64,000 bases of DNA from Candidatus Methanoperedens sp. (GTDB taxonomy: Archaea > Halobacteriota > Methanosarcinia > Methanosarcinales > Methanoperedenaceae). The notes beneath the pieces were generated by a model. The model worked only from the letters and a program-made list of their open reading frames with translations. It did no database searches and was not told the origin of the DNA. Positions 1 to 64,000 of the stretch are shown piece after piece (the first letter of the stretch is position 1; each line of letters begins with the position of its first letter). The translations under genes and the position numbers were made by a program. The DNA lies in the NCBI GenBank assembly GCA_012026795.1, contig VEPM01000011.1, forward strand, positions 62,001-126,000. The letters are read 5' to 3'.

Positions 1-818
1 TCCAGTCACAGATATATATTGATTCAGCAAACTGGTTTTTGCTTTTTTCCGTACTCATGGTCATGTTCATCTTCAAAGAATCCAAGAGTCTTGCGGCAGC
101 GTACGGCCTTGCTGTCACAGGTGACATGGTACTTACCGGAATAATGATGTCATGGATATTCTATTTAAGGAAGAAGATGTCAAAATTCACGATCGCAATT
201 TTTATTACGATTATTGATATGGCGTTCCTGTTATCGAGTCTTCATAAGTTACCTTCGGGAGGGTACTGGTCAATAATACTCGCGTTGATTCCGTTCAGTA
301 TAATTATGATCTACACGTCAGGCCAGAAAAAGCTTGGAGCGGCGCTTTCACCAGTGATGCTTGATGATTTTCTTAAGAAGTATGATGAATGTTACAAAAA
401 CATGCCTAAAATTAAAGGCACCGCCCTTTTCTTTGCCAGGGAGACCGCCAGGATCCCTCCATATATGGCCAATACGATGTTTAAAAATAATATAATTTAT
501 GAGGACAATATAATTGTTTCCCTTATTAAAACAGAGAATCCATTCGGAGTTTCAGGTTCGTTAAAGGGAAGCCTTTCAGACGGGTTAAGGGTATTTGAGA
601 TATATATGGGATATATGGAAGTTGTTGATGTTGAGGCACTTTTAAAAGAGAATGGGATAGAGGAAAAGACCATCTTCTATGGTCTTGAGGATATTGTTTC
701 GGATAATGTTATCTGGAGAATCTATTCTACAATTAAAAAGCTTACTCCGGCGTTTGTTCAATTTTATAAACTCCCGCCTCATAAGCTTCACGGGGTTATC
801 TCAAGGATAGAGATGTAA
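1..818 (+). CDS. Kup-family potassium uptake protein, C-terminal part (5' truncated)
   Basis: The reading frame is open from the first bases of the window, so this is the 3' part of a longer gene; about 271 residues are visible. The stretch with SANWFLLF, then ESKSLAAAYGLAVTGDM, is the well-conserved segment of KUP/HAK/KT potassium-proton symporters that precedes the last membrane helices. Three or four hydrophobic segments follow, then a roughly 150-residue cytosolic tail. Family members are about 600-700 residues long, so the N-terminal half lies outside the window. The TTG at 39 is an internal codon and not the start. Confidence 0.85.
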   Translation, partial: QSQIYIDSANWFLLFSVLMVMFIFKESKSLAAAYGLAVTGDMVLTGIMMSWIFYLRKKMSKFTIAIFITIIDMAFLLSSLHKLPSGGYWSIILALIPFSIIMIYTSGQKKLGAALSPVMLDDFLKKYDECYKNMPKIKGTALFFARETARIPPYMANTMFKNNIIYEDNIIVSLIKTENPFGVSGSLKGSLSDGLRVFEIYMGYMEVVDVEALLKENGIEEKTIFYGLEDIVSDNVIWRIYSTIKKLTPAFVQFYKLPPHKLHGVISRIEM

Positions 819-855
819 AATATATTTAGTCATTATAAAAAGGATGCTCATAAGG

Positions 856-865
856 TTTAAATATA
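856..865 (+). promoter_or_regulatory. Putative TATA box upstream of the DUF11 / CetZ-like / ferredoxin genes
   Basis: The AT-rich string TTTAAATATA matches an archaeal TATA box. A transcript starting about 25 nt downstream would begin near 885-890 and leave a short leader with a GGAAGGA ribosome binding site before the ATG at 923. Confidence 0.45.
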
Positions 866-922
866 ATCGTATTATATACTGTTTTGCAGATGATCCCGAA
901 ACGGAAGGAAAGTTATAACTTG

Positions 923-2062
923 ATGAATAAATTCTCTTTTCTATTATTATCCTTATTAATCCTCTCAATGCCTGTTGATGCCTTGAAGAACGAGTCCTTT
1001 TTCCTCGAAAACAACACCGGGTTAGATTTCATGAAGGGATATTATAAAATAGAGTTAATCGAGATCAGTAAACCCGGCGATATGCCCTTCGTTAAGGTCA
1101 ACCTGATTACAGCGGGATTGACAAAATTATATTATTTACGGGAAAATGAAAATCCCTCAATCAATACTGAGCCCTTTAATAAGATCAGTCTTAATTCGTC
1201 TTTTATAACCCTGACAGCTGCAAGGGTTTCGGTGCAATACCCTGATAACTGGGAAAGTCCCATCAAATATAACATTGAAATACCCGTTGTTGCCGAGAAA
1301 ATACCGGAAATCGTGTTAACAAAATCGGTCGATAAAACAACCCTGAATAAAGGTGATGTTGTTGAATTTAAAATTATAGCGGAAAACACCGGTAATGGGA
1401 CTGCTTATAACCTGACTATCGAAGACAGGTTCCCGCCGGGATTTACAAGCGCGCCGGGTTCAAGGTTCCCACCTGCTATACAGGATGAACTTAAAGCTGG
1501 CGAAAGCCTTGAGCTTTTGTTCGCCCTGAAGGCAGTAGAACCCGGGTCTTATAATATTGATCCGACTATTGTCAGGTACAGTTCAAAAAGTGCGCAGTCT
1601 AATTCTGTTTCTTTAACTGTTCTTGAGGATAAAAAAGAAAAATCCAGTCTCGTTACGGTTATTACACTGGATAAAGTTAATATATTCGCAGGCGAGCCGG
1701 TAAAAGCTATTGTGAAAATCACAAACAAAGGTAATGTATCTGCTGAATCAATCCTCATAAAAGCAATTGTTCCGAAAGGAATGGAAGTGATTGAAGGAGA
1801 CTTAAGGCAGGCATATACAAAAATAGGGCCGGATGAATCTGAAGAATATTCAGCTACCCTGAAAGCAGTTGAAAGTGGAAATTATTCTATTCAGTTAAAA
1901 ACCAGTTATTCTGATGATATGGCGGGTTTCCCTTCTAATTCCGATCCTATTACTGTGACAGAAAAAGAAAAAAATTATCTGTATATCCTTATTCCTGTGA
2001 TGATAATCATAATTGGGATAGTGTTATTTATTATGAAGAGACATAGGGAGTACAGGTTCTAG
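923..2062 (+). CDS. Secreted, membrane-anchored DUF11-type surface protein
   Basis: A 379-residue exported protein if the ATG at 923 is used; a longer frame from TTG 884 exists, but 923 has a GGAAGGA site upstream and leads straight into the signal peptide (FSFLLLSLLILSMPVDA). Two Ig-like repeats of the DUF11 / NEW3 type follow (start motifs VDKTTLNKGDVVEF and LDKVNIFAGEPVKA). A C-terminal membrane helix (YLYILIPVMIIIIGIVLFIM) ends in a short basic tail, so the bulk of the protein should lie outside the cell. The stop is only 7 bp before the CetZ-like gene, so the two are probably co-transcribed. The precise role is unknown. Confidence 0.75.
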   Translation: MNKFSFLLLSLLILSMPVDALKNESFFLENNTGLDFMKGYYKIELIEISKPGDMPFVKVNLITAGLTKLYYLRENENPSINTEPFNKISLNSSFITLTAARVSVQYPDNWESPIKYNIEIPVVAEKIPEIVLTKSVDKTTLNKGDVVEFKIIAENTGNGTAYNLTIEDRFPPGFTSAPGSRFPPAIQDELKAGESLELLFALKAVEPGSYNIDPTIVRYSSKSAQSNSVSLTVLEDKKEKSSLVTVITLDKVNIFAGEPVKAIVKITNKGNVSAESILIKAIVPKGMEVIEGDLRQAYTKIGPDESEEYSATLKAVESGNYSIQLKTSYSDDMAGFPSNSDPITVTEKEKNYLYILIPVMIIIIGIVLFIMKRHREYRF

Positions 2063-2069
2063 AGGAAAT

Positions 2070-3167
2070 ATGCTGAATGTACTTATTATCGGAGTTGGAC
2101 AATGTGGCAACAGGATACTTGATTCAATTAACAAGGAAGCATTTGGGGGAAGTTCCCTGGCAAAGTATTATGGAACCCAGAAATTCAAAAGCCACGTTGA
2201 AACTATCGCTATTAATACTGCCATAAATGACCTGAAAGAATTGAAGCATACGAAAGCCAAAGACAGGATCCAGGTGCCGCATCTGCATGGGGTTGGAGCT
2301 AACAGGAATGTCGGGAAACAGACTTTTGAGGAAAATAAAGAACTGCTGCTTCGGATTATCGAGGAGCGCGGCGATTTTGATGTTGCATTTGTCATAGCCT
2401 CGTCATCAGGCGGGACAGGCTCATCTTTTGCGCCCCTTTTGATAAATGCGATGAAAGAACGATATAAATATAATGTGTATGGGATAATTGTCCTCCCGTT
2501 CAGGGAAGAAGGCTCTATATATCTGCAAAATTCCATCTTTTGCGTAAAAGAGATAATGGATGGAAATTGTGATGGCACAATAATTGTGGATAACCAGTAT
2601 TTGAAACATCTCGGGAAGGATATAAAAAACGCTTATGATGAAATAAATTCTACTGTTGCAAAAAGATTTCTCTTCCTGTTAAAGGCGCTTGACAGTGAAA
2701 TGATGATGGTGACCGATCTTGGGGATTTTAAAACCGTTATGTCAGGAGGGATAAAGCTTGCAACGATGGGTTTTGGTATCGGGGATAAAAATATGCCTGT
2801 AAAAGGTGTTATCCAGCATAGTATTTCACAATCCGGTCTGCTTTTTAAACTTGACCCGTATAAGGAATCAAACCGGGCGATGATAATAATAGAAGGAGAT
2901 CAGAAATACCTGAATATCAATGATATCACAAGTGAGGTCGAGAAGCTATCTGCCGAAATAGGGCAGATATTCAAAGGTATTCTCTTACGGGATGGGCACA
3001 TGCCAAAAGTGCTGACACTGCTATCGATAAGTTCTTCTTCCGAGCTTGACAGGCTATTTGAAATAGGTATTGATGCGGTGCATAAGGAACGGGAGAGAAA
3101 GGAGCAGACAACAGGATTGAACCAGGAAATAAAGAGCAGGCTTGAAGGATTGGAGCCCCAGTATTAA
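2070..3167 (+). CDS. Tubulin/FtsZ-superfamily GTPase, CetZ-like
   Basis: A 365-residue cytosolic GTPase of the tubulin superfamily. Visible motifs are GVGQCGN at residues 8-14 (nucleotide-binding loop 1), SGGTGSS at 113-119 (the tubulin signature, with the usual last glycine replaced by serine), and TDLGDFKTVM at about 215-224, which aligns with the FtsZ catalytic T7 loop and keeps both aspartates. A second, standard FtsZ lies at 59321, so this is not the main division protein; CetZ-type proteins control cell shape and motility in haloarchaea. It follows the surface-protein gene by 7 bp, with an AGAGGAAAT site before the ATG. The exact subfamily (CetZ or another tubulin-like group) is uncertain. 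Confidence 0.75.
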   Translation: MLNVLIIGVGQCGNRILDSINKEAFGGSSLAKYYGTQKFKSHVETIAINTAINDLKELKHTKAKDRIQVPHLHGVGANRNVGKQTFEENKELLLRIIEERGDFDVAFVIASSSGGTGSSFAPLLINAMKERYKYNVYGIIVLPFREEGSIYLQNSIFCVKEIMDGNCDGTIIVDNQYLKHLGKDIKNAYDEINSTVAKRFLFLLKALDSEMMMVTDLGDFKTVMSGGIKLATMGFGIGDKNMPVKGVIQHSISQSGLLFKLDPYKESNRAMIIIEGDQKYLNINDITSEVEKLSAEIGQIFKGILLRDGHMPKVLTLLSISSSSELDRLFEIGIDAVHKERERKEQTTGLNQEIKSRLEGLEPQY

Positions 3168-3205
3168 TCGAAATATTCATATCACTATACGAGGTATCGT
3201 ATGTT

Positions 3206-3442
3206 ATGGCAAAGGACAAGAAATTAGTTCAATCTGATATTTGCAACGGATGTGGAATATGTGTATCGGTCTGCCCGCAGAATACAAAACTTTCAAAAGC
3301 GGACGATTTTGATATAAACAGGGCAAAGCTTGCGATCTCAGTGACAATGGGCGCAGCGGTTATCGACCAGACTGTGTGTATCGCCTGCGGCATATGCACC
3401 CGCAATTGCCCGGTATCGTCGTTGACGATCGTTCCGGCTTAG
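3206..3442 (+). CDS. 2[4Fe-4S] ferredoxin
   Basis: A 78-residue protein with two clusters of the form CxxCxxCxxxCP (CNGCGICVSVCP at about residues 13-24, CIACGICTRNCP at about 58-69), typical of a soluble low-potential bacterial-type ferredoxin. The spacing between the two clusters is longer than in clostridial ferredoxin and resembles small archaeal polyferredoxin-like subunits. It sits 38 bp after the CetZ-like gene on the same strand. Its partner enzyme is not evident. Confidence 0.85.
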   Translation: MAKDKKLVQSDICNGCGICVSVCPQNTKLSKADDFDINRAKLAISVTMGAAVIDQTVCIACGICTRNCPVSSLTIVPA

Positions 3443-3465
3443 GTTTAATTAGATAAATACTTTAG

Positions 3466-3500
3466 AAATCCTTTGCGCTCTTTGCGTAATTTGCGGTTTG
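3466..3500. repeat. Single arm of a CTTTGCG-type intergenic repeat
   Basis: The string contains CTTTGCGCTCTTTGCG followed by a TTTGCGGTTT end. It matches one arm of the complete inverted repeat found at 36774-36823, so it is probably a decayed copy of the same element. Confidence 0.5.
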
Positions 3501-3578
3501 ATCTTAGATTTTGTCTGAGAATTTGATCTACATTTGGTTTTCACACCGATTCGATGCACATAATTGGTTATGAGTGAG

Positions 3579-3673
3579 TATTCAGATGCATTTTTGGACA
3601 GGATTTACAGGATTTACAGGATGGAAATTAATCCTGTCCATCCTGTAAATCCTGTCCAGAATAAATATTCAGA
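3579..3673. repeat. MITE-like palindromic element flanked by an 8-bp direct repeat
   Basis: The left arm at 3596-3613 (starting GGACAGGATTTACAGG) and right arm at 3640-3657 are reverse complements over 18 bp, with extra internal copies of the TTTACAGGAT unit. The sequence TATTCAGA occurs on both sides (3579-3586 and 3666-3673), which looks like a target-site duplication. The open frame running through it (3564-3905) is an artefact of the repeat. Confidence 0.65.
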
Positions 3674-3777
3674 CAAGCTCTTAGACAATAACAACAAACC
3701 AATGCGAAACCGAACGAAATATGGAATTGGTCTGTTCAAGTTGACTAAATTAGAGACATTAGAGACAGATGATCAAC

Positions 3778-3840
3778 CACAGAGCACACAGAGAGCGCAG
3801 AGCGTACCGATTTTCTCTGTGTCCTCTGTGCTCTCTGTGG
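3778..3840. repeat. Imperfect inverted repeat rich in CACAGAG/CTCTGTG
   Basis: The left arm (3778-3803, CCACAGAGCACACAGAGAG...) pairs imperfectly with the right arm (3815-3840, ...CTCTGTGCTCTCTGTGG). With the neighbouring elements it fills the 453-bp gap between the ferredoxin and Sua5 genes. I see no gene in the gap. Confidence 0.6.
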
Positions 3841-3895
3841 TTTTTTCAAAGATATATTTGCCAATCGATGATATTTCAAATTTCAGGTTTCACTT

Positions 3896-4477
3896 ATGCT
3901 CATAGGTACGGATATCAGGAAAGCATCAGAAATAATCAGGAATAACGGCATAGTCGTCTATCCCACAGAAACAGTATATGGCGTCGGGGCAAATATTTTT
4001 TCAGATATTGCGCTTGAAAAAGTTTTCGCCATCAAGAAAAGGGACAGGGATAAGCCTGTTTCTGTTGCTGTTTCTGATCTTAAAATGATGGAAGATCTTG
4101 TATATATCGGGAAAAAGGAAAGGCATTTTATTGAAAAGTTCCTGCCCGGACCTGTTACTGTTCTTCTTAAAAAGAAGGATAAAGTGCCTGGTGTACTCAC
4201 CTCGGGATCGGAACTTGTGGGCATACGCTTTCCGGCGCATGAAACGACCATCAGGCTCATTCAGCTTGCCGGAGTCCCGATAACATCTACGAGCGCCAAC
4301 TTTTCAGGTGAAGCGCCGCCACGAAGAGTGGATGAGATCAGGGTAGGTGCAGATTATATCATTGACGGCGGGGAATGCAAAGGCGAGCCTTCGACAGTGG
4401 TTGACCTTGTTAATCGAAAGATTATCAGGAAAGGCGCACAATTTGAAGAAGTGAAGGCAGCACTTGAAGATTTTTGA
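3896..4477 (+). CDS. L-threonylcarbamoyladenylate synthase (Sua5/YrdC/TsaC family)
   Basis: A 193-residue single-domain YrdC protein. It carries the family motifs YPTETVYGVGA, KKRDRDKP, STSANFSG and EPSTVVDL. The enzyme makes threonylcarbamoyl-AMP from threonine, bicarbonate and ATP, the first step of the universal t6A37 modification of ANN-decoding tRNAs. The length corresponds to the short TsaC form without the extra Sua5 C-terminal domain. It is preceded by a repeat-filled gap and is probably monocistronic. Confidence 0.9.
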   Translation: MLIGTDIRKASEIIRNNGIVVYPTETVYGVGANIFSDIALEKVFAIKKRDRDKPVSVAVSDLKMMEDLVYIGKKERHFIEKFLPGPVTVLLKKKDKVPGVLTSGSELVGIRFPAHETTIRLIQLAGVPITSTSANFSGEAPPRRVDEIRVGADYIIDGGECKGEPSTVVDLVNRKIIRKGAQFEEVKAALEDF

Positions 4478-4623
4478 TCCCGTTTATTATAGTCATATTG
4501 TCTGGCAACCTTCCGGGTTCATCTGGTTGTTAACTATAGCAAAATTAAAAAGCAAAAAGGACTATTTGATTAATATTAGAGTTATTATCTTATATTGCTC
4601 TATTATATTGATTGAGGCAAAAT

Positions 4624-4920
4624 ATGACACAGACGCTTGAAGAAATTATAGAAGTAATTAAGAAGCGAAAAAATGTTTTAAAGGAAAAATATAATGTAAA
4701 AGAGATTGGCATATTTGGCTCTTATGTGAGAGGGGAACAAACTGAGAAAAGCGATGTAGATATACTCGTTGATTTTTATGAATTGCCTGATGTCTTCAAC
4801 CTGTTAAAATTAGAACGTTCACTTCGTGGTATCTTAAAATGTAAGGTTGACGTTATCAGAAAGCAAGCGATACGAAAGGAACTAAGAGACCAGATCTTAT
4901 CCGAGGCTATCAGGATATGA
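4624..4920 (+). CDS. MNT-type nucleotidyltransferase (MntA-like antitoxin)
   Basis: A 98-residue minimal nucleotidyltransferase with GIFGSYVRGEQTEKSDVDILVDF, the GSxxRG...SDxDxxV signature. Such proteins pair with HEPN-domain HepT toxins and can inactivate them by adding AMP. I chose the ATG at 4624 instead of the TTG at 4612 because the TTGAGG before it can act as ribosome binding site. Its stop overlaps the start of the HepT reading frame (ATGA at 4917-4920), the usual arrangement. The partner is broken here. Confidence 0.85.
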   Translation: MTQTLEEIIEVIKKRKNVLKEKYNVKEIGIFGSYVRGEQTEKSDVDILVDFYELPDVFNLLKLERSLRGILKCKVDVIRKQAIRKELRDQILSEAIRI

Positions 4921-5169
4921 TACGGAATTATAAACTTTTTGTAATAGATATACTGGATGCGATTGATAAAATCGGTGAATTTATTGGAAATATGGATTAT
5001 GGGGAATTCATACAGGACGATAAAACATCAACTGCAATTGTCAAAAAGATAGAAATCATAGGCGAAGCCATAAAAAAATATCCCTAAAGAGGTTAAAGTT
5101 GAATATAAGACAATACCCTGGAAAGACATAGTAGGGATGAGAAATAAGATTATTCGCAATTATGAATAA
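4917..5169 (+). pseudogene. HepT-like HEPN toxin, frameshifted and truncated
   Basis: The frame from ATG 4917 runs 56 codons and stops at 5085-5087. Removing one A from the seven-A run near 5071-5078 restores a HepT-like sequence: IIGEAIKNIPKEVKVEYKTIPWKDIVGMRNKIIRNYE. The restored frame then ends at 5167-5169, well before the normal C-terminus. The HEPN catalytic motif RxxxxH reads R-N-K-I-I-R, so the histidine is replaced by arginine. Frameshift, lost catalytic residue and truncation together indicate a dead toxin, although a sequencing error could explain the frameshift alone. Confidence 0.75.
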
Positions 5170-5215
5170 AAATTCATTTTAAACTGCTGTTAGTTGGCTT
5201 TTGTCGGAGAAATTA

Positions 5216-5223
5216 TTTATATA
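5216..5223 (+). promoter_or_regulatory. Putative TATA box of the S-layer protein gene
   Basis: TTTATATA lies about 95 bp before the ATG at 5318. A start of transcription near 5249 would give a leader of about 70 nt, common for highly expressed surface-protein genes. A purine-rich AAGGGG precedes the ATG. Confidence 0.45.
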
Positions 5224-5317
5224 TGTTGAGTTCTTATGACACAAAGGTCTTATAATGCACTTTTTGCGACATAGAAGGCGATGAAGAAATGATTAAAAAT
5301 GATTCAAGGGGAAAAAT

Positions 5318-8300
5318 ATGGTAAAAAGAAAATATGTTATAGAAATTGCGATTGTAGTTTTGATTTTAGGATTTTTATCAAGCGTAATGGGAATAGCAAA
5401 TGTACCTGCAGGAGATCAAGGTTCAGTAAGCAATAATTCTGGTGAATCAAGAAACTTCAGCATAACAATAACAGGCCAGAATGCAACTGTCAATTGGTAC
5501 ATTAATGGATCTCTTGTAAAAGGACCTCAGATTAATACTACATCATCATTTTATCAGAATAACAGCGCTGCGGCAGGATTTTGGAATGTATCAGTAGTTT
5601 CATTCAATGCAAGCAATCCTTCTGATACATCCATGACAACATGGTGGTGGACTGTCACTGCTGCCCCCCCAAGTGAAACTGCTCCAGTCATCACTCCCTC
5701 CCCAATCGCTAATCCATTTGATACAAGCGCGAATATTAGCTTCATAGTCAATCAAAGTAATGCAAATACATCCGTTCGATACGGATTATCATCATTGGAT
5801 TCTGTAAGCACATGGCAGAATGGATCGAGTTATGGTAATTCTAGGACTATACTGCTTATAGGATTGGAGCCTGGTAAACAATATATTTACAGCGTTTTTG
5901 CATACAACAACTCTAATACAAGCCTTTTTTCCAATTCCACACCGATTCAAACTTTCACAACGCGTAACCCAACAGCGCCAAATATTACAAGTGTGACGAA
6001 TGATGGTGCATCAACTTCCAGCATAAATTTTACAATTGGAGTTAACCAAACCGATGCTTATATTGGTATAAAGTATGGAGAAACGGAATCATTGGAACTT
6101 CCTGTTAAATGGAAAAATACATCTGGCTCACCAAGAACAATAGAACTTTCTCCTTTAACATCTGGAAAGAAATATTTTTATATTGTATATGCATATAATC
6201 AGACCAATCAAACATATTCATCCAATACAACAATTCAAAATTTCACCACAAGATATCCAGGCCCGACAATAGGCACAGCTACTCCCTCAAATACAAGTGC
6301 ACTGGAAATGACAACAGGTGAATCAAAAAACCTGAGTATAACAGTAGGTAGCCAGAGCGGAAATTTGAGCTGGTATGAAAACAATAATACTTCTCCTATA
6401 ACTTCAAAATTAGTGACTGCTGGAGAAATTGTAAATTACACCTTCTCAAGAAGCACAAAAGGGACCTACAAAATAACTGCAAATGTGAGCAATGCAAATG
6501 GAAGCGACACCCGTGTATGGACAATAAACGTTCATCCCGCAACGTTCTCAACAGGCAACCGCATCTGGGACGGCAGTAATCAGAATGATTTCGGTCTTAC
6601 TTACACCTGGACCCCCCAGAGCTTTTCAGGATTCTATTATAATGCAAAAGATGATGTAGGCACTGAAAACATAACAATTACAATGGATAGCTACTCATCC
6701 AGGACCATAGGAACGAATAAACTCGTTTACTCCACATCACCTCAGGAAGTCAGCTTTGCCCACTCAGGCTGGGGCAAATACCAGGTCATAGGTTTCATGG
6801 CTGATAAGTATTTTGCAGGTTATACTTCCAATACTTCTTCAGCTAATACTCGCCCAACTACTACTTTTTCAGGGATGAGCGCACTTGCCCAGGGAGGACT
6901 CCATAAAGTGCTTATAGATGATGATACCAAGCAGACTATAGCAGTAGGAGGATCACTTGCCCTGCGGGACGGTTATGTATTAAAAGCAACAGACATTGAC
7001 CTGAATGCAAGGACAATGCTCCTTTCACTTTTAAAAGATGGAACTGAAGTCGATGTTTCTCCGCTTTCTAAGGACGAGACATATGTTTACACCAAGACCA
7101 TCGGAGGCGTAGAGAACCTCCCATTGATCATGGTACGGTTCGATAATGTATTCTCAGGCCAGGAATTACAGACAGCATTCATGAAAGGCCTTTTCCAGAT
7201 ATCCGAGGATACTACGGTAATACGTGCAGGGGATCAGTTCGGCAGCATGAAAGTGGACAGTGTAGACCTGAGCGGGATACGGATGAAGAATAGCGGAAAT
7301 ATCGGCCTGAGCAAGGGAACAACTACCACTGTAATGGGCGATCTCAAAATACAAGTTGCCAATAACGATTCTGCTGTCAGGTTCGCACTTACGGTGGACA
7401 GGCCATCTAACTTTGAAGTCAGGAGCACAGTTTACAAAGACGGAATCCCTCTTGAATGGACACCCTACAATTTCGGTATTAACATCGGGGATAAAAGTTT
7501 TGGATTCTTCTATGATCTTGATGACGGAGTTGGAAGTGAAACTTTCAAACTTAAAAATAAGGTAAGTGGCAGAAGCATACCCGCAGATGATCTTGAATAC
7601 TCAACAACCCCGCAGGAAGTAAAGTTCACGTACAATGGTTTCGGAAAATACCAGGCTATTGGATTCATGGCAGACAGGTATTTTGCAGGTTATACATCAA
7701 ATACCCTGCCTAACGTAATAACAAGACCCACCACTGATTTTGACGGTATAAGCACGATTGCAAATGGCAACCTCAATAAAGTGCTTATTGATGATGACAC
7801 CAAGACGACTATAGCAGTTGGAAGTACGATTACTCTCCAGGAAGGTTATGTTCTTAAGGCGACTGATATTGACCTGCAGGGAAGGGCGATGCTTCTTTCC
7901 CTTCTAAAAGACGGTACAGAAGTTGATGTCTCACCTCTTTCTGCCGGTGAAACTTACATATATACCAAGACTATAGGAGGCACTGAAAACCTTCCACTGA
8001 TAATGGTAAGATTTGAGAATGTTTTCTCAGGCAATGAATTGCAGGTTGCGTTCCTGAGAGGCATTTTCCAGATATCCGAGAATCCCACAAAAATTGAGGT
8101 GGGAAACAAGTTCGGCAACATGGAAGTGACAGGCATTTCATCTAATAGCATCACAATGAGTAACAGCGGGAGCATTGGACTCAGCAAGAATATAAATAAT
8201 GCTCTTATGGGTAATATCAAGGTAAAAGTGGCAGATAACGATGCCCTCAGGTTCTATTTCGCAGTCGATGTTACCCCTGATATGATAGTGAATAAGCTCT

Positions 8301-9211
8301 CGATAAATGCACCCACAAAACTAATGGCCGGGGACACACTCAAGGTCAAAGTAACGGCAGGAGGAAAAGCTGTTAATAATGCATCCCTGACATTAGATAC
8401 CGATATGGGGACAACTGATATTAACGGTGAACTCAATTATACGATCCCGAAAACATTAAAAGCCGGAACATACACCATTACCGCATCAAAGACCGGGTAT
8501 GAGAAAGATACAAAAAGCATTCAGATCGAGAAATATGTCGATTTGAGACTGAGCATCGAAGCACCTTCAAAGGCAAACCAGTACGAAACCATAACCATAA
8601 AAGTTTTGTACAACGGTACTGCCATGAGCGGCGCTGCCGTCCTGTTTGATAATACAAGCGCTGGTACAACAGATAGTAATGGGGAAGTGAGCTACAGGCT
8701 GGAAACAAGCGGGACGCACTCGATAACAGCGTCAAAGACATCATATATTACTGCTTCAACGGATATAGATATAAGAGCCCCATATTCGGAATTCAAGGCG
8801 CTTGATATCAATATCACTCCCAATCCTGTCTTTGCTGGCGAAGATTTCGTGGTCAGATCCAATATTACCAATGTGGGTACAAAATCTGACACACTTCCTG
8901 TTAACCTTATTATTAACGATACTGCTGTCGATAATAGGACGATAACATTAACACCCGGTCAGAAAGTTGAGATCAATTTTACCAGGCAGGAATCTTCAGT
9001 CGCAAATGTCACAGTCCAGGTCATGGGACAGAGCAATTTATTGGTGGTACAGGAAAAACCAACAAATTACTTTTTGATTGCTGCAGTGGCTACTGGTATA
9101 GGCGCTGTGATAATCTATGTTCTTACATCTAAAGGTTTGTTGAGCCTTGAAATATTAAAACAGAAATTTGGATTGTTAAGTGATAAATTCAGTAATCTTT
9201 TCAAGAAGTAA
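5318..9211 (+). CDS. S-layer protein with two S-layer duplication domains
   Basis: A 1297-residue exported protein. A signal peptide (about 1-30) is followed by Ig/fibronectin-like repeats (about 30-405). Two copies of the Methanosarcinales S-layer domain (DUF1608 family) lie at about 410-695 and 700-983; the paired phrases KVLIDDDTK, LLSLLKDGTEVDVSPLS and ENLPLIMVRF occur in both. Two carboxypeptidase-regulatory/Ig-like repeats (about 990-1155), a CARDB-like domain (about 1165-1250), a membrane helix and a basic tail follow. Many Asn-X-Ser/Thr sites suggest glycosylation. The protein probably forms or attaches to the cell's protein envelope. It is longer than the basic Methanosarcina S-layer protein (about 670 residues), because of the added N- and C-terminal modules. 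Confidence 0.85.
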   Translation: MVKRKYVIEIAIVVLILGFLSSVMGIANVPAGDQGSVSNNSGESRNFSITITGQNATVNWYINGSLVKGPQINTTSSFYQNNSAAAGFWNVSVVSFNASNPSDTSMTTWWWTVTAAPPSETAPVITPSPIANPFDTSANISFIVNQSNANTSVRYGLSSLDSVSTWQNGSSYGNSRTILLIGLEPGKQYIYSVFAYNNSNTSLFSNSTPIQTFTTRNPTAPNITSVTNDGASTSSINFTIGVNQTDAYIGIKYGETESLELPVKWKNTSGSPRTIELSPLTSGKKYFYIVYAYNQTNQTYSSNTTIQNFTTRYPGPTIGTATPSNTSALEMTTGESKNLSITVGSQSGNLSWYENNNTSPITSKLVTAGEIVNYTFSRSTKGTYKITANVSNANGSDTRVWTINVHPATFSTGNRIWDGSNQNDFGLTYTWTPQSFSGFYYNAKDDVGTENITITMDSYSSRTIGTNKLVYSTSPQEVSFAHSGWGKYQVIGFMADKYFAGYTSNTSSANTRPTTTFSGMSALAQGGLHKVLIDDDTKQTIAVGGSLALRDGYVLKATDIDLNARTMLLSLLKDGTEVDVSPLSKDETYVYTKTIGGVENLPLIMVRFDNVFSGQELQTAFMKGLFQISEDTTVIRAGDQFGSMKVDSVDLSGIRMKNSGNIGLSKGTTTTVMGDLKIQVANNDSAVRFALTVDRPSNFEVRSTVYKDGIPLEWTPYNFGINIGDKSFGFFYDLDDGVGSETFKLKNKVSGRSIPADDLEYSTTPQEVKFTYNGFGKYQAIGFMADRYFAGYTSNTLPNVITRPTTDFDGISTIANGNLNKVLIDDDTKTTIAVGSTITLQEGYVLKATDIDLQGRAMLLSLLKDGTEVDVSPLSAGETYIYTKTIGGTENLPLIMVRFENVFSGNELQVAFLRGIFQISENPTKIEVGNKFGNMEVTGISSNSITMSNSGSIGLSKNINNALMGNIKVKVADNDALRFYFAVDVTPDMIVNKLSINAPTKLMAGDTLKVKVTAGGKAVNNASLTLDTDMGTTDINGELNYTIPKTLKAGTYTITASKTGYEKDTKSIQIEKYVDLRLSIEAPSKANQYETITIKVLYNGTAMSGAAVLFDNTSAGTTDSNGEVSYRLETSGTHSITASKTSYITASTDIDIRAPYSEFKALDINITPNPVFAGEDFVVRSNITNVGTKSDTLPVNLIINDTAVDNRTITLTPGQKVEINFTRQESSVANVTVQVMGQSNLLVVQEKPTNYFLIAAVATGIGAVIIYVLTSKGLLSLEILKQKFGLLSDKFSNLFKK

Positions 9212-9234
9212 ATGATCATGTAGATCATTTACTT
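9206..9234 (+). terminator. Hairpin at the end of the S-layer gene
   Basis: AAGTAAATGATC (9206-9217) and GATCATTTACTT (9223-9234) form a perfect 12-bp stem with a 5-nt loop, overlapping the stop codon and followed by the T-rich TCTGTTTTATTTT. It probably ends or stabilises the S-layer transcript. Confidence 0.6.
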
Positions 9235-9312
9235 CTGTTTTATTTTAAAATGTCTATGTTAAAACTCTAATAATATGGAAAAATTATTATAGTGTGAAAA
9301 TCATTACCCAAT

Positions 9313-9693
9313 ATGGACTACTGGTTCGGTAATCTCATCAACGATTATGTTCTGTATAAGATTATCGAAGGTATTATAGCAATACTTTCAATGATCATGA
9401 TCTATCTGGGCATCCAGATAGCGTTGAACTGGAAATTCTTGAATAAGGAGAATCCGAATTCAAATGAAGTAATCTCGCAAAAACAAAGTTTTAACCGAAG
9501 TATATTGTTTATTTTTATTGCCGGTTTTTTTATGTTGATACACGAATTTCTTGAAGGCCTTGAGGAAGAAGCGCCAGATTTTGTGACTTACGAACTGTTT
9601 GAGTTAGTTGCATTTACCGGATTAGTATTGTTTTTACTGGAGTGGCATAAAATATTGAAGAAATTAAGAAAAGACCGATCAAGCAAGTATTAA
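9313..9693 (+). CDS. Small three-helix membrane protein, unknown function
   Basis: A 126-residue protein with three hydrophobic helices (about 17-38, 62-80, 95-112) separated by short polar loops; the second loop is acidic (EFLEGLEEEAPDF) and the C-terminus is basic. I do not recognise the family. It stands alone between the S-layer gene and the DUF72 gene, on the same strand. The predicted coding character and length support a real gene. Confidence 0.6.
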   Translation: MDYWFGNLINDYVLYKIIEGIIAILSMIMIYLGIQIALNWKFLNKENPNSNEVISQKQSFNRSILFIFIAGFFMLIHEFLEGLEEEAPDFVTYELFELVAFTGLVLFLLEWHKILKKLRKDRSSKY

Positions 9694-9717
9694 TCATTTG
9701 AGATATAATTAACTCTT

Positions 9718-10893
9718 ATGGGAGTTATTCGACTTGGCTGTTCGGGCTGGGACTACAGGGACTGGGCAGGCGTGTTCTATAAAGATAAAGAGGAGTCAAA
9801 ACTGAGGGCATATTCAAGGATCTTCAATACTGCTGAGATCAACTCCACATTTTACAGCTATCCCCAGCCCGGCATTGTATTTGGCTGGGCAAGGTATACT
9901 CCGCAGGATTTTAAATTTGCGGTGAAGCTTAACCGCCTGATAACCCATGAAAAAATGCTAAAAATTTCAAAAGGAGTGGAAGATGACCTGAAAAGGTTTA
10001 TGGTACTCATGAAACCACTTCAGGAATCAGGAAAACTTGCCTGCATTCTGATCCAGCTCCCGCCTGGAATGAAGTTCAGGAAGGACAGGATAGAAGAATT
10101 CCTCAAAATTCTGCCCTGCAATATGCGATTTGCGCTTGAATACAGGAACGAGACATGGCTGATCAATGAAGCGTATGACCTGCTGAGGGATTACAATGTT
10201 GCAGCCGTAGCAGTTGATGAACCGCTGCTTCCTCCGGAAGTCAGGCTGACCTCTGGATTTGCATACGTCCGCTGGCATGGGAGAGGCGAAAAAATGTGGT
10301 ATCACTACCACTATTCGAAAGATGAGCTTGCAGCCTGGATACCGAAACTGAAGGAAATATCGCAGAGTGCAGACGTCTATGGATATTTCAACAACCACTA
10401 CTATGGTTATGCGCCTGAGAATTGTATCGATGTACTGGAGATGCTGGGGATGGCTACTCCGGAGCAGAAAGAGATAAGGCAGCACATATCAGGTTACTGG
10501 AAAGGCAGGGTAATGACAAAAGTGATCCCAAAGACTCTTGGCGATTATCTTGTGCAGGAAAAAGAAGATATAGCGACCTTACTATCAGGATGTATGGAGT
10601 CTTCAAGGCTTGAGAAAGCAAAAGAGATAAAGGACATTGAGATAATGGAACTTGGAACTGATAAGATAGTGGCGGATGTAAGGGGTTATTCAGTTTACAT
10701 TGATCTGGAAAAAAGGTTCATACTGCACGACTGCGCGGACTGGCAGAGAACTGCGCGAGAGGGGCGGTTTTGCAAGCATATTGGCGCACTCATGTTTGCG
10801 CTGCCTGAAGATATGGCAAGAAGTGTGCTTGAGCGTATCAAAATGCAGCAGTGGGAGTTCAGCCAGTATACGGGGAGAGGGGAGACTTATTGA
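9718..10893 (+). CDS. DUF72 (YecE-like) protein with C-terminal SWIM zinc finger
   Basis: A 391-residue protein with two parts. Residues 1 to about 240 are a DUF72 TIM-barrel-like domain (start IRLGCSGWDYRDW, later EINSTFYSYP, FAVKLNR, FALEYRNETW, YVRWHGR). The last 130 residues contain HDCADWQRTAREGRFCKHI, which fits the Cx(n)CxH end of a SWIM zinc finger, a module usually involved in DNA or protein binding. DUF72 proteins are normally about 240-280 residues, so the SWIM part is an addition. The biochemical function of DUF72 is not established. Confidence 0.8.
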   Translation: MGVIRLGCSGWDYRDWAGVFYKDKEESKLRAYSRIFNTAEINSTFYSYPQPGIVFGWARYTPQDFKFAVKLNRLITHEKMLKISKGVEDDLKRFMVLMKPLQESGKLACILIQLPPGMKFRKDRIEEFLKILPCNMRFALEYRNETWLINEAYDLLRDYNVAAVAVDEPLLPPEVRLTSGFAYVRWHGRGEKMWYHYHYSKDELAAWIPKLKEISQSADVYGYFNNHYYGYAPENCIDVLEMLGMATPEQKEIRQHISGYWKGRVMTKVIPKTLGDYLVQEKEDIATLLSGCMESSRLEKAKEIKDIEIMELGTDKIVADVRGYSVYIDLEKRFILHDCADWQRTAREGRFCKHIGALMFALPEDMARSVLERIKMQQWEFSQYTGRGETY

Positions 10894-10929
10894 TAGGCAT
10901 TCATGCGGCTAAAATAGTGTAAGCAAGTC

Positions 10930-11418
10930 TCAACTATTGAGTCTCCATATCATGAAATTAAGGATCGCTGCAAAGCTCACCCAGATTAAGTATGGGATGA
11001 GCAAAAGACCTGCTGTTCTTGATATCTTCATGAAAATCATTATTGTAAATGCTATTGATATCCACAGGATGGAAATTTCTATCAGACCGGAAAGTGGGGA
11101 CCGGAGACCAAAGAACGCTGCCGACCATAGCACGTTCAGAATCAACTGGACCGCAAAGATGACAAGAGCATTTTTGACCTGTTGACCTTCAAGACCCCTT
11201 CGCCATACCAGATAAAGCGAGATACCCATCATCACGAAAAGAGTTGTCCATACCGGAAAGAATAACCAGTCCGGAGGGGCAAAAGAAGGTTTGGTGAGCG
11301 TTGCATACCATGTGGGAATCGCCGGGGTCGTGAAAAGAGAACCAAGAAAACCCGCGAAAAGACATATTGTAATGCTGATGATCAGTTTGATTGACTCAGG
11401 TACATTTTTGTTTATCAT
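10930..11418 (-). CDS. TspO/MBR family protein
   Basis: A 162-residue integral membrane protein with five hydrophobic helices and the tryptophan-rich family pattern: PTWYATLTKPSFAPPDW near residue 35, FPVWTTLFVMMGIS, LNVLWSAAFFGLRSP, and a C-terminal region with YLIWVSFAAILN. TspO proteins bind porphyrins and related ligands. The gene lies just downstream of the F390 synthetase-like gene on the same strand, with a 31-bp gap. Confidence 0.9.
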   Translation of the reverse strand: MINKNVPESIKLIISITICLFAGFLGSLFTTPAIPTWYATLTKPSFAPPDWLFFPVWTTLFVMMGISLYLVWRRGLEGQQVKNALVIFAVQLILNVLWSAAFFGLRSPLSGLIEISILWISIAFTIMIFMKISRTAGLLLIPYLIWVSFAAILNFMIWRLNS

Positions 11419-11449
11419 GTATTATCTCCTTATTTTGAACTGATTAGCT

Positions 11450-12793
11450 CTATCTTCTATCAACCAGGCGCTTTGGTCTGCCCTTTATCCGGTAGAGTTC
11501 CAGATCCCGAAGACCTGCAAAGTTGAAAATAATCTTGAACATTCCTTCTGCATGTACTTGCTCAAGTAGCGGCTTATATCTGAAAAATGTCCTCAGGAAG
11601 TTCTCTTCCACAGCTTTTCTATCGCACTTATCTCTGTCAAGACATTCAACGCTCACTCTCAAAATCGTCTCTCCTTCATCATCGCCGCCATAAAGGAATG
11701 CCTCATATTCCCCTGTGAGGTATTCCATATTCTCGCGCTGGAATACTCCCCGCTCCACATCCACACGGTTAAAGGCCGTTTCTGCGACCCAGAAAGTCTC
11801 AGATTCACGTTGGGGATTCATGATCTTCATATGAGTTCTGCCGCAGGCGCATCGTTTCCTTGTGACCACAGCGGTAGTGTCTTCGGTATCATAGTTCAGC
11901 AACAGGGTACCGGATTTTCCACCTGCTGGCAAAAGTGTTGTAAGGACGACCCTGCCGCAGTCACCATCGCGTACAAAGTTTTTCAATGCAGGATCATAGA
12001 TGTCAAGGTGAACGAGGTCTTCAGGCACATGAAGCCCACCCAGATCGGTGCACTCACCGCACATCGTTCCTTCCGTGCTTCCGTAGGTGTTATAGACCTG
12101 GCAACCCCACACCTCGGCAAGGTATGCACGCGACTCATCGGCAAAACTTTCCCCACCGACAACAAGGCGCCTGATACTTGATTCCTGAGGAAGGATGTTT
12201 TCATTTTTCATCTGCCTGGCAAGAGCCAGCAGTTTGAAAACGCTCCCGACTATCCCCGTGGGTTTATAATTCTTTATGACGCGGGATGGAAATGTGCACT
12301 TTCCCATCGGGATGATCGTTATACCAATTTCACGGGCAGCAAGGGTCATTGTATTGGCGCCAACGTTCATACCGTATGACGCACAAATAACCACCCTGTC
12401 TCCAGGGCCAAAACCCTGTGAGACAAAGCTCCTCGCATATTTTTCAGCATACCGTTCCCAATCCTGCCATGTGAGAAAGAATGCTTTTGGAGTCCCGCTT
12501 GTTCCTGATGTCTCATGAAGTGTAAAAACATCCCTCCAATCTACACTTCTGAACTGGAAATCCGTACTTTCTGGCGGCTGGTATTCTCTTATTGTTTTTC
12601 CAGATATTATGGGTAATTCCTGAAGATCTTCGTGTGTGCGTACATCGGATGGATTTATTCCGTGTTCCTTGAACCACTTTTTATAGAAAGGCGAGTTTTC
12701 GCTGGCATACTTGACAGTATAGCGTATGCGCTCTTCTATTAGCGAATCAAGATCTCCCCTACTCATGGTCTCTATTTTTTCATTAAAGAACAC
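11450..12793 (-). CDS. Coenzyme F390 synthetase / phenylacetate-CoA ligase family protein
   Basis: A 447-residue member of the adenylate-forming ligase superfamily. The AMP-binding signature TSGTSGTPK is near residue 95, and NTYGSTEGTMCGE and the CACGRTH cysteine cluster are also visible. In methanogens the closest characterised relatives adenylylate coenzyme F420 to F390 when cells meet oxygen; others activate phenylacetate. In a Methanosarcinales-like genome F390 synthetase is the likelier assignment, but the substrate cannot be read from sequence. It is divergent from the DUF362 gene. Confidence 0.7.
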   Translation of the reverse strand: MFFNEKIETMSRGDLDSLIEERIRYTVKYASENSPFYKKWFKEHGINPSDVRTHEDLQELPIISGKTIREYQPPESTDFQFRSVDWRDVFTLHETSGTSGTPKAFFLTWQDWERYAEKYARSFVSQGFGPGDRVVICASYGMNVGANTMTLAAREIGITIIPMGKCTFPSRVIKNYKPTGIVGSVFKLLALARQMKNENILPQESSIRRLVVGGESFADESRAYLAEVWGCQVYNTYGSTEGTMCGECTDLGGLHVPEDLVHLDIYDPALKNFVRDGDCGRVVLTTLLPAGGKSGTLLLNYDTEDTTAVVTRKRCACGRTHMKIMNPQRESETFWVAETAFNRVDVERGVFQRENMEYLTGEYEAFLYGGDDEGETILRVSVECLDRDKCDRKAVEENFLRTFFRYKPLLEQVHAEGMFKIIFNFAGLRDLELYRIKGRPKRLVDRR

Positions 12794-12932
12794 AATAACA
12801 GATACAACCTCAAGAATAATATGGTTTTCCTATTGATATGCAAGCGTTAACTATACCATTATTATAGATTGTAGAAGCATTGATATATACCGGGGATACA
12901 ATAAAGAAGTGTCAGAATGGGTAAAGTAAAAT

Positions 12933-14099
12933 ATGGAAAAGCAAACTGAGAACAGTAATCTTTCTACAGTATCGCTTGTAAAGTGCCAGACCTATGATCA
13001 GTCAAATATCGATGCTGCGGTTGAAAAGGCGCTGGGGCTTATTGGCGGGATTAAAAGCTATGTTAAACCCGGTGATAATGTTCTTCTGAAGATAAATCTC
13101 CTGACAGGTGATGTTCCTGAAAAAGCAGTTACCACCCATCCTGCTTTGGTAAGGGCTATGATTCTTCAGGTTAAAGCTGCCGGAGGAATCCCGCAGGTTG
13201 GCGATTGTAGCGGCTATGAGGGAAATCCGAATTATAAAAGATATATTACAGCCTGCCGTAATACAGGTATTATGAAAGTATGCGAGGAGGAAGGAGCCCG
13301 GATACTGCATCTCAGTGCAGAGTCTATCGATGTAAAAAATCCGGGTGGCCGCGTATTCAAGAGCTTCATTTTATCAAGGCATGTTCAGGAAGCTGATGTG
13401 CTTATATCTTTACCAAAACTCAAGACCCATGGGCTGACATTATTTACCGGAGGGGTAAAAAATAATTTCGGCTGTGTAACAGGTCTCAATAAAGCAAAAA
13501 TGCATCTTCGTGCCCAGGATCCGGAAACATTTTCCCGGATGCTTGTGGATCTCCTTGGCATAGTGCGGCCTGAACTGACAGTAATGGATGCAGTGGTTGG
13601 TATGGAGGGGAACGGGCCAAGCAACGGCACGCCAAGACAGGTCAATGCAATTCTGGCAAGCTGTGACCCTGTGGCACTTGATGCAGTGGCCTGCAAGATG
13701 ATCGGCATAGACCCGCTCACAGTACCTTCCACCCGCCTGGCACACGAACAGGGTATGGGAACCGGAGATATTTCCCGTATCGATGTACGTGGAGAGGATC
13801 TGAAGGACATGCAAATTGAGGGCTTCAAGCTACCATCTGGCACAGCATCATTTTTCCGCGCAAGGGGCCTGATGCGTTTCCTTCGCAGTATGCTGGTTGC
13901 AAAACCAGAACTGGTAAGACAGCAATGCAAAAAATGCTGGATATGTATGGAACACTGCCCTTCTTGTGCGATATCAAAAAAAGAAGATTATCCTTCGTTT
14001 GATTATAAGAAATGTATCAGATGCTACTGTTGCCAGGAACTATGTCCGGGTAATGCCATTGAATTGAAGACTCCTTTTATGGGCAGGTTTGTGAAATAA
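12933..14099 (+). CDS. DUF362 protein with C-terminal 2[4Fe-4S] ferredoxin domain
   Basis: A 388-residue protein. Residues about 10-300 are a DUF362 domain (VKPGDNVLLKINLL, TTHPALVRAMI, KLKTHGLTLFTGGVKNNFGCV). Residues about 330-380 carry two cluster motifs, CKKCWICMEHCP and CIRCYCCQELCP, for two [4Fe-4S] centres. These proteins are common in anaerobic archaea and are presumed redox carriers or iron-sulfur enzymes, but no reaction is established. A TATA-like string (GATATATACC near 12880) precedes the ATG. Confidence 0.85.
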   Translation: MEKQTENSNLSTVSLVKCQTYDQSNIDAAVEKALGLIGGIKSYVKPGDNVLLKINLLTGDVPEKAVTTHPALVRAMILQVKAAGGIPQVGDCSGYEGNPNYKRYITACRNTGIMKVCEEEGARILHLSAESIDVKNPGGRVFKSFILSRHVQEADVLISLPKLKTHGLTLFTGGVKNNFGCVTGLNKAKMHLRAQDPETFSRMLVDLLGIVRPELTVMDAVVGMEGNGPSNGTPRQVNAILASCDPVALDAVACKMIGIDPLTVPSTRLAHEQGMGTGDISRIDVRGEDLKDMQIEGFKLPSGTASFFRARGLMRFLRSMLVAKPELVRQQCKKCWICMEHCPSCAISKKEDYPSFDYKKCIRCYCCQELCPGNAIELKTPFMGRFVK

Positions 14100-14173
14100 T
14101 TAAATGATCTTGCAGTTCATTCTCATTTTGCCAATATACTGAAATACCATGACGTAATTAAGAAAACCTAACT

Positions 14174-14923
14174 ATGGAGATAAGATTTCATAAAAAGCCG
14201 GAAATGGACAAACCTCGCATGCTAGTGGGTCTTCCAGGCATGGGAATGGTTGCCAAAAACACTGTTGACTATATTACGAACTGCCTGGAGCCGGAATTTT
14301 TTGCGGATATTCACGTTCCTTATCTTTCACCTTCTGTTGCTTGTTTTGATAAAGGTCTTGTAATACCTATGGACCGGGAAGTCAGTCCGTTCAAATTTTA
14401 CTATTCGCAGGAAAAAAATATCATCTTATTCTCAGGTGAGATGCAATTTGGCCATGCTACAAAAGATAATGAGCTTGCCGAGAAAATTGTGGAAGCTGCA
14501 AAGCTAATGGGTGTTGAAATAATTTATACTGTAATCGCTACACATATAAACAATTATGTTGAAGACCCTGAAGTATCAGGAGTTGTAACTTCACCCGAAC
14601 TATTAACTCTTCTTGAGAGCAAGGGAATAAAAATATCAGATGGCAGGCTTCAGATAAGCGGAGTCAACGGGGTTGTGATAGAATCCGCGTTGCGAAATGG
14701 GATAAAAGGGATATCGCTTCTTAGCCAGACAGCATTTCCCGAAGCCCTGGATATAAAAGCATGTTACGCAGGGATAAAAAAAGTTTCCGAGCTTCTGGAG
14801 ATCGATATTGACCTGAATAAGATCGAGACAGAAGTAAAAAAATTTGATGACAGCTTAAAGAGACACTTAAAAGAGATCAAGGAAAAGATAAAAAAAGATG
14901 AAGATTTAAGTTATATAGGCTGA
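14174..14923 (+). CDS. PAC2 family protein (proteasome assembly chaperone-like)
   Basis: A 249-residue protein beginning with the PAC2 pattern PRMLVGLPGMGMVAKNTVDYI and containing a conserved second half (GVEIIYTVIATHINN, ISGVNGVVIESALRNGI). The C-terminal 40 residues are charged and probably coiled-coil. Archaeal PAC2 relatives are homologues of proteasome assembly chaperones; a role in proteasome assembly is plausible but not shown. It follows the DUF362 gene on the same strand. Confidence 0.8.
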   Translation: MEIRFHKKPEMDKPRMLVGLPGMGMVAKNTVDYITNCLEPEFFADIHVPYLSPSVACFDKGLVIPMDREVSPFKFYYSQEKNIILFSGEMQFGHATKDNELAEKIVEAAKLMGVEIIYTVIATHINNYVEDPEVSGVVTSPELLTLLESKGIKISDGRLQISGVNGVVIESALRNGIKGISLLSQTAFPEALDIKACYAGIKKVSELLEIDIDLNKIETEVKKFDDSLKRHLKEIKEKIKKDEDLSYIG

Positions 14924-14969
14924 ATATAGCAGTTTGCATAAGCAATTAGAAAAATAAGAATAATCAGGA

Positions 14970-15587
14970 TTAAACTTTATCCTCCAGAAACCTCTCGCAA
15001 ACAGCAAGGTCCCCGGGCGCATTAACATTAAGCGCCAGCTCCTCCTCATCCAGGATAAGATTATAATCCTCCTGCTCCTCACTTATTCTCTGTGCATCAA
15101 GGATATTTATCCCGCATGGGACGATAAAATCGCTATTCTTATGAAAAACAGTATCCGGTCTTAATCCAAGCCTTGTGAATACCTCAAGTTTCATGTGAAC
15201 TGAAAGCGCAGGCGTGTTCACCTCAAAATATTTTTCGATTATCCTGTCTATGAGTCCGCTTGTGACAAGAGGAAGGTCAGCCATTATGATGAGTACACGC
15301 CCCCTGATACCTGCCTCTTCCACTGCGCCTATCATGTCATGAACAAAACCTGCGCCTTGCGTATGAATAATTTCAATTTCACGGTGATCTTTCTTAAAAT
15401 CATCCAGCCACTCATTCGTCTTTTCCACTCTTAATGACGTGGCCACAAAGATACGTTCGATGTTCTTTGAACCAAGAAGAGCTTCGAGGACATATTGTAT
15501 CAGCGGTTTCCCGGAAAGCTGGGTGAGGGGTTTTTCATCCTTACCAAGGCGCGCTCCCTTGCCGCCAGCCATTACAACTGCATCCAT
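14970..15587 (-). CDS. cobY: Adenosylcobinamide-phosphate guanylyltransferase CobY
   Basis: A 205-residue nucleotidyltransferase with the N-terminal motif VVMAGGKGARLGKDEKPL and the metal-binding LIIMADLPLV region. CobY is the archaeal, non-orthologous replacement of bacterial CobU and activates adenosylcobinamide phosphate with GTP. Its start overlaps the end of cobS by 16 bp. It is the last gene of the cobalamin operon. Confidence 0.9.
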   Translation of the reverse strand: MDAVVMAGGKGARLGKDEKPLTQLSGKPLIQYVLEALLGSKNIERIFVATSLRVEKTNEWLDDFKKDHREIEIIHTQGAGFVHDMIGAVEEAGIRGRVLIIMADLPLVTSGLIDRIIEKYFEVNTPALSVHMKLEVFTRLGLRPDTVFHKNSDFIVPCGINILDAQRISEEQEDYNLILDEEELALNVNAPGDLAVCERFLEDKV

Positions 15588-16342
15588 CCAATACCTCCGA
15601 TATAAAGCAGGGCTGCAAGCCGCCCGATCTCATTTGCTGCGCCCACGACATCCCCGCTCACCCCCCCAAAATGGCGGTTTGCAGTGTTAAGAACAAGAAG
15701 CCCTGACAATTGCGATACTATGAATGCTCCAATACCCATGATACCGAGAACAACAAAACAAACTGCCACCGAAAAAAAAGTCCCGATAATTAAATCTGAC
15801 TGCTTTGTATTATCAACTGTCATTGCCCCGAAACCCGGATGCAGCCTCGTGCCAAAAGCCGCTACAGTGACCATGGATTGCTTGGCGCTTGTTTCTGCAA
15901 CTATCAATGCATACGGAAGAAGGAGGAATCGATCTGGTTCCTGGATTGAAACAAGAGATACGAAAACGCCAAGGAGCGTTATCATACAAAAAACAATACC
16001 GCCGGTACCAATAGCAGTGTCACGCATGGCAGCGATCTTTTTCTCTTTTGTCCCATGCGCTGCCAGACCGTCGCCAAAATCAGCAAGCCCGTCAATATGA
16101 TTGAATCCTGTGAAATAATAGACCGCTATAATTACAAATAGTGAGACAATTATTGGTGGCAATATCGTAAATGAAGTTAGCCCGATCACGATTAATGCGA
16201 AAATAATACCGATAACTGCGCCTACTACAGGGAACAGGTAGATGTGCTTCATCAGGTTTTCGATACCTTCCATTGTTATACCCACAGGTATCGTAGAAAG
16301 AAAACCAAAACCGCTTCGGATGGCCGACAGGAACTTCTTCAT
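15572..16342 (-). CDS. cobS: Adenosylcobinamide-GDP ribazoletransferase (cobalamin synthase) CobS
   Basis: A 256-residue polytopic membrane protein. It has the CobS patterns GFGFLSTIPVG at the N-terminus, the metal-binding GFNHIDGLADFGDGLAAHG at about residues 80-98, and RHFGGVSGDVVGAANEIGRL near the C-terminus. It joins adenosylcobinamide-GDP with alpha-ribazole (phosphate) in the membrane. It overlaps cobZ by 4 bp at its start and cobY by 16 bp at its end. Confidence 0.95.
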   Translation of the reverse strand: MKKFLSAIRSGFGFLSTIPVGITMEGIENLMKHIYLFPVVGAVIGIIFALIVIGLTSFTILPPIIVSLFVIIAVYYFTGFNHIDGLADFGDGLAAHGTKEKKIAAMRDTAIGTGGIVFCMITLLGVFVSLVSIQEPDRFLLLPYALIVAETSAKQSMVTVAAFGTRLHPGFGAMTVDNTKQSDLIIGTFFSVAVCFVVLGIMGIGAFIVSQLSGLLVLNTANRHFGGVSGDVVGAANEIGRLAALLYIGGIGWMQL

Positions 16343-16950
16343 CCTGCGAAACCGCCTGCTTTTATATCGGGTGCTGACTTCCTGGTTTTTGTCTTTTTTA
16401 CTTTCTTTTTTTCAGGTTTTGCCCCATCGCCTTTTCCCCTTGAATACATATTTGCGGATGCCCCGCCTATAAGCCCTGCGACCACATCATCCATAAAAGG
16501 TCCAAGTGTTGACAGGATACCGGGTTTTAATTTGTCAAATCTCACGTATTCAAAGATCCCCTTATCCCCGCTGATGTATTTTGCTATACTCATCCCGATT
16601 ACTTCATCCACAATAAGAAATGTCAGGTCTTTATTGAAGATCTCTTTGCTCATGCCCGGAAGCTCGCCCTTCTCCCCGGCTTTTTCAAGAAGCATTCCTG
16701 AATATATCAGGATGCACAGGTTGGGATCAGAGAGCGCGTGCTTTAATTCTCTTTTAAATACCTTTTCTGCTATTTCCCTGGTTTCGACTCCGGGATGGGG
16801 TACATAAAGTTCCATGGCAGCATTAACGAGAACATTTTCAGAAAGCCCGGCATCTTCAAGGACTCTCATGATGTCTATCGTATTAGAAGAATCAACATCA
16901 TCGGGCTGGTTTTTTTTCTTTTTTTCATTTTTGATATTTGATAATTTCAT
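16339..16950 (-). CDS. cobZ: CobZ-type alpha-ribazole-5'-phosphate phosphatase
   Basis: A 203-residue protein of the PgpA-like family; DEVIGMSIAKYISG and LGPFMDDVVAGLIGG are the family's conserved acidic motifs. In Methanosarcina, CobZ removes the phosphate in the last step of nucleotide-loop assembly, replacing bacterial CobC. The very basic N-terminus and the proline/lysine-rich C-terminus are extensions beyond the core. It lies between cbiB and cobS. Confidence 0.85.
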   Translation of the reverse strand: MKLSNIKNEKKKKNQPDDVDSSNTIDIMRVLEDAGLSENVLVNAAMELYVPHPGVETREIAEKVFKRELKHALSDPNLCILIYSGMLLEKAGEKGELPGMSKEIFNKDLTFLIVDEVIGMSIAKYISGDKGIFEYVRFDKLKPGILSTLGPFMDDVVAGLIGGASANMYSRGKGDGAKPEKKKVKKTKTRKSAPDIKAGGFAG

Positions 16951-16975
16951 AAGTTTCTCCTTCTGCGGCTTTTTT

Positions 16976-17893
16976 TCAAAATAAGACTAAAGGAATCTTT
17001 CCTATTAAAAATATTACTCCAATGACAACCAGAGAGGAAAAACCTACTAAAAAAACTGCTTTTTTTATATGTACTGTCCCAGGATGCTGATATCTATCTC
17101 CCAGTACATGGAACCCGACTTTCTCAAGCCTTACATTAAGCGCTCCTGAAACAGCAGCCATCGACCATCCCGAATTGGGCGAAGCAGTCTTATTATGGTC
17201 ACTGATGCAGGTTTTCAGGGCATCAACAGGTTTTCCGAAGAAAATTGAAGAAATAAAGATAATTACAATTGAGATTCTTGCAGGCGCGAAATTGACGATA
17301 TCATCAAGCCTGGCAGCCGCAAATCCAAGCTCTTTGAAAGGCTCTTTTTTATAACCAACCATTGAATCAAGCGTATTTATCATGCGGTAAACAAGCGCAC
17401 CAGGAAGGCCGAATATCAGGAAATAAAATAATGGTGATAAAACGCTATCAACAAAGCTCTCGGCGACTGATTCTATGACAGCTGATGCCGATTGGTGCGC
17501 GCTGAGGTTTGATGTATCCCTGCCCACAAAAGTTTTCAGGTCACTTCTTACTTTTCCTATCTTTCCGGAATCAAGGTCTTTTTGTATACCGATGGCAGAA
17601 ACAAGCAGCATGCGAATGGAAAAGCTGGATTTCAGGAAATACGCCGTAATCACAAGCCCGATAATTCCTGTTCCAATGAATTCAAGGGATCTTGCCAGTA
17701 AAACCGTTATCCCGATACAAAAAATCACCATGAACAGGCCGTATATTTTCCTGAAGCGATGAGGGGCAGCGCCCACGAACAGGTTGATCAGTCTTCCCAT
17801 CCATACGACAGGATGAAAAAACGAAGGCATTTCCCCGAATATAATGTCAAAAAGAACTGCAAGAAGTAAAACCTGTATCCTGAAATCCATCAT
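16976..17893 (-). CDS. cbiB: Adenosylcobinamide-phosphate synthase CbiB
   Basis: A 305-residue membrane protein with the CbiB patterns [18 protein letters not shown] near the N-terminus, [30 protein letters not shown] in the middle (given in part: [17 protein letters not shown]) and [20 protein letters not shown]. It links the aminopropanol phosphate group to adenosylcobyric acid. The start overlaps the stop of the cobD-like gene by 4 bp. Confidence 0.93.
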
Positions 17894-19353
17894 AAAACAG
17901 GCTCCATCACATGTTTCCAGACGTCTTTTATTTTCTTGCCGCCCATCAACTCTTTTAACACCTTTTCCGCAATATGTCCCTGATGGATAAGAGTGCAGCC
18001 CGCGCAGCTCCAGACCGTTCCGCCTGTTGACCTGTGAATAAGTTCCCCTCCTGTTCTAATATTTTCACACGGGTAAAATGGACAGAAACAGAACGTGCAA
18101 TCCTGTCCTGCGAAGTGGCACGGGTAATACTCACAGTCTATCCTGCTCCTGGCAGCAACTCCACGGTCAAGTGCTTTTCCGATCTCTTTTTCTGCAAGTT
18201 CGCTTCCCCACTCTTTTATGACACTTGAAAAGGCCGCGATCAGGGCGCGGTTCTCGTTTCTTTTTCGCACAGCCACACGAATGTGATTTTCAAGACCAAA
18301 GGAAGTGCAGTCGCGAATAATGATGCCATGTCTTAACATACGCCCTGTCAGGTCAGCAGAACTTAAACCAAACCCCCTCAAATCTATGAGGATAAAATTC
18401 GTATCGCTGGGATATGGTCTAAAGCCCCTGATACCAGCAAGTTTTGATGCCATCCATTCACGTTCTTTCTTTAATAATCCAAGTGACCTGTTGATATAAT
18501 CCTGATTACGCTTAAGAAGATTTTCACCAACTGCTGCGGCAATTGAATTCATGTTCCAGTGAAGGCGTATATTGTTCATAAGATCTGATAAAACAGGTGA
18601 TGCAACAGCAAAACCGATCCTTAATCCAGGGACTGCAAACGTTTTTGTAAGGGAGCGCAAAACGATCACAAAATCGCTACATGCCGCAATATCTGCAATA
18701 CTTTCGCGTGGATCGGCAAGTTCGATGAATGCCTCATCCACAAATAAAAAAACCTCAGCGCCACTGCATTTTTCAGCAAACAAACAGACTTTTTTTCGAT
18801 CCAGGAGCTTTCCTGTGGGATTATTCGGATTGCACAGGAAAACAGCTTTACAATTATCAATATTTATGTTTAAAATATCATCATAATCGACATATTCAAT
18901 ACGCGCACCCAGGAGGCGGCACTGGAATTCATACTCCGAGAACGTGGGAGCCGGAATAATTACCCGGTCCTGCGGCTCAATAACAGTTTCTGCAAAAAGG
19001 CGGATCAGTTCTGACGAGCCATTTCCCGGGACGATATTTTCGGAGGATACCTTAAGATAATCAGCCGCAGCTTTTTTAAAACCCGGATACCTGTTATCCG
19101 GGTAATTGTTTATGTCCTTGCAGGCAGCCGATAATACAGATCTTGATTTCGGCGGCCCAAGTGGATTGATGTTAACACTGAAATCGAGCATCTCTTGCGT
19201 GGTCTTTCCTGCTGTCCTGGCACTTTCCGATAATCTTGCTCCATGAATGCATGGTACAAGGTCAAACACGTTTTTCCGGACTCTGTTGTTAAGGGACACA
19301 TTCCCTTTTTTGTTTGAAGGGAATATTAAAGTGCTGGAAGAAATTCCTATCAA
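17890..19353 (-). CDS. Threonine-phosphate decarboxylase (CobD-like) fused to a cysteine-rich domain
   Basis: A 487-residue two-part protein. Residues about 30-390 are a class I PLP aminotransferase-fold enzyme similar to CobD ([31 protein letters not shown] with the PLP lysine), which makes aminopropanol phosphate from threonine phosphate. The last 90 residues form a cysteine-rich small domain ([23 protein letters not shown], then [10 protein letters not shown]), probably metal binding; this fusion is known in methanogens. The frame starts with TTG at 19353, but GTG codons near 19299 could be the true start, since CobD homology begins only at about residue 36. First gene of the cobalamin operon. 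Confidence 0.88.
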
Positions 19354-19385
19354 ATAACATTGTTATTTTCAATAATTTCATGGTT

Positions 19386-19400
19386 TTATGATTATACCTC
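19386..19400 (-). promoter_or_regulatory. Putative TATA region of the cobalamin operon
   Basis: On the minus strand this reads GGTATAATCATAAAA, a plausible archaeal promoter about 35-50 bp before the TTG at 19353. I see no cobalamin riboswitch elements in the leader. The remaining gap up to 19574 shows no gene. Confidence 0.35.
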
Positions 19401-19574
19401 TAGATACTGCTTTATTCGTTTCCCAATTGTCTAACTATTCTATGACGATTGTTTTTTATTCATGTAATTATAATTTTACTCCACCTGAATCGGTTTTTTC
19501 AAGTGGTGAAATACCATTACGTATGGGATCATTTTATTAAAACAATAGGCTTTGCCACAGTATTCACAACAACA

Positions 19575-19582
19575 TTTATATA
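19575..19582 (+). promoter_or_regulatory. TATA box of the MC1 gene
   Basis: TTTATATA lies 58 bp before the ATG at 19640, giving an expected leader of about 30 nt. A small ACAAC/GTTGT inverted repeat lies within the leader (about 19606-19623). Confidence 0.55.
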
Positions 19583-19639
19583 CTATGATGCATGATTGTA
19601 CTACAAGACAACAAAACGTTGTCGGGGTATGAATAAAAT

Positions 19640-19930
19640 ATGGCAGAAATAAGAAATTTTGTATTAAGGGAAAAGAATGGTAAAGAGACTGGAGTATTTA
19701 CCGGTCACCAGCCGCGCCAGGCAGCATTAAAGGCAGCCAACCGCAGCAAAGGAACAAAATCAAAACCAGTTGAATTGAGATTAAGGGAGAGAGGAACAAA
19801 GAAGATTCACATCTACAAGGGATGGACAGAAGTCGTTGCTGCTCCAAAGAACAAACCAAAGTGGATGCCTGCAAAGATCAACAAGCCTAATGTAAAGAAA
19901 ACAGGCGTTGAACTGCTGGATAAAGTTTAA
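19640..19930 (+). CDS. Chromosomal protein MC1
   Basis: A 96-residue basic DNA-binding protein. It has the MC1 features RNFVLREKNGKETGVFTG, QPRQAALKAANR, LRLRERGTKKIHIYKGW and KPKWMPAKINKP. MC1 is an abundant non-histone protein of Methanosarcinales that bends and compacts DNA and prefers distorted sites. It is a single gene with its own promoter and a T-rich terminator. Confidence 0.95.
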   Translation: MAEIRNFVLREKNGKETGVFTGHQPRQAALKAANRSKGTKSKPVELRLRERGTKKIHIYKGWTEVVAAPKNKPKWMPAKINKPNVKKTGVELLDKV

Positions 19931-19937
19931 ATAATAA

Positions 19938-19959
19938 TTTTTTCTTTTTTTCTTTTTTT
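19938..19959 (+). terminator. T-rich terminator after MC1
   Basis: Three runs of six or seven T separated by single C residues directly after the stop codon, typical of archaeal intrinsic termination. Confidence 0.7.
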
Positions 19960-20130
19960 ATAATTTTGCTTTCAGTTCTAAAAACGTCTCATTTAGGAAA
20001 TTATTATATATCATAAGCAATCTATACATTAATGACATAACCGGGGATATGTAATAACAATTGGGGTTGGCCCGGGTCTTCAGTACATTGTATTTCCGGG
20101 AAATCCATTGAATTGAAATAGGGGGTTAAT

Positions 20131-22365
20131 ATGAATAAATTAGTTTTATTTGTTATTGTTCTTCAGGTACTTTCACTGACTGTAAGTGCCCAGAAAAATT
20201 CATCGGTAAATAATAGCTCTGAACTGGTAGAAAAAGGCAATTCGATTGAAAAAGTCGCTGCCAGTATCGGACTGGCTCCCTCTTCAGACCCGAACGGGCC
20301 TTATACGGGAACTGAAGGTTCTCCGGTATCTTTTGACGGTTCGAAATCATCTGATCCGGATGGAAGCATAAAATCCTATTTCTGGGATTTTGGTGATGGA
20401 AATACCAGTATTTCAAATAAACCAAAACACGTTTATATCCAAAATGGAGTATACACTGTTTCCCTTAAAGTAACAGATAATTCAGGTCTCAGTAACACAG
20501 GTACAACTGTTGCAATAATAGAAGAAAAAAAAATAAAAGCGGATTTCATGGGAACTCCAAGAACCGGGTTAGAGCCTTTGAACGTAACGTTCACAGATTC
20601 CTCGGAATCTTATGATGGAATTACATCCTGGAAATGGGATTTCAATAACGATGGAAAAATAGATAGCACAATAAAGAACCCAACATATAAATTCACAGCA
20701 GGTAAATATACTGTTGCACTGACAGTGTGCGAAACAGACGGGGATTGCGATACCAGGAAGAAAACCAATTACATAACTGCCAGTACCACTAAACAAAAAA
20801 AAATTGTTCCCTCTTCAGCCCCGAACGGACCTTACACAGGAACTGAAGGTTCCCCGGTATCTTTTGATGGTTCAAAATCCTTTGATCCTGATGGAATTAT
20901 AAAATCTTATTCCTGGAATTTTGGCGATGGAAATATTAGCAATACAAAAAATCCAGAGCACACTTATATTCAGAATGGAACATATACTGTTTCCCTTGAA
21001 GTAACAGATAATGATGGTCTCAATGCCACAAACACAACAACTGCAATAATAGCACGGGCAAATAACAAGCCAGTTTCGAATTTCAGCGCAATACCAACGA
21101 GCGGGTTAGAACCATTGAATGTAACATTCACAGATTCCTCCGGATCTTATGATGGAATTACATCCTGGAAATGGGATTTCGATAATGACGGAAAAACAGA
21201 TAGCACAGTACAGAACCCAATGCATGGATATGCGGCAGGTACCTATACTGTTGCCCTGACAGTATGCGAAACCGATGGGGATTGCGATACCAGGACAAGG
21301 ACGGATTATATTAATGCGACAATAAAGGACACCATAAAACCAGTTATTACAATCACATACCCTTCAAACGGCCAGGCATTTACGACTTCTTCTATAAGGG
21401 TTAGCGGAACAATAGATAATACTACAGAAGTGAGCAAGGTAGAAGTAAAGGTCGGAAATGAATTCTGGGTATTAGCACCTGTAAACACCTCATGGACAGT
21501 TCCTTCTATGAATCTCTCAGCAGGATCGAACAGGATCACGGCAAGAGCTACGGATAATTCAAGTAACATATATGAAACGTCAGTGAATGTTACGTATTCT
21601 CTGCCGGACAATACACCCGTAAATACCGGTGGTGGAAGTAATGCCGCATGGGGAGGTGGTGGAGGTGGTCCGTCCGGAGAGAACATATCCAATATTGAGC
21701 TGATCGAAAAATATGACCTGCCGATATCCAGGAATGTAACCACATTTTACAGATTTACGCATGCGAAGAATCCTGTAATGTTCGTCAATATAACGGGCAA
21801 CACCACCATGGGTATAATAACGGCCTCAGGGGAAGTATTGAAAGGTACTTCTACCCTTGTTAAAACTCCGCCGGACGGTCTTGTTTATAAGAACTTCAAT
21901 ATCTGGGTGGGAACATCGGGCTTTGCAACACCCAGGAACATTAAGGAAGCTTTCATCAGATTCAGGGTAGATAATACCTGGATGAGCGCTAACAATATTG
22001 CAGGCAGCGATCTCATTTTGATGAGATGGAACGGAGATAGCTGGGTAGGACTTGAAACCAGGGTATTGTCAAAAGACGATACAAACACATTCTTTGAAGG
22101 AAAAACATATGAATTCTCACCGTTTGCAATAACTACGAAGGAAACCGGGATGAAATCCATCGATAAAGAGAATGTACCAGTTCCTGAAATCCTGCAGCAG
22201 TCCGCTGTCAAAGCGCCGGATAATGATAAAAATTCATCGCAACCTGCACAGGCAGCCAACACCACCACAGCATCTTCAGGGAAATCCACGTGGTCTACAA
22301 TATTGATCTTATTAATTATCAATATTATAGCGGTTATAATGTACTATCGGTGGGTAAAAAAATAA
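20131..22365 (+). CDS. PKD-repeat surface protein with PGF-pre-PGF domain
   Basis: A 744-residue exported protein. Signal peptide about 1-22; four PKD domains at about 49-130, 134-219, 225-310 and 314-400 (marks: DPDGSIKSYFWDFGDGN and the alternating type ITSWKWDFNNDG); a bacterial Ig-like domain at about 404-492; a glycine-rich linker (GGGGGG) near 500-512; a PGF-pre-PGF domain at about 517-670 (ENISNIELIEKYDLPIS ... FSPFAI); and a C-terminal membrane helix with a KK end. PKD and Ig domains mediate contacts outside the cell. The C-terminal half is closely related to that of the next gene, so the two arose by duplication. AGGGGG lies just before the ATG. Confidence 0.85.
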   Translation: MNKLVLFVIVLQVLSLTVSAQKNSSVNNSSELVEKGNSIEKVAASIGLAPSSDPNGPYTGTEGSPVSFDGSKSSDPDGSIKSYFWDFGDGNTSISNKPKHVYIQNGVYTVSLKVTDNSGLSNTGTTVAIIEEKKIKADFMGTPRTGLEPLNVTFTDSSESYDGITSWKWDFNNDGKIDSTIKNPTYKFTAGKYTVALTVCETDGDCDTRKKTNYITASTTKQKKIVPSSAPNGPYTGTEGSPVSFDGSKSFDPDGIIKSYSWNFGDGNISNTKNPEHTYIQNGTYTVSLEVTDNDGLNATNTTTAIIARANNKPVSNFSAIPTSGLEPLNVTFTDSSGSYDGITSWKWDFDNDGKTDSTVQNPMHGYAAGTYTVALTVCETDGDCDTRTRTDYINATIKDTIKPVITITYPSNGQAFTTSSIRVSGTIDNTTEVSKVEVKVGNEFWVLAPVNTSWTVPSMNLSAGSNRITARATDNSSNIYETSVNVTYSLPDNTPVNTGGGSNAAWGGGGGGPSGENISNIELIEKYDLPISRNVTTFYRFTHAKNPVMFVNITGNTTMGIITASGEVLKGTSTLVKTPPDGLVYKNFNIWVGTSGFATPRNIKEAFIRFRVDNTWMSANNIAGSDLILMRWNGDSWVGLETRVLSKDDTNTFFEGKTYEFSPFAITTKETGMKSIDKENVPVPEILQQSAVKAPDNDKNSSQPAQAANTTTASSGKSTWSTILILLIINIIAVIMYYRWVKK

Positions 22366-22396
22366 AAGCATTTCTCTTCTGAGAAGGAACCAGATG

Positions 22397-22457
22397 AGCC
22401 CATCCAATAAATGGATAGGATAACAGAATTCAGAAATTTGGAATTAATGGATGGGCT
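22397..22457. repeat. Inverted repeat between the two surface-protein genes
   Basis: AGCCCATCCAATAA (22397-22410) and ATTAATGGATGGGCT (22443-22457) are near reverse complements separated by about 32 nt. It lies 32 bp after the stop of the first gene and may be its terminator or a processing site. The rest of the gap (to 22625) holds only an AT-rich promoter-like region near 22553-22570. Confidence 0.5.
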
Positions 22458-22625
22458 AGAAATCCTTTAACCGGATAGCGAATATCCATTTGTGGATCTA
22501 AATTTCATAGTCATAATTATCATATCATTTTTATATCCAGTATTAAATCGATCAATTTATATACTTGTAGATACTATTACCAATTTTATGGTAGGTGTAT
22601 ATTCCACAGGAGTGCTATTGATATT

Positions 22626-25600
22626 ATGAATCTGAAAATAATCCTATTGCTATTGGTAATAATGTTAAGTAACTTAGTTCCGGCAGTATCAGCAACAATT
22701 GTAAGTTCAACAGGCAACACAATCGAAAACCTTACAGATGCATATACAGACGGTTACACTTTAGCAGGCAAATACAATGACGAATTTAACCAGGGGGTTC
22801 TGGATACTTCAAGATGGGAATGGATAAGAGAGAATAGAAGTGCATGGTGGATGAGTTCATGGTATCTGGGAATGAATATCACGAACACATCATTATACCA
22901 GGGCACAGCCACCTCACCCTTATTATTACAAAATTACGGGGGAGAAGATATAACCATTATTTCAAAACAATGGTTCAACCCAATTACATCAGTGGAGAAC
23001 GCTGGAATAATAATATATGCGAATGATGATAATTTTGTAAATGCACAGTATTTCATTATTGGCGGTGTAAGAAAGGTAGTAATCCAGAAAGAGGATAATA
23101 ATTTAGGGAATTCTACTGCCACAACAGTCACTTTATCCCAACCACACTATATAAAATTAGTAAAAGCCGGGACAAATTACAGTTTATATTATAGCAATGA
23201 TACGAAAACATGGACTTATTCTGCAAGTGTTAACCACCCTGGTACAATGACTAAAATAGGTTATGTAACCGGGGGTGCGCCCTCTAATCACCCGGTTTAT
23301 TATGATGCATTTGTGACTGATAATTTTATCACCACAGGCAACCTCACATCAGTATTTAATGCAGGGTTCGGAGGAGTAATAAAATCCACTTTATTCATGT
23401 ATACAAATGCAAGCGACTCTCATATAGATGGATATGCAAGCAAGGATAATATCACATGGACACTTTTGCAAACCGACATGCCTAATAATACTTATTATAC
23501 AATACCCCCTGAGATCCAGAACCGGACCGTATATGTGAGAGCAGTATTAAGGGGGACCAGCACCTCAACCCCGGTACTTCAACAGATCACAGCCCAATCC
23601 GGGGTCACGCCGATACCACCCAGGTCTGATGATTTTAATAGCCCTGCTCTTAACACTACTTTATGGGAGGTAATTGACCCGGCCGGTGATTCAAAATTTA
23701 CTATGGAAGGTAAAGATACTGCCGATGCATTCCTGAATATCACTGTCCCATGTTGTGTGACACATGCACCATTTACCACAAACAATGCGCCAAGAATAAT
23801 GCAGGAGGTAAGTAATGTTGACTTTGAAATAGAAGCAAAATTCCAGTCCTTATTAACCGAACAACACCAGGAGCAAGGATTCATAATTGAGGAATCACCT
23901 GGAAATTACATACGCATAGACTTTAATGGTGATGGCAACAATCTAAAAAGCTATGCAGGAACCTTTCGTAATAACGTAGCCACTCAAGGATATAACACTC
24001 TTATCCATTCAGAATTTTCCCAGCCCGTGCCTTTATATTTAAGGGTAAATCGGTCAGGCAATAATTGGTCATACAGATATTCATATAATGGCGTAACATG
24101 GACTAATGTGACCAACTTCACATATGATATGAATGTGGCAAAGGTAGGGGTGTTTATAGGAAATGAGAATACAATTGCATCCCTGACGCCAAAATTTACA
24201 GGCAACATTGATTATTTTTTCAATACTGCCTCGCCAATAATCCCGGAGGATATTCCAGATACTACCCCACCTGTAATTAATGTCTGGTACGGACTTAACC
24301 AGAGATTTGGTCACTTAGGCACACCCCAGACATGGATTAATATCCTGGGTAATGTATCAGACTCATCATCTGCCGTAGTTGCACTCAATTATTCATTGAA
24401 TAATGGAGCAACTCATCAACTTGTGCTTGGTAAGGATAACCTGAGATTAGAAAATATAAATGACTTCAATATAGAAGAAGGCTACACAAATTTTAGCTGT
24501 GGCAGCAATCATATTGACCTGAGTGCCAATGACAGCGCCGGAAATGTAAATAACACAAGAGTCAACATCAATTATACTTGTGGGATTGATTGGCCTATGC
24601 CTTATACAGTGGACTGGTCAACCGTATCGGACATCCAGGATGTTGCACAGGTCGTGGACGGGCAATGGGTTATTAACAATGGGAAAGCAACTCCGGTCCC
24701 TGGATATGATCGAATAATCGCTATGGGCAATATGGCCTGGAAAAATTATACAGTAACTGTTCCCATAACATTAAACTCTGCAATGACTGTTCCGGGTGCA
24801 AACTTCGGGATAGTCATGAGGTGGAAAGAGCATGTATTCTGGAGTCCCCGTGGTGCGTATCCAAGGGAAGGATGGTATCCATTGGGGGCGATCGCAGGAT
24901 ACTTTAATAATACTAAATCATTCGGGGGTAATAGATTAGCACTTCTCGGAAATAAAATGATCTTATTTGCAAATGATACAACAGCAACGCAATTAGAGGT
25001 TGGATCAACATACAATTTTAAAGTAAGTGCGCAGACTGCTGGCATAAATCAGGTATTTTCATTAAAGGTATGGAAGCAGGGGACGCAAGAGCCTGCGAAC
25101 TGGACAGTTAGCGGAAATGCACCTGCCGGGGCATTAACACAGGGGTCAGTACTGTTTACTTCATATTATTCTGACGTAAGCTTTGGCAATGTCGCTATAA
25201 CGAACCTGGACACCCAGGCAAAGATTCCTCCCTCCTCAAATCCCAATGGGTCTTATACAGGCATGGAAGGAAAAGCAGTTTACTTTGACGGTTCAAAATC
25301 ATTCGATCCTGATGGAAACATAATGTCCTATTATTGGGACTTCGGTGACGGGAATAGCAGTATAGGTATGAGTACAACTCATATCTACGCCCAGAACGGG
25401 ACATACACTGTCTCCCTTAAAGTAACTGATAATGATGGTCTCAATGCCATAAATTCAACTAAGGCTGTAATAGCAGATAAAAACCCCGTCCCGAACTTTA
25501 CCGGAACACCAACAACAGGACCGGCACCATTGAATATCTTATTTACGGATTCATCCACATCCTATGACGGTATTGTTTCATGGAGCTGGGATTTCACTAA

Positions 25601-27536
25601 TGATGGAACACCTGACAGCAATTTACCTAACCCATCCCATTCGTATCCCGCAGGCACATATACAGTTGCACTGACAGTTTGTGAGAATGACGGGGACTGC
25701 AATACGGAAATAAAAACAAATTACATTACTGCGACATCAGGAGATATCGTAAAACCGGTTATTTCAATTACATATCCGGCTAACGGCCAGATACTCAATA
25801 CTTCATCTATCATTGTAAGCGGAACTTCTTCTGGTGACGTTGCTATGAATAATGTAGATGTTAAAATCAGAGAAGGAGCATGGCAGAGAGCTACTGGTAC
25901 TGCATCGTGGACTATCCATGCCACCCTTTCACCAGGTTTAAATACAATATATGCCAGGGCTAACGATACTTCCGGGAATTCCAATGAAACATCAATAATA
26001 GTAACCTATGATGTAACCGCTCCTTCCGGCGTGACAGGACTGGCCAATATTACCTACGCGCAAAACTACATCAACTGGACCTGGTTTGATCCTGATGAAC
26101 CTGATTTTGATCATGTTGAAGTCTATCTAAACGGCTTATTCAAATCAAATATCACAAAAGGGATACGATCCTATAATGCTACCGGCCTCACATCCGCTAC
26201 TTCATATACGATCGGCCTGAAATCCGTAGATATCTCCGGCAATGTAAATTCATCAATGGTCAATCATACCGCAAGGACTGTGCGAAATACAATTACTTCA
26301 TCTGTAAACCTCACAGGAAATAACATTTCAAAGCCAATAATATTAGAGAACCAGGCATTAATAGATATAACAGCAAACAATTCTTCTGTTAGCGGATATA
26401 TAACATTGACAGCTGATACGAATATCACACGCCTGAATGGGAGTGTAAACATTGCGAACTCAACATCTGGCATCCAGGCAGGTGGAAAAGCTCTTAACAG
26501 ATATGTCGAAATAGATTCTACAGGTATAAATAAATCGAATATATCTTCTGTTAACCTGACAATGTTTTATACGGATGAGGATATTTCAGGTCTGGATGAA
26601 AATACCCTGAAGGTATATTGGTGGAATGGGTCCATATGGAAGCCCCTGGATCCGAAAGGTAAGGATTATTCAAATGAAAATGGTCCTATTGTTATTGATA
26701 TTAGAAGAAACCAAACAGCAAATAAACTAACTGTCCAGTTGAACCATTTTTCAACATTTGCTTTAGCAGGCACACCGTCCACTCCACCCAATACGCCATG
26801 TAATTATTGCAGCAGTGGAAGTTCGGGTGGAGGAGGCGGCGGAGGTGGTTCATCAGGAGAGAGCGCATCCAATATCGAGTTGATTGAAAAATACGACATG
26901 CAAATATCAAAGGATGTGACAACATCTTACAGGTTCACCCATGTGAAAAATCCTGTAATGTTCGTCAATATAACGGGCAACACCAGCCTTGGCATAATTA
27001 CGGTCTCGGAGGAAGTATTGAAAAGTACTTCAAGCCTCGTTAAGATCCCGCCGGGTGGTCTTGTTTATAAGAACATCAATATCTGGGTGGGAACATCGGG
27101 CTATGCGACACCAAAGAACATAAAGGAAGCTTCCATCAAATTCAGGGTAGATAATACCTGGATGAGCGCCAATGGTGTTGCGAGCAGCGATATCGTCCTG
27201 GTAAAATGGAACGGAGATAGCTGGATAGAACTTGAAACCAGTGTATTATCAGGAGATGATACAAATACATTCTTTGAAGGAAAGACAAATGCATTTTCAC
27301 CATTTGCTATAGCCGTGAAGATGGGTGGAGTTGCTGTAGAGGCACCCTCTGTTGAAATCACACAACAGATCAAGGCCAAAGCACCGGATAATAATGAAAA
27401 TTCATCACAGCCTGCAAAAACAGCGATTAATACCTGGATTGCACCGTCAGGGGTACCGACATGGTCCGCAATACTGATTATATTAGTTATCATAATTATC
27501 CTGGTCGCAATGTACTTCAGGTGGATGAAAAAATAG
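22626..27536 (+). CDS. Large multidomain surface protein (DUF1349-like, PKD, Ig, FnIII, PGF-pre-PGF)
   Basis: A 1636-residue exported protein. After a signal peptide (about 1-24) there are two, perhaps three, jelly-roll domains resembling DUF1349/LamG modules (about 48-235, 332-535, 655-858; marks DEFNQGVLDTSRWEW and DDFNSPALNTTLWEV), often carbohydrate binding. Then come two PKD domains (about 867-948, 955-1038), an Ig-like domain (about 1042-1128), a fibronectin type III domain (about 1132-1218), a glycine-rich linker near 1395-1412, a PGF-pre-PGF domain (about 1414-1565) and a C-terminal membrane helix. It probably acts in adhesion or the extracellular matrix. Domain limits are estimates by eye. 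Confidence 0.85.
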   Translation: MNLKIILLLLVIMLSNLVPAVSATIVSSTGNTIENLTDAYTDGYTLAGKYNDEFNQGVLDTSRWEWIRENRSAWWMSSWYLGMNITNTSLYQGTATSPLLLQNYGGEDITIISKQWFNPITSVENAGIIIYANDDNFVNAQYFIIGGVRKVVIQKEDNNLGNSTATTVTLSQPHYIKLVKAGTNYSLYYSNDTKTWTYSASVNHPGTMTKIGYVTGGAPSNHPVYYDAFVTDNFITTGNLTSVFNAGFGGVIKSTLFMYTNASDSHIDGYASKDNITWTLLQTDMPNNTYYTIPPEIQNRTVYVRAVLRGTSTSTPVLQQITAQSGVTPIPPRSDDFNSPALNTTLWEVIDPAGDSKFTMEGKDTADAFLNITVPCCVTHAPFTTNNAPRIMQEVSNVDFEIEAKFQSLLTEQHQEQGFIIEESPGNYIRIDFNGDGNNLKSYAGTFRNNVATQGYNTLIHSEFSQPVPLYLRVNRSGNNWSYRYSYNGVTWTNVTNFTYDMNVAKVGVFIGNENTIASLTPKFTGNIDYFFNTASPIIPEDIPDTTPPVINVWYGLNQRFGHLGTPQTWINILGNVSDSSSAVVALNYSLNNGATHQLVLGKDNLRLENINDFNIEEGYTNFSCGSNHIDLSANDSAGNVNNTRVNINYTCGIDWPMPYTVDWSTVSDIQDVAQVVDGQWVINNGKATPVPGYDRIIAMGNMAWKNYTVTVPITLNSAMTVPGANFGIVMRWKEHVFWSPRGAYPREGWYPLGAIAGYFNNTKSFGGNRLALLGNKMILFANDTTATQLEVGSTYNFKVSAQTAGINQVFSLKVWKQGTQEPANWTVSGNAPAGALTQGSVLFTSYYSDVSFGNVAITNLDTQAKIPPSSNPNGSYTGMEGKAVYFDGSKSFDPDGNIMSYYWDFGDGNSSIGMSTTHIYAQNGTYTVSLKVTDNDGLNAINSTKAVIADKNPVPNFTGTPTTGPAPLNILFTDSSTSYDGIVSWSWDFTNDGTPDSNLPNPSHSYPAGTYTVALTVCENDGDCNTEIKTNYITATSGDIVKPVISITYPANGQILNTSSIIVSGTSSGDVAMNNVDVKIREGAWQRATGTASWTIHATLSPGLNTIYARANDTSGNSNETSIIVTYDVTAPSGVTGLANITYAQNYINWTWFDPDEPDFDHVEVYLNGLFKSNITKGIRSYNATGLTSATSYTIGLKSVDISGNVNSSMVNHTARTVRNTITSSVNLTGNNISKPIILENQALIDITANNSSVSGYITLTADTNITRLNGSVNIANSTSGIQAGGKALNRYVEIDSTGINKSNISSVNLTMFYTDEDISGLDENTLKVYWWNGSIWKPLDPKGKDYSNENGPIVIDIRRNQTANKLTVQLNHFSTFALAGTPSTPPNTPCNYCSSGSSGGGGGGGGSSGESASNIELIEKYDMQISKDVTTSYRFTHVKNPVMFVNITGNTSLGIITVSEEVLKSTSSLVKIPPGGLVYKNINIWVGTSGYATPKNIKEASIKFRVDNTWMSANGVASSDIVLVKWNGDSWIELETSVLSGDDTNTFFEGKTNAFSPFAIAVKMGGVAVEAPSVEITQQIKAKAPDNNENSSQPAKTAINTWIAPSGVPTWSAILIILVIIIILVAMYFRWMKK

Positions 27537-27555
27537 ATGTGTTTTCAGTAAAAGT

Positions 27556-27582
27556 GTGAAAGTCGTTTTCCAGCGACTTCAC
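27556..27582. terminator. Bidirectional hairpin between convergent genes
   Basis: GTGAAAGTCG and CGACTTCAC form a stem with a short loop in the 47-bp gap between the convergent surface-protein and proS genes, suitable as a terminator for both. Confidence 0.5.
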
Positions 27583-27583
27583 T

Positions 27584-29059
27584 CTAATACGTTTTTGCCA
27601 TTATGGCAATATTTTCCGTTTCTTTCTTACATACTGGACAGATACCGAGTCCTTTCCCGATTTCACCTTCAGGTACCCCTAAAATCCCTGCGCCAACAGC
27701 TTCTTCCATAGCAAGCCCGCATTCATGAACACCGCACCACGGTATCTTAACGATCCCATTGGAGATCTTCTCTTTTACTTCTTCAATGGTCGTACACGCG
27801 ATCAAACGTCCTTCCAGGATCTCCCGGGCCTTCTTGAACAGGCTTTCATGGATCGCGAAAAATCGTTTTTCGATTTCATTTTCGATGTCTATCAAAGGTA
27901 CATTTTCCTTGTTCCCGGTGTCCCTTCTAACAACTGTGGCCGCATTATTCTTAAGGTCGCGCGGGCCGATCTCGACCCTTAGCGGGACGCCTTTCATTTC
28001 CCATTTGTAATATTTTGCTCCGGGGCGCTCGTCGGTTTCATCAAGGGCGACCCTTATATTTTTTGCTTTTAATCTCCCTGCAATGTCATGGCATGCATTC
28101 AATGTCTCATCGCTCTTCCCGAATAATATCGGGATAATGACGACCTGGATGGGCGCTATCTCCGGCGGGAATACAAGTCCTTTATCGTCCCCGTGTAATG
28201 ATATTAACGCTGCGATACTTCGTTCCGAGATCCCGTAGCATGTCTGGTGCGCAAGCACCTGTTCGCCGTTTATATCCTCGTATTTGATATCAAATGTTTT
28301 TGCGAAATTGCTTCCGAGGTGATGTGCTGTTCCGATCTGCAGGGTCTTGTTATCCGGCATCAGTGTATCCACTGCCATCGTATAATCAGCGCCGGGGAAT
28401 TTATCCCAGTCCGGACGTTTTGATACGATGGTCGGGATTGCAAGTCTCCTGTAGAACTCCTGGTAGATCCTTGTGGCTTCCTTTACCTGATCAGCAGCTT
28501 CATCCCATGTTGCATGAACTGTATGCGCTTCTTTAAAAGATGTTATCTCACGAAGACGAATAAGCGGGCGCGTGTGCTTTGTTTCATATCTGAAGGTATT
28601 TACGACCTGGTATATCTTGATGGGCAGGTCCGCATGTGAGCGCACCCATACTTTATACATCGGATAAATAGCGGTCTCACTTGTCGGGCGAAGAGCAAGT
28701 TTTACATCAAGTTCGTTCTTTCCGCCGTGTGTGACCCAGTAAACTTCATTTTCAAAACCTTTAATGTGTTCCGCTTCCTTCATGAATTCGTTTTCAGGGA
28801 TCAGAAGTGGAAAAAGAGCTTCCTTATGGTCTTTATCCAGGAGTTCACGTATTATCGCATAAGTTCGTTTTCGTACATCGAACCCGAACGGGAACCAGAC
28901 ATAAAGCCCTTTAACAGGATAGCGAACATCCATTATTTCCGCCATTAGAAGTAGTTCATTATACCATTCACTGAAATTTGATTTTGCGGGAAGAACAGGT
29001 TTTTTTTCCTGTAATGTTTTATATTTATCTTTATCTTTTGTTTCTGCCATGGATGTCAC
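27584..29059 (-). CDS. proS: Prolyl-tRNA synthetase, archaeal/eukaryotic type
   Basis: A 491-residue class II synthetase. The motif 2 region [20 protein letters not shown] and [16 protein letters not shown] are visible, as is the C-terminal zinc domain (CGVHECG ... [12 protein letters not shown]) ending in the tyrosine (KTY) typical of archaeal-type ProRS. It charges tRNA(Pro) with proline. The ATG at 29059 is followed by MAE a few codons later, so a start at the second ATG is also possible. It is probably transcribed separately from the roadblock gene upstream. Confidence 0.95.
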
Positions 29060-29116
29060 CGATTGGATTATGCTAATATTGTTTCAGGGCTATAAATTGT
29101 ATAGTAGCAAATAATT

Positions 29117-29482
29117 TTATAACTCTTTTATCTTCCTGGCAGTATTCTGGACATTAATAAGTACAAGCCCCATCTGGACATTCTTTCCTGTAAGTACTAT
29201 CAACAGGGCATATTTTCCCGCACGAGCCGTCACAACCCTGTGGTTTATTGATTCATATATTAACATATCAATATTCTCACCAGTTAGCTCTTCCATGGTT
29301 TCGCCGGCACGTTTGAATGTAGCCGCCCCATAAGCAGCAAATGTTTCTCTGTTCATGGTATCCGATCTTGTGCTTGCCATAATAAGCCCGTCATACGTTA
29401 TGATAGCTGTAGAGATGATATCTCCGGTGGAACTCTCCAGTTCCGAAAGTGCATGTAAATATAATTCCGCTTTGGTTGTCAT
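29117..29482 (-). CDS. Roadblock/LC7 domain protein
   Basis: A 121-residue single-domain protein with the roadblock pattern: an N-terminal helix, then IISTAIITYDGLIMAS, a central helix with MNRETFAAYGAATFKRAGETMEEL (partly quoted) and ALLIVLTGKNVQMGLVLI. Members such as MglB regulate small GTPases or serve as dimeric scaffolds. It lies 8 bp after a multi-pass membrane protein gene on the same strand, so the two may act together. A second roadblock protein lies at 62570. Confidence 0.85.
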   Translation of the reverse strand: MTTKAELYLHALSELESSTGDIISTAIITYDGLIMASTRSDTMNRETFAAYGAATFKRAGETMEELTGENIDMLIYESINHRVVTARAGKYALLIVLTGKNVQMGLVLINVQNTARKIKEL

Positions 29483-29490
29483 TTTAATCG

Positions 29491-30201
29491 TTATGAAATA
29501 CTTATAGATAATTTTCTCAACATTTTTTCAAGGATATACATGGAGATTATTGCACATACTCCGAATAGTGTCTCCATAAGTTCACGGATTGAATAAGGAA
29601 TGGGGCAGCTGAGAGTGCCTAATATGCCAAGGAACTTCCATAAAATGGCAAAAATAGCTGCTAATTGGAAAAACATAAAAACCCGGATAAAATTTCCAGT
29701 TGATTTCGTTCCAAGCATATAAGTTGTATATACTGTTATTGAGCCCCCTGTTATCCATATAATATTTTCCATTTTAAAAAAAATATTTTTTATATTTTCA
29801 TATTGCATTCCGGAAAAATACATGTAAATTAAAAGGATCGGAAATAAAAGAGCAAATATTAACGGAATGAAACTCATAGATTTTGAGATAGTTTTTCTTT
29901 TATATAGTTTAATATAAATGAGTATTAATGCGGATGTCAGGAATATCGCAGAACTTATGCCAAAAATATATCTTATAGAGTCGAAAACAGGCGATTTAGT
30001 CAAATGTCCCAATTCACGAATCCCGAAAAATAAAAAAGAAAGGAACATATATGTCCATGGCATTTCACCAACATTCCAGATACGCCGGTTCTTGTAGGCT
30101 GTAATGACCAGAAGTAGCGATATCCACCAGAAGAGATTCGAAAGAATTACATGAATTCTGATAGTTTCTTCAATGCCATATGAAAATAAACCGTTAAACA
30201 T
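29491..30201 (-). CDS. Seven-helix membrane protein, unknown function
   Basis: A 236-residue protein if the ATG at 30201 is used (a TTG at 30219 is in frame). It has about seven hydrophobic helices and almost no large soluble domain, with conserved-looking RELGHLTKSP in the second loop. The arrangement resembles the membrane sensor part of some archaeal signalling proteins, but without a kinase part. It is followed after 8 bp by a roadblock/LC7 gene. I do not recognise the family with certainty. Confidence 0.6.
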   Translation of the reverse strand: MFNGLFSYGIEETIRIHVILSNLFWWISLLLVITAYKNRRIWNVGEMPWTYMFLSFLFFGIRELGHLTKSPVFDSIRYIFGISSAIFLTSALILIYIKLYKRKTISKSMSFIPLIFALLFPILLIYMYFSGMQYENIKNIFFKMENIIWITGGSITVYTTYMLGTKSTGNFIRVFMFFQLAAIFAILWKFLGILGTLSCPIPYSIRELMETLFGVCAIISMYILEKMLRKLSISIS

Positions 30202-30453
30202 AATGACAATAATTATCAAAACAAATATATTAGCTTGGTGCCTGGCAACATCATGATTTCGTCTATGGACCTGTCTGGCTCAATTCATGTAATGTTCACA
30301 AAGAATTGATTATTTCATTGATATGCTCATTTCATTATATATAATTGGAAAAGACCTTCCGGTGTATGCCTTTTGACGATATATTATCTGAAATGACTTA
30401 TACTGTGATACTAAAATTTATTATCAGAACGATCAATTCAACGAAAGAATAAC

Positions 30454-31881
30454 ATGAGTAAACTTGAAAAAATATTAAGAGAAAAAGGCCCGATACGCAA
30501 AGTTGGCGTGATCGGAATGGGCTATGTGGGGATCCCATCAGCTGTTTTATTTGCAGAAAAGTTTGATTTTGTATGGGGTTTCCAGAGAGCATCCCGAAGT
30601 TCAGGTTATAAAATCGAAATGCTGAACAATGGGATAAGCCCGCTTAAAGGAGAAGAACCAGGACTTGAAGACCTGATCAAAAAAGTCCGTACACAGGGTA
30701 AATTCGAAAGCACATCTGATTTTTCAAAAATTAAAGACGTGGATGCAGTCACTCTTGCCATCCAGACACCATTTAAGGATAAGGGGGAACTTGAGCCTGA
30801 TTTTGGCGCGCTGGAGGAAGGAATACGCCAGATCGGAAAGTACCTCAACGAGGGAATTCTTGTAGTACTTGAGTCAACGATAACACCCGGAACTACAAAA
30901 AATTTTGCAGCAGATATCCTGAAGGAAGAATCCGGCCTTATGCCGGGTGAAGATTTTGCGCTGGCCCATGCTCCAGAAAGAGTAATGGTTGGAAGACTTA
31001 TACGCAATATCCAGGAACACGACAGGATAGTTGGCGGGATAAATAAGGAAAGTACACAGCGTGCAGTGGAACTCTATACCCCTGTCCTGACCACAGGCAA
31101 AATAATACCCATGGATTCAACAGCAGCCGAGGTTACAAAGACTGCTGAAAATACATTCAGGGATTTACAAATTGCTGCTATCAATGAATTAGCTCTTTAT
31201 TGCGAAGCTATGAGAATAAATGTATATGATGTAAGGACAGGCATTGACAGCTTGAAAGGAGAAGGAATAACAAGAGCCATCCTTTACCCCGGAGCAGGTG
31301 TTGGGGGGCATTGTTTAACAAAAGATACTTATCATCTTGAAAGGGGAGTCAAAATTTCCGGTTCAAAACCGGATTATCCTGCGGATTCCGAATCCCTCTA
31401 TGTCCTTGCCCGGAAAATAAATGATTTTATGCCCCAGCATATGTATAATCTTACAAATGAGGGATTAAAAGGTACAGGGAAAAAATTCAAAGGTTCAAAA
31501 ATAGCATTACTTGGCTGGGCTTTTATTAATAACTCCGATGATACGAGAAATACGCCTTCTGAACCTTATCTGGAGATGGTGGAAAAAGCTGGCGCCAGAG
31601 TTGCGATACATGATCCGTATGTCTTCCAGGATGGCAGCCATAAAATATTACAGGATCTTAATGAATGCATTAAAGGAGCAGATGCGATAGTTATTTTTGC
31701 AGGACATAAACAATATTTGAATATTAATGCAAGTGCCACCAGGAAATTATCAGGGCATAAGCATCCCGTCATAATCGATGGAAGGAATGTGATTGATCCG
31801 GATGCTTTCATCAAGGAAGGATTCGTGTATAAAGGGATTGGCAGGGGAGATAAGAACTACCACGAAATCTCCAATAAATAA
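30454..31881 (+). CDS. Nucleotide-sugar dehydrogenase (UDP-N-acetyl-mannosamine/glucosamine dehydrogenase family)
   Basis: A 475-residue member of the UDP-glucose/GDP-mannose dehydrogenase family: the Rossmann motif VGVIGMGYVGIPSA, the STITPGTT segment, a central TAAEVTKTAENTFRDLQIA helix, and the catalytic GVGGHCLTKDTYHL with the active-site cysteine at about residue 285. The family oxidises a sugar C6 alcohol to a carboxylate in two NAD-dependent steps; WecC/WbpA-like enzymes make N-acetyl-hexosaminuronic acids for surface glycans. It is convergent with an oxidoreductase gene likely acting in the same area of metabolism. Confidence 0.85.
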   Translation: MSKLEKILREKGPIRKVGVIGMGYVGIPSAVLFAEKFDFVWGFQRASRSSGYKIEMLNNGISPLKGEEPGLEDLIKKVRTQGKFESTSDFSKIKDVDAVTLAIQTPFKDKGELEPDFGALEEGIRQIGKYLNEGILVVLESTITPGTTKNFAADILKEESGLMPGEDFALAHAPERVMVGRLIRNIQEHDRIVGGINKESTQRAVELYTPVLTTGKIIPMDSTAAEVTKTAENTFRDLQIAAINELALYCEAMRINVYDVRTGIDSLKGEGITRAILYPGAGVGGHCLTKDTYHLERGVKISGSKPDYPADSESLYVLARKINDFMPQHMYNLTNEGLKGTGKKFKGSKIALLGWAFINNSDDTRNTPSEPYLEMVEKAGARVAIHDPYVFQDGSHKILQDLNECIKGADAIVIFAGHKQYLNINASATRKLSGHKHPVIIDGRNVIDPDAFIKEGFVYKGIGRGDKNYHEISNK

Positions 31882-31917
31882 ATTATTATATGTTTTATAT
31901 TTTTTATAAATAAAATT

Positions 31918-32856
31918 TCATTTTTCAGCAATTCCTATTGCTTTCTTTTGTTCATATGATTCAATTGCAGCCATTGCTACTTCAAGTGCATGCCTGCTTG
32001 TTTCCCCATTGGAGATTACAGCCGTGTTATCCCTCACGGATTTAATGAAATGCTCCAGTTCATTCTTTAAAGGCTCTTTTGGTTCAACCTTGGCTGTGCG
32101 CACCCAGGCCTCATCATGCAATTCCACTGTCTGTTTAATATAATCGAGATATGCAACACCCTTTAATCCTATAGCAGTAAGATTCCGTATTTTATGCGGC
32201 GTTAACCAGTTTGTTTCGACCATTCCTGAAAGATTTGTATCGCATCTTAAAAGGATCGATGCATGATCTTCGAATGAATGGATATCTTTGCCGGCTATCG
32301 TATAAACTTCATTGATCTTGCGGCCGTAAAGATATGAAATAACATCGATATCGTGTACGCCAAGATCCATTATTATCCCGACATCACGTATCCGGGGATT
32401 GAATGGCCCGACACGTCTTGAAGAAATGGACACTATCTTACCGAGCATGCCAGAATCTACAATATCTTTTAATTTTGAGACCGCAGGATTAAATCTTTCA
32501 ATATGTCCTACCATCAGCTTTACCTTTGCATCATGTGCCGCATGTATCATTGTATCGGCGTTCTTGAGGGTATCAGCGATAGGTTTTTCGACAAGCAAAT
32601 GAGTTCCCGAATCAATAACATCAAGGGCAACTCTTGAATGAAAAGTCGTTGGCACTACCACGCTTACTGCATCAAGGTCCTGTTTTAGCAACTCATTGTG
32701 GTCAAAATATGGTGTGGTATTATTTGCCTTAGCCAGTGAAACAGCCCTGTTCCTGTCCGTATCACATATCCCCACAAGTTCTACGTCTTTCATTTCTTTA
32801 TATATTCTTATATGGTGCTGCCCCATGGCGCCACCACCTATTACAGCAACTTTCAT
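31918..32856 (-). CDS. Gfo/Idh/MocA-family sugar oxidoreductase
   Basis: A 312-residue NAD(P)-dependent dehydrogenase: N-terminal VAVIGGGAMGQHHIRIY Rossmann motif, LVEKPIADT catalytic lysine segment, and DLGVHDIDVISYL in the second domain. Related archaeal enzymes oxidise UDP-N-acetylglucosamine at C3. I chose the ATG at 32856, preceded by GGGGTGATT, although an in-frame ATG 10 codons upstream (32886) is possible. It converges on the nucleotide-sugar dehydrogenase gene, so both may supply envelope sugars. Confidence 0.85.
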   Translation of the reverse strand: MKVAVIGGGAMGQHHIRIYKEMKDVELVGICDTDRNRAVSLAKANNTTPYFDHNELLKQDLDAVSVVVPTTFHSRVALDVIDSGTHLLVEKPIADTLKNADTMIHAAHDAKVKLMVGHIERFNPAVSKLKDIVDSGMLGKIVSISSRRVGPFNPRIRDVGIIMDLGVHDIDVISYLYGRKINEVYTIAGKDIHSFEDHASILLRCDTNLSGMVETNWLTPHKIRNLTAIGLKGVAYLDYIKQTVELHDEAWVRTAKVEPKEPLKNELEHFIKSVRDNTAVISNGETSRHALEVAMAAIESYEQKKAIGIAEK

Positions 32857-33122
32857 TTTTTGAATCACCCCGATATAATTATTCATTTAACCGGTTAATC
32901 ACCATTTGTTAAATCATTTTGTTTGTTTATTCATAATCTTTTTCAGGGATTACTTATCAAGATTTCAAGTTATTTAAATCTATATGAGATTAAAATATAA
33001 TAATATATATAAACATCATCATAATCATTGAATCTGATTCTACTCCCCATCCATAGTAATACTTTTATACATCATGGTTTAACAGACAGACCAACACCAG
33101 GTCACATATTATTGGAGAAAAA

Positions 33123-33557
33123 TTGATAATTATACGAAAATTCCAGCCCTCTGATTTCCAGTGGGTCATCGACATCGAAAGGAAGGTTTTCAATGAACAT
33201 GATCCTTATCTTTACATGCAGTTCTATGAGACATATCCCGATACTTTTATTGTGGCTGATATTAACGGTTTTGTTATAGGCTATGTGGCAGGATTTCTGG
33301 CGCAGCCTGAATTAGGGCGTATCTTTTCACTTGCGGTAGACCCTAAATATCAAAACAGGAGTGTTGGTAGCAACCTGTTAAAAGAAATAATTAACATTTT
33401 CCGAAAGAAGGGGGTCAGTGAAATAATCCTTGAGGTCAGGATGGATAATATCAAAGCGACAAGGTTCTATGAGAGACTTGGATTTTTCCAGTTCGGGATA
33501 GCTGAAAAATACTATAATGACGGCCAGAACGCCCGTTTAATGAAACTGACGTTATAG
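33123..33557 (+). CDS. GNAT N-acetyltransferase, RimI-like
   Basis: A 144-residue GNAT protein: FQPSDFQWVIDIERKVF at the N-terminus, the acetyl-CoA loop VDPKYQNRSVGSNLL (Q/RxxGxG/A type) and the C-terminal ATRFYERLGFFQFG. In archaea this family carries out N-terminal acetylation of proteins. The start is TTG with TTGGAGAAAAA just before it. TATA-like AT-rich DNA near 33060-33070 fits a promoter. Confidence 0.8.
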   Translation: MIIIRKFQPSDFQWVIDIERKVFNEHDPYLYMQFYETYPDTFIVADINGFVIGYVAGFLAQPELGRIFSLAVDPKYQNRSVGSNLLKEIINIFRKKGVSEIILEVRMDNIKATRFYERLGFFQFGIAEKYYNDGQNARLMKLTL

Positions 33558-33563
33558 CTGTAA

Positions 33564-34028
33564 TCACAGGGGGCTTTTTTTACCCACATTTTTCAAAAAC
33601 CCTATCCATCGCCGTGCATCATCAACTTTTCGTTTTATGTCATCACGAGGCTCTTTTAACCTGACCTTACCTGCTTCACATTCCTTTAGATCCATAATTG
33701 CGCGTATGAGACTTGCGATCTCATTGTATAATTTTTTTGCCTCTTCTTTTGTGATATTCTCTCTTAGAAGGATCTCTTCATCATGTTTCGCTTTAGTTTC
33801 AAGAAGAGTCACAAGTTCCAGTAAACGATCTTTTTCCTGTTCCGAAAGCTCCTTATTATGTATGCAACGCCATATTATCTCGTGGAGTTTGATGTTTTCC
33901 CCATTCACCTGAACTTCATCGGGTACTTTTTCTCCCACCCATATAAGATATCTGTGTAACCCATTAAGTAAATGCTCCCTTTCTTCAAGGGATATGTAAT
34001 CATCCAGATTTAATTCTTTCTCGTTCAA
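33564..34028 (-). CDS. Small charged helical protein, unknown function (possibly DUF5788)
   Basis: A 154-residue soluble, highly charged, all-helical protein with the pattern EEREHLLNGLHRYLIWVGEKVPDEV near the N-terminus and a coiled-coil middle (EQEKDRLLELVTLLETKAKHDEEIL in part). It resembles a family of uncharacterised proteins found in Methanosarcinales and haloarchaea (DUF5788 in my recollection, not certain). It ends 6 bp from the convergent acetyltransferase gene and lies downstream of trxB on the same strand. Confidence 0.65.
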   Translation of the reverse strand: MNEKELNLDDYISLEEREHLLNGLHRYLIWVGEKVPDEVQVNGENIKLHEIIWRCIHNKELSEQEKDRLLELVTLLETKAKHDEEILLRENITKEEAKKLYNEIASLIRAIMDLKECEAGKVRLKEPRDDIKRKVDDARRWIGFLKNVGKKSPL

Positions 34029-34087
34029 ATTGCCTTCCTCCGGTTGATTTTCAATAATCTGAATGAATTAACAGAAATTATAACGGA

Positions 34088-34996
34088 TCATAATTCTTCA
34101 AGATACCTTTCTGCAGATACCGCAGCGATCGCCCCGTCGCCGACTGCTGTTGTTATCTGGCGAAGTGGTGTGACCCTGCAATCTCCTGCAGCAAATATAC
34201 CTTTGACTGAAGTTTCCATTTTAGCGTTTGCAATTATAAATCCCCATTCATCCTTTTTTACATCTGTAAATTTTGTATTGGGGATCAGACCCACATATAT
34301 GAAGACCCCGTCTGTTTTTACCTCAGAGGTCACATTCGTCTTCAGGTTCTTCAAAATGACCTTCTCAACGACGTTTTTCCCCACAATTTCTTCAAGTACC
34401 GAATCCCAGATAAAACTTATTTTCGGATTTGAAAAAGCATGCTCCTGGTTAATCTTTTCAGCACGCAGCTCATTGCGCCTGTGGACCACAGTTACTTTTT
34501 TTGCAAGCTTTGTCAGGTAAATAGCTTCAGTAATCGCGGAATCTCCTCCGCCTATTACTACAACCTCTTTTTCTTTGAAGAAAAAACCGTCACATGTGGC
34601 GCAATATGAAACACCCCTGCCTGTTAATTCGATCTCCCCTTTTGCCCCCAGCCTTTTTGGCGTTGTGCCGGACGCTATTATGACCGATTTAGCTTCTATG
34701 TCGCCTTCTGTTGTTTTAATGATCTTTATATTTCCTTTATCCTCAATTGAATCAACTTCTGCCATACTTTTCATTTCAAGCCCGAATTTGAGTGCCTGTT
34801 CTTCGAATTTCGCTGCAAGGTCAGCGCCCGATACCTCAAGGAAGCCCGGGAAGTTCTCGACTTTGTCAGTGACAATTATCTGTCCTCCGATACCCATTTT
34901 TTCAAGAAGGACAGCATTCAGCATAGCGCGCTTTACATAAATTCCCGCAGTGAGACCCGCAGGCCCGCCGCCGATAATGACTACATCATAAATCAT
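34088..34996 (-). CDS. trxB: Thioredoxin-disulfide reductase
   Basis: A 302-residue flavoprotein with the FAD motif VVIIGGGPAGLTAGIY, the redox-active CATC (in SYCATCDGFFF, about residue 132), the NAD(P) motif VVVIGGGDSAITEA, and the C-terminal GIFAAGDCR FAD loop. It passes electrons to thioredoxin. The length is typical of low-molecular-weight TrxB. No thioredoxin gene is adjacent. Confidence 0.93.
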   Translation of the reverse strand: MIYDVVIIGGGPAGLTAGIYVKRAMLNAVLLEKMGIGGQIIVTDKVENFPGFLEVSGADLAAKFEEQALKFGLEMKSMAEVDSIEDKGNIKIIKTTEGDIEAKSVIIASGTTPKRLGAKGEIELTGRGVSYCATCDGFFFKEKEVVVIGGGDSAITEAIYLTKLAKKVTVVHRRNELRAEKINQEHAFSNPKISFIWDSVLEEIVGKNVVEKVILKNLKTNVTSEVKTDGVFIYVGLIPNTKFTDVKKDEWGFIIANAKMETSVKGIFAAGDCRVTPLRQITTAVGDGAIAAVSAERYLEEL

Positions 34997-35153
34997 AATT
35001 ATCCAGTCCTTGTATGGTGATTGTGGTATATAATTTCTTACAGGTTTAAAGGAGATTGCTTAAGAACATGAAATCGAATTACTCAAACCCAGGCGGGAAA
35101 AGATTTATGCCAGGTAAAAAGGTCTTAATCATTATCACACAGGAGATTTAAAA

Positions 35154-35888
35154 TTGAGGAGCAAAATAACAATCAGGAATATTTCAAAACGTCCGGTAAA
35201 TTTCGATTATCAATATGGTCTTGCATCGATGTTATACTTTAAACTTGCACAAGCCGATATCAGGTTAGCTAATGAGACACATGCTCACCAGGGATTTAAA
35301 TTCTATACTTTTTCCAATCTTGTTTTTATAAATAGGAGTTTTTGCAAATCAGGTCTTCTTTTTGAGAATGCATATTTTATCTTATCTTCGCCAGATGATA
35401 GATTTATCAAGAGTTTTGCTGAAGGGCTACTTATAGCGCCGGGGTTTTACCTGGATGGACCTGCCGGGAAGGTTGATCTGGTAATTGAGCGCATTGAAAT
35501 CCTGGAAGAAATAAGTTTTGGGGATGAATGCCGGTTCAGGGCAATTTCTCCAGTTTATGTAAAGACGATACGAAAAGAAAATGAGGACCTAAGAGAAGTT
35601 GATCTTTACCCGAAAGATCCGAAGTTCTACGAGAATCTTCATAAGAATCTGGTCCAGCGTTTCAATGAATTCTATGGTGAAGCTCCGCTGGATCATTTTG
35701 ACATAATAGAGATAAACGATATGAAACCCAAACGGATCAGGATATCTGAAGGTTACAGGCGCTGCAGCCTGTTCCGGATGCGGCTCCAGGCAAGCCCGGA
35801 ACTTTTGAAGTTCGCGTTTGATGCTGGACTCGGGGAGAAGAATGCGATGGGGTTCGGGTGTGTGGATGTTGTAAGGCAGCCAACATGA
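35154..35888 (+). CDS. cas6: CRISPR endoribonuclease Cas6
   Basis: A 244-residue RAMP protein. The C-terminal glycine-rich loop GLGEKNAMGFGCV is diagnostic of Cas6, and the double ferredoxin-fold layout fits the length. A histidine in NETHAHQGFKFYTFS (about residues 39-53) is the candidate catalytic residue. Cas6 cuts the precursor transcript within each repeat, leaving the ATTGAAAC handle. The start is TTG with CAGGAGATTT before it. It is separated from the other cas genes by 1.4 kb holding a Doc toxin and repeats. Confidence 0.9.
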   Translation: MRSKITIRNISKRPVNFDYQYGLASMLYFKLAQADIRLANETHAHQGFKFYTFSNLVFINRSFCKSGLLFENAYFILSSPDDRFIKSFAEGLLIAPGFYLDGPAGKVDLVIERIEILEEISFGDECRFRAISPVYVKTIRKENEDLREVDLYPKDPKFYENLHKNLVQRFNEFYGEAPLDHFDIIEINDMKPKRIRISEGYRRCSLFRMRLQASPELLKFAFDAGLGEKNAMGFGCVDVVRQPT

Positions 35889-35941
35889 GATATTAAGCAT
35901 TATTAGAATTGCGTTTTAATCCGTAACAAATCTATCATTTA

Positions 35942-35959
35942 TTGCGGTCATTACCGCAA
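35942..35959. repeat. Short perfect inverted repeat downstream of cas6
   Basis: TTGCGGT, 4 nt, ACCGCAA form a perfect 7-bp palindrome, directly followed by TTATTTAAG, which could be a TATA box. It may be an operator for the short frame at 35987, or the hairpin end of the cas6 transcript. Confidence 0.4.
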
Positions 35960-35986
35960 CTTATTTAAGTAGCATGCCCTGCGAAG

Positions 35987-36130
35987 ATGTTCTTTTTACT
36001 GGGCGCAAACTCGATGCCTGGGCTTTTGATCAGCACGGGGATGCTCCCGCCGTTCCTGGATGATCTGAAGGAGGAGATAGGGGGAAGAAGAAAAAGGGAA
36101 GGCAGAGCGAACTTGAAAAAAATCGATTGA
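35987..36130 (+). CDS. Possible 47-residue ORF or gene fragment
   Basis: The frame begins MFFLLGANSMPGLLISTG and ends in a basic tail (GGRRKREGRANLKK). The start faintly recalls the nucleotide-binding beginning of SIR2-like proteins (FLLGAG...), so it may be a remnant, but the resemblance is weak. There is no clear ribosome binding site. Weak support only. Confidence 0.2.
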   Translation: MFFLLGANSMPGLLISTGMLPPFLDDLKEEIGGRRKREGRANLKKID

Positions 36131-36184
36131 ATTTGCGAAATATTGAAGCATGATTTATATAGAATAAAACTAATTGATACTTGC

Positions 36185-36316
36185 ATGAGATATCAAGCAA
36201 AACAGCCCAAGACAGTTGTAAGAAACGAAGAAGGGCTTACATCCAAAGAAAAAGAAGAAGTATTGGAAATAATGAAAAAAAATGATAAAGCTCTCAAGAT
36301 ATTAGCCCGGATGTAG
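36185..36316 (+). CDS. Possible 43-residue basic miniprotein convergent with doc
   Basis: The frame encodes 43 residues starting MRYQAKQPKTVVRN, with a charged helical C-terminal half (SKEKEEVLEIMKKND). A TATA box (TTTATATA, 36154-36161) lies 24 bp before the ATG, consistent with a leaderless mRNA. Its end overlaps the end of the convergent Doc gene by 15 bp. No conventional antitoxin is found upstream of doc, so this could be a partner, but that is speculation. Confidence 0.4.
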   Translation: MRYQAKQPKTVVRNEEGLTSKEKEEVLEIMKKNDKALKILARM

Positions 36317-36673
36317 TTCTCTGATTGATTTTTTGACCCATTTTTCTATTGTTTTTACCGAACATTTGTATTCTGCTATTTTTATCATAAAATCAACTTT
36401 TTTTTCAGCTTCTGCATGAATGTAATATCCTTCATCGTAAAGCATTTTTTCTGCCGTCACCAGGGCTGTTCTTTTATTTCCATCAAAAAACGGGTGTTGG
36501 GACGTTATCATGTGCAGAACCATAGATGATTGTCTTAACACATTATGCTCACGATTCACTTTATAGACGAGCATTTCCAGTGTAGCTTCACTTAATACAC
36601 CACTTGTCCCGCCATATTTTTGTATGATCTCGTCATGGATTTCGATTATTTTCCTGACTGTGAGTTCTGCCAT
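36302..36673 (-). CDS. Doc-type toxin (Fic/Doc family)
   Basis: A 123-residue Doc protein with the catalytic motif HPFFDGNKRTAL (HxFxDGNKR) at about residues 60-71. Doc toxins phosphorylate and inactivate elongation factor Tu/1A. I placed the start at the ATG at 36673 (MAELTVRKIIEIHDEI), which has GGGAAC upstream; a longer frame reaches 36727. The usual Phd-like antitoxin gene is not visible upstream, where there is only repeat DNA. Confidence 0.85.
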   Translation of the reverse strand: MAELTVRKIIEIHDEIIQKYGGTSGVLSEATLEMLVYKVNREHNVLRQSSMVLHMITSQHPFFDGNKRTALVTAEKMLYDEGYYIHAEAEKKVDFMIKIAEYKCSVKTIEKWVKKSIRELHPG

Positions 36674-36773
36674 CTGGTTCCCTTTTGATCGAACTTGCTT
36701 AAAAACTCGACTATCATATATAGTCATTCAGCGTCAAATAACCCGATAGGAATTCAAAGATTAATTGAACGCT

Positions 36774-36823
36774 CACCCCAAAGAACGCAAAGGGCGCAAA
36801 GATTTGCTGCTATGCTTTGCGAC
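36774..36823. repeat. Intergenic inverted repeat (CGCAAAG/CTTTGCG)
   Basis: AACGCAAAGGGCGCAAAG on the left and CTTTGCGACCTTTGCGGTT on the right are near reverse complements with a loop of about 13 nt. One arm recurs at 3466-3500 and shorter bits occur in the 42.6-45.2 kb region. Confidence 0.6.
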
Positions 36824-36921
36824 CTTTGCGGTTTATTGTCTCGTTTCCTTTCGGGCGAAATATGAACGATCCACTATAAGTTTTCGATAAAATAAATTAG
36901 TTTCACCCCACTCTCAAAAGA

Positions 36922-36941
36922 TTTATAATCTCAGAGATTAT
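36922..36941 (+). promoter_or_regulatory. TATA box with overlapping palindromic operator of the cas operon
   Basis: TTTATAATC (36922-36930) fits a TATA box. The sequence ATAATCTC-A-GAGATTAT (36925-36941) is a perfect 8-1-8 palindrome that overlaps it and ends 11 bp before the ATG at 36953. This position, between TATA box and a probably leaderless start, is typical of a repressor site. Confidence 0.55.
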
Positions 36942-36952
36942 TTAAAGAGTTC

Positions 36953-37309
36953 ATGAAGGCGGAGAAGAGAAGTGGTAAAGCAAAAAGCAAGAAAAAGAAT
37001 CTTGCGTCTGAGTGCCCTTCTCCGAAAGAAACGGAGATGACACCCGAAGACATTTCGAAGCATATTCCACAATGTGAAAATGTCGCTGATGGATTGATGG
37101 CTCTTACAGACGATGCATATTGGAAACAGATGCTGGAGATAGGCAAGAAACATTTTGATAATGAATCTCTTGCAAAAGAGTTTTTCAAAAGGGGCTCGGT
37201 TTCGATGCTGCTCCTGATGATAAGCCTGGAGATGCCCCCTGAGTTCCTGGATCGGATAGATGAGATTTTGAGGGAGGCGAAGAAGATGAGGGTGGGGGAG
37301 GGGAAGTGA
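36953..37309 (+). CDS. Unknown 118-residue helical protein, first gene of the cas operon
   Basis: A 118-residue protein with a lysine-rich N-terminus (MKAEKRSGKAKSKKKN) and an all-helical remainder (EDISKHIPQCENVADGLM, AYWKQMLEIGKKHF, PPEFLDRIDEILREAKKM). Its stop overlaps the cas8 start (TGATG), so the genes are translationally coupled. I do not recognise a named family. Size, charge and position would fit a separate small subunit (Cas11-like) of the Cascade complex, but type I-B small subunits are usually made from within cas8, so this is only a hypothesis. Confidence 0.65.
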   Translation: MKAEKRSGKAKSKKKNLASECPSPKETEMTPEDISKHIPQCENVADGLMALTDDAYWKQMLEIGKKHFDNESLAKEFFKRGSVSMLLLMISLEMPPEFLDRIDEILREAKKMRVGEGK

Positions 37310-38700
37310 TGAATAAAGATATTGAAATGAAAAATGAATTTGTTGGGGATCCACTCGTTGATTCCGGTTTGCTCGCAATTAAATTATTGGGAAAGAAAGA
37401 AATAAATGACTGTTCAAAGGATGAATTAAGAAAGATATCAAATGAACTTGTTGAGCTTTATCTAACTCCTGCTTGGTCAAAAGATATTTTATCCATATTT
37501 CCAAATAGCACTTATATTCAATATGCAAAGAATTATGATAGGGAAGGAAAGTCCAAAGAGTTCTTATATGAATTAATAGATGGTTTAAATAAATATGAAA
37601 CGGATGGAGATTATTGTATTTTTTGTGGGAAACCTGCATTCAAGAGGAAAGATGATAAACCATTCGTCAAAACTCAAATACCTTTAGTCGGTTCATCTGA
37701 TTTTACTAATTTTTCTCCATCATTTAAAAATGGCATTGCAATTTGTGCAAAATGTGCTTTTGTAGTCCAATTTGCACCGATTCTATTTTATAAAACAGGT
37801 GGGAAACCAAGTTGCATAAGCTGTAACAATATTAAGATAATGAAGAGATTTGGAGAGGAATGTATAGAATATATTACTCAAAATAAATTACTGAATGGTT
37901 ATAAATCCAAAGATGTCTCTGGCATATTTGATGAGGGTTTTAAATCAACACAAAATGCATTGTTTCATTTAGCATATAAAACCTCTACAAAATATAAAAA
38001 ATTAGGACTTTTAAAACAAAACGAAGAAATTGTAATATATCGCATTGATAATTATAATCAAAGTCCAGCCGGGGTTACAATACATAAAATACCGAATAAT
38101 ATTTTCAGGTTTGTTATCAATGTAATGACAAGTCCTCAATACAAAAAAAATTGGTATGATTTACTTTCAAAACATTATGCAAAATCAGATACAAAAAGTG
38201 ATTCTCCAGTCTGGAAAATCAGTTATAATAGGATTCATGATTCTTTATTAAAAAATGAAACTATATTATGGGCTTTCAGAGATGATATCGAAAAGAAACC
38301 TACATTACCGTGGATTATAGTTGAATATTATATGGAGTTAGTGAGAAATATGAATAAACAGAGAATTGAGGGCATCAAAAATCTGGCTGATAAAATCGCC
38401 ATCTGCATCGAAGAGAGTAAAAATAAAAAGAGGATTAACGATATTATTTCAGCCAGAGATTTACCAACTTTTAGAAATCAATTGAGATTAGTTTTCAGGG
38501 ATTGGCAAAAATTGGGTAAGGAACAACCAATGATAACATATGAAGAATATATCTCAATAATCATCCCTGAAGATTATTCCAATTGGAAAGAAGTTCAGGA
38601 TTTAATAATAATAAGGTTATACGAAAAATTGCATAATATTCTATCGAGTGTAGTAAACGATGAAGTCGAACAAGAAAAATCAAAAGGTGATGAGGAATGA
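37309..38700 (+). CDS. cas8: Cascade large subunit Cas8 (Cas8b/Cst1-like)
   Basis: A 463-residue protein between the operon's first gene and cas7, the usual place of the large subunit. It has three Cys pairs that could bind zinc: CIFC at about 103-106, CAKC near 147-150 and CISC near 170-173, as in Cst1-type Cas8 proteins. The large subunit recognises the PAM and anchors Cascade. I prefer the ATG at 37309 (the frame also allows GTG 37306), directly after the purine-rich GGGGAGGGGAAG. Sequence divergence in this family is high; the assignment rests on position and the Cys pattern. Confidence 0.75.
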   Translation: MNKDIEMKNEFVGDPLVDSGLLAIKLLGKKEINDCSKDELRKISNELVELYLTPAWSKDILSIFPNSTYIQYAKNYDREGKSKEFLYELIDGLNKYETDGDYCIFCGKPAFKRKDDKPFVKTQIPLVGSSDFTNFSPSFKNGIAICAKCAFVVQFAPILFYKTGGKPSCISCNNIKIMKRFGEECIEYITQNKLLNGYKSKDVSGIFDEGFKSTQNALFHLAYKTSTKYKKLGLLKQNEEIVIYRIDNYNQSPAGVTIHKIPNNIFRFVINVMTSPQYKKNWYDLLSKHYAKSDTKSDSPVWKISYNRIHDSLLKNETILWAFRDDIEKKPTLPWIIVEYYMELVRNMNKQRIEGIKNLADKIAICIEESKNKKRINDIISARDLPTFRNQLRLVFRDWQKLGKEQPMITYEEYISIIIPEDYSNWKEVQDLIIIRLYEKLHNILSSVVNDEVEQEKSKGDEE

Positions 38701-39740
38701 AAACAATAATAGGAACTTATTTAATTGATGCGCCATTTTCGGCGCTGAATAATCGAGGAATAGATCAGAGAGCAGCGAACGAGAATGAAGTAGCAACAAA
38801 AGTAATTCAATCTCCAGAAGGGATGAGACCATACGTTTCAGCACAGGCGTTAAGATACTGGTGGAGAATGGTTTTAGAAAATAAATTTGGATGGAAATGC
38901 TCACCTGTGGAAAAAATTGGAAAAAATCAAGCTGTTACGAAAGGTGATCCATTGGAATACGATGATGACGATATTTTTGGGTATATGAGCGCCAGAAAAA
39001 TTGAAACTTTAGAGAAAGATAAAAAAGATAAGTTAAAGATGGAAAATGTGACTGTTACAAGAGTATCTCCATTAAAATGCTCGCCTTTAATTGGATTTCC
39101 AATAAGACCTACTTCAGATTTTGGTGTATTAGTGAGAAAACTTGAAACTGATCCAATACTTTTCACTCATCAATTTTATAGCAATATATTTAAAGGTATT
39201 TTTGCGCTGGATATTGATTCAGTCGGAAAATTTACAATAATTGATAAACCCGGTAGCAAAAACTTATCAAAAGACCTCGCAGAAAAGTATGAAAAAAATG
39301 GATTAAAAAAAGATGAAAAAACATATGTACTTACGTTAGAAAAAAAGAAGACGCGAATTTCTGATACCATTAAAGCTCTGAAGTTTTTGAATGGTGGTGC
39401 CATGCAGACATTGCATCACACTGATGTAACTCCTAAGTTAATTATGCTGGCGGTATTGAACAATGGCAATAATATATTCATGGATGTAATGCCTCACAAT
39501 AAATACGATAATGGATTGGTCAATATCGATGCATTATCTGAAATGTTGGAGGATTATAAGGATTCACTATTGAGCAAAGTCTATATCGGTAAATTATCAG
39601 GCTTTGGATCAGATAAAGATAAAGAATTGGATAGTTTCAAAGCGCCAGATGGAGTTAACGTTGTGATTACGACTCCAGTTAAAGCAATTGATCAATTCAT
39701 AGAGGAGATATTGACAAATACTAAAATTATTGGCGAATAA
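38697..39740 (+). CDS. cas7: Cascade backbone Cas7 (Cst2/DevR family)
   Basis: A 347-residue RAMP backbone protein. Typical Cas7 Cst2/DevR parts are the N-terminal TYLIDAPFSALNNRG, RPYVSAQALRYWWR and the later FLNGGAMQTLHHTDVTPKL. Several copies coat the crRNA in the interference complex. The start overlaps the cas8 stop (ATGA) and the stop lies 1 bp before the cas5 ATG. Confidence 0.85.
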   Translation: MKTIIGTYLIDAPFSALNNRGIDQRAANENEVATKVIQSPEGMRPYVSAQALRYWWRMVLENKFGWKCSPVEKIGKNQAVTKGDPLEYDDDDIFGYMSARKIETLEKDKKDKLKMENVTVTRVSPLKCSPLIGFPIRPTSDFGVLVRKLETDPILFTHQFYSNIFKGIFALDIDSVGKFTIIDKPGSKNLSKDLAEKYEKNGLKKDEKTYVLTLEKKKTRISDTIKALKFLNGGAMQTLHHTDVTPKLIMLAVLNNGNNIFMDVMPHNKYDNGLVNIDALSEMLEDYKDSLLSKVYIGKLSGFGSDKDKELDSFKAPDGVNVVITTPVKAIDQFIEEILTNTKIIGE

Positions 39741-39741
39741 T

Positions 39742-40395
39742 ATGGAAGTTCTTCGTGTTGAAATACGGGCGATTACAGCTTCATTTAGATACCCTATGTT
39801 TGTGGTATCTTATCAGCCTACATATAAAATTCCTCCAATATCTACGATATATGGTTTGCTCTCCGCTGCAAAGGGTGAAAAAGTCAGTGTTTATGATTTA
39901 TCCATTGGTTATGATTTTACATCTAAAGGAAGCGGTGTTGATCTGGAGCGGATTCTTGAGTTCGGTGGGGGGGATAAAAATAAACCCGTTTCATATCTTG
40001 GCAGCAATATAATACATAGGGAATTTTTATATGATTGCATATTGACATTATATATATCGGATTTAGGTTTTAAAAAATATTTAGAGAACCCGCACTTCAC
40101 TCTTTTACTTGGCAGACAATCAGATTTAGCTAAGATAACAAAGATAGAAGAAATGACTTTGATTCCAAAAGAAAATGTTGAAATATATAATACAATGATA
40201 CTTTTCGATGGGAAAGTGCCAGGACAAATCGTTGCTTTACCCTCTGATTATACAGATGAAGCTGAAAGAAAACCAATTGAAGTAAGAACTTATTGTATCG
40301 TAGAATCAAAACAACTGATTGAAAGAGCATACTATGATACTGAGCTAAATAAGGGCGTATATATGCATGAGTTCAACGATAAAAGCAAAAAGTAA
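39742..40395 (+). CDS. cas5: Cascade subunit Cas5
   Basis: A 217-residue RAMP protein with the Cas5 N-terminal pattern EIRAITASFRYPMFVVSYQPTY...PPISTIYGLLSAA (quoted in parts). Cas5 binds the 5' handle of the crRNA and caps the backbone. I prefer the ATG at 39742; a TTG at 39730 inside cas7 is also in frame. It overlaps the start of cas3 by 29 bp. Confidence 0.85.
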   Translation: MEVLRVEIRAITASFRYPMFVVSYQPTYKIPPISTIYGLLSAAKGEKVSVYDLSIGYDFTSKGSGVDLERILEFGGGDKNKPVSYLGSNIIHREFLYDCILTLYISDLGFKKYLENPHFTLLLGRQSDLAKITKIEEMTLIPKENVEIYNTMILFDGKVPGQIVALPSDYTDEAERKPIEVRTYCIVESKQLIERAYYDTELNKGVYMHEFNDKSKK

Positions 40396-42547
40396 TGGCG
40401 AATCACTTGAAGAACATACAAATAATTGTCTTAATATTTTCGCTCAGCTAAAGGATATTTATCCAGACTTACAAAAATTTACAAATTATCCTTCTTTTTA
40501 TAATGATACTTTTGATGCTTTGTTTTTTCATGATTTTGGTAAGGCTGCAGAAGGTTTTCAAAAATCATTATCTCCAAAAGGAGAAGAATGGAAGTATAGG
40601 CATGAAATTCTTTCAACACCACTTATTAATTGCCTGAACAAAGAAAATCTCGATTTTGTCAAGATATTAGTACTAACTCACCACAAAGATATTAATAAAT
40701 TAGTAGAATATATTGAAGATAGCGATTTTTTGGGTATTCGTTATGAAGAACGATTAGAGGAAATCAAACCTAATATAAATGCACTGAATGAAATAATAAC
40801 CAAATATCCAGAAATCTCTAAAAAAATATTAGGCACAATAGAATGCAAAGTCGATCTTATTGAGAATATATCGAAAGATAAGTCGATATGGGAGGAAATA
40901 ATACAAAAGAAAAGAATGGATTTTTCATCAAAGATGGGGATATTTGGAAAAGGGATGATAAATTCTTGTGATTATTTAGCTTCCAGTGGGATAAAAACGA
41001 TTCTTAAACCATTACCAAGCTTGAGTAATGTATATAATTTTAAGTCCGTTACGAGTGTTCAGGAAAAGTGTTTATCAACTAAAGGTAATGCGATTATTAT
41101 TTCACCAACCGGTTCTGGAAAAACTGAAGCATCCCTATTTTGGGCTACAAATAATCTCGATAAAACACTAGGAAATAGAATATTTTATGTTTTACCCTAC
41201 ACTGCGAGTATAAATGCAATGTATAGGCGATTGTTGATTAAATTAAGCCCATATTATTCAGATGATAGTTGTGTATCATTATTACATGGAAAAGCGTCTT
41301 ATTTTTTATATAAGATGTTCTATGATGGTGATTTTAGAGGAATACATAATTTATCTAAGAAAATTTATAGTCCATATAAAGTAATGACACCTTTTCAAAT
41401 TTTAAAACATTTCTTTTCATTGAAAGGATATGAGATGGGATTATTAGAAATGTACCGCGGGAGATTTATTTTTGACGAGATACATTCTTATGATGCCAAA
41501 ACAGCGGGATTGATATTATCTATGTGTGAGTATTTGATAGAGGAGAATGATGCCAAAATATTGATAATGTCTGCAACGATGCCATCATTTCTGAAAAATA
41601 TGTTTTTAGATAATCTTCATATTGGGAATGAAATGTTTATGGATAAAAAAGAATTGAGCAAATACCTTCGCCATAAATGCAAGATAATCGATGGAGATAT
41701 CCTTGCAAATATTGATCTAATAATAAAAAGATTGCAGAATAAAGAAAAAGTTTTGGTTGTATGTAATACCGTAAATAGAGCCCAGAATGTTTATAATAAA
41801 TTGAAAAATGTAGTTACCGAATCTGCTTTGTTGCATGGTAGATTTATCTTGAAAGACAGGGAAACAATTGAAAAAAATCTTGAAAATCTGAATTTATTAG
41901 TGGGTACACAAGTCATTGAAGTTTCGCTTGATATTGATTATGATGTATGTTTCTCTGAACCGGCTCCAATTGATGCTTTAATACAGCGATTTGGAAGAAT
42001 TAATAGACGAAAAAATAGCGATGGATTACCACTCAAAGGCATTTGCGATGTATTTGTTTTTTCAAAAGGTTCTGAAAATGATCGATATATCTATGATAAA
42101 ATGATTGTAAATAAAACTTTAAAAGTTCTCAGTGAAATTGACTTATTGTTTGAAGATAAATTATATCAAGCAGTCGATGAAATATATATTAATGGTTTTG
42201 GCAATAAACAAAAAGAATTTGAAGATACGAAAACTTCATTTAGAAAAATGATAGATAGTATAGTACCTTTCAATAATTCAAACACAAGAGAATCAGACTT
42301 TTATAATTTATTTAATTCCATAGAAGCAGTTCCTGAAAAATATCGGCAGGAATATCTTGACCGTATCCGAAATAAAAAGTTATTCGATGCCATGCAATAT
42401 TGTCTGCAATTAACGAATGGTCAATTTCAAAAACTACTCAAAGAAGGACGGGTTGATTTCGACAAAAAGACTTTTATAACTGCAAAATATGATCCAGAAT
42501 TGGGATTATTGATAAATGAACATGAAGAAAATCAAAATATAATATAA
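40367..42547 (+). CDS. cas3: CRISPR helicase-nuclease Cas3
   Basis: A 726-residue protein with both Cas3 parts. HD nuclease: H17, FFHDFGKA at 53-60, and HH at 105-106. Superfamily 2 helicase: Walker A SPTGSGKTEA at 246-255, DEIH at 370-373, SAT at 402-404 and motif VI QRFGRINRR at 539-547. It unwinds and degrades target DNA recruited by Cascade. All motifs look intact, so the enzyme should be active. It is the last gene before the toxin-antitoxin insertion. Confidence 0.93.
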   Translation: MSSTIKAKSNGESLEEHTNNCLNIFAQLKDIYPDLQKFTNYPSFYNDTFDALFFHDFGKAAEGFQKSLSPKGEEWKYRHEILSTPLINCLNKENLDFVKILVLTHHKDINKLVEYIEDSDFLGIRYEERLEEIKPNINALNEIITKYPEISKKILGTIECKVDLIENISKDKSIWEEIIQKKRMDFSSKMGIFGKGMINSCDYLASSGIKTILKPLPSLSNVYNFKSVTSVQEKCLSTKGNAIIISPTGSGKTEASLFWATNNLDKTLGNRIFYVLPYTASINAMYRRLLIKLSPYYSDDSCVSLLHGKASYFLYKMFYDGDFRGIHNLSKKIYSPYKVMTPFQILKHFFSLKGYEMGLLEMYRGRFIFDEIHSYDAKTAGLILSMCEYLIEENDAKILIMSATMPSFLKNMFLDNLHIGNEMFMDKKELSKYLRHKCKIIDGDILANIDLIIKRLQNKEKVLVVCNTVNRAQNVYNKLKNVVTESALLHGRFILKDRETIEKNLENLNLLVGTQVIEVSLDIDYDVCFSEPAPIDALIQRFGRINRRKNSDGLPLKGICDVFVFSKGSENDRYIYDKMIVNKTLKVLSEIDLLFEDKLYQAVDEIYINGFGNKQKEFEDTKTSFRKMIDSIVPFNNSNTRESDFYNLFNSIEAVPEKYRQEYLDRIRNKKLFDAMQYCLQLTNGQFQKLLKEGRVDFDKKTFITAKYDPELGLLINEHEENQNII

Positions 42548-42646
42548 AGTTGAAAAAAAACTCATCTTCTTATTAAGGAAATGCACTCCTCCGCCACATC
42601 CATCTTCCCTTATCCCCGCGCCTCCTCCTCTTCGCGGACTCCTGTG

Positions 42647-42786
42647 CTTTTTGCGGTGACGCCCCCCTGATTCTTGCGGATAAAAACAGCTCTGTATCAT
42701 ATTATGCAATGCAACCAATGATTTTCATATTAAACCCCGCCATCGGCGGCGCCTCACCGGGGTCTGGGGTCGCAACCCCGGCGCCG
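42647..42786. repeat. Structured intergenic element, copy A
   Basis: The GC-rich core (42735-42786) starts with CCCCGCCATCGGCGGCGCC and ends with CAACCCCGGCGCCG; it can fold through ACCCC/GGGGT and GGCGCC pairings. About 88 bp to its left (from 42647) are also shared with copy B. It lies between cas3 and the VapBC pair. The gap 42548-42646 shows nothing else recognisable. Confidence 0.8.
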
Positions 42787-42952
42787 TTAAGATAATGTTC
42801 ACTAGAATATATTTTGCGTATTTAAAATCATTCATGCCAATATGTAAGAATCCTTTCTCTCTTTTTTTCGGGATAGTTATCAATCTGTCACCAACGAGCT
42901 TTAAATCTTTATGCTTAATGAAAGCTGCAACATCCAGTTCGCTTATCGCCAT
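42725..42952 (-). CDS. Possible small gene running into repeat copy A
   Basis: A frame of 75 residues from the ATG at 42952 (MAISELDVAAFIKHKDLKL, then IPKKREKGFLHIG) looks protein-like up to about residue 52 and then reads through the structured element. A TATA-like TTATATATAA (42980-42989) lies upstream on the minus strand. It may be a small antitoxin-like gene truncated or extended by the element. Weak support. Confidence 0.3.
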   Translation of the reverse strand: MAISELDVAAFIKHKDLKLVGDRLITIPKKREKGFLHIGMNDFKYAKYILVNIILTAPGLRPQTPVRRRRWRGLI

Positions 42953-43096
42953 TTTCTCACTAATACTCATTATAAATGGCATTATATATAATTTTTCATT
43001 TACCCAAGGGCCCCCAGAACGCAATCCTCAGCCGCTTCTTCTTTGCGAACTTATTGCCCATGCTCCTCCGGTCCTCCCTTACTGCTCTTCAATAAT

Positions 43097-43107
43097 GCTT
43101 ATATAAG
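43097..43107 (+). promoter_or_regulatory. TATA box of the VapBC pair
   Basis: GCTTATATAAG, a palindromic TATA box, lies 20 bp before the ATG at 43128, consistent with a leaderless or nearly leaderless mRNA. Confidence 0.5.
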
Positions 43108-43127
43108 ACAATATCAAAATATAACAT

Positions 43128-43358
43128 ATGGCTGAATTAAAAGTAAATATACCTGAAGAACTCTGGCGAAAAATGGCAAGCTTTGAATTAGACTGGAATG
43201 TAGTCACTAGGGATTTACTTAAAAAGAAAGTCAATGAATTGAGTGAATTGAAATCCATTGTTTCCAAAAGCAAGATGAACGAAGAGGATGCGTTGGAACT
43301 CGGAAGAAAGGTCAATAGGTCACTTGCAAAAAGATTTAAAGATTCAGCGATAGAATAA
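43128..43358 (+). CDS. VapB-like antitoxin
   Basis: A 76-residue protein beginning MAELKVNIPEELWRKM, the form of archaeal VapB antitoxins with a ribbon-helix-helix-like N-terminus, followed by a charged helical C-terminus (NEEDALELGRKVNRSLAKRF) that would bind the toxin. It ends immediately before the PIN-domain toxin gene. Confidence 0.8.
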   Translation: MAELKVNIPEELWRKMASFELDWNVVTRDLLKKKVNELSELKSIVSKSKMNEEDALELGRKVNRSLAKRFKDSAIE

Positions 43359-43781
43359 ATGCTTCTTGTTGTTGATGCAAATGTTGTTTTTTCCGTTCTT
43401 ATCAAAGGTGGGAAAACATTTGATATTTTTATTTTGAATAGAGCAAATAAAAGATTTGAATTCGTGGCTCCTGAATTTCTTATGGTGGAAGTTGAAAAAC
43501 ACTCCAGAGAGATACTTAAGAAAACTGGACTTTCAAGTGAAGAGCTTGGGAAAGTACTTAATTTTCTTGGAAAAGAAATTGATTTTGTTTCATTTGAGGA
43601 GTTTGCAGAATTTTTCAGCGACGCAGAAAAAATATCCCCTGACCCTAATGATGTTCAGTATTTTGCACTTGCTCTGAAATTAAACGGAGTTATTTGGTCT
43701 AACGATAAACTATTGAAAAAGCAGTTTGCAATTAAAGTACTATCAACAGGTGAAGTGATAAAATTGATGCAATTTGAATAG
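43359..43781 (+). CDS. VapC-like PIN-domain toxin
   Basis: A 140-residue PIN nuclease with the acidic residues in place: D6 in VVDANVV, E42 or E44 in MVEVEKH, DPNDVQYFALAL near residue 97 and WSNDKLL near 114. Such toxins cut tRNA or rRNA. It starts at the base after the antitoxin stop. The pair sits between element copies A and B. Confidence 0.85.
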   Translation: MLLVVDANVVFSVLIKGGKTFDIFILNRANKRFEFVAPEFLMVEVEKHSREILKKTGLSSEELGKVLNFLGKEIDFVSFEEFAEFFSDAEKISPDPNDVQYFALALKLNGVIWSNDKLLKKQFAIKVLSTGEVIKLMQFE

Positions 43782-44074
43782 TTCCAGCCAGATGCTCCAC
43801 ACCCTCGCTTTTCCCGCTGCGCAGCCTTTAGAGATTCTGCACTTCCAACATTCTCCCTGCCGGCGCCGCAGTAAACAGAAGCGAACAAGCGCGAGATATT
43901 ACCCATGTATCCGATCCACGTTCATCGGCCTGCGGTTTCTTATTTCGCCAAGCACCAGAAGTTTATCACATAGTAAATATATTGATTATGGAGAAAGCCC
44001 CTCCCTTCCGATCAAACTTTCCCCGCCCCCTATTTTTCATCAATTTCCGCGCCGCCATCTCTTGGCAAACCCTT

Positions 44075-44209
44075 CGCGCTTTGCGGTGATGCCCCCTGAT
44101 TCTTGCGGATAAAAACAGCCCTGTATTATATTATACAATGCAACCGCTGATTTCATATTAAACCCCGCCATCGGCGCACCGGGGTCTGGTGTCGCAACCC
44201 CGGCGCCGT
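44075..44209. repeat. Structured intergenic element, copy B
   Basis: The core (44161-44209) repeats copy A but lacks a few bases (CGGCGCACCGG in place of CGGCGGCGCCTCACCGG). The left flank (44075-44160) closely matches copy A, including CCCCTGATTCTTGCGGATAA. It lies between vapC and the TumE pair. The remaining gap 43782-44074 contains degenerate pieces of the flanking repeat (near 43950-43990) and no gene. Confidence 0.8.
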
Positions 44210-44285
44210 ATAATGTTGGCCAAAAGTTGTTTATAGTAAGTTCATTTGCGGTTTTGGTTTTCGCGTAGCTCCGGAAATTAATTTA

Positions 44286-44303
44286 AGATTATTTATATAA
44301 TCT
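44286..44303. promoter_or_regulatory. Palindrome AGATTAT-TTAT-ATAATCT
   Basis: A perfect 7-4-7 inverted repeat located between copy B and the end of the TumE gene. Its half-site is the same 7-mer (AGATTAT/ATAATCT) that makes up the palindrome before the cas operon, in opposite order. It could be an operator, a promoter or a terminator. Confidence 0.35.
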
Positions 44304-44349
44304 ACCAAGGAGTGATGCCCTGCGCCCGATCTCTTCCGGGAATGAACAG

Positions 44350-44700
44350 CTATTTTTCCAGTTTACTTCGCACGAATGCCAGTACGCACATCACATTTTC
44401 CTCTATTGTATTGTCGATCTCAGTAATCGAATCCTCAACTACATTCTCTTCCTTTCCGATATGCATGTGTCTTGGAAAAGTCGAAAGCTTGCGATGGTGG
44501 GGCGCAGTATCAATCCTTATCATTTCATCTTCACGCTGCCAGTGGAATGAGTATTTGGAATCAACAGGGTATCTTATGTCCATATATGAGCCATCGACAA
44601 AAACAAGTCTCACCTTATCACTATAAATTATTGGTGCCTCGCTTAAAATATTCAAAAAATGCTCTTGCGCGCATTGAGCAACAATAAAAAGCCTGTGCAT
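44350..44700 (-). CDS. TumE-like toxin
   Basis: A 116-residue protein with the TumE (DUF6516) pattern: VRLVFVDGSYMDIRYPVDSKYSFHWQREDEMIRIDTAPHH (partly quoted: DSKYSFHWQRED, RIDTAPHHRKL) and FPRHMHIGKEENVVE. Members are toxins of two-gene toxin-antitoxin systems; the mechanism is not well defined. Its start overlaps the last base of the upstream antitoxin-like gene. A fragment of a second copy lies near cas4. Confidence 0.75.
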   Translation of the reverse strand: MHRLFIVAQCAQEHFLNILSEAPIIYSDKVRLVFVDGSYMDIRYPVDSKYSFHWQREDEMIRIDTAPHHRKLSTFPRHMHIGKEENVVEDSITEIDNTIEENVMCVLAFVRSKLEK

Positions 44701-44987
44701 TATATTCTCTTTACGAGATTATCCAGCAGCTTCTTGAGGTCTTTTATATTATGTTCATAAGAAAGCGCTGAAAGGTAATCTTCATATGCCGGATGCTCCT
44801 CAATCTTACCTTGCTCAATCATTTTTTCAATAGTTTCTGGATTTTTTGCATTATATTTCTGTAATATACTTTTTAACAATTCCTTTTCCTCTGAGATTTT
44901 AGATAAAATAAGAAATGTTTCCGTCTCTACACCTCTTACATGCGGGCTTATTATTGTCGGTTGAGCTGCTTCAGATGCACTATTCAT
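44700..44987 (-). CDS. Putative antitoxin of the TumE-like toxin
   Basis: A 95-residue helical protein (TETFLILSKISEEKELLKSIL, later LSALSYEHNIKDLKKLLDNL). It precedes the TumE-like gene with a one-base overlap, so it is the likely antitoxin. I do not see an obvious HTH motif, unlike the Xre-type TumA of bacteria. A TATA box lies at 45024-45033. Confidence 0.65.
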   Translation of the reverse strand: MNSASEAAQPTIISPHVRGVETETFLILSKISEEKELLKSILQKYNAKNPETIEKMIEQGKIEEHPAYEDYLSALSYEHNIKDLKKLLDNLVKRI

Positions 44988-45023
44988 AAAATCTGCCTAT
45001 AAACTAACAATTAATAAGTTTCA

Positions 45024-45033
45024 GTATATAAAA
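45024..45033 (-). promoter_or_regulatory. TATA box of the TumE pair
   Basis: On the minus strand this reads TTTTATATAC, about 37-46 bp before the ATG at 44987. Confidence 0.5.
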
Positions 45034-45268
45034 AGATGTCGGGAAATTATCTGTGCTGCCCCTCAAAATCCTTTCCTGACATGAAAGCACTTTTTTACTA
45101 TGATCTATAGTCTCTATTTTCCGATTTTCACCCCCAAATGGTCTCTTTGCGGACTCTGCCCCCGCATCTTCCGGACGACCCCGCAATAAAAAGAGACGGG
45201 CGTATTATTTTATTCTACAATGCAAGTATGGATTGTTGTAATTCCATGCAAGAGATGATTTCATGCCA

Positions 45269-45452
45269 AACCCCGCCATCGGCGGCGCCTCACCGGGGTT
45301 CTGGGGTCGTAACCCCGGCGCCGTTGATAATATTCTCTGGAATTTCACATTTGGGGGATTTCCTTCTTCCTCCGCAAAGCGCTGGAAATTTATCATAAAG
45401 TAATTATATTTTTAATAACACAGATATAGCGCCGCTATCGGAACTCCCCACA
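45269..45452. repeat. Structured intergenic element, copy C with right flank
   Basis: The core (45269-45323) has the full form with TTGATAATATTCTC to its right. The right flank to 45452 (GCGCTGGAAATTTATC... AATAACACAGATATAGC) is shared with copy D. It separates the TumE pair from the UPF0175 gene. The rest of the gap (45034-45268) contains GC-rich degenerate repeat sequence and no gene. Confidence 0.8.
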
Positions 45453-45476
45453 TTCCCATAACCTTCCAGCATCATG

Positions 45477-45758
45477 CTATATTCCCATTCTTTTCGCAGT
45501 TTCAATATCTTCATTGAGTTCCGAAATCCCATAGTTCAAAGGGATATTCGAATCTTTCATGATCCCCAGCATCTCGGTTCGACTCACTCCAAGCAAAGCC
45601 GCCATTTTGGCAAGAGATATCTTCCCTTCCCTGTAAAGTTCCAGCAGGAAATTCTTCTTCACAAAATATTCAATACGAGTTTTATCGATACCAAGTGAAT
45701 ATAAAATATCAACAGGTAATTGTATCTCTGTTTTGATGGTTTTTGCAGCTACTGTCAT
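45477..45758 (-). CDS. UPF0175 family protein
   Basis: A 93-residue protein starting MTVAAKTIKTEIQLPVDIL, with the family's LELYREGKISLAKMAALLGVSRTEML helix-turn-helix-like segment (about residues 45-70). UPF0175 proteins are small antitoxin-like proteins often next to PIN-domain genes; no toxin partner is visible here. I chose the ATG at 45758 because TTATAATAAAAG lies about 25 bp upstream, fitting a leaderless transcript; ATG 45797 is an alternative. The frame reaches 45983 only by reading through repeat copy D. Confidence 0.75.
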   Translation of the reverse strand: MTVAAKTIKTEIQLPVDILYSLGIDKTRIEYFVKKNFLLELYREGKISLAKMAALLGVSRTEMLGIMKDSNIPLNYGISELNEDIETAKRMGI

Positions 45759-45896
45759 AATAACTAATTTTAGTTCTTTTATTATAAGCGTTTGCATAAC
45801 TGCTTCCAAATCCACAAAAATACGATCCTGCCCCCACCGCATCCATTTTTCTTCCGCGAATATGTTCCTGCCATAAGCAACCGGTTGATATCTTAT

Positions 45897-46080
45897 AAAC
45901 CCCGCCATCGGCGGCGCCTCACCGGGGTTCTGGGGTGGCAACCCCGGCGCCGTTGATAATATTCTCAGGAATATATTTCGCATTTGGGTTGCCTATGCCT
46001 CCGCGAAGCGCCAGAAATTTATTGCACAATAATTATACTTTCCGATAACACAGAAATAGCACCGCTTTTCAGCACGCGCC
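45897..46080. repeat. Structured intergenic element, copy D with right flank
   Basis: The core (45897-45952) matches copy C except for GGTGGCAACC in place of GGTCGTAACC. The right flank (GCGCCAGAAATTTATT... AATAACACAGAAATAGC) matches copy C's. It lies between the UPF0175 gene and the TumE remnant. The stretch 45798-45896 shows no other feature. Confidence 0.8.
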
Positions 46081-46109
46081 ACTGACCTGCCCATATTCCT
46101 TCCAAGTCA

Positions 46110-46190
46110 AAAGCTGGCGGTGATGAGGCGCAGTATTAATCCGTATCCTATCATTACGTTGCAAGTGGAATGAGTATTTGGAATCGCTTA
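46110..46190 (-). pseudogene. Remnant of a second TumE-like toxin gene
   Basis: On the minus strand the frame contains SDSKYSFHLQRNDRIRINTAPHHRQLLT, matching residues in the middle of the intact TumE-like protein (DSKYSFHWQREDEMIRIDTAPHHRKLST). The DNA is also clearly similar over about 75 bp. There is no start, no upstream or downstream part, so this is a fragment. It lies 54 bp before cas4, at the edge of the toxin-antitoxin insertion. Confidence 0.75.
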
Positions 46191-46244
46191 AACAGCATAA
46201 CATTATAAATATTTGTAAAAATAATATGAATATACCGGAGCAGG

Positions 46245-46811
46245 ATGGCAATATCAAATCCAACGTTGAAAAAAGAAGAAAAAGCGCAACCTGACGACAT
46301 AATAGCCGGAGCCATGCGCATCACTGGCGTTAAAGTAACATACTATTTCATATGTCATACAAAACTCTGGTTATTCTCGCACAACATCACACTTGAGAAG
46401 GATCATGACAATGTGAATATCGGGAAACAGCTGCATGAAGACCGCTATAAGCGCGACTCAAAAGAGATCACCATTGACCAGACGATAAGCATCGATTTCA
46501 TCAGGAAGGGAGATACCATTGTTCTCCATGAAATAAAGAAGACAAAAAGCATGGAAGAGGCGCACCGCTGGCAGATGCTGTATTACCTGTATTATCTCAA
46601 ATCAAAAGGCATACAGGCCACCGGGGAGATAAATTACCCCCTCGTTAGCAAGAAAGAAGAGATAACTCTTCTTGGAAAGGATGAATCCGATATGGAAAAT
46701 GTGATAAATGATATCAGGAAGATCGCGATGGGAAGAATGCCCGTGCCTGAGAAGACCAGGATATGCCCGAAATGCGCTTATTATGAATTTTGTTTCGGAG
46801 ATGAAGTATGA
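46245..46811 (+). CDS. cas4: CRISPR adaptation nuclease Cas4
   Basis: A 188-residue RecB-like nuclease. One cysteine lies in the N-terminal part ([12 protein letters not shown]) and three in [11 protein letters not shown] at the C-terminus, giving the [4Fe-4S] site. The active-site HEIKKTKSM lysine motif is at about residue 100. Cas4 trims prespacers and helps select PAMs. It overlaps cas1 by 4 bp. Confidence 0.92.
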
Positions 46812-47797
46812 AGGAAGATTACTATATTACCCAGGACGGAGGCCTCACAAGGCATGAGAATACCGTATATTTCGAGAACGATAACACAAAACGCGCCCTT
46901 CCGGTAAATAAGATTTATTCAATATACGCATACGGGCGGCTAAGTTTTTCCTCCGGTGTAGTGGATTACCTTGCAAAGAGCGGGATACCCATACATTTCT
47001 TTAATTATTATGGTTTTTATGAAGGGTCTTTCTACCCGCGCGAAACGTTGATAAGCGGTGACCTGACAGTGAAACAGACATCGAATTATCTTGACAGCGC
47101 AAAGAGGCTGATCCTTGCGAAATGTTTTGTGGAAGGCGCATGCGGCAACATTCTGCGCAACCTTAACTATTATGCGCGTGATAATAAAAGCCTGGAAACG
47201 CATATCGGCGGGATCGAATCCGAGATAGCAAGATTGCCAGGGACAGAAACCATCCCCGAAGTCATGAATGTGGAGGGGCGGATAAGGAACCTGTATTATA
47301 CGGCGCTTGATGAAATATTCCCTGAGAATTATAAGATAATCAAACGGTCAAGGATGCCCCCGGAGAACAGGATGAACACACTCATCAGTTTCGGGAATTC
47401 CCTGATGTACACAACCACCCTTTCTGAGATATACAATACCCAGCTTAATCCCACCATTTCTTTCCTCCATGAGCCTTTTGAGCGAAGATTCTCGCTTGCT
47501 CTTGATGTTAGCGAGATTTTCAAGCCCATTATTATCGACAGGATCATCCTGAAGCTTGTGAATAAGAACATGCTTGATGATGATTGTTTCAGGGGCGAAA
47601 TCGGGGATATGCTGCTCAGTGAGAAAGGGAAAAAATTGTTCCTGACAGAATATAATGAGAAGCTTTCCACAACCATCAAGCACAGGGGATTGGAACAAAA
47701 CGTTTCATTCAAGCGGCTCATAAGACTTGAGTTATATAAACTGGTGAAGCACTGCCTCGGTGAAAAGGACTATAAGCCGCTGATTATGTGGTGGTAA
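46808..47797 (+). CDS. cas1: CRISPR integrase Cas1
   Basis: A 329-residue Cas1 of the type I-B kind. The active-site residues are visible in [17 protein letters not shown] (glutamate at about 152), [22 protein letters not shown] (histidine near 219 and glutamate/aspartate near 230). It inserts new spacers with Cas2. The coding region overlaps the start of cas2 by about 10 bp. Confidence 0.95.
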
Positions 47798-48063
47798 CCC
47801 TGTACGTAATAATCGTTTATGATGTCGGGATTGAAAGAGTGAATAAGGTAAGGGTTTACCTGAAGCAGTATCTGAATTGGGTGCAGAACAGCGTGCTGGA
47901 AGGTGAACTAACAGAGGCTGAATACATGAAGGTTATGAATGGTCTCAAGGATGTGATCGATGAATCAGTGGATAATGTCATTTGCTACAAAACGAAAGAC
48001 AGGAAGTATCTTGCTATTGATGAGATCGGGACGAAGAAAGCTGAGATAACAACGATAATATGA
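47788..48063 (+). CDS. cas2: CRISPR adaptation protein Cas2
   Basis: A 91-residue Cas2 with the ferredoxin-like start [20 protein letters not shown] containing the conserved aspartate, and [18 protein letters not shown]. The start is a GTG at 47788 or 47791, inside the end of cas1. It forms the adaptation complex with Cas1. The CRISPR leader begins directly after it. Confidence 0.93.
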
Positions 48064-48258
48064 GGGATTCCTGAAAAAGTCGTGGATCTTTATAAAGGAA
48101 ATACAAAACCCAAGATGCACGATAATAAATTCTATTTTTGCAAAGGTTTTTGTGGAATGAGTTCTAATTAGATTTGAGAGAAAATCAATAGACAATACCT
48201 GAAAAAATAGTCTATTTTTCCAAGAGATTCACCTGAAAATTCGGCTGGAAAAAGCTTG
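48064..48258 (+). promoter_or_regulatory. CRISPR leader
   Basis: This 195-bp AT-rich stretch separates cas2 from the first repeat and carries no gene, the usual form of a leader with promoter and integration signals. A perfect palindrome AAAAATAG-T-CTATTTTT is at 48203-48219, about 40 bp before the first repeat. Confidence 0.8.
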
Positions 48259-51200
48259 GTTAAAATCAGCCCTTAGAGGGATTGAAACAAGCAATTCGTA
48301 ACGGCAGCTATGAGGCAGGCATAAGTTAAAATCAGCCCTTAGAGGGATTGAAACTAATTTATCACCTTCCTTCATACCAGGACAACAGCGTGTTAAAATC
48401 AGCCCTTAGAGGGATTGAAACAAATCCTCCTTTTCCCATCTCCGTCGTTGTCATCGTGTTAAAATCAGCCCTTAGAGGGATTGAAACTTCTGTTAACTTG
48501 TCCGCGTGCTCCTGGTCATATCCCGTTAAAATCAGCCCTTAGAGGGATTGAAACATTCATTCCGCTGATTTATATACGGTAATTTATATGGTTAAAATCA
48601 GCCCTTAGAGGGATTGAAACCGATATACTTGAAGCATATCAATTCACCCGTGACAGTTAAAATCAGCCCTTAGAGGGATTGAAACGCTTAAAGGTGAGGA
48701 CATGGAAACAATAATTGATAGGGTTAAAATCAGCCCTTAGAGGGATTGAAACACCTCAAGGATTCGACGCAAGCGCGGCTACAAATGAGTTAAAATCAGC
48801 CCTTAGAGGGATTGAAACGCAGTATACCGCCTGCTGCTGACGCTATCGCCGATAGTTAAAATCAGCCCTTAGAGGGATTGAAACGAAACAAAGGATAACC
48901 CCGCTATCGCTGTCCTTTTGGTTAAAATCAGCCCTTAGAGGGATTGAAACCGGTATGAGGATGAAATATCTTTTACTGCTTATGCGCGTTAAAATCAGCC
49001 CTTAGAGGGATTGAAACAATAATTTCATGGTTGATCAATTTATTGTGGAATCTGTTAAAATCAGCCCTTAGAGGGATTGAAACCTGTTAAACGGTTCGAT
49101 TGACCTAAGAACGTGGAATAGTTAAAATCAGCCCTTAGAGGGATTGAAACAAATGTTGGCATCATTCGGCAAAAAACCCGTAAAGAGTTAAAATCAGCCC
49201 TTAGAGGGATTGAAACAATAACGATAGCCCGAAGAGCTGTTACCCACGTTCCCGTTAAAATCAGCCCTTAGAGGGATTGAAACATATCACCTGATATCTT
49301 ACTGTACAACAGGTATGCAGTTAAAATCAGCCCTTAGAGGGATTGAAACCTCCGTAAAACAGACAGGGAAGCGATAGAAAGACGCGTTAAAATCAGCCCT
49401 TAGAGGGATTGAAACACGGTTGGTCGTGGTTTATAAGGGGTACGCATCATGATCGTTAAAATCAGCCCTTAGAGGGATTGAAACATTTCCAACATTGGCA
49501 ACGACGCACCTCAAATTCCGGGTTAAAATCAGCCCTTAGAGGGATTGAAACCTATCTCTTGTTTCGTCAGATAACTATAAAAATGTCCGGTTAAAATCAG
49601 CCCTTAGAGGGATTGAAACACAGCGGCAGAAGGTGTTAGAGGAGATTTCAGAATAGTTAAAATCAGCCCTTAGAGGGATTGAAACCACGGTTGATACCAG
49701 TAATGCTCAGATAATCGTTTGAGTTAAAATCAGCCCTTAGAGGGATTGAAACTGGGAAACATGAAGAAAATGGTCAACAAAAAAGCCTTGTTAAAATCAG
49801 CCCTTAGAGGGATTGAAACTTAAAAGCAATATCAAGTTTATCTCAAATTGAAAGAGGTTAAAATCAGCCCTTAGAGGGATTGAAACGAAAAATTGATATG
49901 TCCAAATTCGGAACATAATCCAGTTAAAATCAGCCCTTAGAGGGATTGAAACATAGTCCTCAAGGGCACGCTGTTTGTTCATCCCGGCCGTTAAAATCAG
50001 CCCTTAGAGGGATTGAAACTCCGCATGCTCCGATTCACCTAAACCGCTATCGGTCTGCGTTAAAATCAGCCCTTAGAGGGATTGAAACTGTCTTCAAGTC
50101 TCTTGTTCTATACGGATAGCGTCTTGTTAAAATCAGCCCTTAGAGGGATTGAAACTCTGTTTCCCATGTGAAATTCTTCTCTTCAGACACAGTTAAAATC
50201 AGCCCTTAGAGGGATTGAAACGTCGTTACAGGAATATCAACGTCGTACTCCTGATTTGGTTAAAATCAGCCCTTAGAGGGATTGAAACAAGCAATTCGTA
50301 ACGGCAGCTATGAGGCAGGCATAGTTAAAATCAGCCCTTAGAGGGATTGAAACGGGAGTTCGGGACTTATATTGCGAATGTTATTGTATAGTTAAAATCA
50401 GCCCTTAGAGGGATTGAAACGCGTCAGGCTTCGTTCGATCGCTGCCATATGCCTGTGTTAAAATCAGCCCTTAGAGGGATTGAAACTGTATAACTTCAAT
50501 ATCGGCATACTTTGAATACGCCGTTAAAATCAGCCCTTAGAGGGATTGAAACCCGGGCGGTATTGTTCCCATAAGCAAACCCTGAACTGTTAAAATCAGC
50601 CCTTAGAGGGATTGAAACACCGAAATCAAAGAGATTGTCATTTCACATGGCGTAGTTAAAATCAGCCCTTAGAGGGATTGAAACATTTCCGTATCAAGGG
50701 GATTGATACGGAGACCTACAGAGTTAAAATCAGCCCTTAGAGGGATTGAAACGTGTAACATCTCATACATTTGATTGGGACTTGGCAATGTTAAAATCAG
50801 CCCTTAGAGGGATTGAAACACGGCAGATACCTGGAATGTACTGGGTAATTTCGTTGGTTAAAATCAGCCCTTAGAGGGATTGAAACATAACATATTTACC
50901 AAGGAATCGAAACGAAGTAGTTGTTAAAATCAGCCCTTAGAGGGATTGAAACAAGCAATGCTTTTTTCGGCAGGGTTATTGATTAATAGTTAAAATCAGC
51001 CCTTAGAGGGATTGAAACTCTGATCAATCTGTTCAATCTGTTCATACTAAAGAAGTTAAAATCAGCCCTTAGAGGGATTGAAACTTATTTTTGTATCCAT
51101 ATCAAAACTAATATTTTTATTGTTAAAATCAGCCCTTAGAGGGATTGAAACAAGGTATGCGAGGACAGAACACAAAAAAGCAAAAAAGTTAAAATCAGCC

Positions 51201-54200
51201 CTTAGAGGGATTGAAACATGATAGATGGTTCCGCGGCTGTAGCTATTATGTCGGTTAAAATCAGCCCTTAGAGGGATTGAAACTTGGTAATGACTGCAAT
51301 AAATCCATCAATTATCATCCGTTAAAATCAGCCCTTAGAGGGATTGAAACAACAATGTTTGTATCAAGTAGGTAGCACGTACACTTAGTTAAAATCAGCC
51401 CTTAGAGGGATTGAAACGAAGTTACCCTTACTGTGGTTCCTCTGGGGGGAGGGTTAAAATCAGCCCTTAGAGGGATTGAAACATGTCATTGTTGCTAATT
51501 TTGGAGTTAACAACCAGGCGTTAAAATCAGCCCTTAGAGGGATTGAAACGCCTAAAGGCATGGGGCTTCTCCTGAGCTAACTTCTGTTAAAATCAGCCCT
51601 TAGAGGGATTGAAACTTCATATGCTTCATTATTACAGAAAATACATTTCCTCGTTAAAATCAGCCCTTAGAGGGATTGAAACATATTAAATGTAGTCGAT
51701 CAGACAAGTTTGTATCCTTGTTAAAATCAGCCCTTAGAGGGATTGAAACTTACTAAACGGTTCGATTGACTTACGGACATGGCATGTTAAAATCAGCCCT
51801 TAGAGGGATTGAAACTTAACTCAATATTGCATACTCTGCAATTCATTTTATAGTTAAAATCAGCCCTTAGAGGGATTGAAACATCTGTACTGCCTGATTA
51901 ATTGTGAACTCGCCTATTTTCGTTAAAATCAGCCCTTAGAGGGATTGAAACATTTTCTATTACCCATCATATTGATATGTTTAATGGTGTTAAAATCAGC
52001 CCTTAGAGGGATTGAAACTATTTTGTTTTGTCTATTGACATTTTTCTACCTCTTGTTAAAATCAGCCCTTAGAGGGATTGAAACTTCTATACATGGATAT
52101 GACGTAAATATGTTTATTTCGTTAAAATCAGCCCTTAGAGGGATTGAAACATTTTTTTAGAAGTAAATCTTACACCATTACCAACAAGTTAAAATCAGCC
52201 CTTAGAGGGATTGAAACTGCGAACAAAACCACTAATAGTGGACACCGAAATTAAGTTAAAATCAGCCCTTAGAGGGATTGAAACATGGCTCCCATCAGAT
52301 TACTTCAATAAATACAAACCGTTAAAATCAGCCCTTAGAGGGATTGAAACGAGAGCAGAATGCGAAAATAGAGTGATGGTCAGTTTAGTTAAAATCAGCC
52401 CTTAGAGGGATTGAAACCTTACTAATAAGGTCTATGCTGGCTCGGAGTCTTCAGTTAAAATCAGCCCTTAGAGGGATTGAAACTTAAAATAACAGAAAGG
52501 TGGTTGGGCAGGTGAAGGCTGTTAAAATCAGCCCTTAGAGGGATTGAAACACATGAGTTTTATATATTCTTTTTTATCGAATTGATAGTTAAAATCAGCC
52601 CTTAGAGGGATTGAAACACCCAACTCATATAACACACTGAGAGGTGGCGAATGTTAAAATCAGCCCTTAGAGGGATTGAAACAAAATATCTTCTGGAGTT
52701 GTGCTTTCAAATACGTCATGTTAAAATCAGCCCTTAGAGGGATTGAAACTATTAATCCTGACTACTCGAATTAATCTTTACGAACGTTAAAATCAGCCCT
52801 TAGAGGGATTGAAACTCTAAAGTAGACTTTGGAAAGACACCAGTAGAGATTCGTTAAAATCAGCCCTTAGAGGGATTGAAACTTGTGAGCTATAATCATA
52901 TCGGGATCATTCACTTTAAGTTAAAATCAGCCCTTAGAGGGATTGAAACACATTTCGGCATTGAGTTGTTCTATTTCGTGTTTCGTGTTAAAATCAGCCC
53001 TTAGAGGGATTGAAACTAAGTCAATCGTGCCATTCAAAAGCGGAAATTTCACGTTAAAATCAGCCCTTAGAGGGATTGAAACTCGATTCGGATGGCAAAG
53101 CGCTGAAAGAGATGAATAGTTAAAATCAGCCCTTAGAGGGATTGAAACGTGATTATACACTCATTTTTCAATGCATATATTAGGTTAAAATCAGCCCTTA
53201 GAGGGATTGAAACAAGAAAACAACAAAGGGAATGATTGGACCACTTTAAGTTAAAATCAGCCCTTAGAGGGATTGAAACGAACATTGGATAATTACATAG
53301 GAATATATAATGAAATGTTAAAATCAGCCCTTAGAGGGATTGAAACTACTGTCCCAATCATACTACACCCACAACCTCATATTGTTAAAATCAGCCCTTA
53401 GAGGGATTGAAACAAGAAACTATGTTTCTTCAAAAGATGTGATGGCTTGTTAAAATCAGCCCTTAGAGGGATTGAAACATTACCCATGATATTGATAGGT
53501 TTTACACTCAAATAGGTTAAAATCAGCCCTTAGAGGGATTGAAACTTATAACACCTTAATAAATACTGATTTTCCTTCTCTGTTAAAATCAGCCCTTAGA
53601 GGGATTGAAACCAGAATTATATCTCCAAAGCGTCGATTAGCAAGCAAGTTAAAATCAGCCCTTAGAGGGATTGAAACGACCCTATCTCAAAATACTCCTT
53701 TTCCCATTTCCTTCGTTAAAATCAGCCCTTAGAGGGATTGAAACTACATTGATGTCAGCTATCGAATATTTCTTGACCGAGTTAAAATCAGCCCTTAGAG
53801 GGATTGAAACTTTTGTAGACACTCGAACCGTCCGCCCTTATAGCTGGTTAAAATCAGCCCTTAGAGGGATTGAAACTTGTAAGCACGCCTTCATTGTACA
53901 TGCGCCCGACATCGGTTAAAATCAGCCCTTAGAGGGATTGAAACGCAGCTATTTCAACATTCATGTCACTCCATTCTCCGTTAAAATCAGCCCTTAGAGG
54001 GATTGAAACGTTTTACCGCGCCAACTTCCGGAAGAGGATAATAGTCGTTAAAATCAGCCCTTAGAGGGATTGAAACGGAGTTGCCTCAAAGTTAAAAAGA
54101 TGACCAGTTTCTTGGTTAAAATCAGCCCTTAGAGGGATTGAAACATCATCGGGAAATCCCTGAAGACGTTCACATTCTATGTTAAAATCAGCCCTTAGAG

Positions 54201-55144
54201 GGATTGAAACTCAATACGACCGCTTCCCCTTTTCCGTCTAAATCCCAGTTAAAATCAGCCCTTAGAGGGATTGAAACTCAGTAGTGATGTAAGTTACAGG
54301 GGTATCTGGTGATGTTAAAATCAGCCCTTAGAGGGATTGAAACGGCAAACTCCTGGTCTATGAAAGACTGATCAACTTTTGTTAAAATCAGCCCTTAGAG
54401 GGATTGAAACAATACACACACTTTAATATTTGGAATGTCTTCTGGTGTTAAAATCAGCCCTTAGAGGGATTGAAACAAGATACAATATATGTAAACAAAA
54501 TAGCAGAGAAATAGTTAAAATCAGCCCTTAGAGGGATTGAAACAACACCTACAGTTATACAATTATTAAAACCTTAATAGTTAAAATCAGCCCTTAGAGG
54601 GATTGAAACTTATTATGTGGTATTCTTCCTCTATATTGTTCTGATAAAGTTAAAATCAGCCCTTAGAGGGATTGAAACATACATCACCCAAACGGATATT
54701 GGACGGCTGAACGAAGTTAAAATCAGCCCTTAGAGGGATTGAAAGGCTTGCAGAAAACGATAAGGGTCAGAGATTCCGTATAGTTAAAATCAGCCCTTAG
54801 AGGGATTGAAAGTCATTAATTCCAGTTTCCCATGAGTTGAAGTATCTGCCGTTAAAATCAGCCCTTAGAGGGATTGAAAGGATAAATAGCTAGAATTCAT
54901 AGTAGCATAATCTGGAGTTAAAATCAGCCCTTAGAGGGATTGAAAGATTAAAGTTGATTGTCCCTGCCGTTGCATTCCCCGAGTTAAAATCAGCCCTTAG
55001 AGGGATTGAAAGATTAAATACAAGCGAAGTATTGGTTATATTTATATTGTTAAAATCAGCCCTTAGAGGGATTGAAACTTGAGATATATTGTACTCACTG
55101 TGTTTACTCCAGTTGTTAAAATCAGCCCTCAGAGGGATTGAAAC
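48259..55144 (+). CRISPR. Type I-B CRISPR array, 104 repeats and 103 spacers
   Basis: By direct reading I count 104 copies of a 30-bp repeat (starting GTTAAAATCAGCCC, ending AGGGATTGAAAC) with spacers of 35-39 nt. The repeats are nearly invariant. Five copies near the distal end (54716, 54783, 54851, 54917, 54983) end in G, and the last (55115) has CCCTC in place of CCCTT. Next to cas2 and a leader, the array is read rightwards; the ATTGAAAC end becomes the crRNA handle. Spacer 1 (48289-48324) and spacer 31 (50289-50323) are the same sequence. All frames running through the array are artefacts. Confidence 0.99.
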
Positions 55145-55161
55145 CAGGAACGGCAACGGAA

Positions 55162-55191
55162 ATTAAAATCTATCCTTAGAGAAATCAAAAA
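55162..55191 (+). repeat. Degenerate terminal CRISPR repeat
   Basis: ATTAAAATC...CCTTAGAG matches the repeat at about 20 of 30 positions and follows the last good repeat after only 17 nt. It is probably a decayed repeat from the old end of the array. The rest of the gap to the Cdc48 gene holds only AT-rich promoter-like DNA. Confidence 0.55.
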
Positions 55192-55351
55192 AACAGTAAG
55201 AGCATTTAACCATGCAGATACCCACCGCACTATTTCTTTAAAACCCTTAAAACCTCTGGCATATATTTTTATCCATGTGATACAATTAGATAACCTGATA
55301 AAATATATCAAGAAAATATCTGAGAAGGAATATATCTGAGGGGATATAAAA

Positions 55352-57583
55352 ATGGACGAAAAAGACGGCAAACAACTTACGGTTGCAAAAGCATATCCGA
55401 ATGATTCAGGAAGAGGAATAGCGCGGCTTGACCCGCATACCCTGATGGTCATGCAGCTTATACCCGGTGACATAATTGAGATAGAAGGGAAAAAATCAAC
55501 GGCTGCAAAAGTCTGGCGCGCTGACCGGAATGACTGGGAAGAAAATCTCATTCGTATAGACGGTTTTATACGGCAAAACGCAGGGGTTGGTATCGGTGAC
55601 ACCATCAAACTGAGAAAAGCGAATGTCCAGCCTGCACAAAAGGTAGTTCTTGCGCCGCCTGAAGGAACGTCCATACAATTCGGCGGGGATGCTGAAGAAA
55701 TGGTAAAACGCCAGATCATGAAACGCCCCATCAGCAAAGGGGATATCATCCCTGTAATGAGTACGATGGCACATCCGTTCCTGGGAAGGGTCGTTACAGG
55801 GCAGGCAATACCTCTTATCGCTATCGAAGCCGAACCCGAAGGTATCATTTTAGTTACTGATAAGACAGAAATAAAACTCAGGGAAAAACCTGTTGTTCTT
55901 GATGTAACAGGGACAGGGATCACTTATGAAGACATAGGGGGCCTGGGCGATGAGATCCAGCGCCTGCGTGAGATGATAGAACTCCCGATGAAACACCCTG
56001 AAGTATTTGAACGACTGGGTATCGAGCCGCCAAAAGGCGTTTTGATGCACGGTCCTCCCGGAACCGGGAAAACACTCATTGCAAGAGCAGTAGCAAATGA
56101 ATCCGGGGCCAATTTTTTCTCTATTGCTGGTCCTGAGATTATGAGTAAATATTACGGGGAAAGCGAGCAGCGGCTTCGTGAGATCTTCGAGCAGGCAAAC
56201 AAAGCTGCGCCTTCTATTATATTCATTGACGAACTGGACTCCATTGCCCCTAAAAGGGAAGAAGTAACAGGTGAAGTCGAGCGGCGCGTGGTCGCGCAGC
56301 TCCTTACAATGATGGACGGGCTGGAAGAAAGAGGCCAGGTGGTGGTGATCGGTGCAACAAACCGCATTGATGCTATTGACCCCGCGCTTCGCAGACCCGG
56401 AAGATTTGACCGCGAGATAGAGATCGGAGTCCCGGACAGGCCTGACAGGATCGAGATTTTCCAGATACATACAAGAGGTATGCCGCTTTCCGATGAAGTG
56501 AACATTGAATATATCTCCAGCAGGACGCATGGGTTTGTAGGTGCGGATATTTCGGCGCTTGCCAAGGAAGCGGCCATGAAGGCGCTAAGAAGATATCTCC
56601 CCCGGATAAAACTTGAAGAGATCGTCCCCCGTGAAATGCTGGAAAGCATGCAGGTAACGGCTGACGATTTTGAAGAGGCATTAAAGGAAGTTGAACCCTC
56701 GGCAATGAGGGAAGTAATGATCGAAGTGCCAGATGTTGTCTGGGATGATGTCGGGGGTCTTGATGACGCCAAGCAGGAAATAAAAGAAGCAGTGGAATGG
56801 CCATTAAAATTCCCTGAGAGATTCCAGAAAATGAGCATCCGTCCGCCAAGGGGAATACTCCTTTACGGCCCTCCGGGTACTGGAAAAACGCTTATGGCAA
56901 AAGCAGTGGCCAATGAAAGTTCTGCCAATTTCATAAGTGTACGCGGCCCGCAGCTCCTGTCCAAATGGGTCGGGGAATCAGAAAAAGCAATACGTGAAGT
57001 GTTCAAGAAAGCGCGCCAGGTTTCGCCGGCAATAATTTTTCTTGACGAACTTGATGCTATCGCCCCTATCCGCGGCACTGAATATGGTTCAAAGACATCA
57101 GAAAGGGTGATCAACCAGCTTCTCACAGAACTTGATGGAATAGAGGTCTTAAAGAATGTGGTAGTTATTGCAGCGACTAACAGGCCTGAGATAATAGATC
57201 CTGCCCTGATACGTTCAGGCAGGTTTGACAGGCTTGTCTTTATAGGTCCCCCGACAAGGACCGGAAGGATCGATATATTCAATATCCATCTTAAAAACCT
57301 GAAAAACGGTCATCTTTCCGATAACGTTGATATTGAAGAACTTGCGGATCTTACGGAAAATTATGTGGGATCTGATATCGAATCCCTGTGCAGGGAAGCT
57401 GTAATGCTTGCTCTCAGGGAGAATTTCGATACGGATATCGTGGAAATGAAACATTTCCGTGAAGCTCTTAAGAAAGTGAGGCCTGCTCTTGCTGAAGATA
57501 TGATAGAATATTACCAGAAACTTCAGGGGCAATTTAAAGGCGGGACAAAACAGGAACAGAAGTCTTATATAGGTTACAGGTGA
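55352..57583 (+). CDS. Cdc48/VCP-type AAA+ ATPase (VAT-like)
   Basis: A 743-residue protein with the Cdc48 N-domain (about 1-185) and two AAA+ domains. D1: Walker A GPPGTGKT near 232 and [11 protein letters not shown] near 290. D2: [13 protein letters not shown] near 507 and [11 protein letters not shown] near 565, each with the arginine-finger region (GRFDR). The protein unfolds substrates, often for the proteasome. It starts 207 bp after the CRISPR array and has no visible connection to it. GAGGGGATATAAAA precedes the ATG. Confidence 0.95.
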
Positions 57584-57632
57584 AAAAAGCATATGAACCC
57601 ATTATTGGAGAAAGGTTCATGAAGGGATTACT

Positions 57633-57896
57633 ATGGCAAAAATACTTGCAAAAAACTTAGCTAATAAGAGAGTAATGCTTACTGACGGGTCAGAACTGGG
57701 ATATGCTACCGATGTTGTAATGGATATGCAGGGCGGATCTCTGGTATATCTTGTCGTAAAACCAACAAATAATATAGATCTATCAAAATACAAGAAACAG
57801 AATAATTATGTATTAATACCATTCGAAGCAGTAAGGGCCGCCAAAGATTATGCAATTGTTGATAAGAAGTTGGTCACTGGCAGCGACTTTGATTAA
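57633..57896 (+). CDS. PRC-barrel domain protein
   Basis: An 87-residue single PRC-barrel domain: NKRVMLTDGSELGYATDVVMDMQGG (partly quoted) and YVLIPFEAVRAAKDYAIVD. Such small proteins are widespread in archaea, where several (CdpB family) bind the cell division machinery. FtsZ is encoded two genes downstream, so a role in division is plausible. It follows the Cdc48 gene by 49 bp. Confidence 0.85.
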   Translation: MAKILAKNLANKRVMLTDGSELGYATDVVMDMQGGSLVYLVVKPTNNIDLSKYKKQNNYVLIPFEAVRAAKDYAIVDKKLVTGSDFD

Positions 57897-57903
57897 TTTT
57901 TTT
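57897..57903 (+). terminator. Run of T after the PRC-barrel gene
   Basis: Seven consecutive T follow the stop codon, a possible weak archaeal terminator, although the next gene starts only 30 bp later. Confidence 0.3.
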
Positions 57904-57932
57904 CATATACCGGATTTGTAGAAGGCAGTGTT

Positions 57933-59333
57933 TTGAAAGGTGAACCAAAAGTCACGATCGTCTGTTCAAGCCAGGACAGGGCAAGCCAGAATATTAAGAA
58001 TTGCCTTTTCTCCCTTCGAAAATGGAATAATATATCATCCGAAGAAAGTATTTTAGTTTTTGAGTATAAGAATTTCAGGATAGTGGAAATAGAAGAATCC
58101 CTGATTTCCCAGGATGGCCTGGATAAAAAGTTAGCCGGGTTGGGTTATCCTGCATCACTTATGATATTTGCTTCCAAACATAGAAGCAAAGATTTACGTG
58201 CTATTCTTACTGTACATTCTACAGGTAATGTTAATGAGGCAAAATTCGGGGGAACTCCCCGGAAACTTTCAGCCGCTGCCCCCCAGGCTGTCAGGTCACT
58301 GCTTCGCTCGCTGAAAATCCTTGCAGGAAATGAAGATTATGAAATTACTCTGGAGTGTACGCATCATGGTCCGAGCGACCTTGACACTCCGTCTGTTTTT
58401 ATTGAAGTGGGAAGCAGCATAGGCCAGTGGCTTGACGAAGTTGCAGGGCGGATAGTTGCGGAAGCCATACTTCTTTTTAAAGATAGTGATTCACCTGTAG
58501 CTGTGGGTTTCGGAGGTACGCATTACGCGCCAAGACAAACTTCGCTGATCCTTTCTACTGATGTCACTTTCGGCCATATTTTTCCCTCGTATGCCCTTGA
58601 TGAACTGGATGAGACCATGATACACCAGGCCTTTGTGAGAAGCGGAGCTGATTTTGCATATATTGACCGGAAATCCATGAAGGGTGAGCAGCGTGAGAAG
58701 CTAAGTAAAATGATTGAAGCCTGCGGTTTTGAAGTGTTAAAGGAAAGCGACATCAGGGAAATGGACGGGGTACCCTGGGAATTTTGCATGCAGCTGCGAA
58801 AAAGAGTCAAGGAGATATGCCCTTCCGGGAAACCCGTGATCACTGACGGGATAAAATGTGCTCTATCCTCCTGCCAGACATGCATCTGCCCGGGGGTCAA
58901 GATCGCAAAGATCAATCCTGCACTTTTATCCGAAGCGGAAAAACTTGATAAGAATGGCCTTAAGGCTTTCCTCTCTGACCATAATATGGCCTATATCGAA
59001 TATGAAGATGGAAGATTTGCTCATATCCTTATCGGGATTGATGATTCATGCGCCAGGCTGGCTGCAGAAGAGTTAAGGGATAAATGCGTGGAAATTATTA
59101 AAAAAAATTATGATGTCTCTCTGGAAAAGGGAATACTGCAAATATCTGACAGGAAGTTCAGCCCGGAATTGGCTAAATCACTTGGGGTTGTGGATATGCA
59201 GTTGTATGGGAGGCTGGCCCGGGGTGAATCCGTGATAATAGACGGAAAAACTATAAATCCAGAGATGGTATATGAAACAAATAAAAGAGCCATTAAATTA
59301 ATAAACGATGGAGAAGAAGCATGGAATCAATAA
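57933..59333 (+). CDS. dtdA: D-aminoacyl-tRNA deacylase DtdA
   Basis: A 466-residue protein. The first 270 residues are the archaeal/plant GEK1-type deacylase domain, with [29 protein letters not shown] and [10 protein letters not shown]. The remaining 190 residues form an extra C-terminal domain, including a [13 protein letters not shown] cysteine group, as seen in longer euryarchaeal members. The enzyme removes D-amino acids from mischarged tRNA. The start is TTG at 57933 with GAAGGCAG upstream. It overlaps ftsZ by 13 bp. Confidence 0.88.
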
Positions 59334-60412
59334 TCAAAGAGGCAATATCAAGAGCAGGCGAATCTCCAATGCCAGTAATTGGGGATACGGACAAGGAACT
59401 ACTGGAAATATTAAAGGAATTAAAGACAAATATTGTTGTCATAGGATGTGGTGGATCTGGCTCTAATACGATCCAGAGAATTTCCGATGAGGGAATAATC
59501 GGGGCGGAGCTGTACGCTATCAACACTGATGCGCAGCATTTATTAAATATCCAGGTTAAAAAGAAGATCCTTATCGGGAGAAACAGGACCAGAGGGCTTG
59601 GCGCCGGAAGCCTGCCGCAGATAGGGCAGGATGCAGCCCAGGAATCAAAACCTGCGATTGAAAAAGCTGTGGGGAATGCAGATCTTGTTTTCATAACATG
59701 CGGGCTTGGCGGAGGAACAGGAACAGGCTCTGCGCCTATTGTTGCAGAAATTGCGCGTGATGCCGGGGCATTGACAATAGCTGTTGTAACACTTCCATTC
59801 TCAGTCGAAGGACAAATCCGCATGGATAATGCTGAAGCAGGGCTTGAGCGTCTGCGTGATGCCGTAGATACCGTAATAGTAGTCCCGAATGACAAATTGC
59901 TTGAAGTTGTCCCTCATCTTCCTTTGCAGACAGCTTTTAAAGTATGTGATGAAGTCCTTATGCGCTCAGTAAAAGGAATAACCGAATTGATCACAAAACC
60001 CGGTCTTGTGAATCTTGATTTTGCTGATGTCAGGGTTATTATGCAAAAGAGTGGCGTTGCAATGATAGGTCTTGGTGAAGCCGAAGGCGAGAACAAAGCA
60101 CTGGAATCCGTCCAGAGGGCGTTAAGGAGCCCCCTCCTTGATGTTGATGTATCAGGCGCATCAGGCGCACTTGTAAATGTAGTCGGAGGGCCGGATATGA
60201 CCATAGCTGAAGCTGAAAGTGTGGTGAATGAGCTTTATACGCGCATTGATCCCAAGGCAAGGCTGATATGGGGCGCAATGGTTGATCCTGATCTTGAAAA
60301 TGTCGTACGCACAATGGTCGTTGTTACAGGTGTTACATCACCGCAGATTCTTGGCAAGAATACCAAAGGAAATATTTCTACGGCCAAATACGGCATTGAT
60401 TTTGTAAAATAA
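59321..60412 (+). CDS. ftsZ: Cell division protein FtsZ
   Basis: A 363-residue FtsZ. It has the nucleotide loop [15 protein letters not shown], the signature [13 protein letters not shown] near residue 127 and the T7 loop [11 protein letters not shown] near 228. It polymerises at mid-cell. Together with the PRC-barrel gene two positions upstream the locus suggests a division cluster. It overlaps the end of dtdA. Confidence 0.95.
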
Positions 60413-60451
60413 CTCAAATAAAATAGTTGTAATACTATAATATTGGTATTA

Positions 60452-61180
60452 ATGCCTGCGTACATAAACGAGATATTCAATTCCATCCAGGGCGAAGGTC
60501 CTTATGCAGGCATGCGCCAGGTTTTTGTCAGGTTTGAAAAATGCCAGCTCCACTGTTCTTACTGCGACACGCCACAAACACGTGACATTTCAGGCTCCTG
60601 CAGGATTGAGACTTATGCAGGAAGCGGAAAATTTACCCTGGCACAAACACCGCTTTACAGGGAAGAGGTTGCAGATTTTATCCGGAAATTATGGACATCC
60701 TCAACAAAACATGTCAGCCTGACAGGCGGGGAACCGCTGCTGCATGCAGATTTTATCAGGACGCTTGGCCTGGAATATCCTTTATACCTTGAAACTAATT
60801 CCGGCTTTCCTGAAAAAGCGCGGGAATTAAAGGATATTATCACAATAGCATCATGCGACATTAAATTGCCTGAACATGATTGTACTGACCATTATTCGCA
60901 ACTTTTGAAAAATGAGCTTGAGACGATTTCCATTCTGAATGAGGCTGCAAAGACGTTTGTAAAAGTAATAATCATGCCAGAGACTACAAAACAGTCATTA
61001 TCACCTGCTATCGAAGGTGTCAGATCAATTGATGATAATATCCCTTTTATCCTTCAGCCTGTAACTTCAGATAAAAAAGTCTCTTCATCACTATTGTTTG
61101 AACTGATGGATTTTGCAGGCGAAAAATTAAAAGATGTGCGTGCTATCGGGCAAACGCACAAGATGATGAACCTTCTTTAA
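60452..61180 (+). CDS. queE: 7-carboxy-7-deazaguanine synthase QueE
   Basis: A 242-residue radical SAM protein with FNSIQGEGPYAGMRQVFVRF, the cluster motif CQLHCSYCDT, and SLTGGEPLLH. QueE makes CDG, a precursor of archaeosine and queuosine tRNA modifications. I chose the ATG at 60452; the frame opens three codons earlier with TTG. CTATAATATT just upstream could be the TATA box. No other archaeosine genes are next to it. Confidence 0.9.
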   Translation: MPAYINEIFNSIQGEGPYAGMRQVFVRFEKCQLHCSYCDTPQTRDISGSCRIETYAGSGKFTLAQTPLYREEVADFIRKLWTSSTKHVSLTGGEPLLHADFIRTLGLEYPLYLETNSGFPEKARELKDIITIASCDIKLPEHDCTDHYSQLLKNELETISILNEAAKTFVKVIIMPETTKQSLSPAIEGVRSIDDNIPFILQPVTSDKKVSSSLLFELMDFAGEKLKDVRAIGQTHKMMNLL

Positions 61181-61680
61181 CTGTTGGTTGCTGTAGCCAG
61201 GTTGATCGCTTTTTGGGCATCGGTTGATGACCCGACGTTGATCATTGAATCTTTGGTTGTCCAGATGATTCTATACTTATTGGCTGGCCTTCCATCACTT
61301 ATGAACTGAGTCGTAACTTTTGTTGCCTTGTGACCATTAAAGTAGATCTCGGTGAATGGCTCATAACCTTCATCCTTATATGTAGCCTTATATTCTTCCA
61401 TGACAGCTTCTGGAGACTCCGATTTGAAAACATCAATATATATATCTTCTCCGGTATCTGTCCTGTAAACTCCCTCAATAGCTTTTTTTGAGAAATTGCC
61501 ACGTGTAATATTTGTTTCAAGTGTTGCCATGTATGTAAAACCTGTAGGCAAATTGATAGTAGGGATTTGTTCGGATTTGACCTGATCGGTATTATTTACC
61601 GGATCAACAGTTGTATCAGTACAGCCTGAAACAAAAACTATTATTACTAAGAATAATAAAACAGCTATTTTTTTTAACAT
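61177..61680 (-). CDS. Small secreted lipoprotein, unknown function
   Basis: A 167-residue protein from the ATG at 61680, which has GGAGAAAAT directly before it; the frame extends upstream to 61821 without a plausible start. The N-terminus LKKIAVLLFLVIIVFVSGC is a lipoprotein signal with the lipobox cysteine. The mature part looks like a single alpha/beta domain (GFTYMATLETNITRGNF, KATKVTTQFISDGRPANKY). I do not recognise the family. It is convergent with queE, overlapping by 4 bp. Confidence 0.75.
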   Translation of the reverse strand: MLKKIAVLLFLVIIVFVSGCTDTTVDPVNNTDQVKSEQIPTINLPTGFTYMATLETNITRGNFSKKAIEGVYRTDTGEDIYIDVFKSESPEAVMEEYKATYKDEGYEPFTEIYFNGHKATKVTTQFISDGRPANKYRIIWTTKDSMINVGSSTDAQKAINLATATNS

Positions 61681-61819
61681 ATTTTCTCCTGGCTCCATAT
61701 ATGACATGGGATAAAAAAATGTTACGGTCAAATCACTGGATAAACAGAAATAACAAGTTTTAAAATCATAATTGGTAAAGTACAAATACCACGAATGATA
61801 ATTAAAAATATGTAGGAAC

Positions 61820-62269
61820 ATGCCAAAACTTGTAATTATCTATGGCACAGGGTCACATAATACTGAAAGGATAGCTAAGGCTATAGAAGAAGGTGCAAAA
61901 GCGGAAGGTGTTGAAACCATAGTGGAAAATGTATCTTTTGCTGAAAAGAACCATCTCATTGATGCAGATGCCATTGCCATCGGTTCCCCGAATTATCGTG
62001 ATGCGATGATGCCTTCCGTGCAAAAATTCCTGAATGAACTGGCTGATGTTGACCTGGCCGGGAAAATCGGGCTTGCTTTCGGGTCTTATGGGTGGGGTCT
62101 TGAAGCTATACAGGCGATCAATAAACAATTGAGATCATACCGTGTTGAGATGATAGAGGATTTATGTATAAAAAGGATGCCCGGGGAAGAGGAACTTGAG
62201 ATATGCAGGCGGGTTGGCTCGCTTCTTGCCTGTAAGATAAATAATATGGAGGTAAAATGTGCAGCGTAG
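61820..62269 (+). CDS. Flavodoxin-domain protein
   Basis: A 149-residue flavodoxin-like protein with an FMN phosphate loop variant (IYGTGSHNTERIAKAI), IAIGSPNYRDAMMPSVQKFL and AFGSYGWGLEAIQAI. It resembles the flavodoxin half of F420H2 oxidase/FprA proteins without the metallo-beta-lactamase half. It is likely an electron carrier. It overlaps the next small gene by 13 bp. Confidence 0.88.
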   Translation: MPKLVIIYGTGSHNTERIAKAIEEGAKAEGVETIVENVSFAEKNHLIDADAIAIGSPNYRDAMMPSVQKFLNELADVDLAGKIGLAFGSYGWGLEAIQAINKQLRSYRVEMIEDLCIKRMPGEEELEICRRVGSLLACKINNMEVKCAA

Positions 62270-62412
62270 GTGATTCGTTCGGTGTAGAACTCGAAGGTGG
62301 AATGGAACCGCATCTATATATATGCAACAATTGCAGTAAGACATTCAAAGGTATTGGTACCAATTTGAAATGCCCGAAATGCTTTTCGGAAGACATCAAA
62401 TGTATTGAGTAA
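62257..62412 (+). CDS. Zinc-ribbon miniprotein
   Basis: A 51-residue protein read directly from the sequence. It has CNNC at residues 23-26 and CPKC at 39-42, a zinc-ribbon or rubredoxin-like knuckle pair. The GGAGGT at 62248-62253 is a strong ribosome binding site. It overlaps the flavodoxin gene and is likely co-translated with it; rubredoxin-like partners of flavodoxin-type proteins are common in anaerobes. Confidence 0.75.
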   Translation: MCSVGDSFGVELEGGMEPHLYICNNCSKTFKGIGTNLKCPKCFSEDIKCIE

Positions 62413-62480
62413 ATATACAAATTAATTTATTTGTCAATTTGATAATATACCAATCTAACTTTTTATACAAGAATATCTAA

Positions 62481-62519
62481 ATGTGCAACTGTTGCACTTT
62501 TGCACATGTTTAAATAGTT
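62481..62519 (+). promoter_or_regulatory. Operator-like repeats and TATA box of the roadblock gene
   Basis: GTGCAAC-T-GTTGCAC (62483-62497) is a perfect 7-1-7 palindrome. A third half-site makes a second pairing, ATGTGCAA (62481-62488) with TTGCACAT (62500-62507). The TATA box GTTTAAATAG (about 62509-62518) follows at once, so a regulator bound here would affect transcription of the gene at 62570. Confidence 0.55.
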
Positions 62520-62569
62520 TGAAGGACGTATTGTTATTTGAAGTCGATTAAACTGAGGAAGGTGCTGTA

Positions 62570-62944
62570 ATGATTAATGAAACACGGATAAAAATGATTG
62601 AAAGCACACTGAAAGAAATTGATAAAACTGGCGGGATAGAGTCAATAGCAATAGCAAGCAGGGATGGCTTATTGATATACTCAACATTAAAGAACCAAAA
62701 GCGCGCAGAAGTACTTGTTGCACTGTCTGCTACTATGGTAGGTGCAGCAGAAGCAGCTTCAAACGAGCTTGGAAAAGGCAGCCCTGAGAGAACGATAGTG
62801 GAATCAAAAAATGGTAAGATTATTGGATATGGAGCCGGACCAAAAGCAATACTCTTGGTTATGACAGTACCTGGTCTAAACCTGGGATTGGTCCTTGTCG
62901 AAATGAAAAAAGCATCTGAAAAAATAAAGCAAGTCCTTGGATAG
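62570..62944 (+). CDS. Roadblock/LC7 domain protein
   Basis: A 124-residue single roadblock domain: TLKEIDKTGGIESIAIASRDGLLIYS (partly quoted), a central helix AEVLVALSATMVGAAEAASNEL, and AILLVMTVPGLNLGLVLVEM. Such proteins regulate small GTPases or act as dimeric scaffolds. It is a paralogue of the gene at 29117. It ends 2 bp before the convergent RuBisCO gene. Confidence 0.88.
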   Translation: MINETRIKMIESTLKEIDKTGGIESIAIASRDGLLIYSTLKNQKRAEVLVALSATMVGAAEAASNELGKGSPERTIVESKNGKIIGYGAGPKAILLVMTVPGLNLGLVLVEMKKASEKIKQVLG

Positions 62945-62946
62945 TT

Positions 62947-64000
62947 TCATTTCGGCATGTAATATTCCCATTTACCAAGCGCCTGCTTCAATTCATTGTT
63001 TTTTATCGCAAATTCATTAAGGCCAATACCATCCATTGTGGCTTCTATTGCCTGCATAACTGCCTTTGCGCCAGCTCGTGTTCCTTTCGGGTGGCCGTGA
63101 ATGCCGCCGCTTACAAGCAATGTACAGTCATTTCCCAGGATACTCATGACAGATGGTATCAATCCCGGATGAAGGCCACCTGAAGAAACGGGAAGAGCCG
63201 GCTTTATTGATCCCCAATCCTGCGAAAGCATCCCATCATTTTCAATTTTATGGTCGCGCAGCACTCTGGCGATCTGTGTGACCTCTTTTTTGCTCCCCAC
63301 AAGTTTTCCTATTGCAGTACCTGAATGAATTTCATCTACTCCTAATAAACGCATAAGTTTTGCAAGGAAATACATGCTCAACCCATGCCTCGGATTCCTG
63401 TCAAAAGCCGCATGCATCGCACGATGGGCGTGTATGGCTAATCCAAGGTCGCCGCACTCATCCCGCATTGTCTGGACAGACGCGGTTCCGCAGGTAACAA
63501 CATCGATCATGGCAAACCTCCAGCCCGAATCATGAAGCAATTTAGCTTTTCGGATCATTTCTTTTGTCTCACCTGTGATATTCAAAAGTGCATCTTTCTC
63601 CTCGCCTGTTTCTTTTTCAGCTTTATCACGCAATCTGGCCATGCGCATAAGCCTGTCTTCAAAGCGGTTAAAAGATGTGGAGGTCAGGTTCTCATCATCC
63701 TTTACAAGATCAAATCCTCCCATCCACGTTTCGTATGCAACATCGGCATGTTCAGATGAGCTAAAGCCGATCTTGGGTTTTGGTACTGCACCCGTTATGG
63801 GGCGTTCTTTGATTTTCAATAAAGACCTTATTCCCTCAATACCCTGTCCCGGGCCTTTGAAAGACTTAATATATTGTCCTGGGAAGGATGCATCAATGAG
63901 CCTTAAATTCCGAAGGGCTTTCATCCCGAAGATATTTCCTGCTATCCCGCTCAGGAGCTGAGGGGCGTTTCCAGGTTCCCAGAGGTCTATTGGATAAGCG
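62947..64000 (-). CDS. rbcL: Form III ribulose-bisphosphate carboxylase, large subunit (5' truncated)
   Basis: About 351 residues of the C-terminal barrel are visible; the frame continues past the window end (YPIDLWEPGNAPQLLSGIAG precedes the first in-frame Met). Active-site motifs present: TGAVPKPKIG, GGFDLVKDDENL with the carbamylated lysine, HAHRAMHAAF, HSGTAIGKL, SSGGLHPG and SGGIHGHP. Archaeal form III enzymes act in AMP salvage by fixing CO2 onto ribulose bisphosphate from nucleotides. No small subunit is expected. Confidence 0.93.
   Translation of the reverse strand, partial: AYPIDLWEPGNAPQLLSGIAGNIFGMKALRNLRLIDASFPGQYIKSFKGPGQGIEGIRSLLKIKERPITGAVPKPKIGFSSSEHADVAYETWMGGFDLVKDDENLTSTSFNRFEDRLMRMARLRDKAEKETGEEKDALLNITGETKEMIRKAKLLHDSGWRFAMIDVVTCGTASVQTMRDECGDLGLAIHAHRAMHAAFDRNPRHGLSMYFLAKLMRLLGVDEIHSGTAIGKLVGSKKEVTQIARVLRDHKIENDGMLSQDWGSIKPALPVSSGGLHPGLIPSVMSILGNDCTLLVSGGIHGHPKGTRAGAKAVMQAIEATMDGIGLNEFAIKNNELKQALGKWEYYMPK

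Follow-up and report, generated by a model that had tools for sequence, protein, structure and literature searches.

The CRISPR array of Candidatus Methanoperedens sp. that lies in the window (the whole stretch of 64,000 nucleotides that was analysed) very probably holds two captures of one and the same protospacer, made by a type I-B system with Cas4 and separated by 29 surviving acquisitions. Spacer 1 (48289..48324, + strand) is adjacent to the leader, 36 nt long and has the sequence AAGCAATTCGTAACGGCAGCTATGAGGCAGGCATAA; spacer 31 (50289..50323, + strand) is the older copy of 35 nt, ends in ...GGCATA and is followed by the G of the repeat. Both share the leader-proximal end, and spacer 1 consists of spacer 31 plus one terminal A at the leader-distal end, which confirms the near-identity described in the original prediction. 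The pair has a local alignment score of 35, where shuffled spacers reach 13-16 at most, and the chance of a 35-nt identity is ~4e-17 when all pairs examined are taken into account. With up to three mismatches allowed, spacers 1 and 31 are the sole copies in the 3.59-Mb genome. Repeated spacers are usually dismissed as array duplications, and array duplication is indeed their commonest source: in a SpacerPlacer survey of 24,090 spacers, 695 repeats were duplications and 8 were re-acquisitions (~1%) (PMC11472070). It has also been considered conceivable that a second encounter yields the same spacer twice (PMC8047081). The probable re-capture in spacers 1 and 31 is thus a rare yet known type of event, and it recurs in the genus Candidatus Methanoperedens.

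The array (48259..55144, + strand) consists of 104 repeats of GTTAAAATCAGCCCTTAGAGGGATTGAAAC and 103 spacers of 35-39 nt, and is the single array with this repeat in the genome. It is classified as type I-B, since cas8b, cas7, cas5b and cas3 are present and cas4-cas1-cas2 adjoin the array. The acquisition nuclease gene cas4 (46245..46811), the type I-B cas1 (46808..47797) and cas2 (47788..48063) as well as the effector genes cas8b1/cst1, cas7/cst2, cas5b and cas3 (37306..42547) are all located on the + strand and have NCBIfam, Pfam and PADLOC matches; a candidate cas6 open reading frame upstream of cas8b (35154-35888) was judged cas6-like by eye. In known systems, Cas4 trims and orients the PAM end. 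The leader (48064..48258, + strand) extends from cas2 to repeat 1 and terminates in AAAAAGCTTG, a motif that is conserved upstream of the arrays of sister species, where it ends at or adjoins repeat 1. Repeats 1-97 are all identical, repeats 98-102 have G as the last base, repeat 103 carries C again and repeat 104 is degenerate (54716-55144), so that repeat degeneracy is confined to the leader-distal end. The cas2 side is the leader side of the array, as cas4-cas1-cas2 lie directly upstream, degenerate repeats are found at the far end only and the motif AAAAAGCTTG is conserved. From this polarity, spacer 1 is inferred to be the newest spacer. The final repeat base also differs among congeners (C, T or G).

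According to the proposed mechanism, Cas4-Cas1-Cas2 would have taken the same protospacer, GGCAGCTATGAGGCAGGCATA, on two occasions, the second time when the same invader, or one that had hardly changed, was met again. The leader-side end, probably the PAM side, would have been placed at the identical base in both captures, and the far end would have been set by a looser ruler, which gave 35 nt first and 36 nt second. The PAM position would then precede AAGCAATTCG, and the base following the protospacer of spacer 31 should be A. The additional A of spacer 1 is not an over-run copy of the array because the array base after spacer 31 is G. The original prediction derived independent capture from the difference in length. 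Independent capture is the best-supported reading; the length argument is insufficient alone, however, since a 1-nt indel after copying also alters length. Two independent spacers of this array differ by exactly 1 nt with a probability of 0.46, and the observed difference is therefore as independent capture predicts.

Alternatively, repeat recombination or replication slippage could have moved a copy of spacer 31 towards the leader, followed by loss of the intervening block and by insertion of one A in the copy or deletion of one A in the original. This route is unlikely, even though array duplication is common, exact duplicates of equal length are present in two sister arrays and, formally, copying could have been followed by a 1-nt duplication of A where the spacer meets the repeat. 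It requires three events, namely a duplication, an exactly placed deletion and the gain or loss of the terminal base. Array duplicates have equal length and often share neighbours, whereas the two copies here are 36 and 35 nt long and their neighbours differ. Spacer 1 stands singly at the leader end and the spacers that follow it are unrelated to those that follow spacer 31, which led us to reject a block duplication of the array. Furthermore, the 97 identical repeats contain no mutation. In repeats 32-97, which are older than spacer 31, there are 0 changes in 1,980 nt, from which less than about 0.1 substitutions would be expected in both spacer copies together, a bound on neutral change that is soft if selection acts on repeats. 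Strong homogenisation of the repeats is argued against by the survival of the G-ending block of repeats 98-102. Indels should be rarer than substitutions, and an indel precisely at the last base should be far less expected. Copying by recombination or slippage also leaves the in-register synonymous or substituted pairs described below unexplained.

The arrangement of spacers 1 and 31 corresponds to the class that SpacerPlacer terms 'reacquisition', in which the old spacer is kept and the same one is re-inserted at the leader end (PMC11472070): the second copy is found at the leader end, and the older one has been retained. SpacerPlacer assigns this class from strain trees, whereas it is assigned here from spacer ends and sister arrays.

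To a very small degree, it is conceivable that the second copy or its additional A is an assembly or sequencing artefact, as the array is known from the assembly alone and combines 97 identical repeats with a genome in 68 contigs. Each copy lies in a unique context, however, with the leader on one side of spacer 1 and distinct neighbours elsewhere, the difference between the copies lies outside any long homopolymer, and similar pairs are present in independently assembled sister genomes. Still more remote is the idea that the source of spacer 1 was not an invader but spacer 31 in the array of the cell itself. Acquisition hotspots can lie at active CRISPR loci, as in Pyrococcus and during Haloferax mating, according to work cited in two articles (PMC7521656, PMC8406132); but a capture from the array that is one base longer would give ...CATAG and not the observed ...CATAA, the repeat end GAAAC would be needed as PAM, and repeat-derived bases occur in none of the sister-array pairs.

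Double capture of one protospacer is also indicated by the arrays of relatives. The comparison set comprised this array and arrays of six congeners whose repeats belong to the same family, giving nine arrays with 554 spacers in 7 genomes. Nine spacer pairs had a score of at least 19, and about one pair scoring 17-18 was obtained from shuffled controls; with a score of 15, the pair 34/54 is inside the shuffle range and was therefore rejected. All nine homologous pairs are on the same strand and within one genome, eight of them within one array, and the chance that 9/9 pairs fall within single genomes is 2e-7 under random placement. Five pairs are near-identical (10/554 spacers, ~2% in this genus survey), and the leader-side start is common to both members in 5/5. 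In three of these five, the far ends are offset by 1 nt. Two of the three are also substituted near the start, spacers 24/30 of array L047 (36/37 nt) at position 2 and spacers 40/41 of array L045 (38/37 nt) at position 3. In type I systems, seed escape is expected at positions such as 2 and 3. Both substituted pairs would suit the re-capture of escape mutants; at least the substitution in L045 40/41, however, leaves the amino acid unchanged in an open frame, and drift is therefore possible. The remaining two near-identical pairs, spacers 2/7 of L046 and 27/42 of L047 (36/36 nt each), are exact, and they need not be copies because equal length is commoner than not for random spacers in those arrays.

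More diverged pairs also keep the same register. Spacers 13 (49084..49120, + strand) and 53 (51750..51785, + strand) begin at the same codon, read LLNGSIDLRTWN/H, and 7/8 of their differences are synonymous in the shared frame; the two spacers target one peptide site (LLNGSIDLRTW in both) in diverged invaders. In a congener with two arrays, L043-44 and L044-18 start at the same base, all differences (7/7) are synonymous and the reverse strand encodes the peptide VTRVDIRRLWA in both. The reading frames of these diverged pairs are the best of six, and the forward frame of L043-44/L044-18 is also open, with 5/7 differences being synonymous. Synonymous in-register differences originate in protein-coding sequence of the invader and not in the array, and the machinery therefore does return to precisely the same site in related invaders. 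The diverged in-register pairs are the strongest evidence for re-capture, as array copying cannot produce them. Two further pairs are homologous with a shift, namely spacers 56 (51952..51988) and 79 (53479..53515) with a shift of 7 nt and spacers 3 (48422..48457) and 82 (53678..53714) with a shift of 12 nt, all on the + strand.

In total, exact register is found in 7/9 pairs, and free ends predict it for 1.5% of overlapping pairs (P ~6e-12). One protospacer end is therefore fixed by a precise signal, which is presumably the PAM. Given a 2-nt PAM, the register excess is still notable (P ~3e-4); given a 3-nt PAM, it is not (P ~0.09), and there is no proof that sites are preferred for anything beyond their PAM. 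The machinery thus keeps one end of the protospacer constant, lets the other vary and does capture sites again. Combined, the same leader-side end, a variable far end, unmutated repeats and synonymous in-register homologues distinguish re-capture from copying with no need for strain data, and they provide natural evidence for precise anchoring of one protospacer end in archaeal type I-B acquisition. The type I-B systems of Haloferax volcanii (PMC7521656) and Clostridioides difficile (PMC8406132) resemble the present one in having cas4-cas1-cas2, spacers of ~34-40 nt with variable length and acquisition hotspots, the 34-40-nt spacers of C. difficile being derived from known sources. In both species, the spacers were acquired in the laboratory and mostly from self DNA or plasmids, whereas a natural array is described here. 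Differences of 1 nt in the length of new spacers together with a fixed PAM are also known from primed type I-F adaptation (PMC4117759). There, spacers have 32 or 33 nt and slippage can shift the PAM end; in contrast, the leader-side end is constant in the near-identical pairs of this study.

The second capture may have been caused by repeated exposure, by interference-driven uptake or by a hotspot at the site. Of the 22,250 within-array pairs, five are near-identical, a frequency that implies an effective pool of ~4,450 protospacers (95% range 1,900-13,700), about as many as a single 35-kb element offers with a 2-nt PAM. If an array derives from few invaders, such pairs would arise without a hotspot; if it derives from many, a hotspot would be needed. 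A birthday calculation for an array dominated by one invader of ~40 kb gives about one such duplicate without a hotspot, and the very strong hotspot that the original prediction offered beside repeated exposure is therefore not required. When targeting was strong in the type I-B system of Haloferax, no acquisition hotspot stood out more than the target site of the crRNA itself (PMC7521656), and spacer 31 may therefore have helped to feed spacer 1, the cutting guided by spacer 31 possibly supplying the DNA fragments for the capture. A general refresh of memory, in which an existing spacer cuts its own target and the same protospacer re-enters at the leader end, is a speculative and rather improbable extension. 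If true, memories that are old, poorly expressed or partly escaped would be renewed, and the seed would sometimes be updated, for which the sister pairs with a change at position 2 or 3 would be examples. With ~2% of the spacers (10/554) in near-identical pairs, it becomes testable whether old spacers steer the re-capture of their own targets.

The protospacer of spacer 1 was searched for in viral contigs, and neither exact 19-20-mers from both ends and the core nor codon-degenerate patterns of the two open forward frames had a match; the patterns of spacers 13 and 53 had none in viral contigs either. An exact match over 22 nt to a Planctomycetota contig was rejected, as the identity ends at both 22-nt borders and the gene encodes a chromosomal surface-type protein. 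With up to three mismatches, spacer 1 was found only in the array itself, both among 31 congener genomes (1.7-3.7 Mb) and among 186 members of the order (one genome per species). The whole array gave only weak, irrelevant matches to phages and plasmids, and the pooled recent spacers had no spacer or target in common with the genus. All collected spacers were further used to scan a congener provirus and 10 terminase-related viral contigs, where no target of spacer 1 was present. This provirus (genome G001, contig C5, ~250-277 kb, L056-L058) is tailed-virus-like and encodes a terminase, a portal protein, a major head protein and an MCM helicase. Two of that genome's own spacers match it partially, less than 160 bp apart, which is too few for a PAM.

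Three more cas1 loci are found in the genome of the studied array, L048 (C27), L049 (C9) and L050 (C16), each with its own array of a different repeat (18, 10 and 46 repeats, respectively); no spacers are common to these arrays and the main array. The genome contains mcrA, and the top solved relatives, 9qr1 and 9qqt, score far above Methanosarcina, which makes an assignment to Candidatus Methanoperedens probable. The cas operon of the window is split between cas3 and cas4 by toxin-antitoxin-like genes (43359-45983), namely PIN_2, TumE with its neighbour and UPF0175, and a Fic-domain gene is located upstream (36302-36727).
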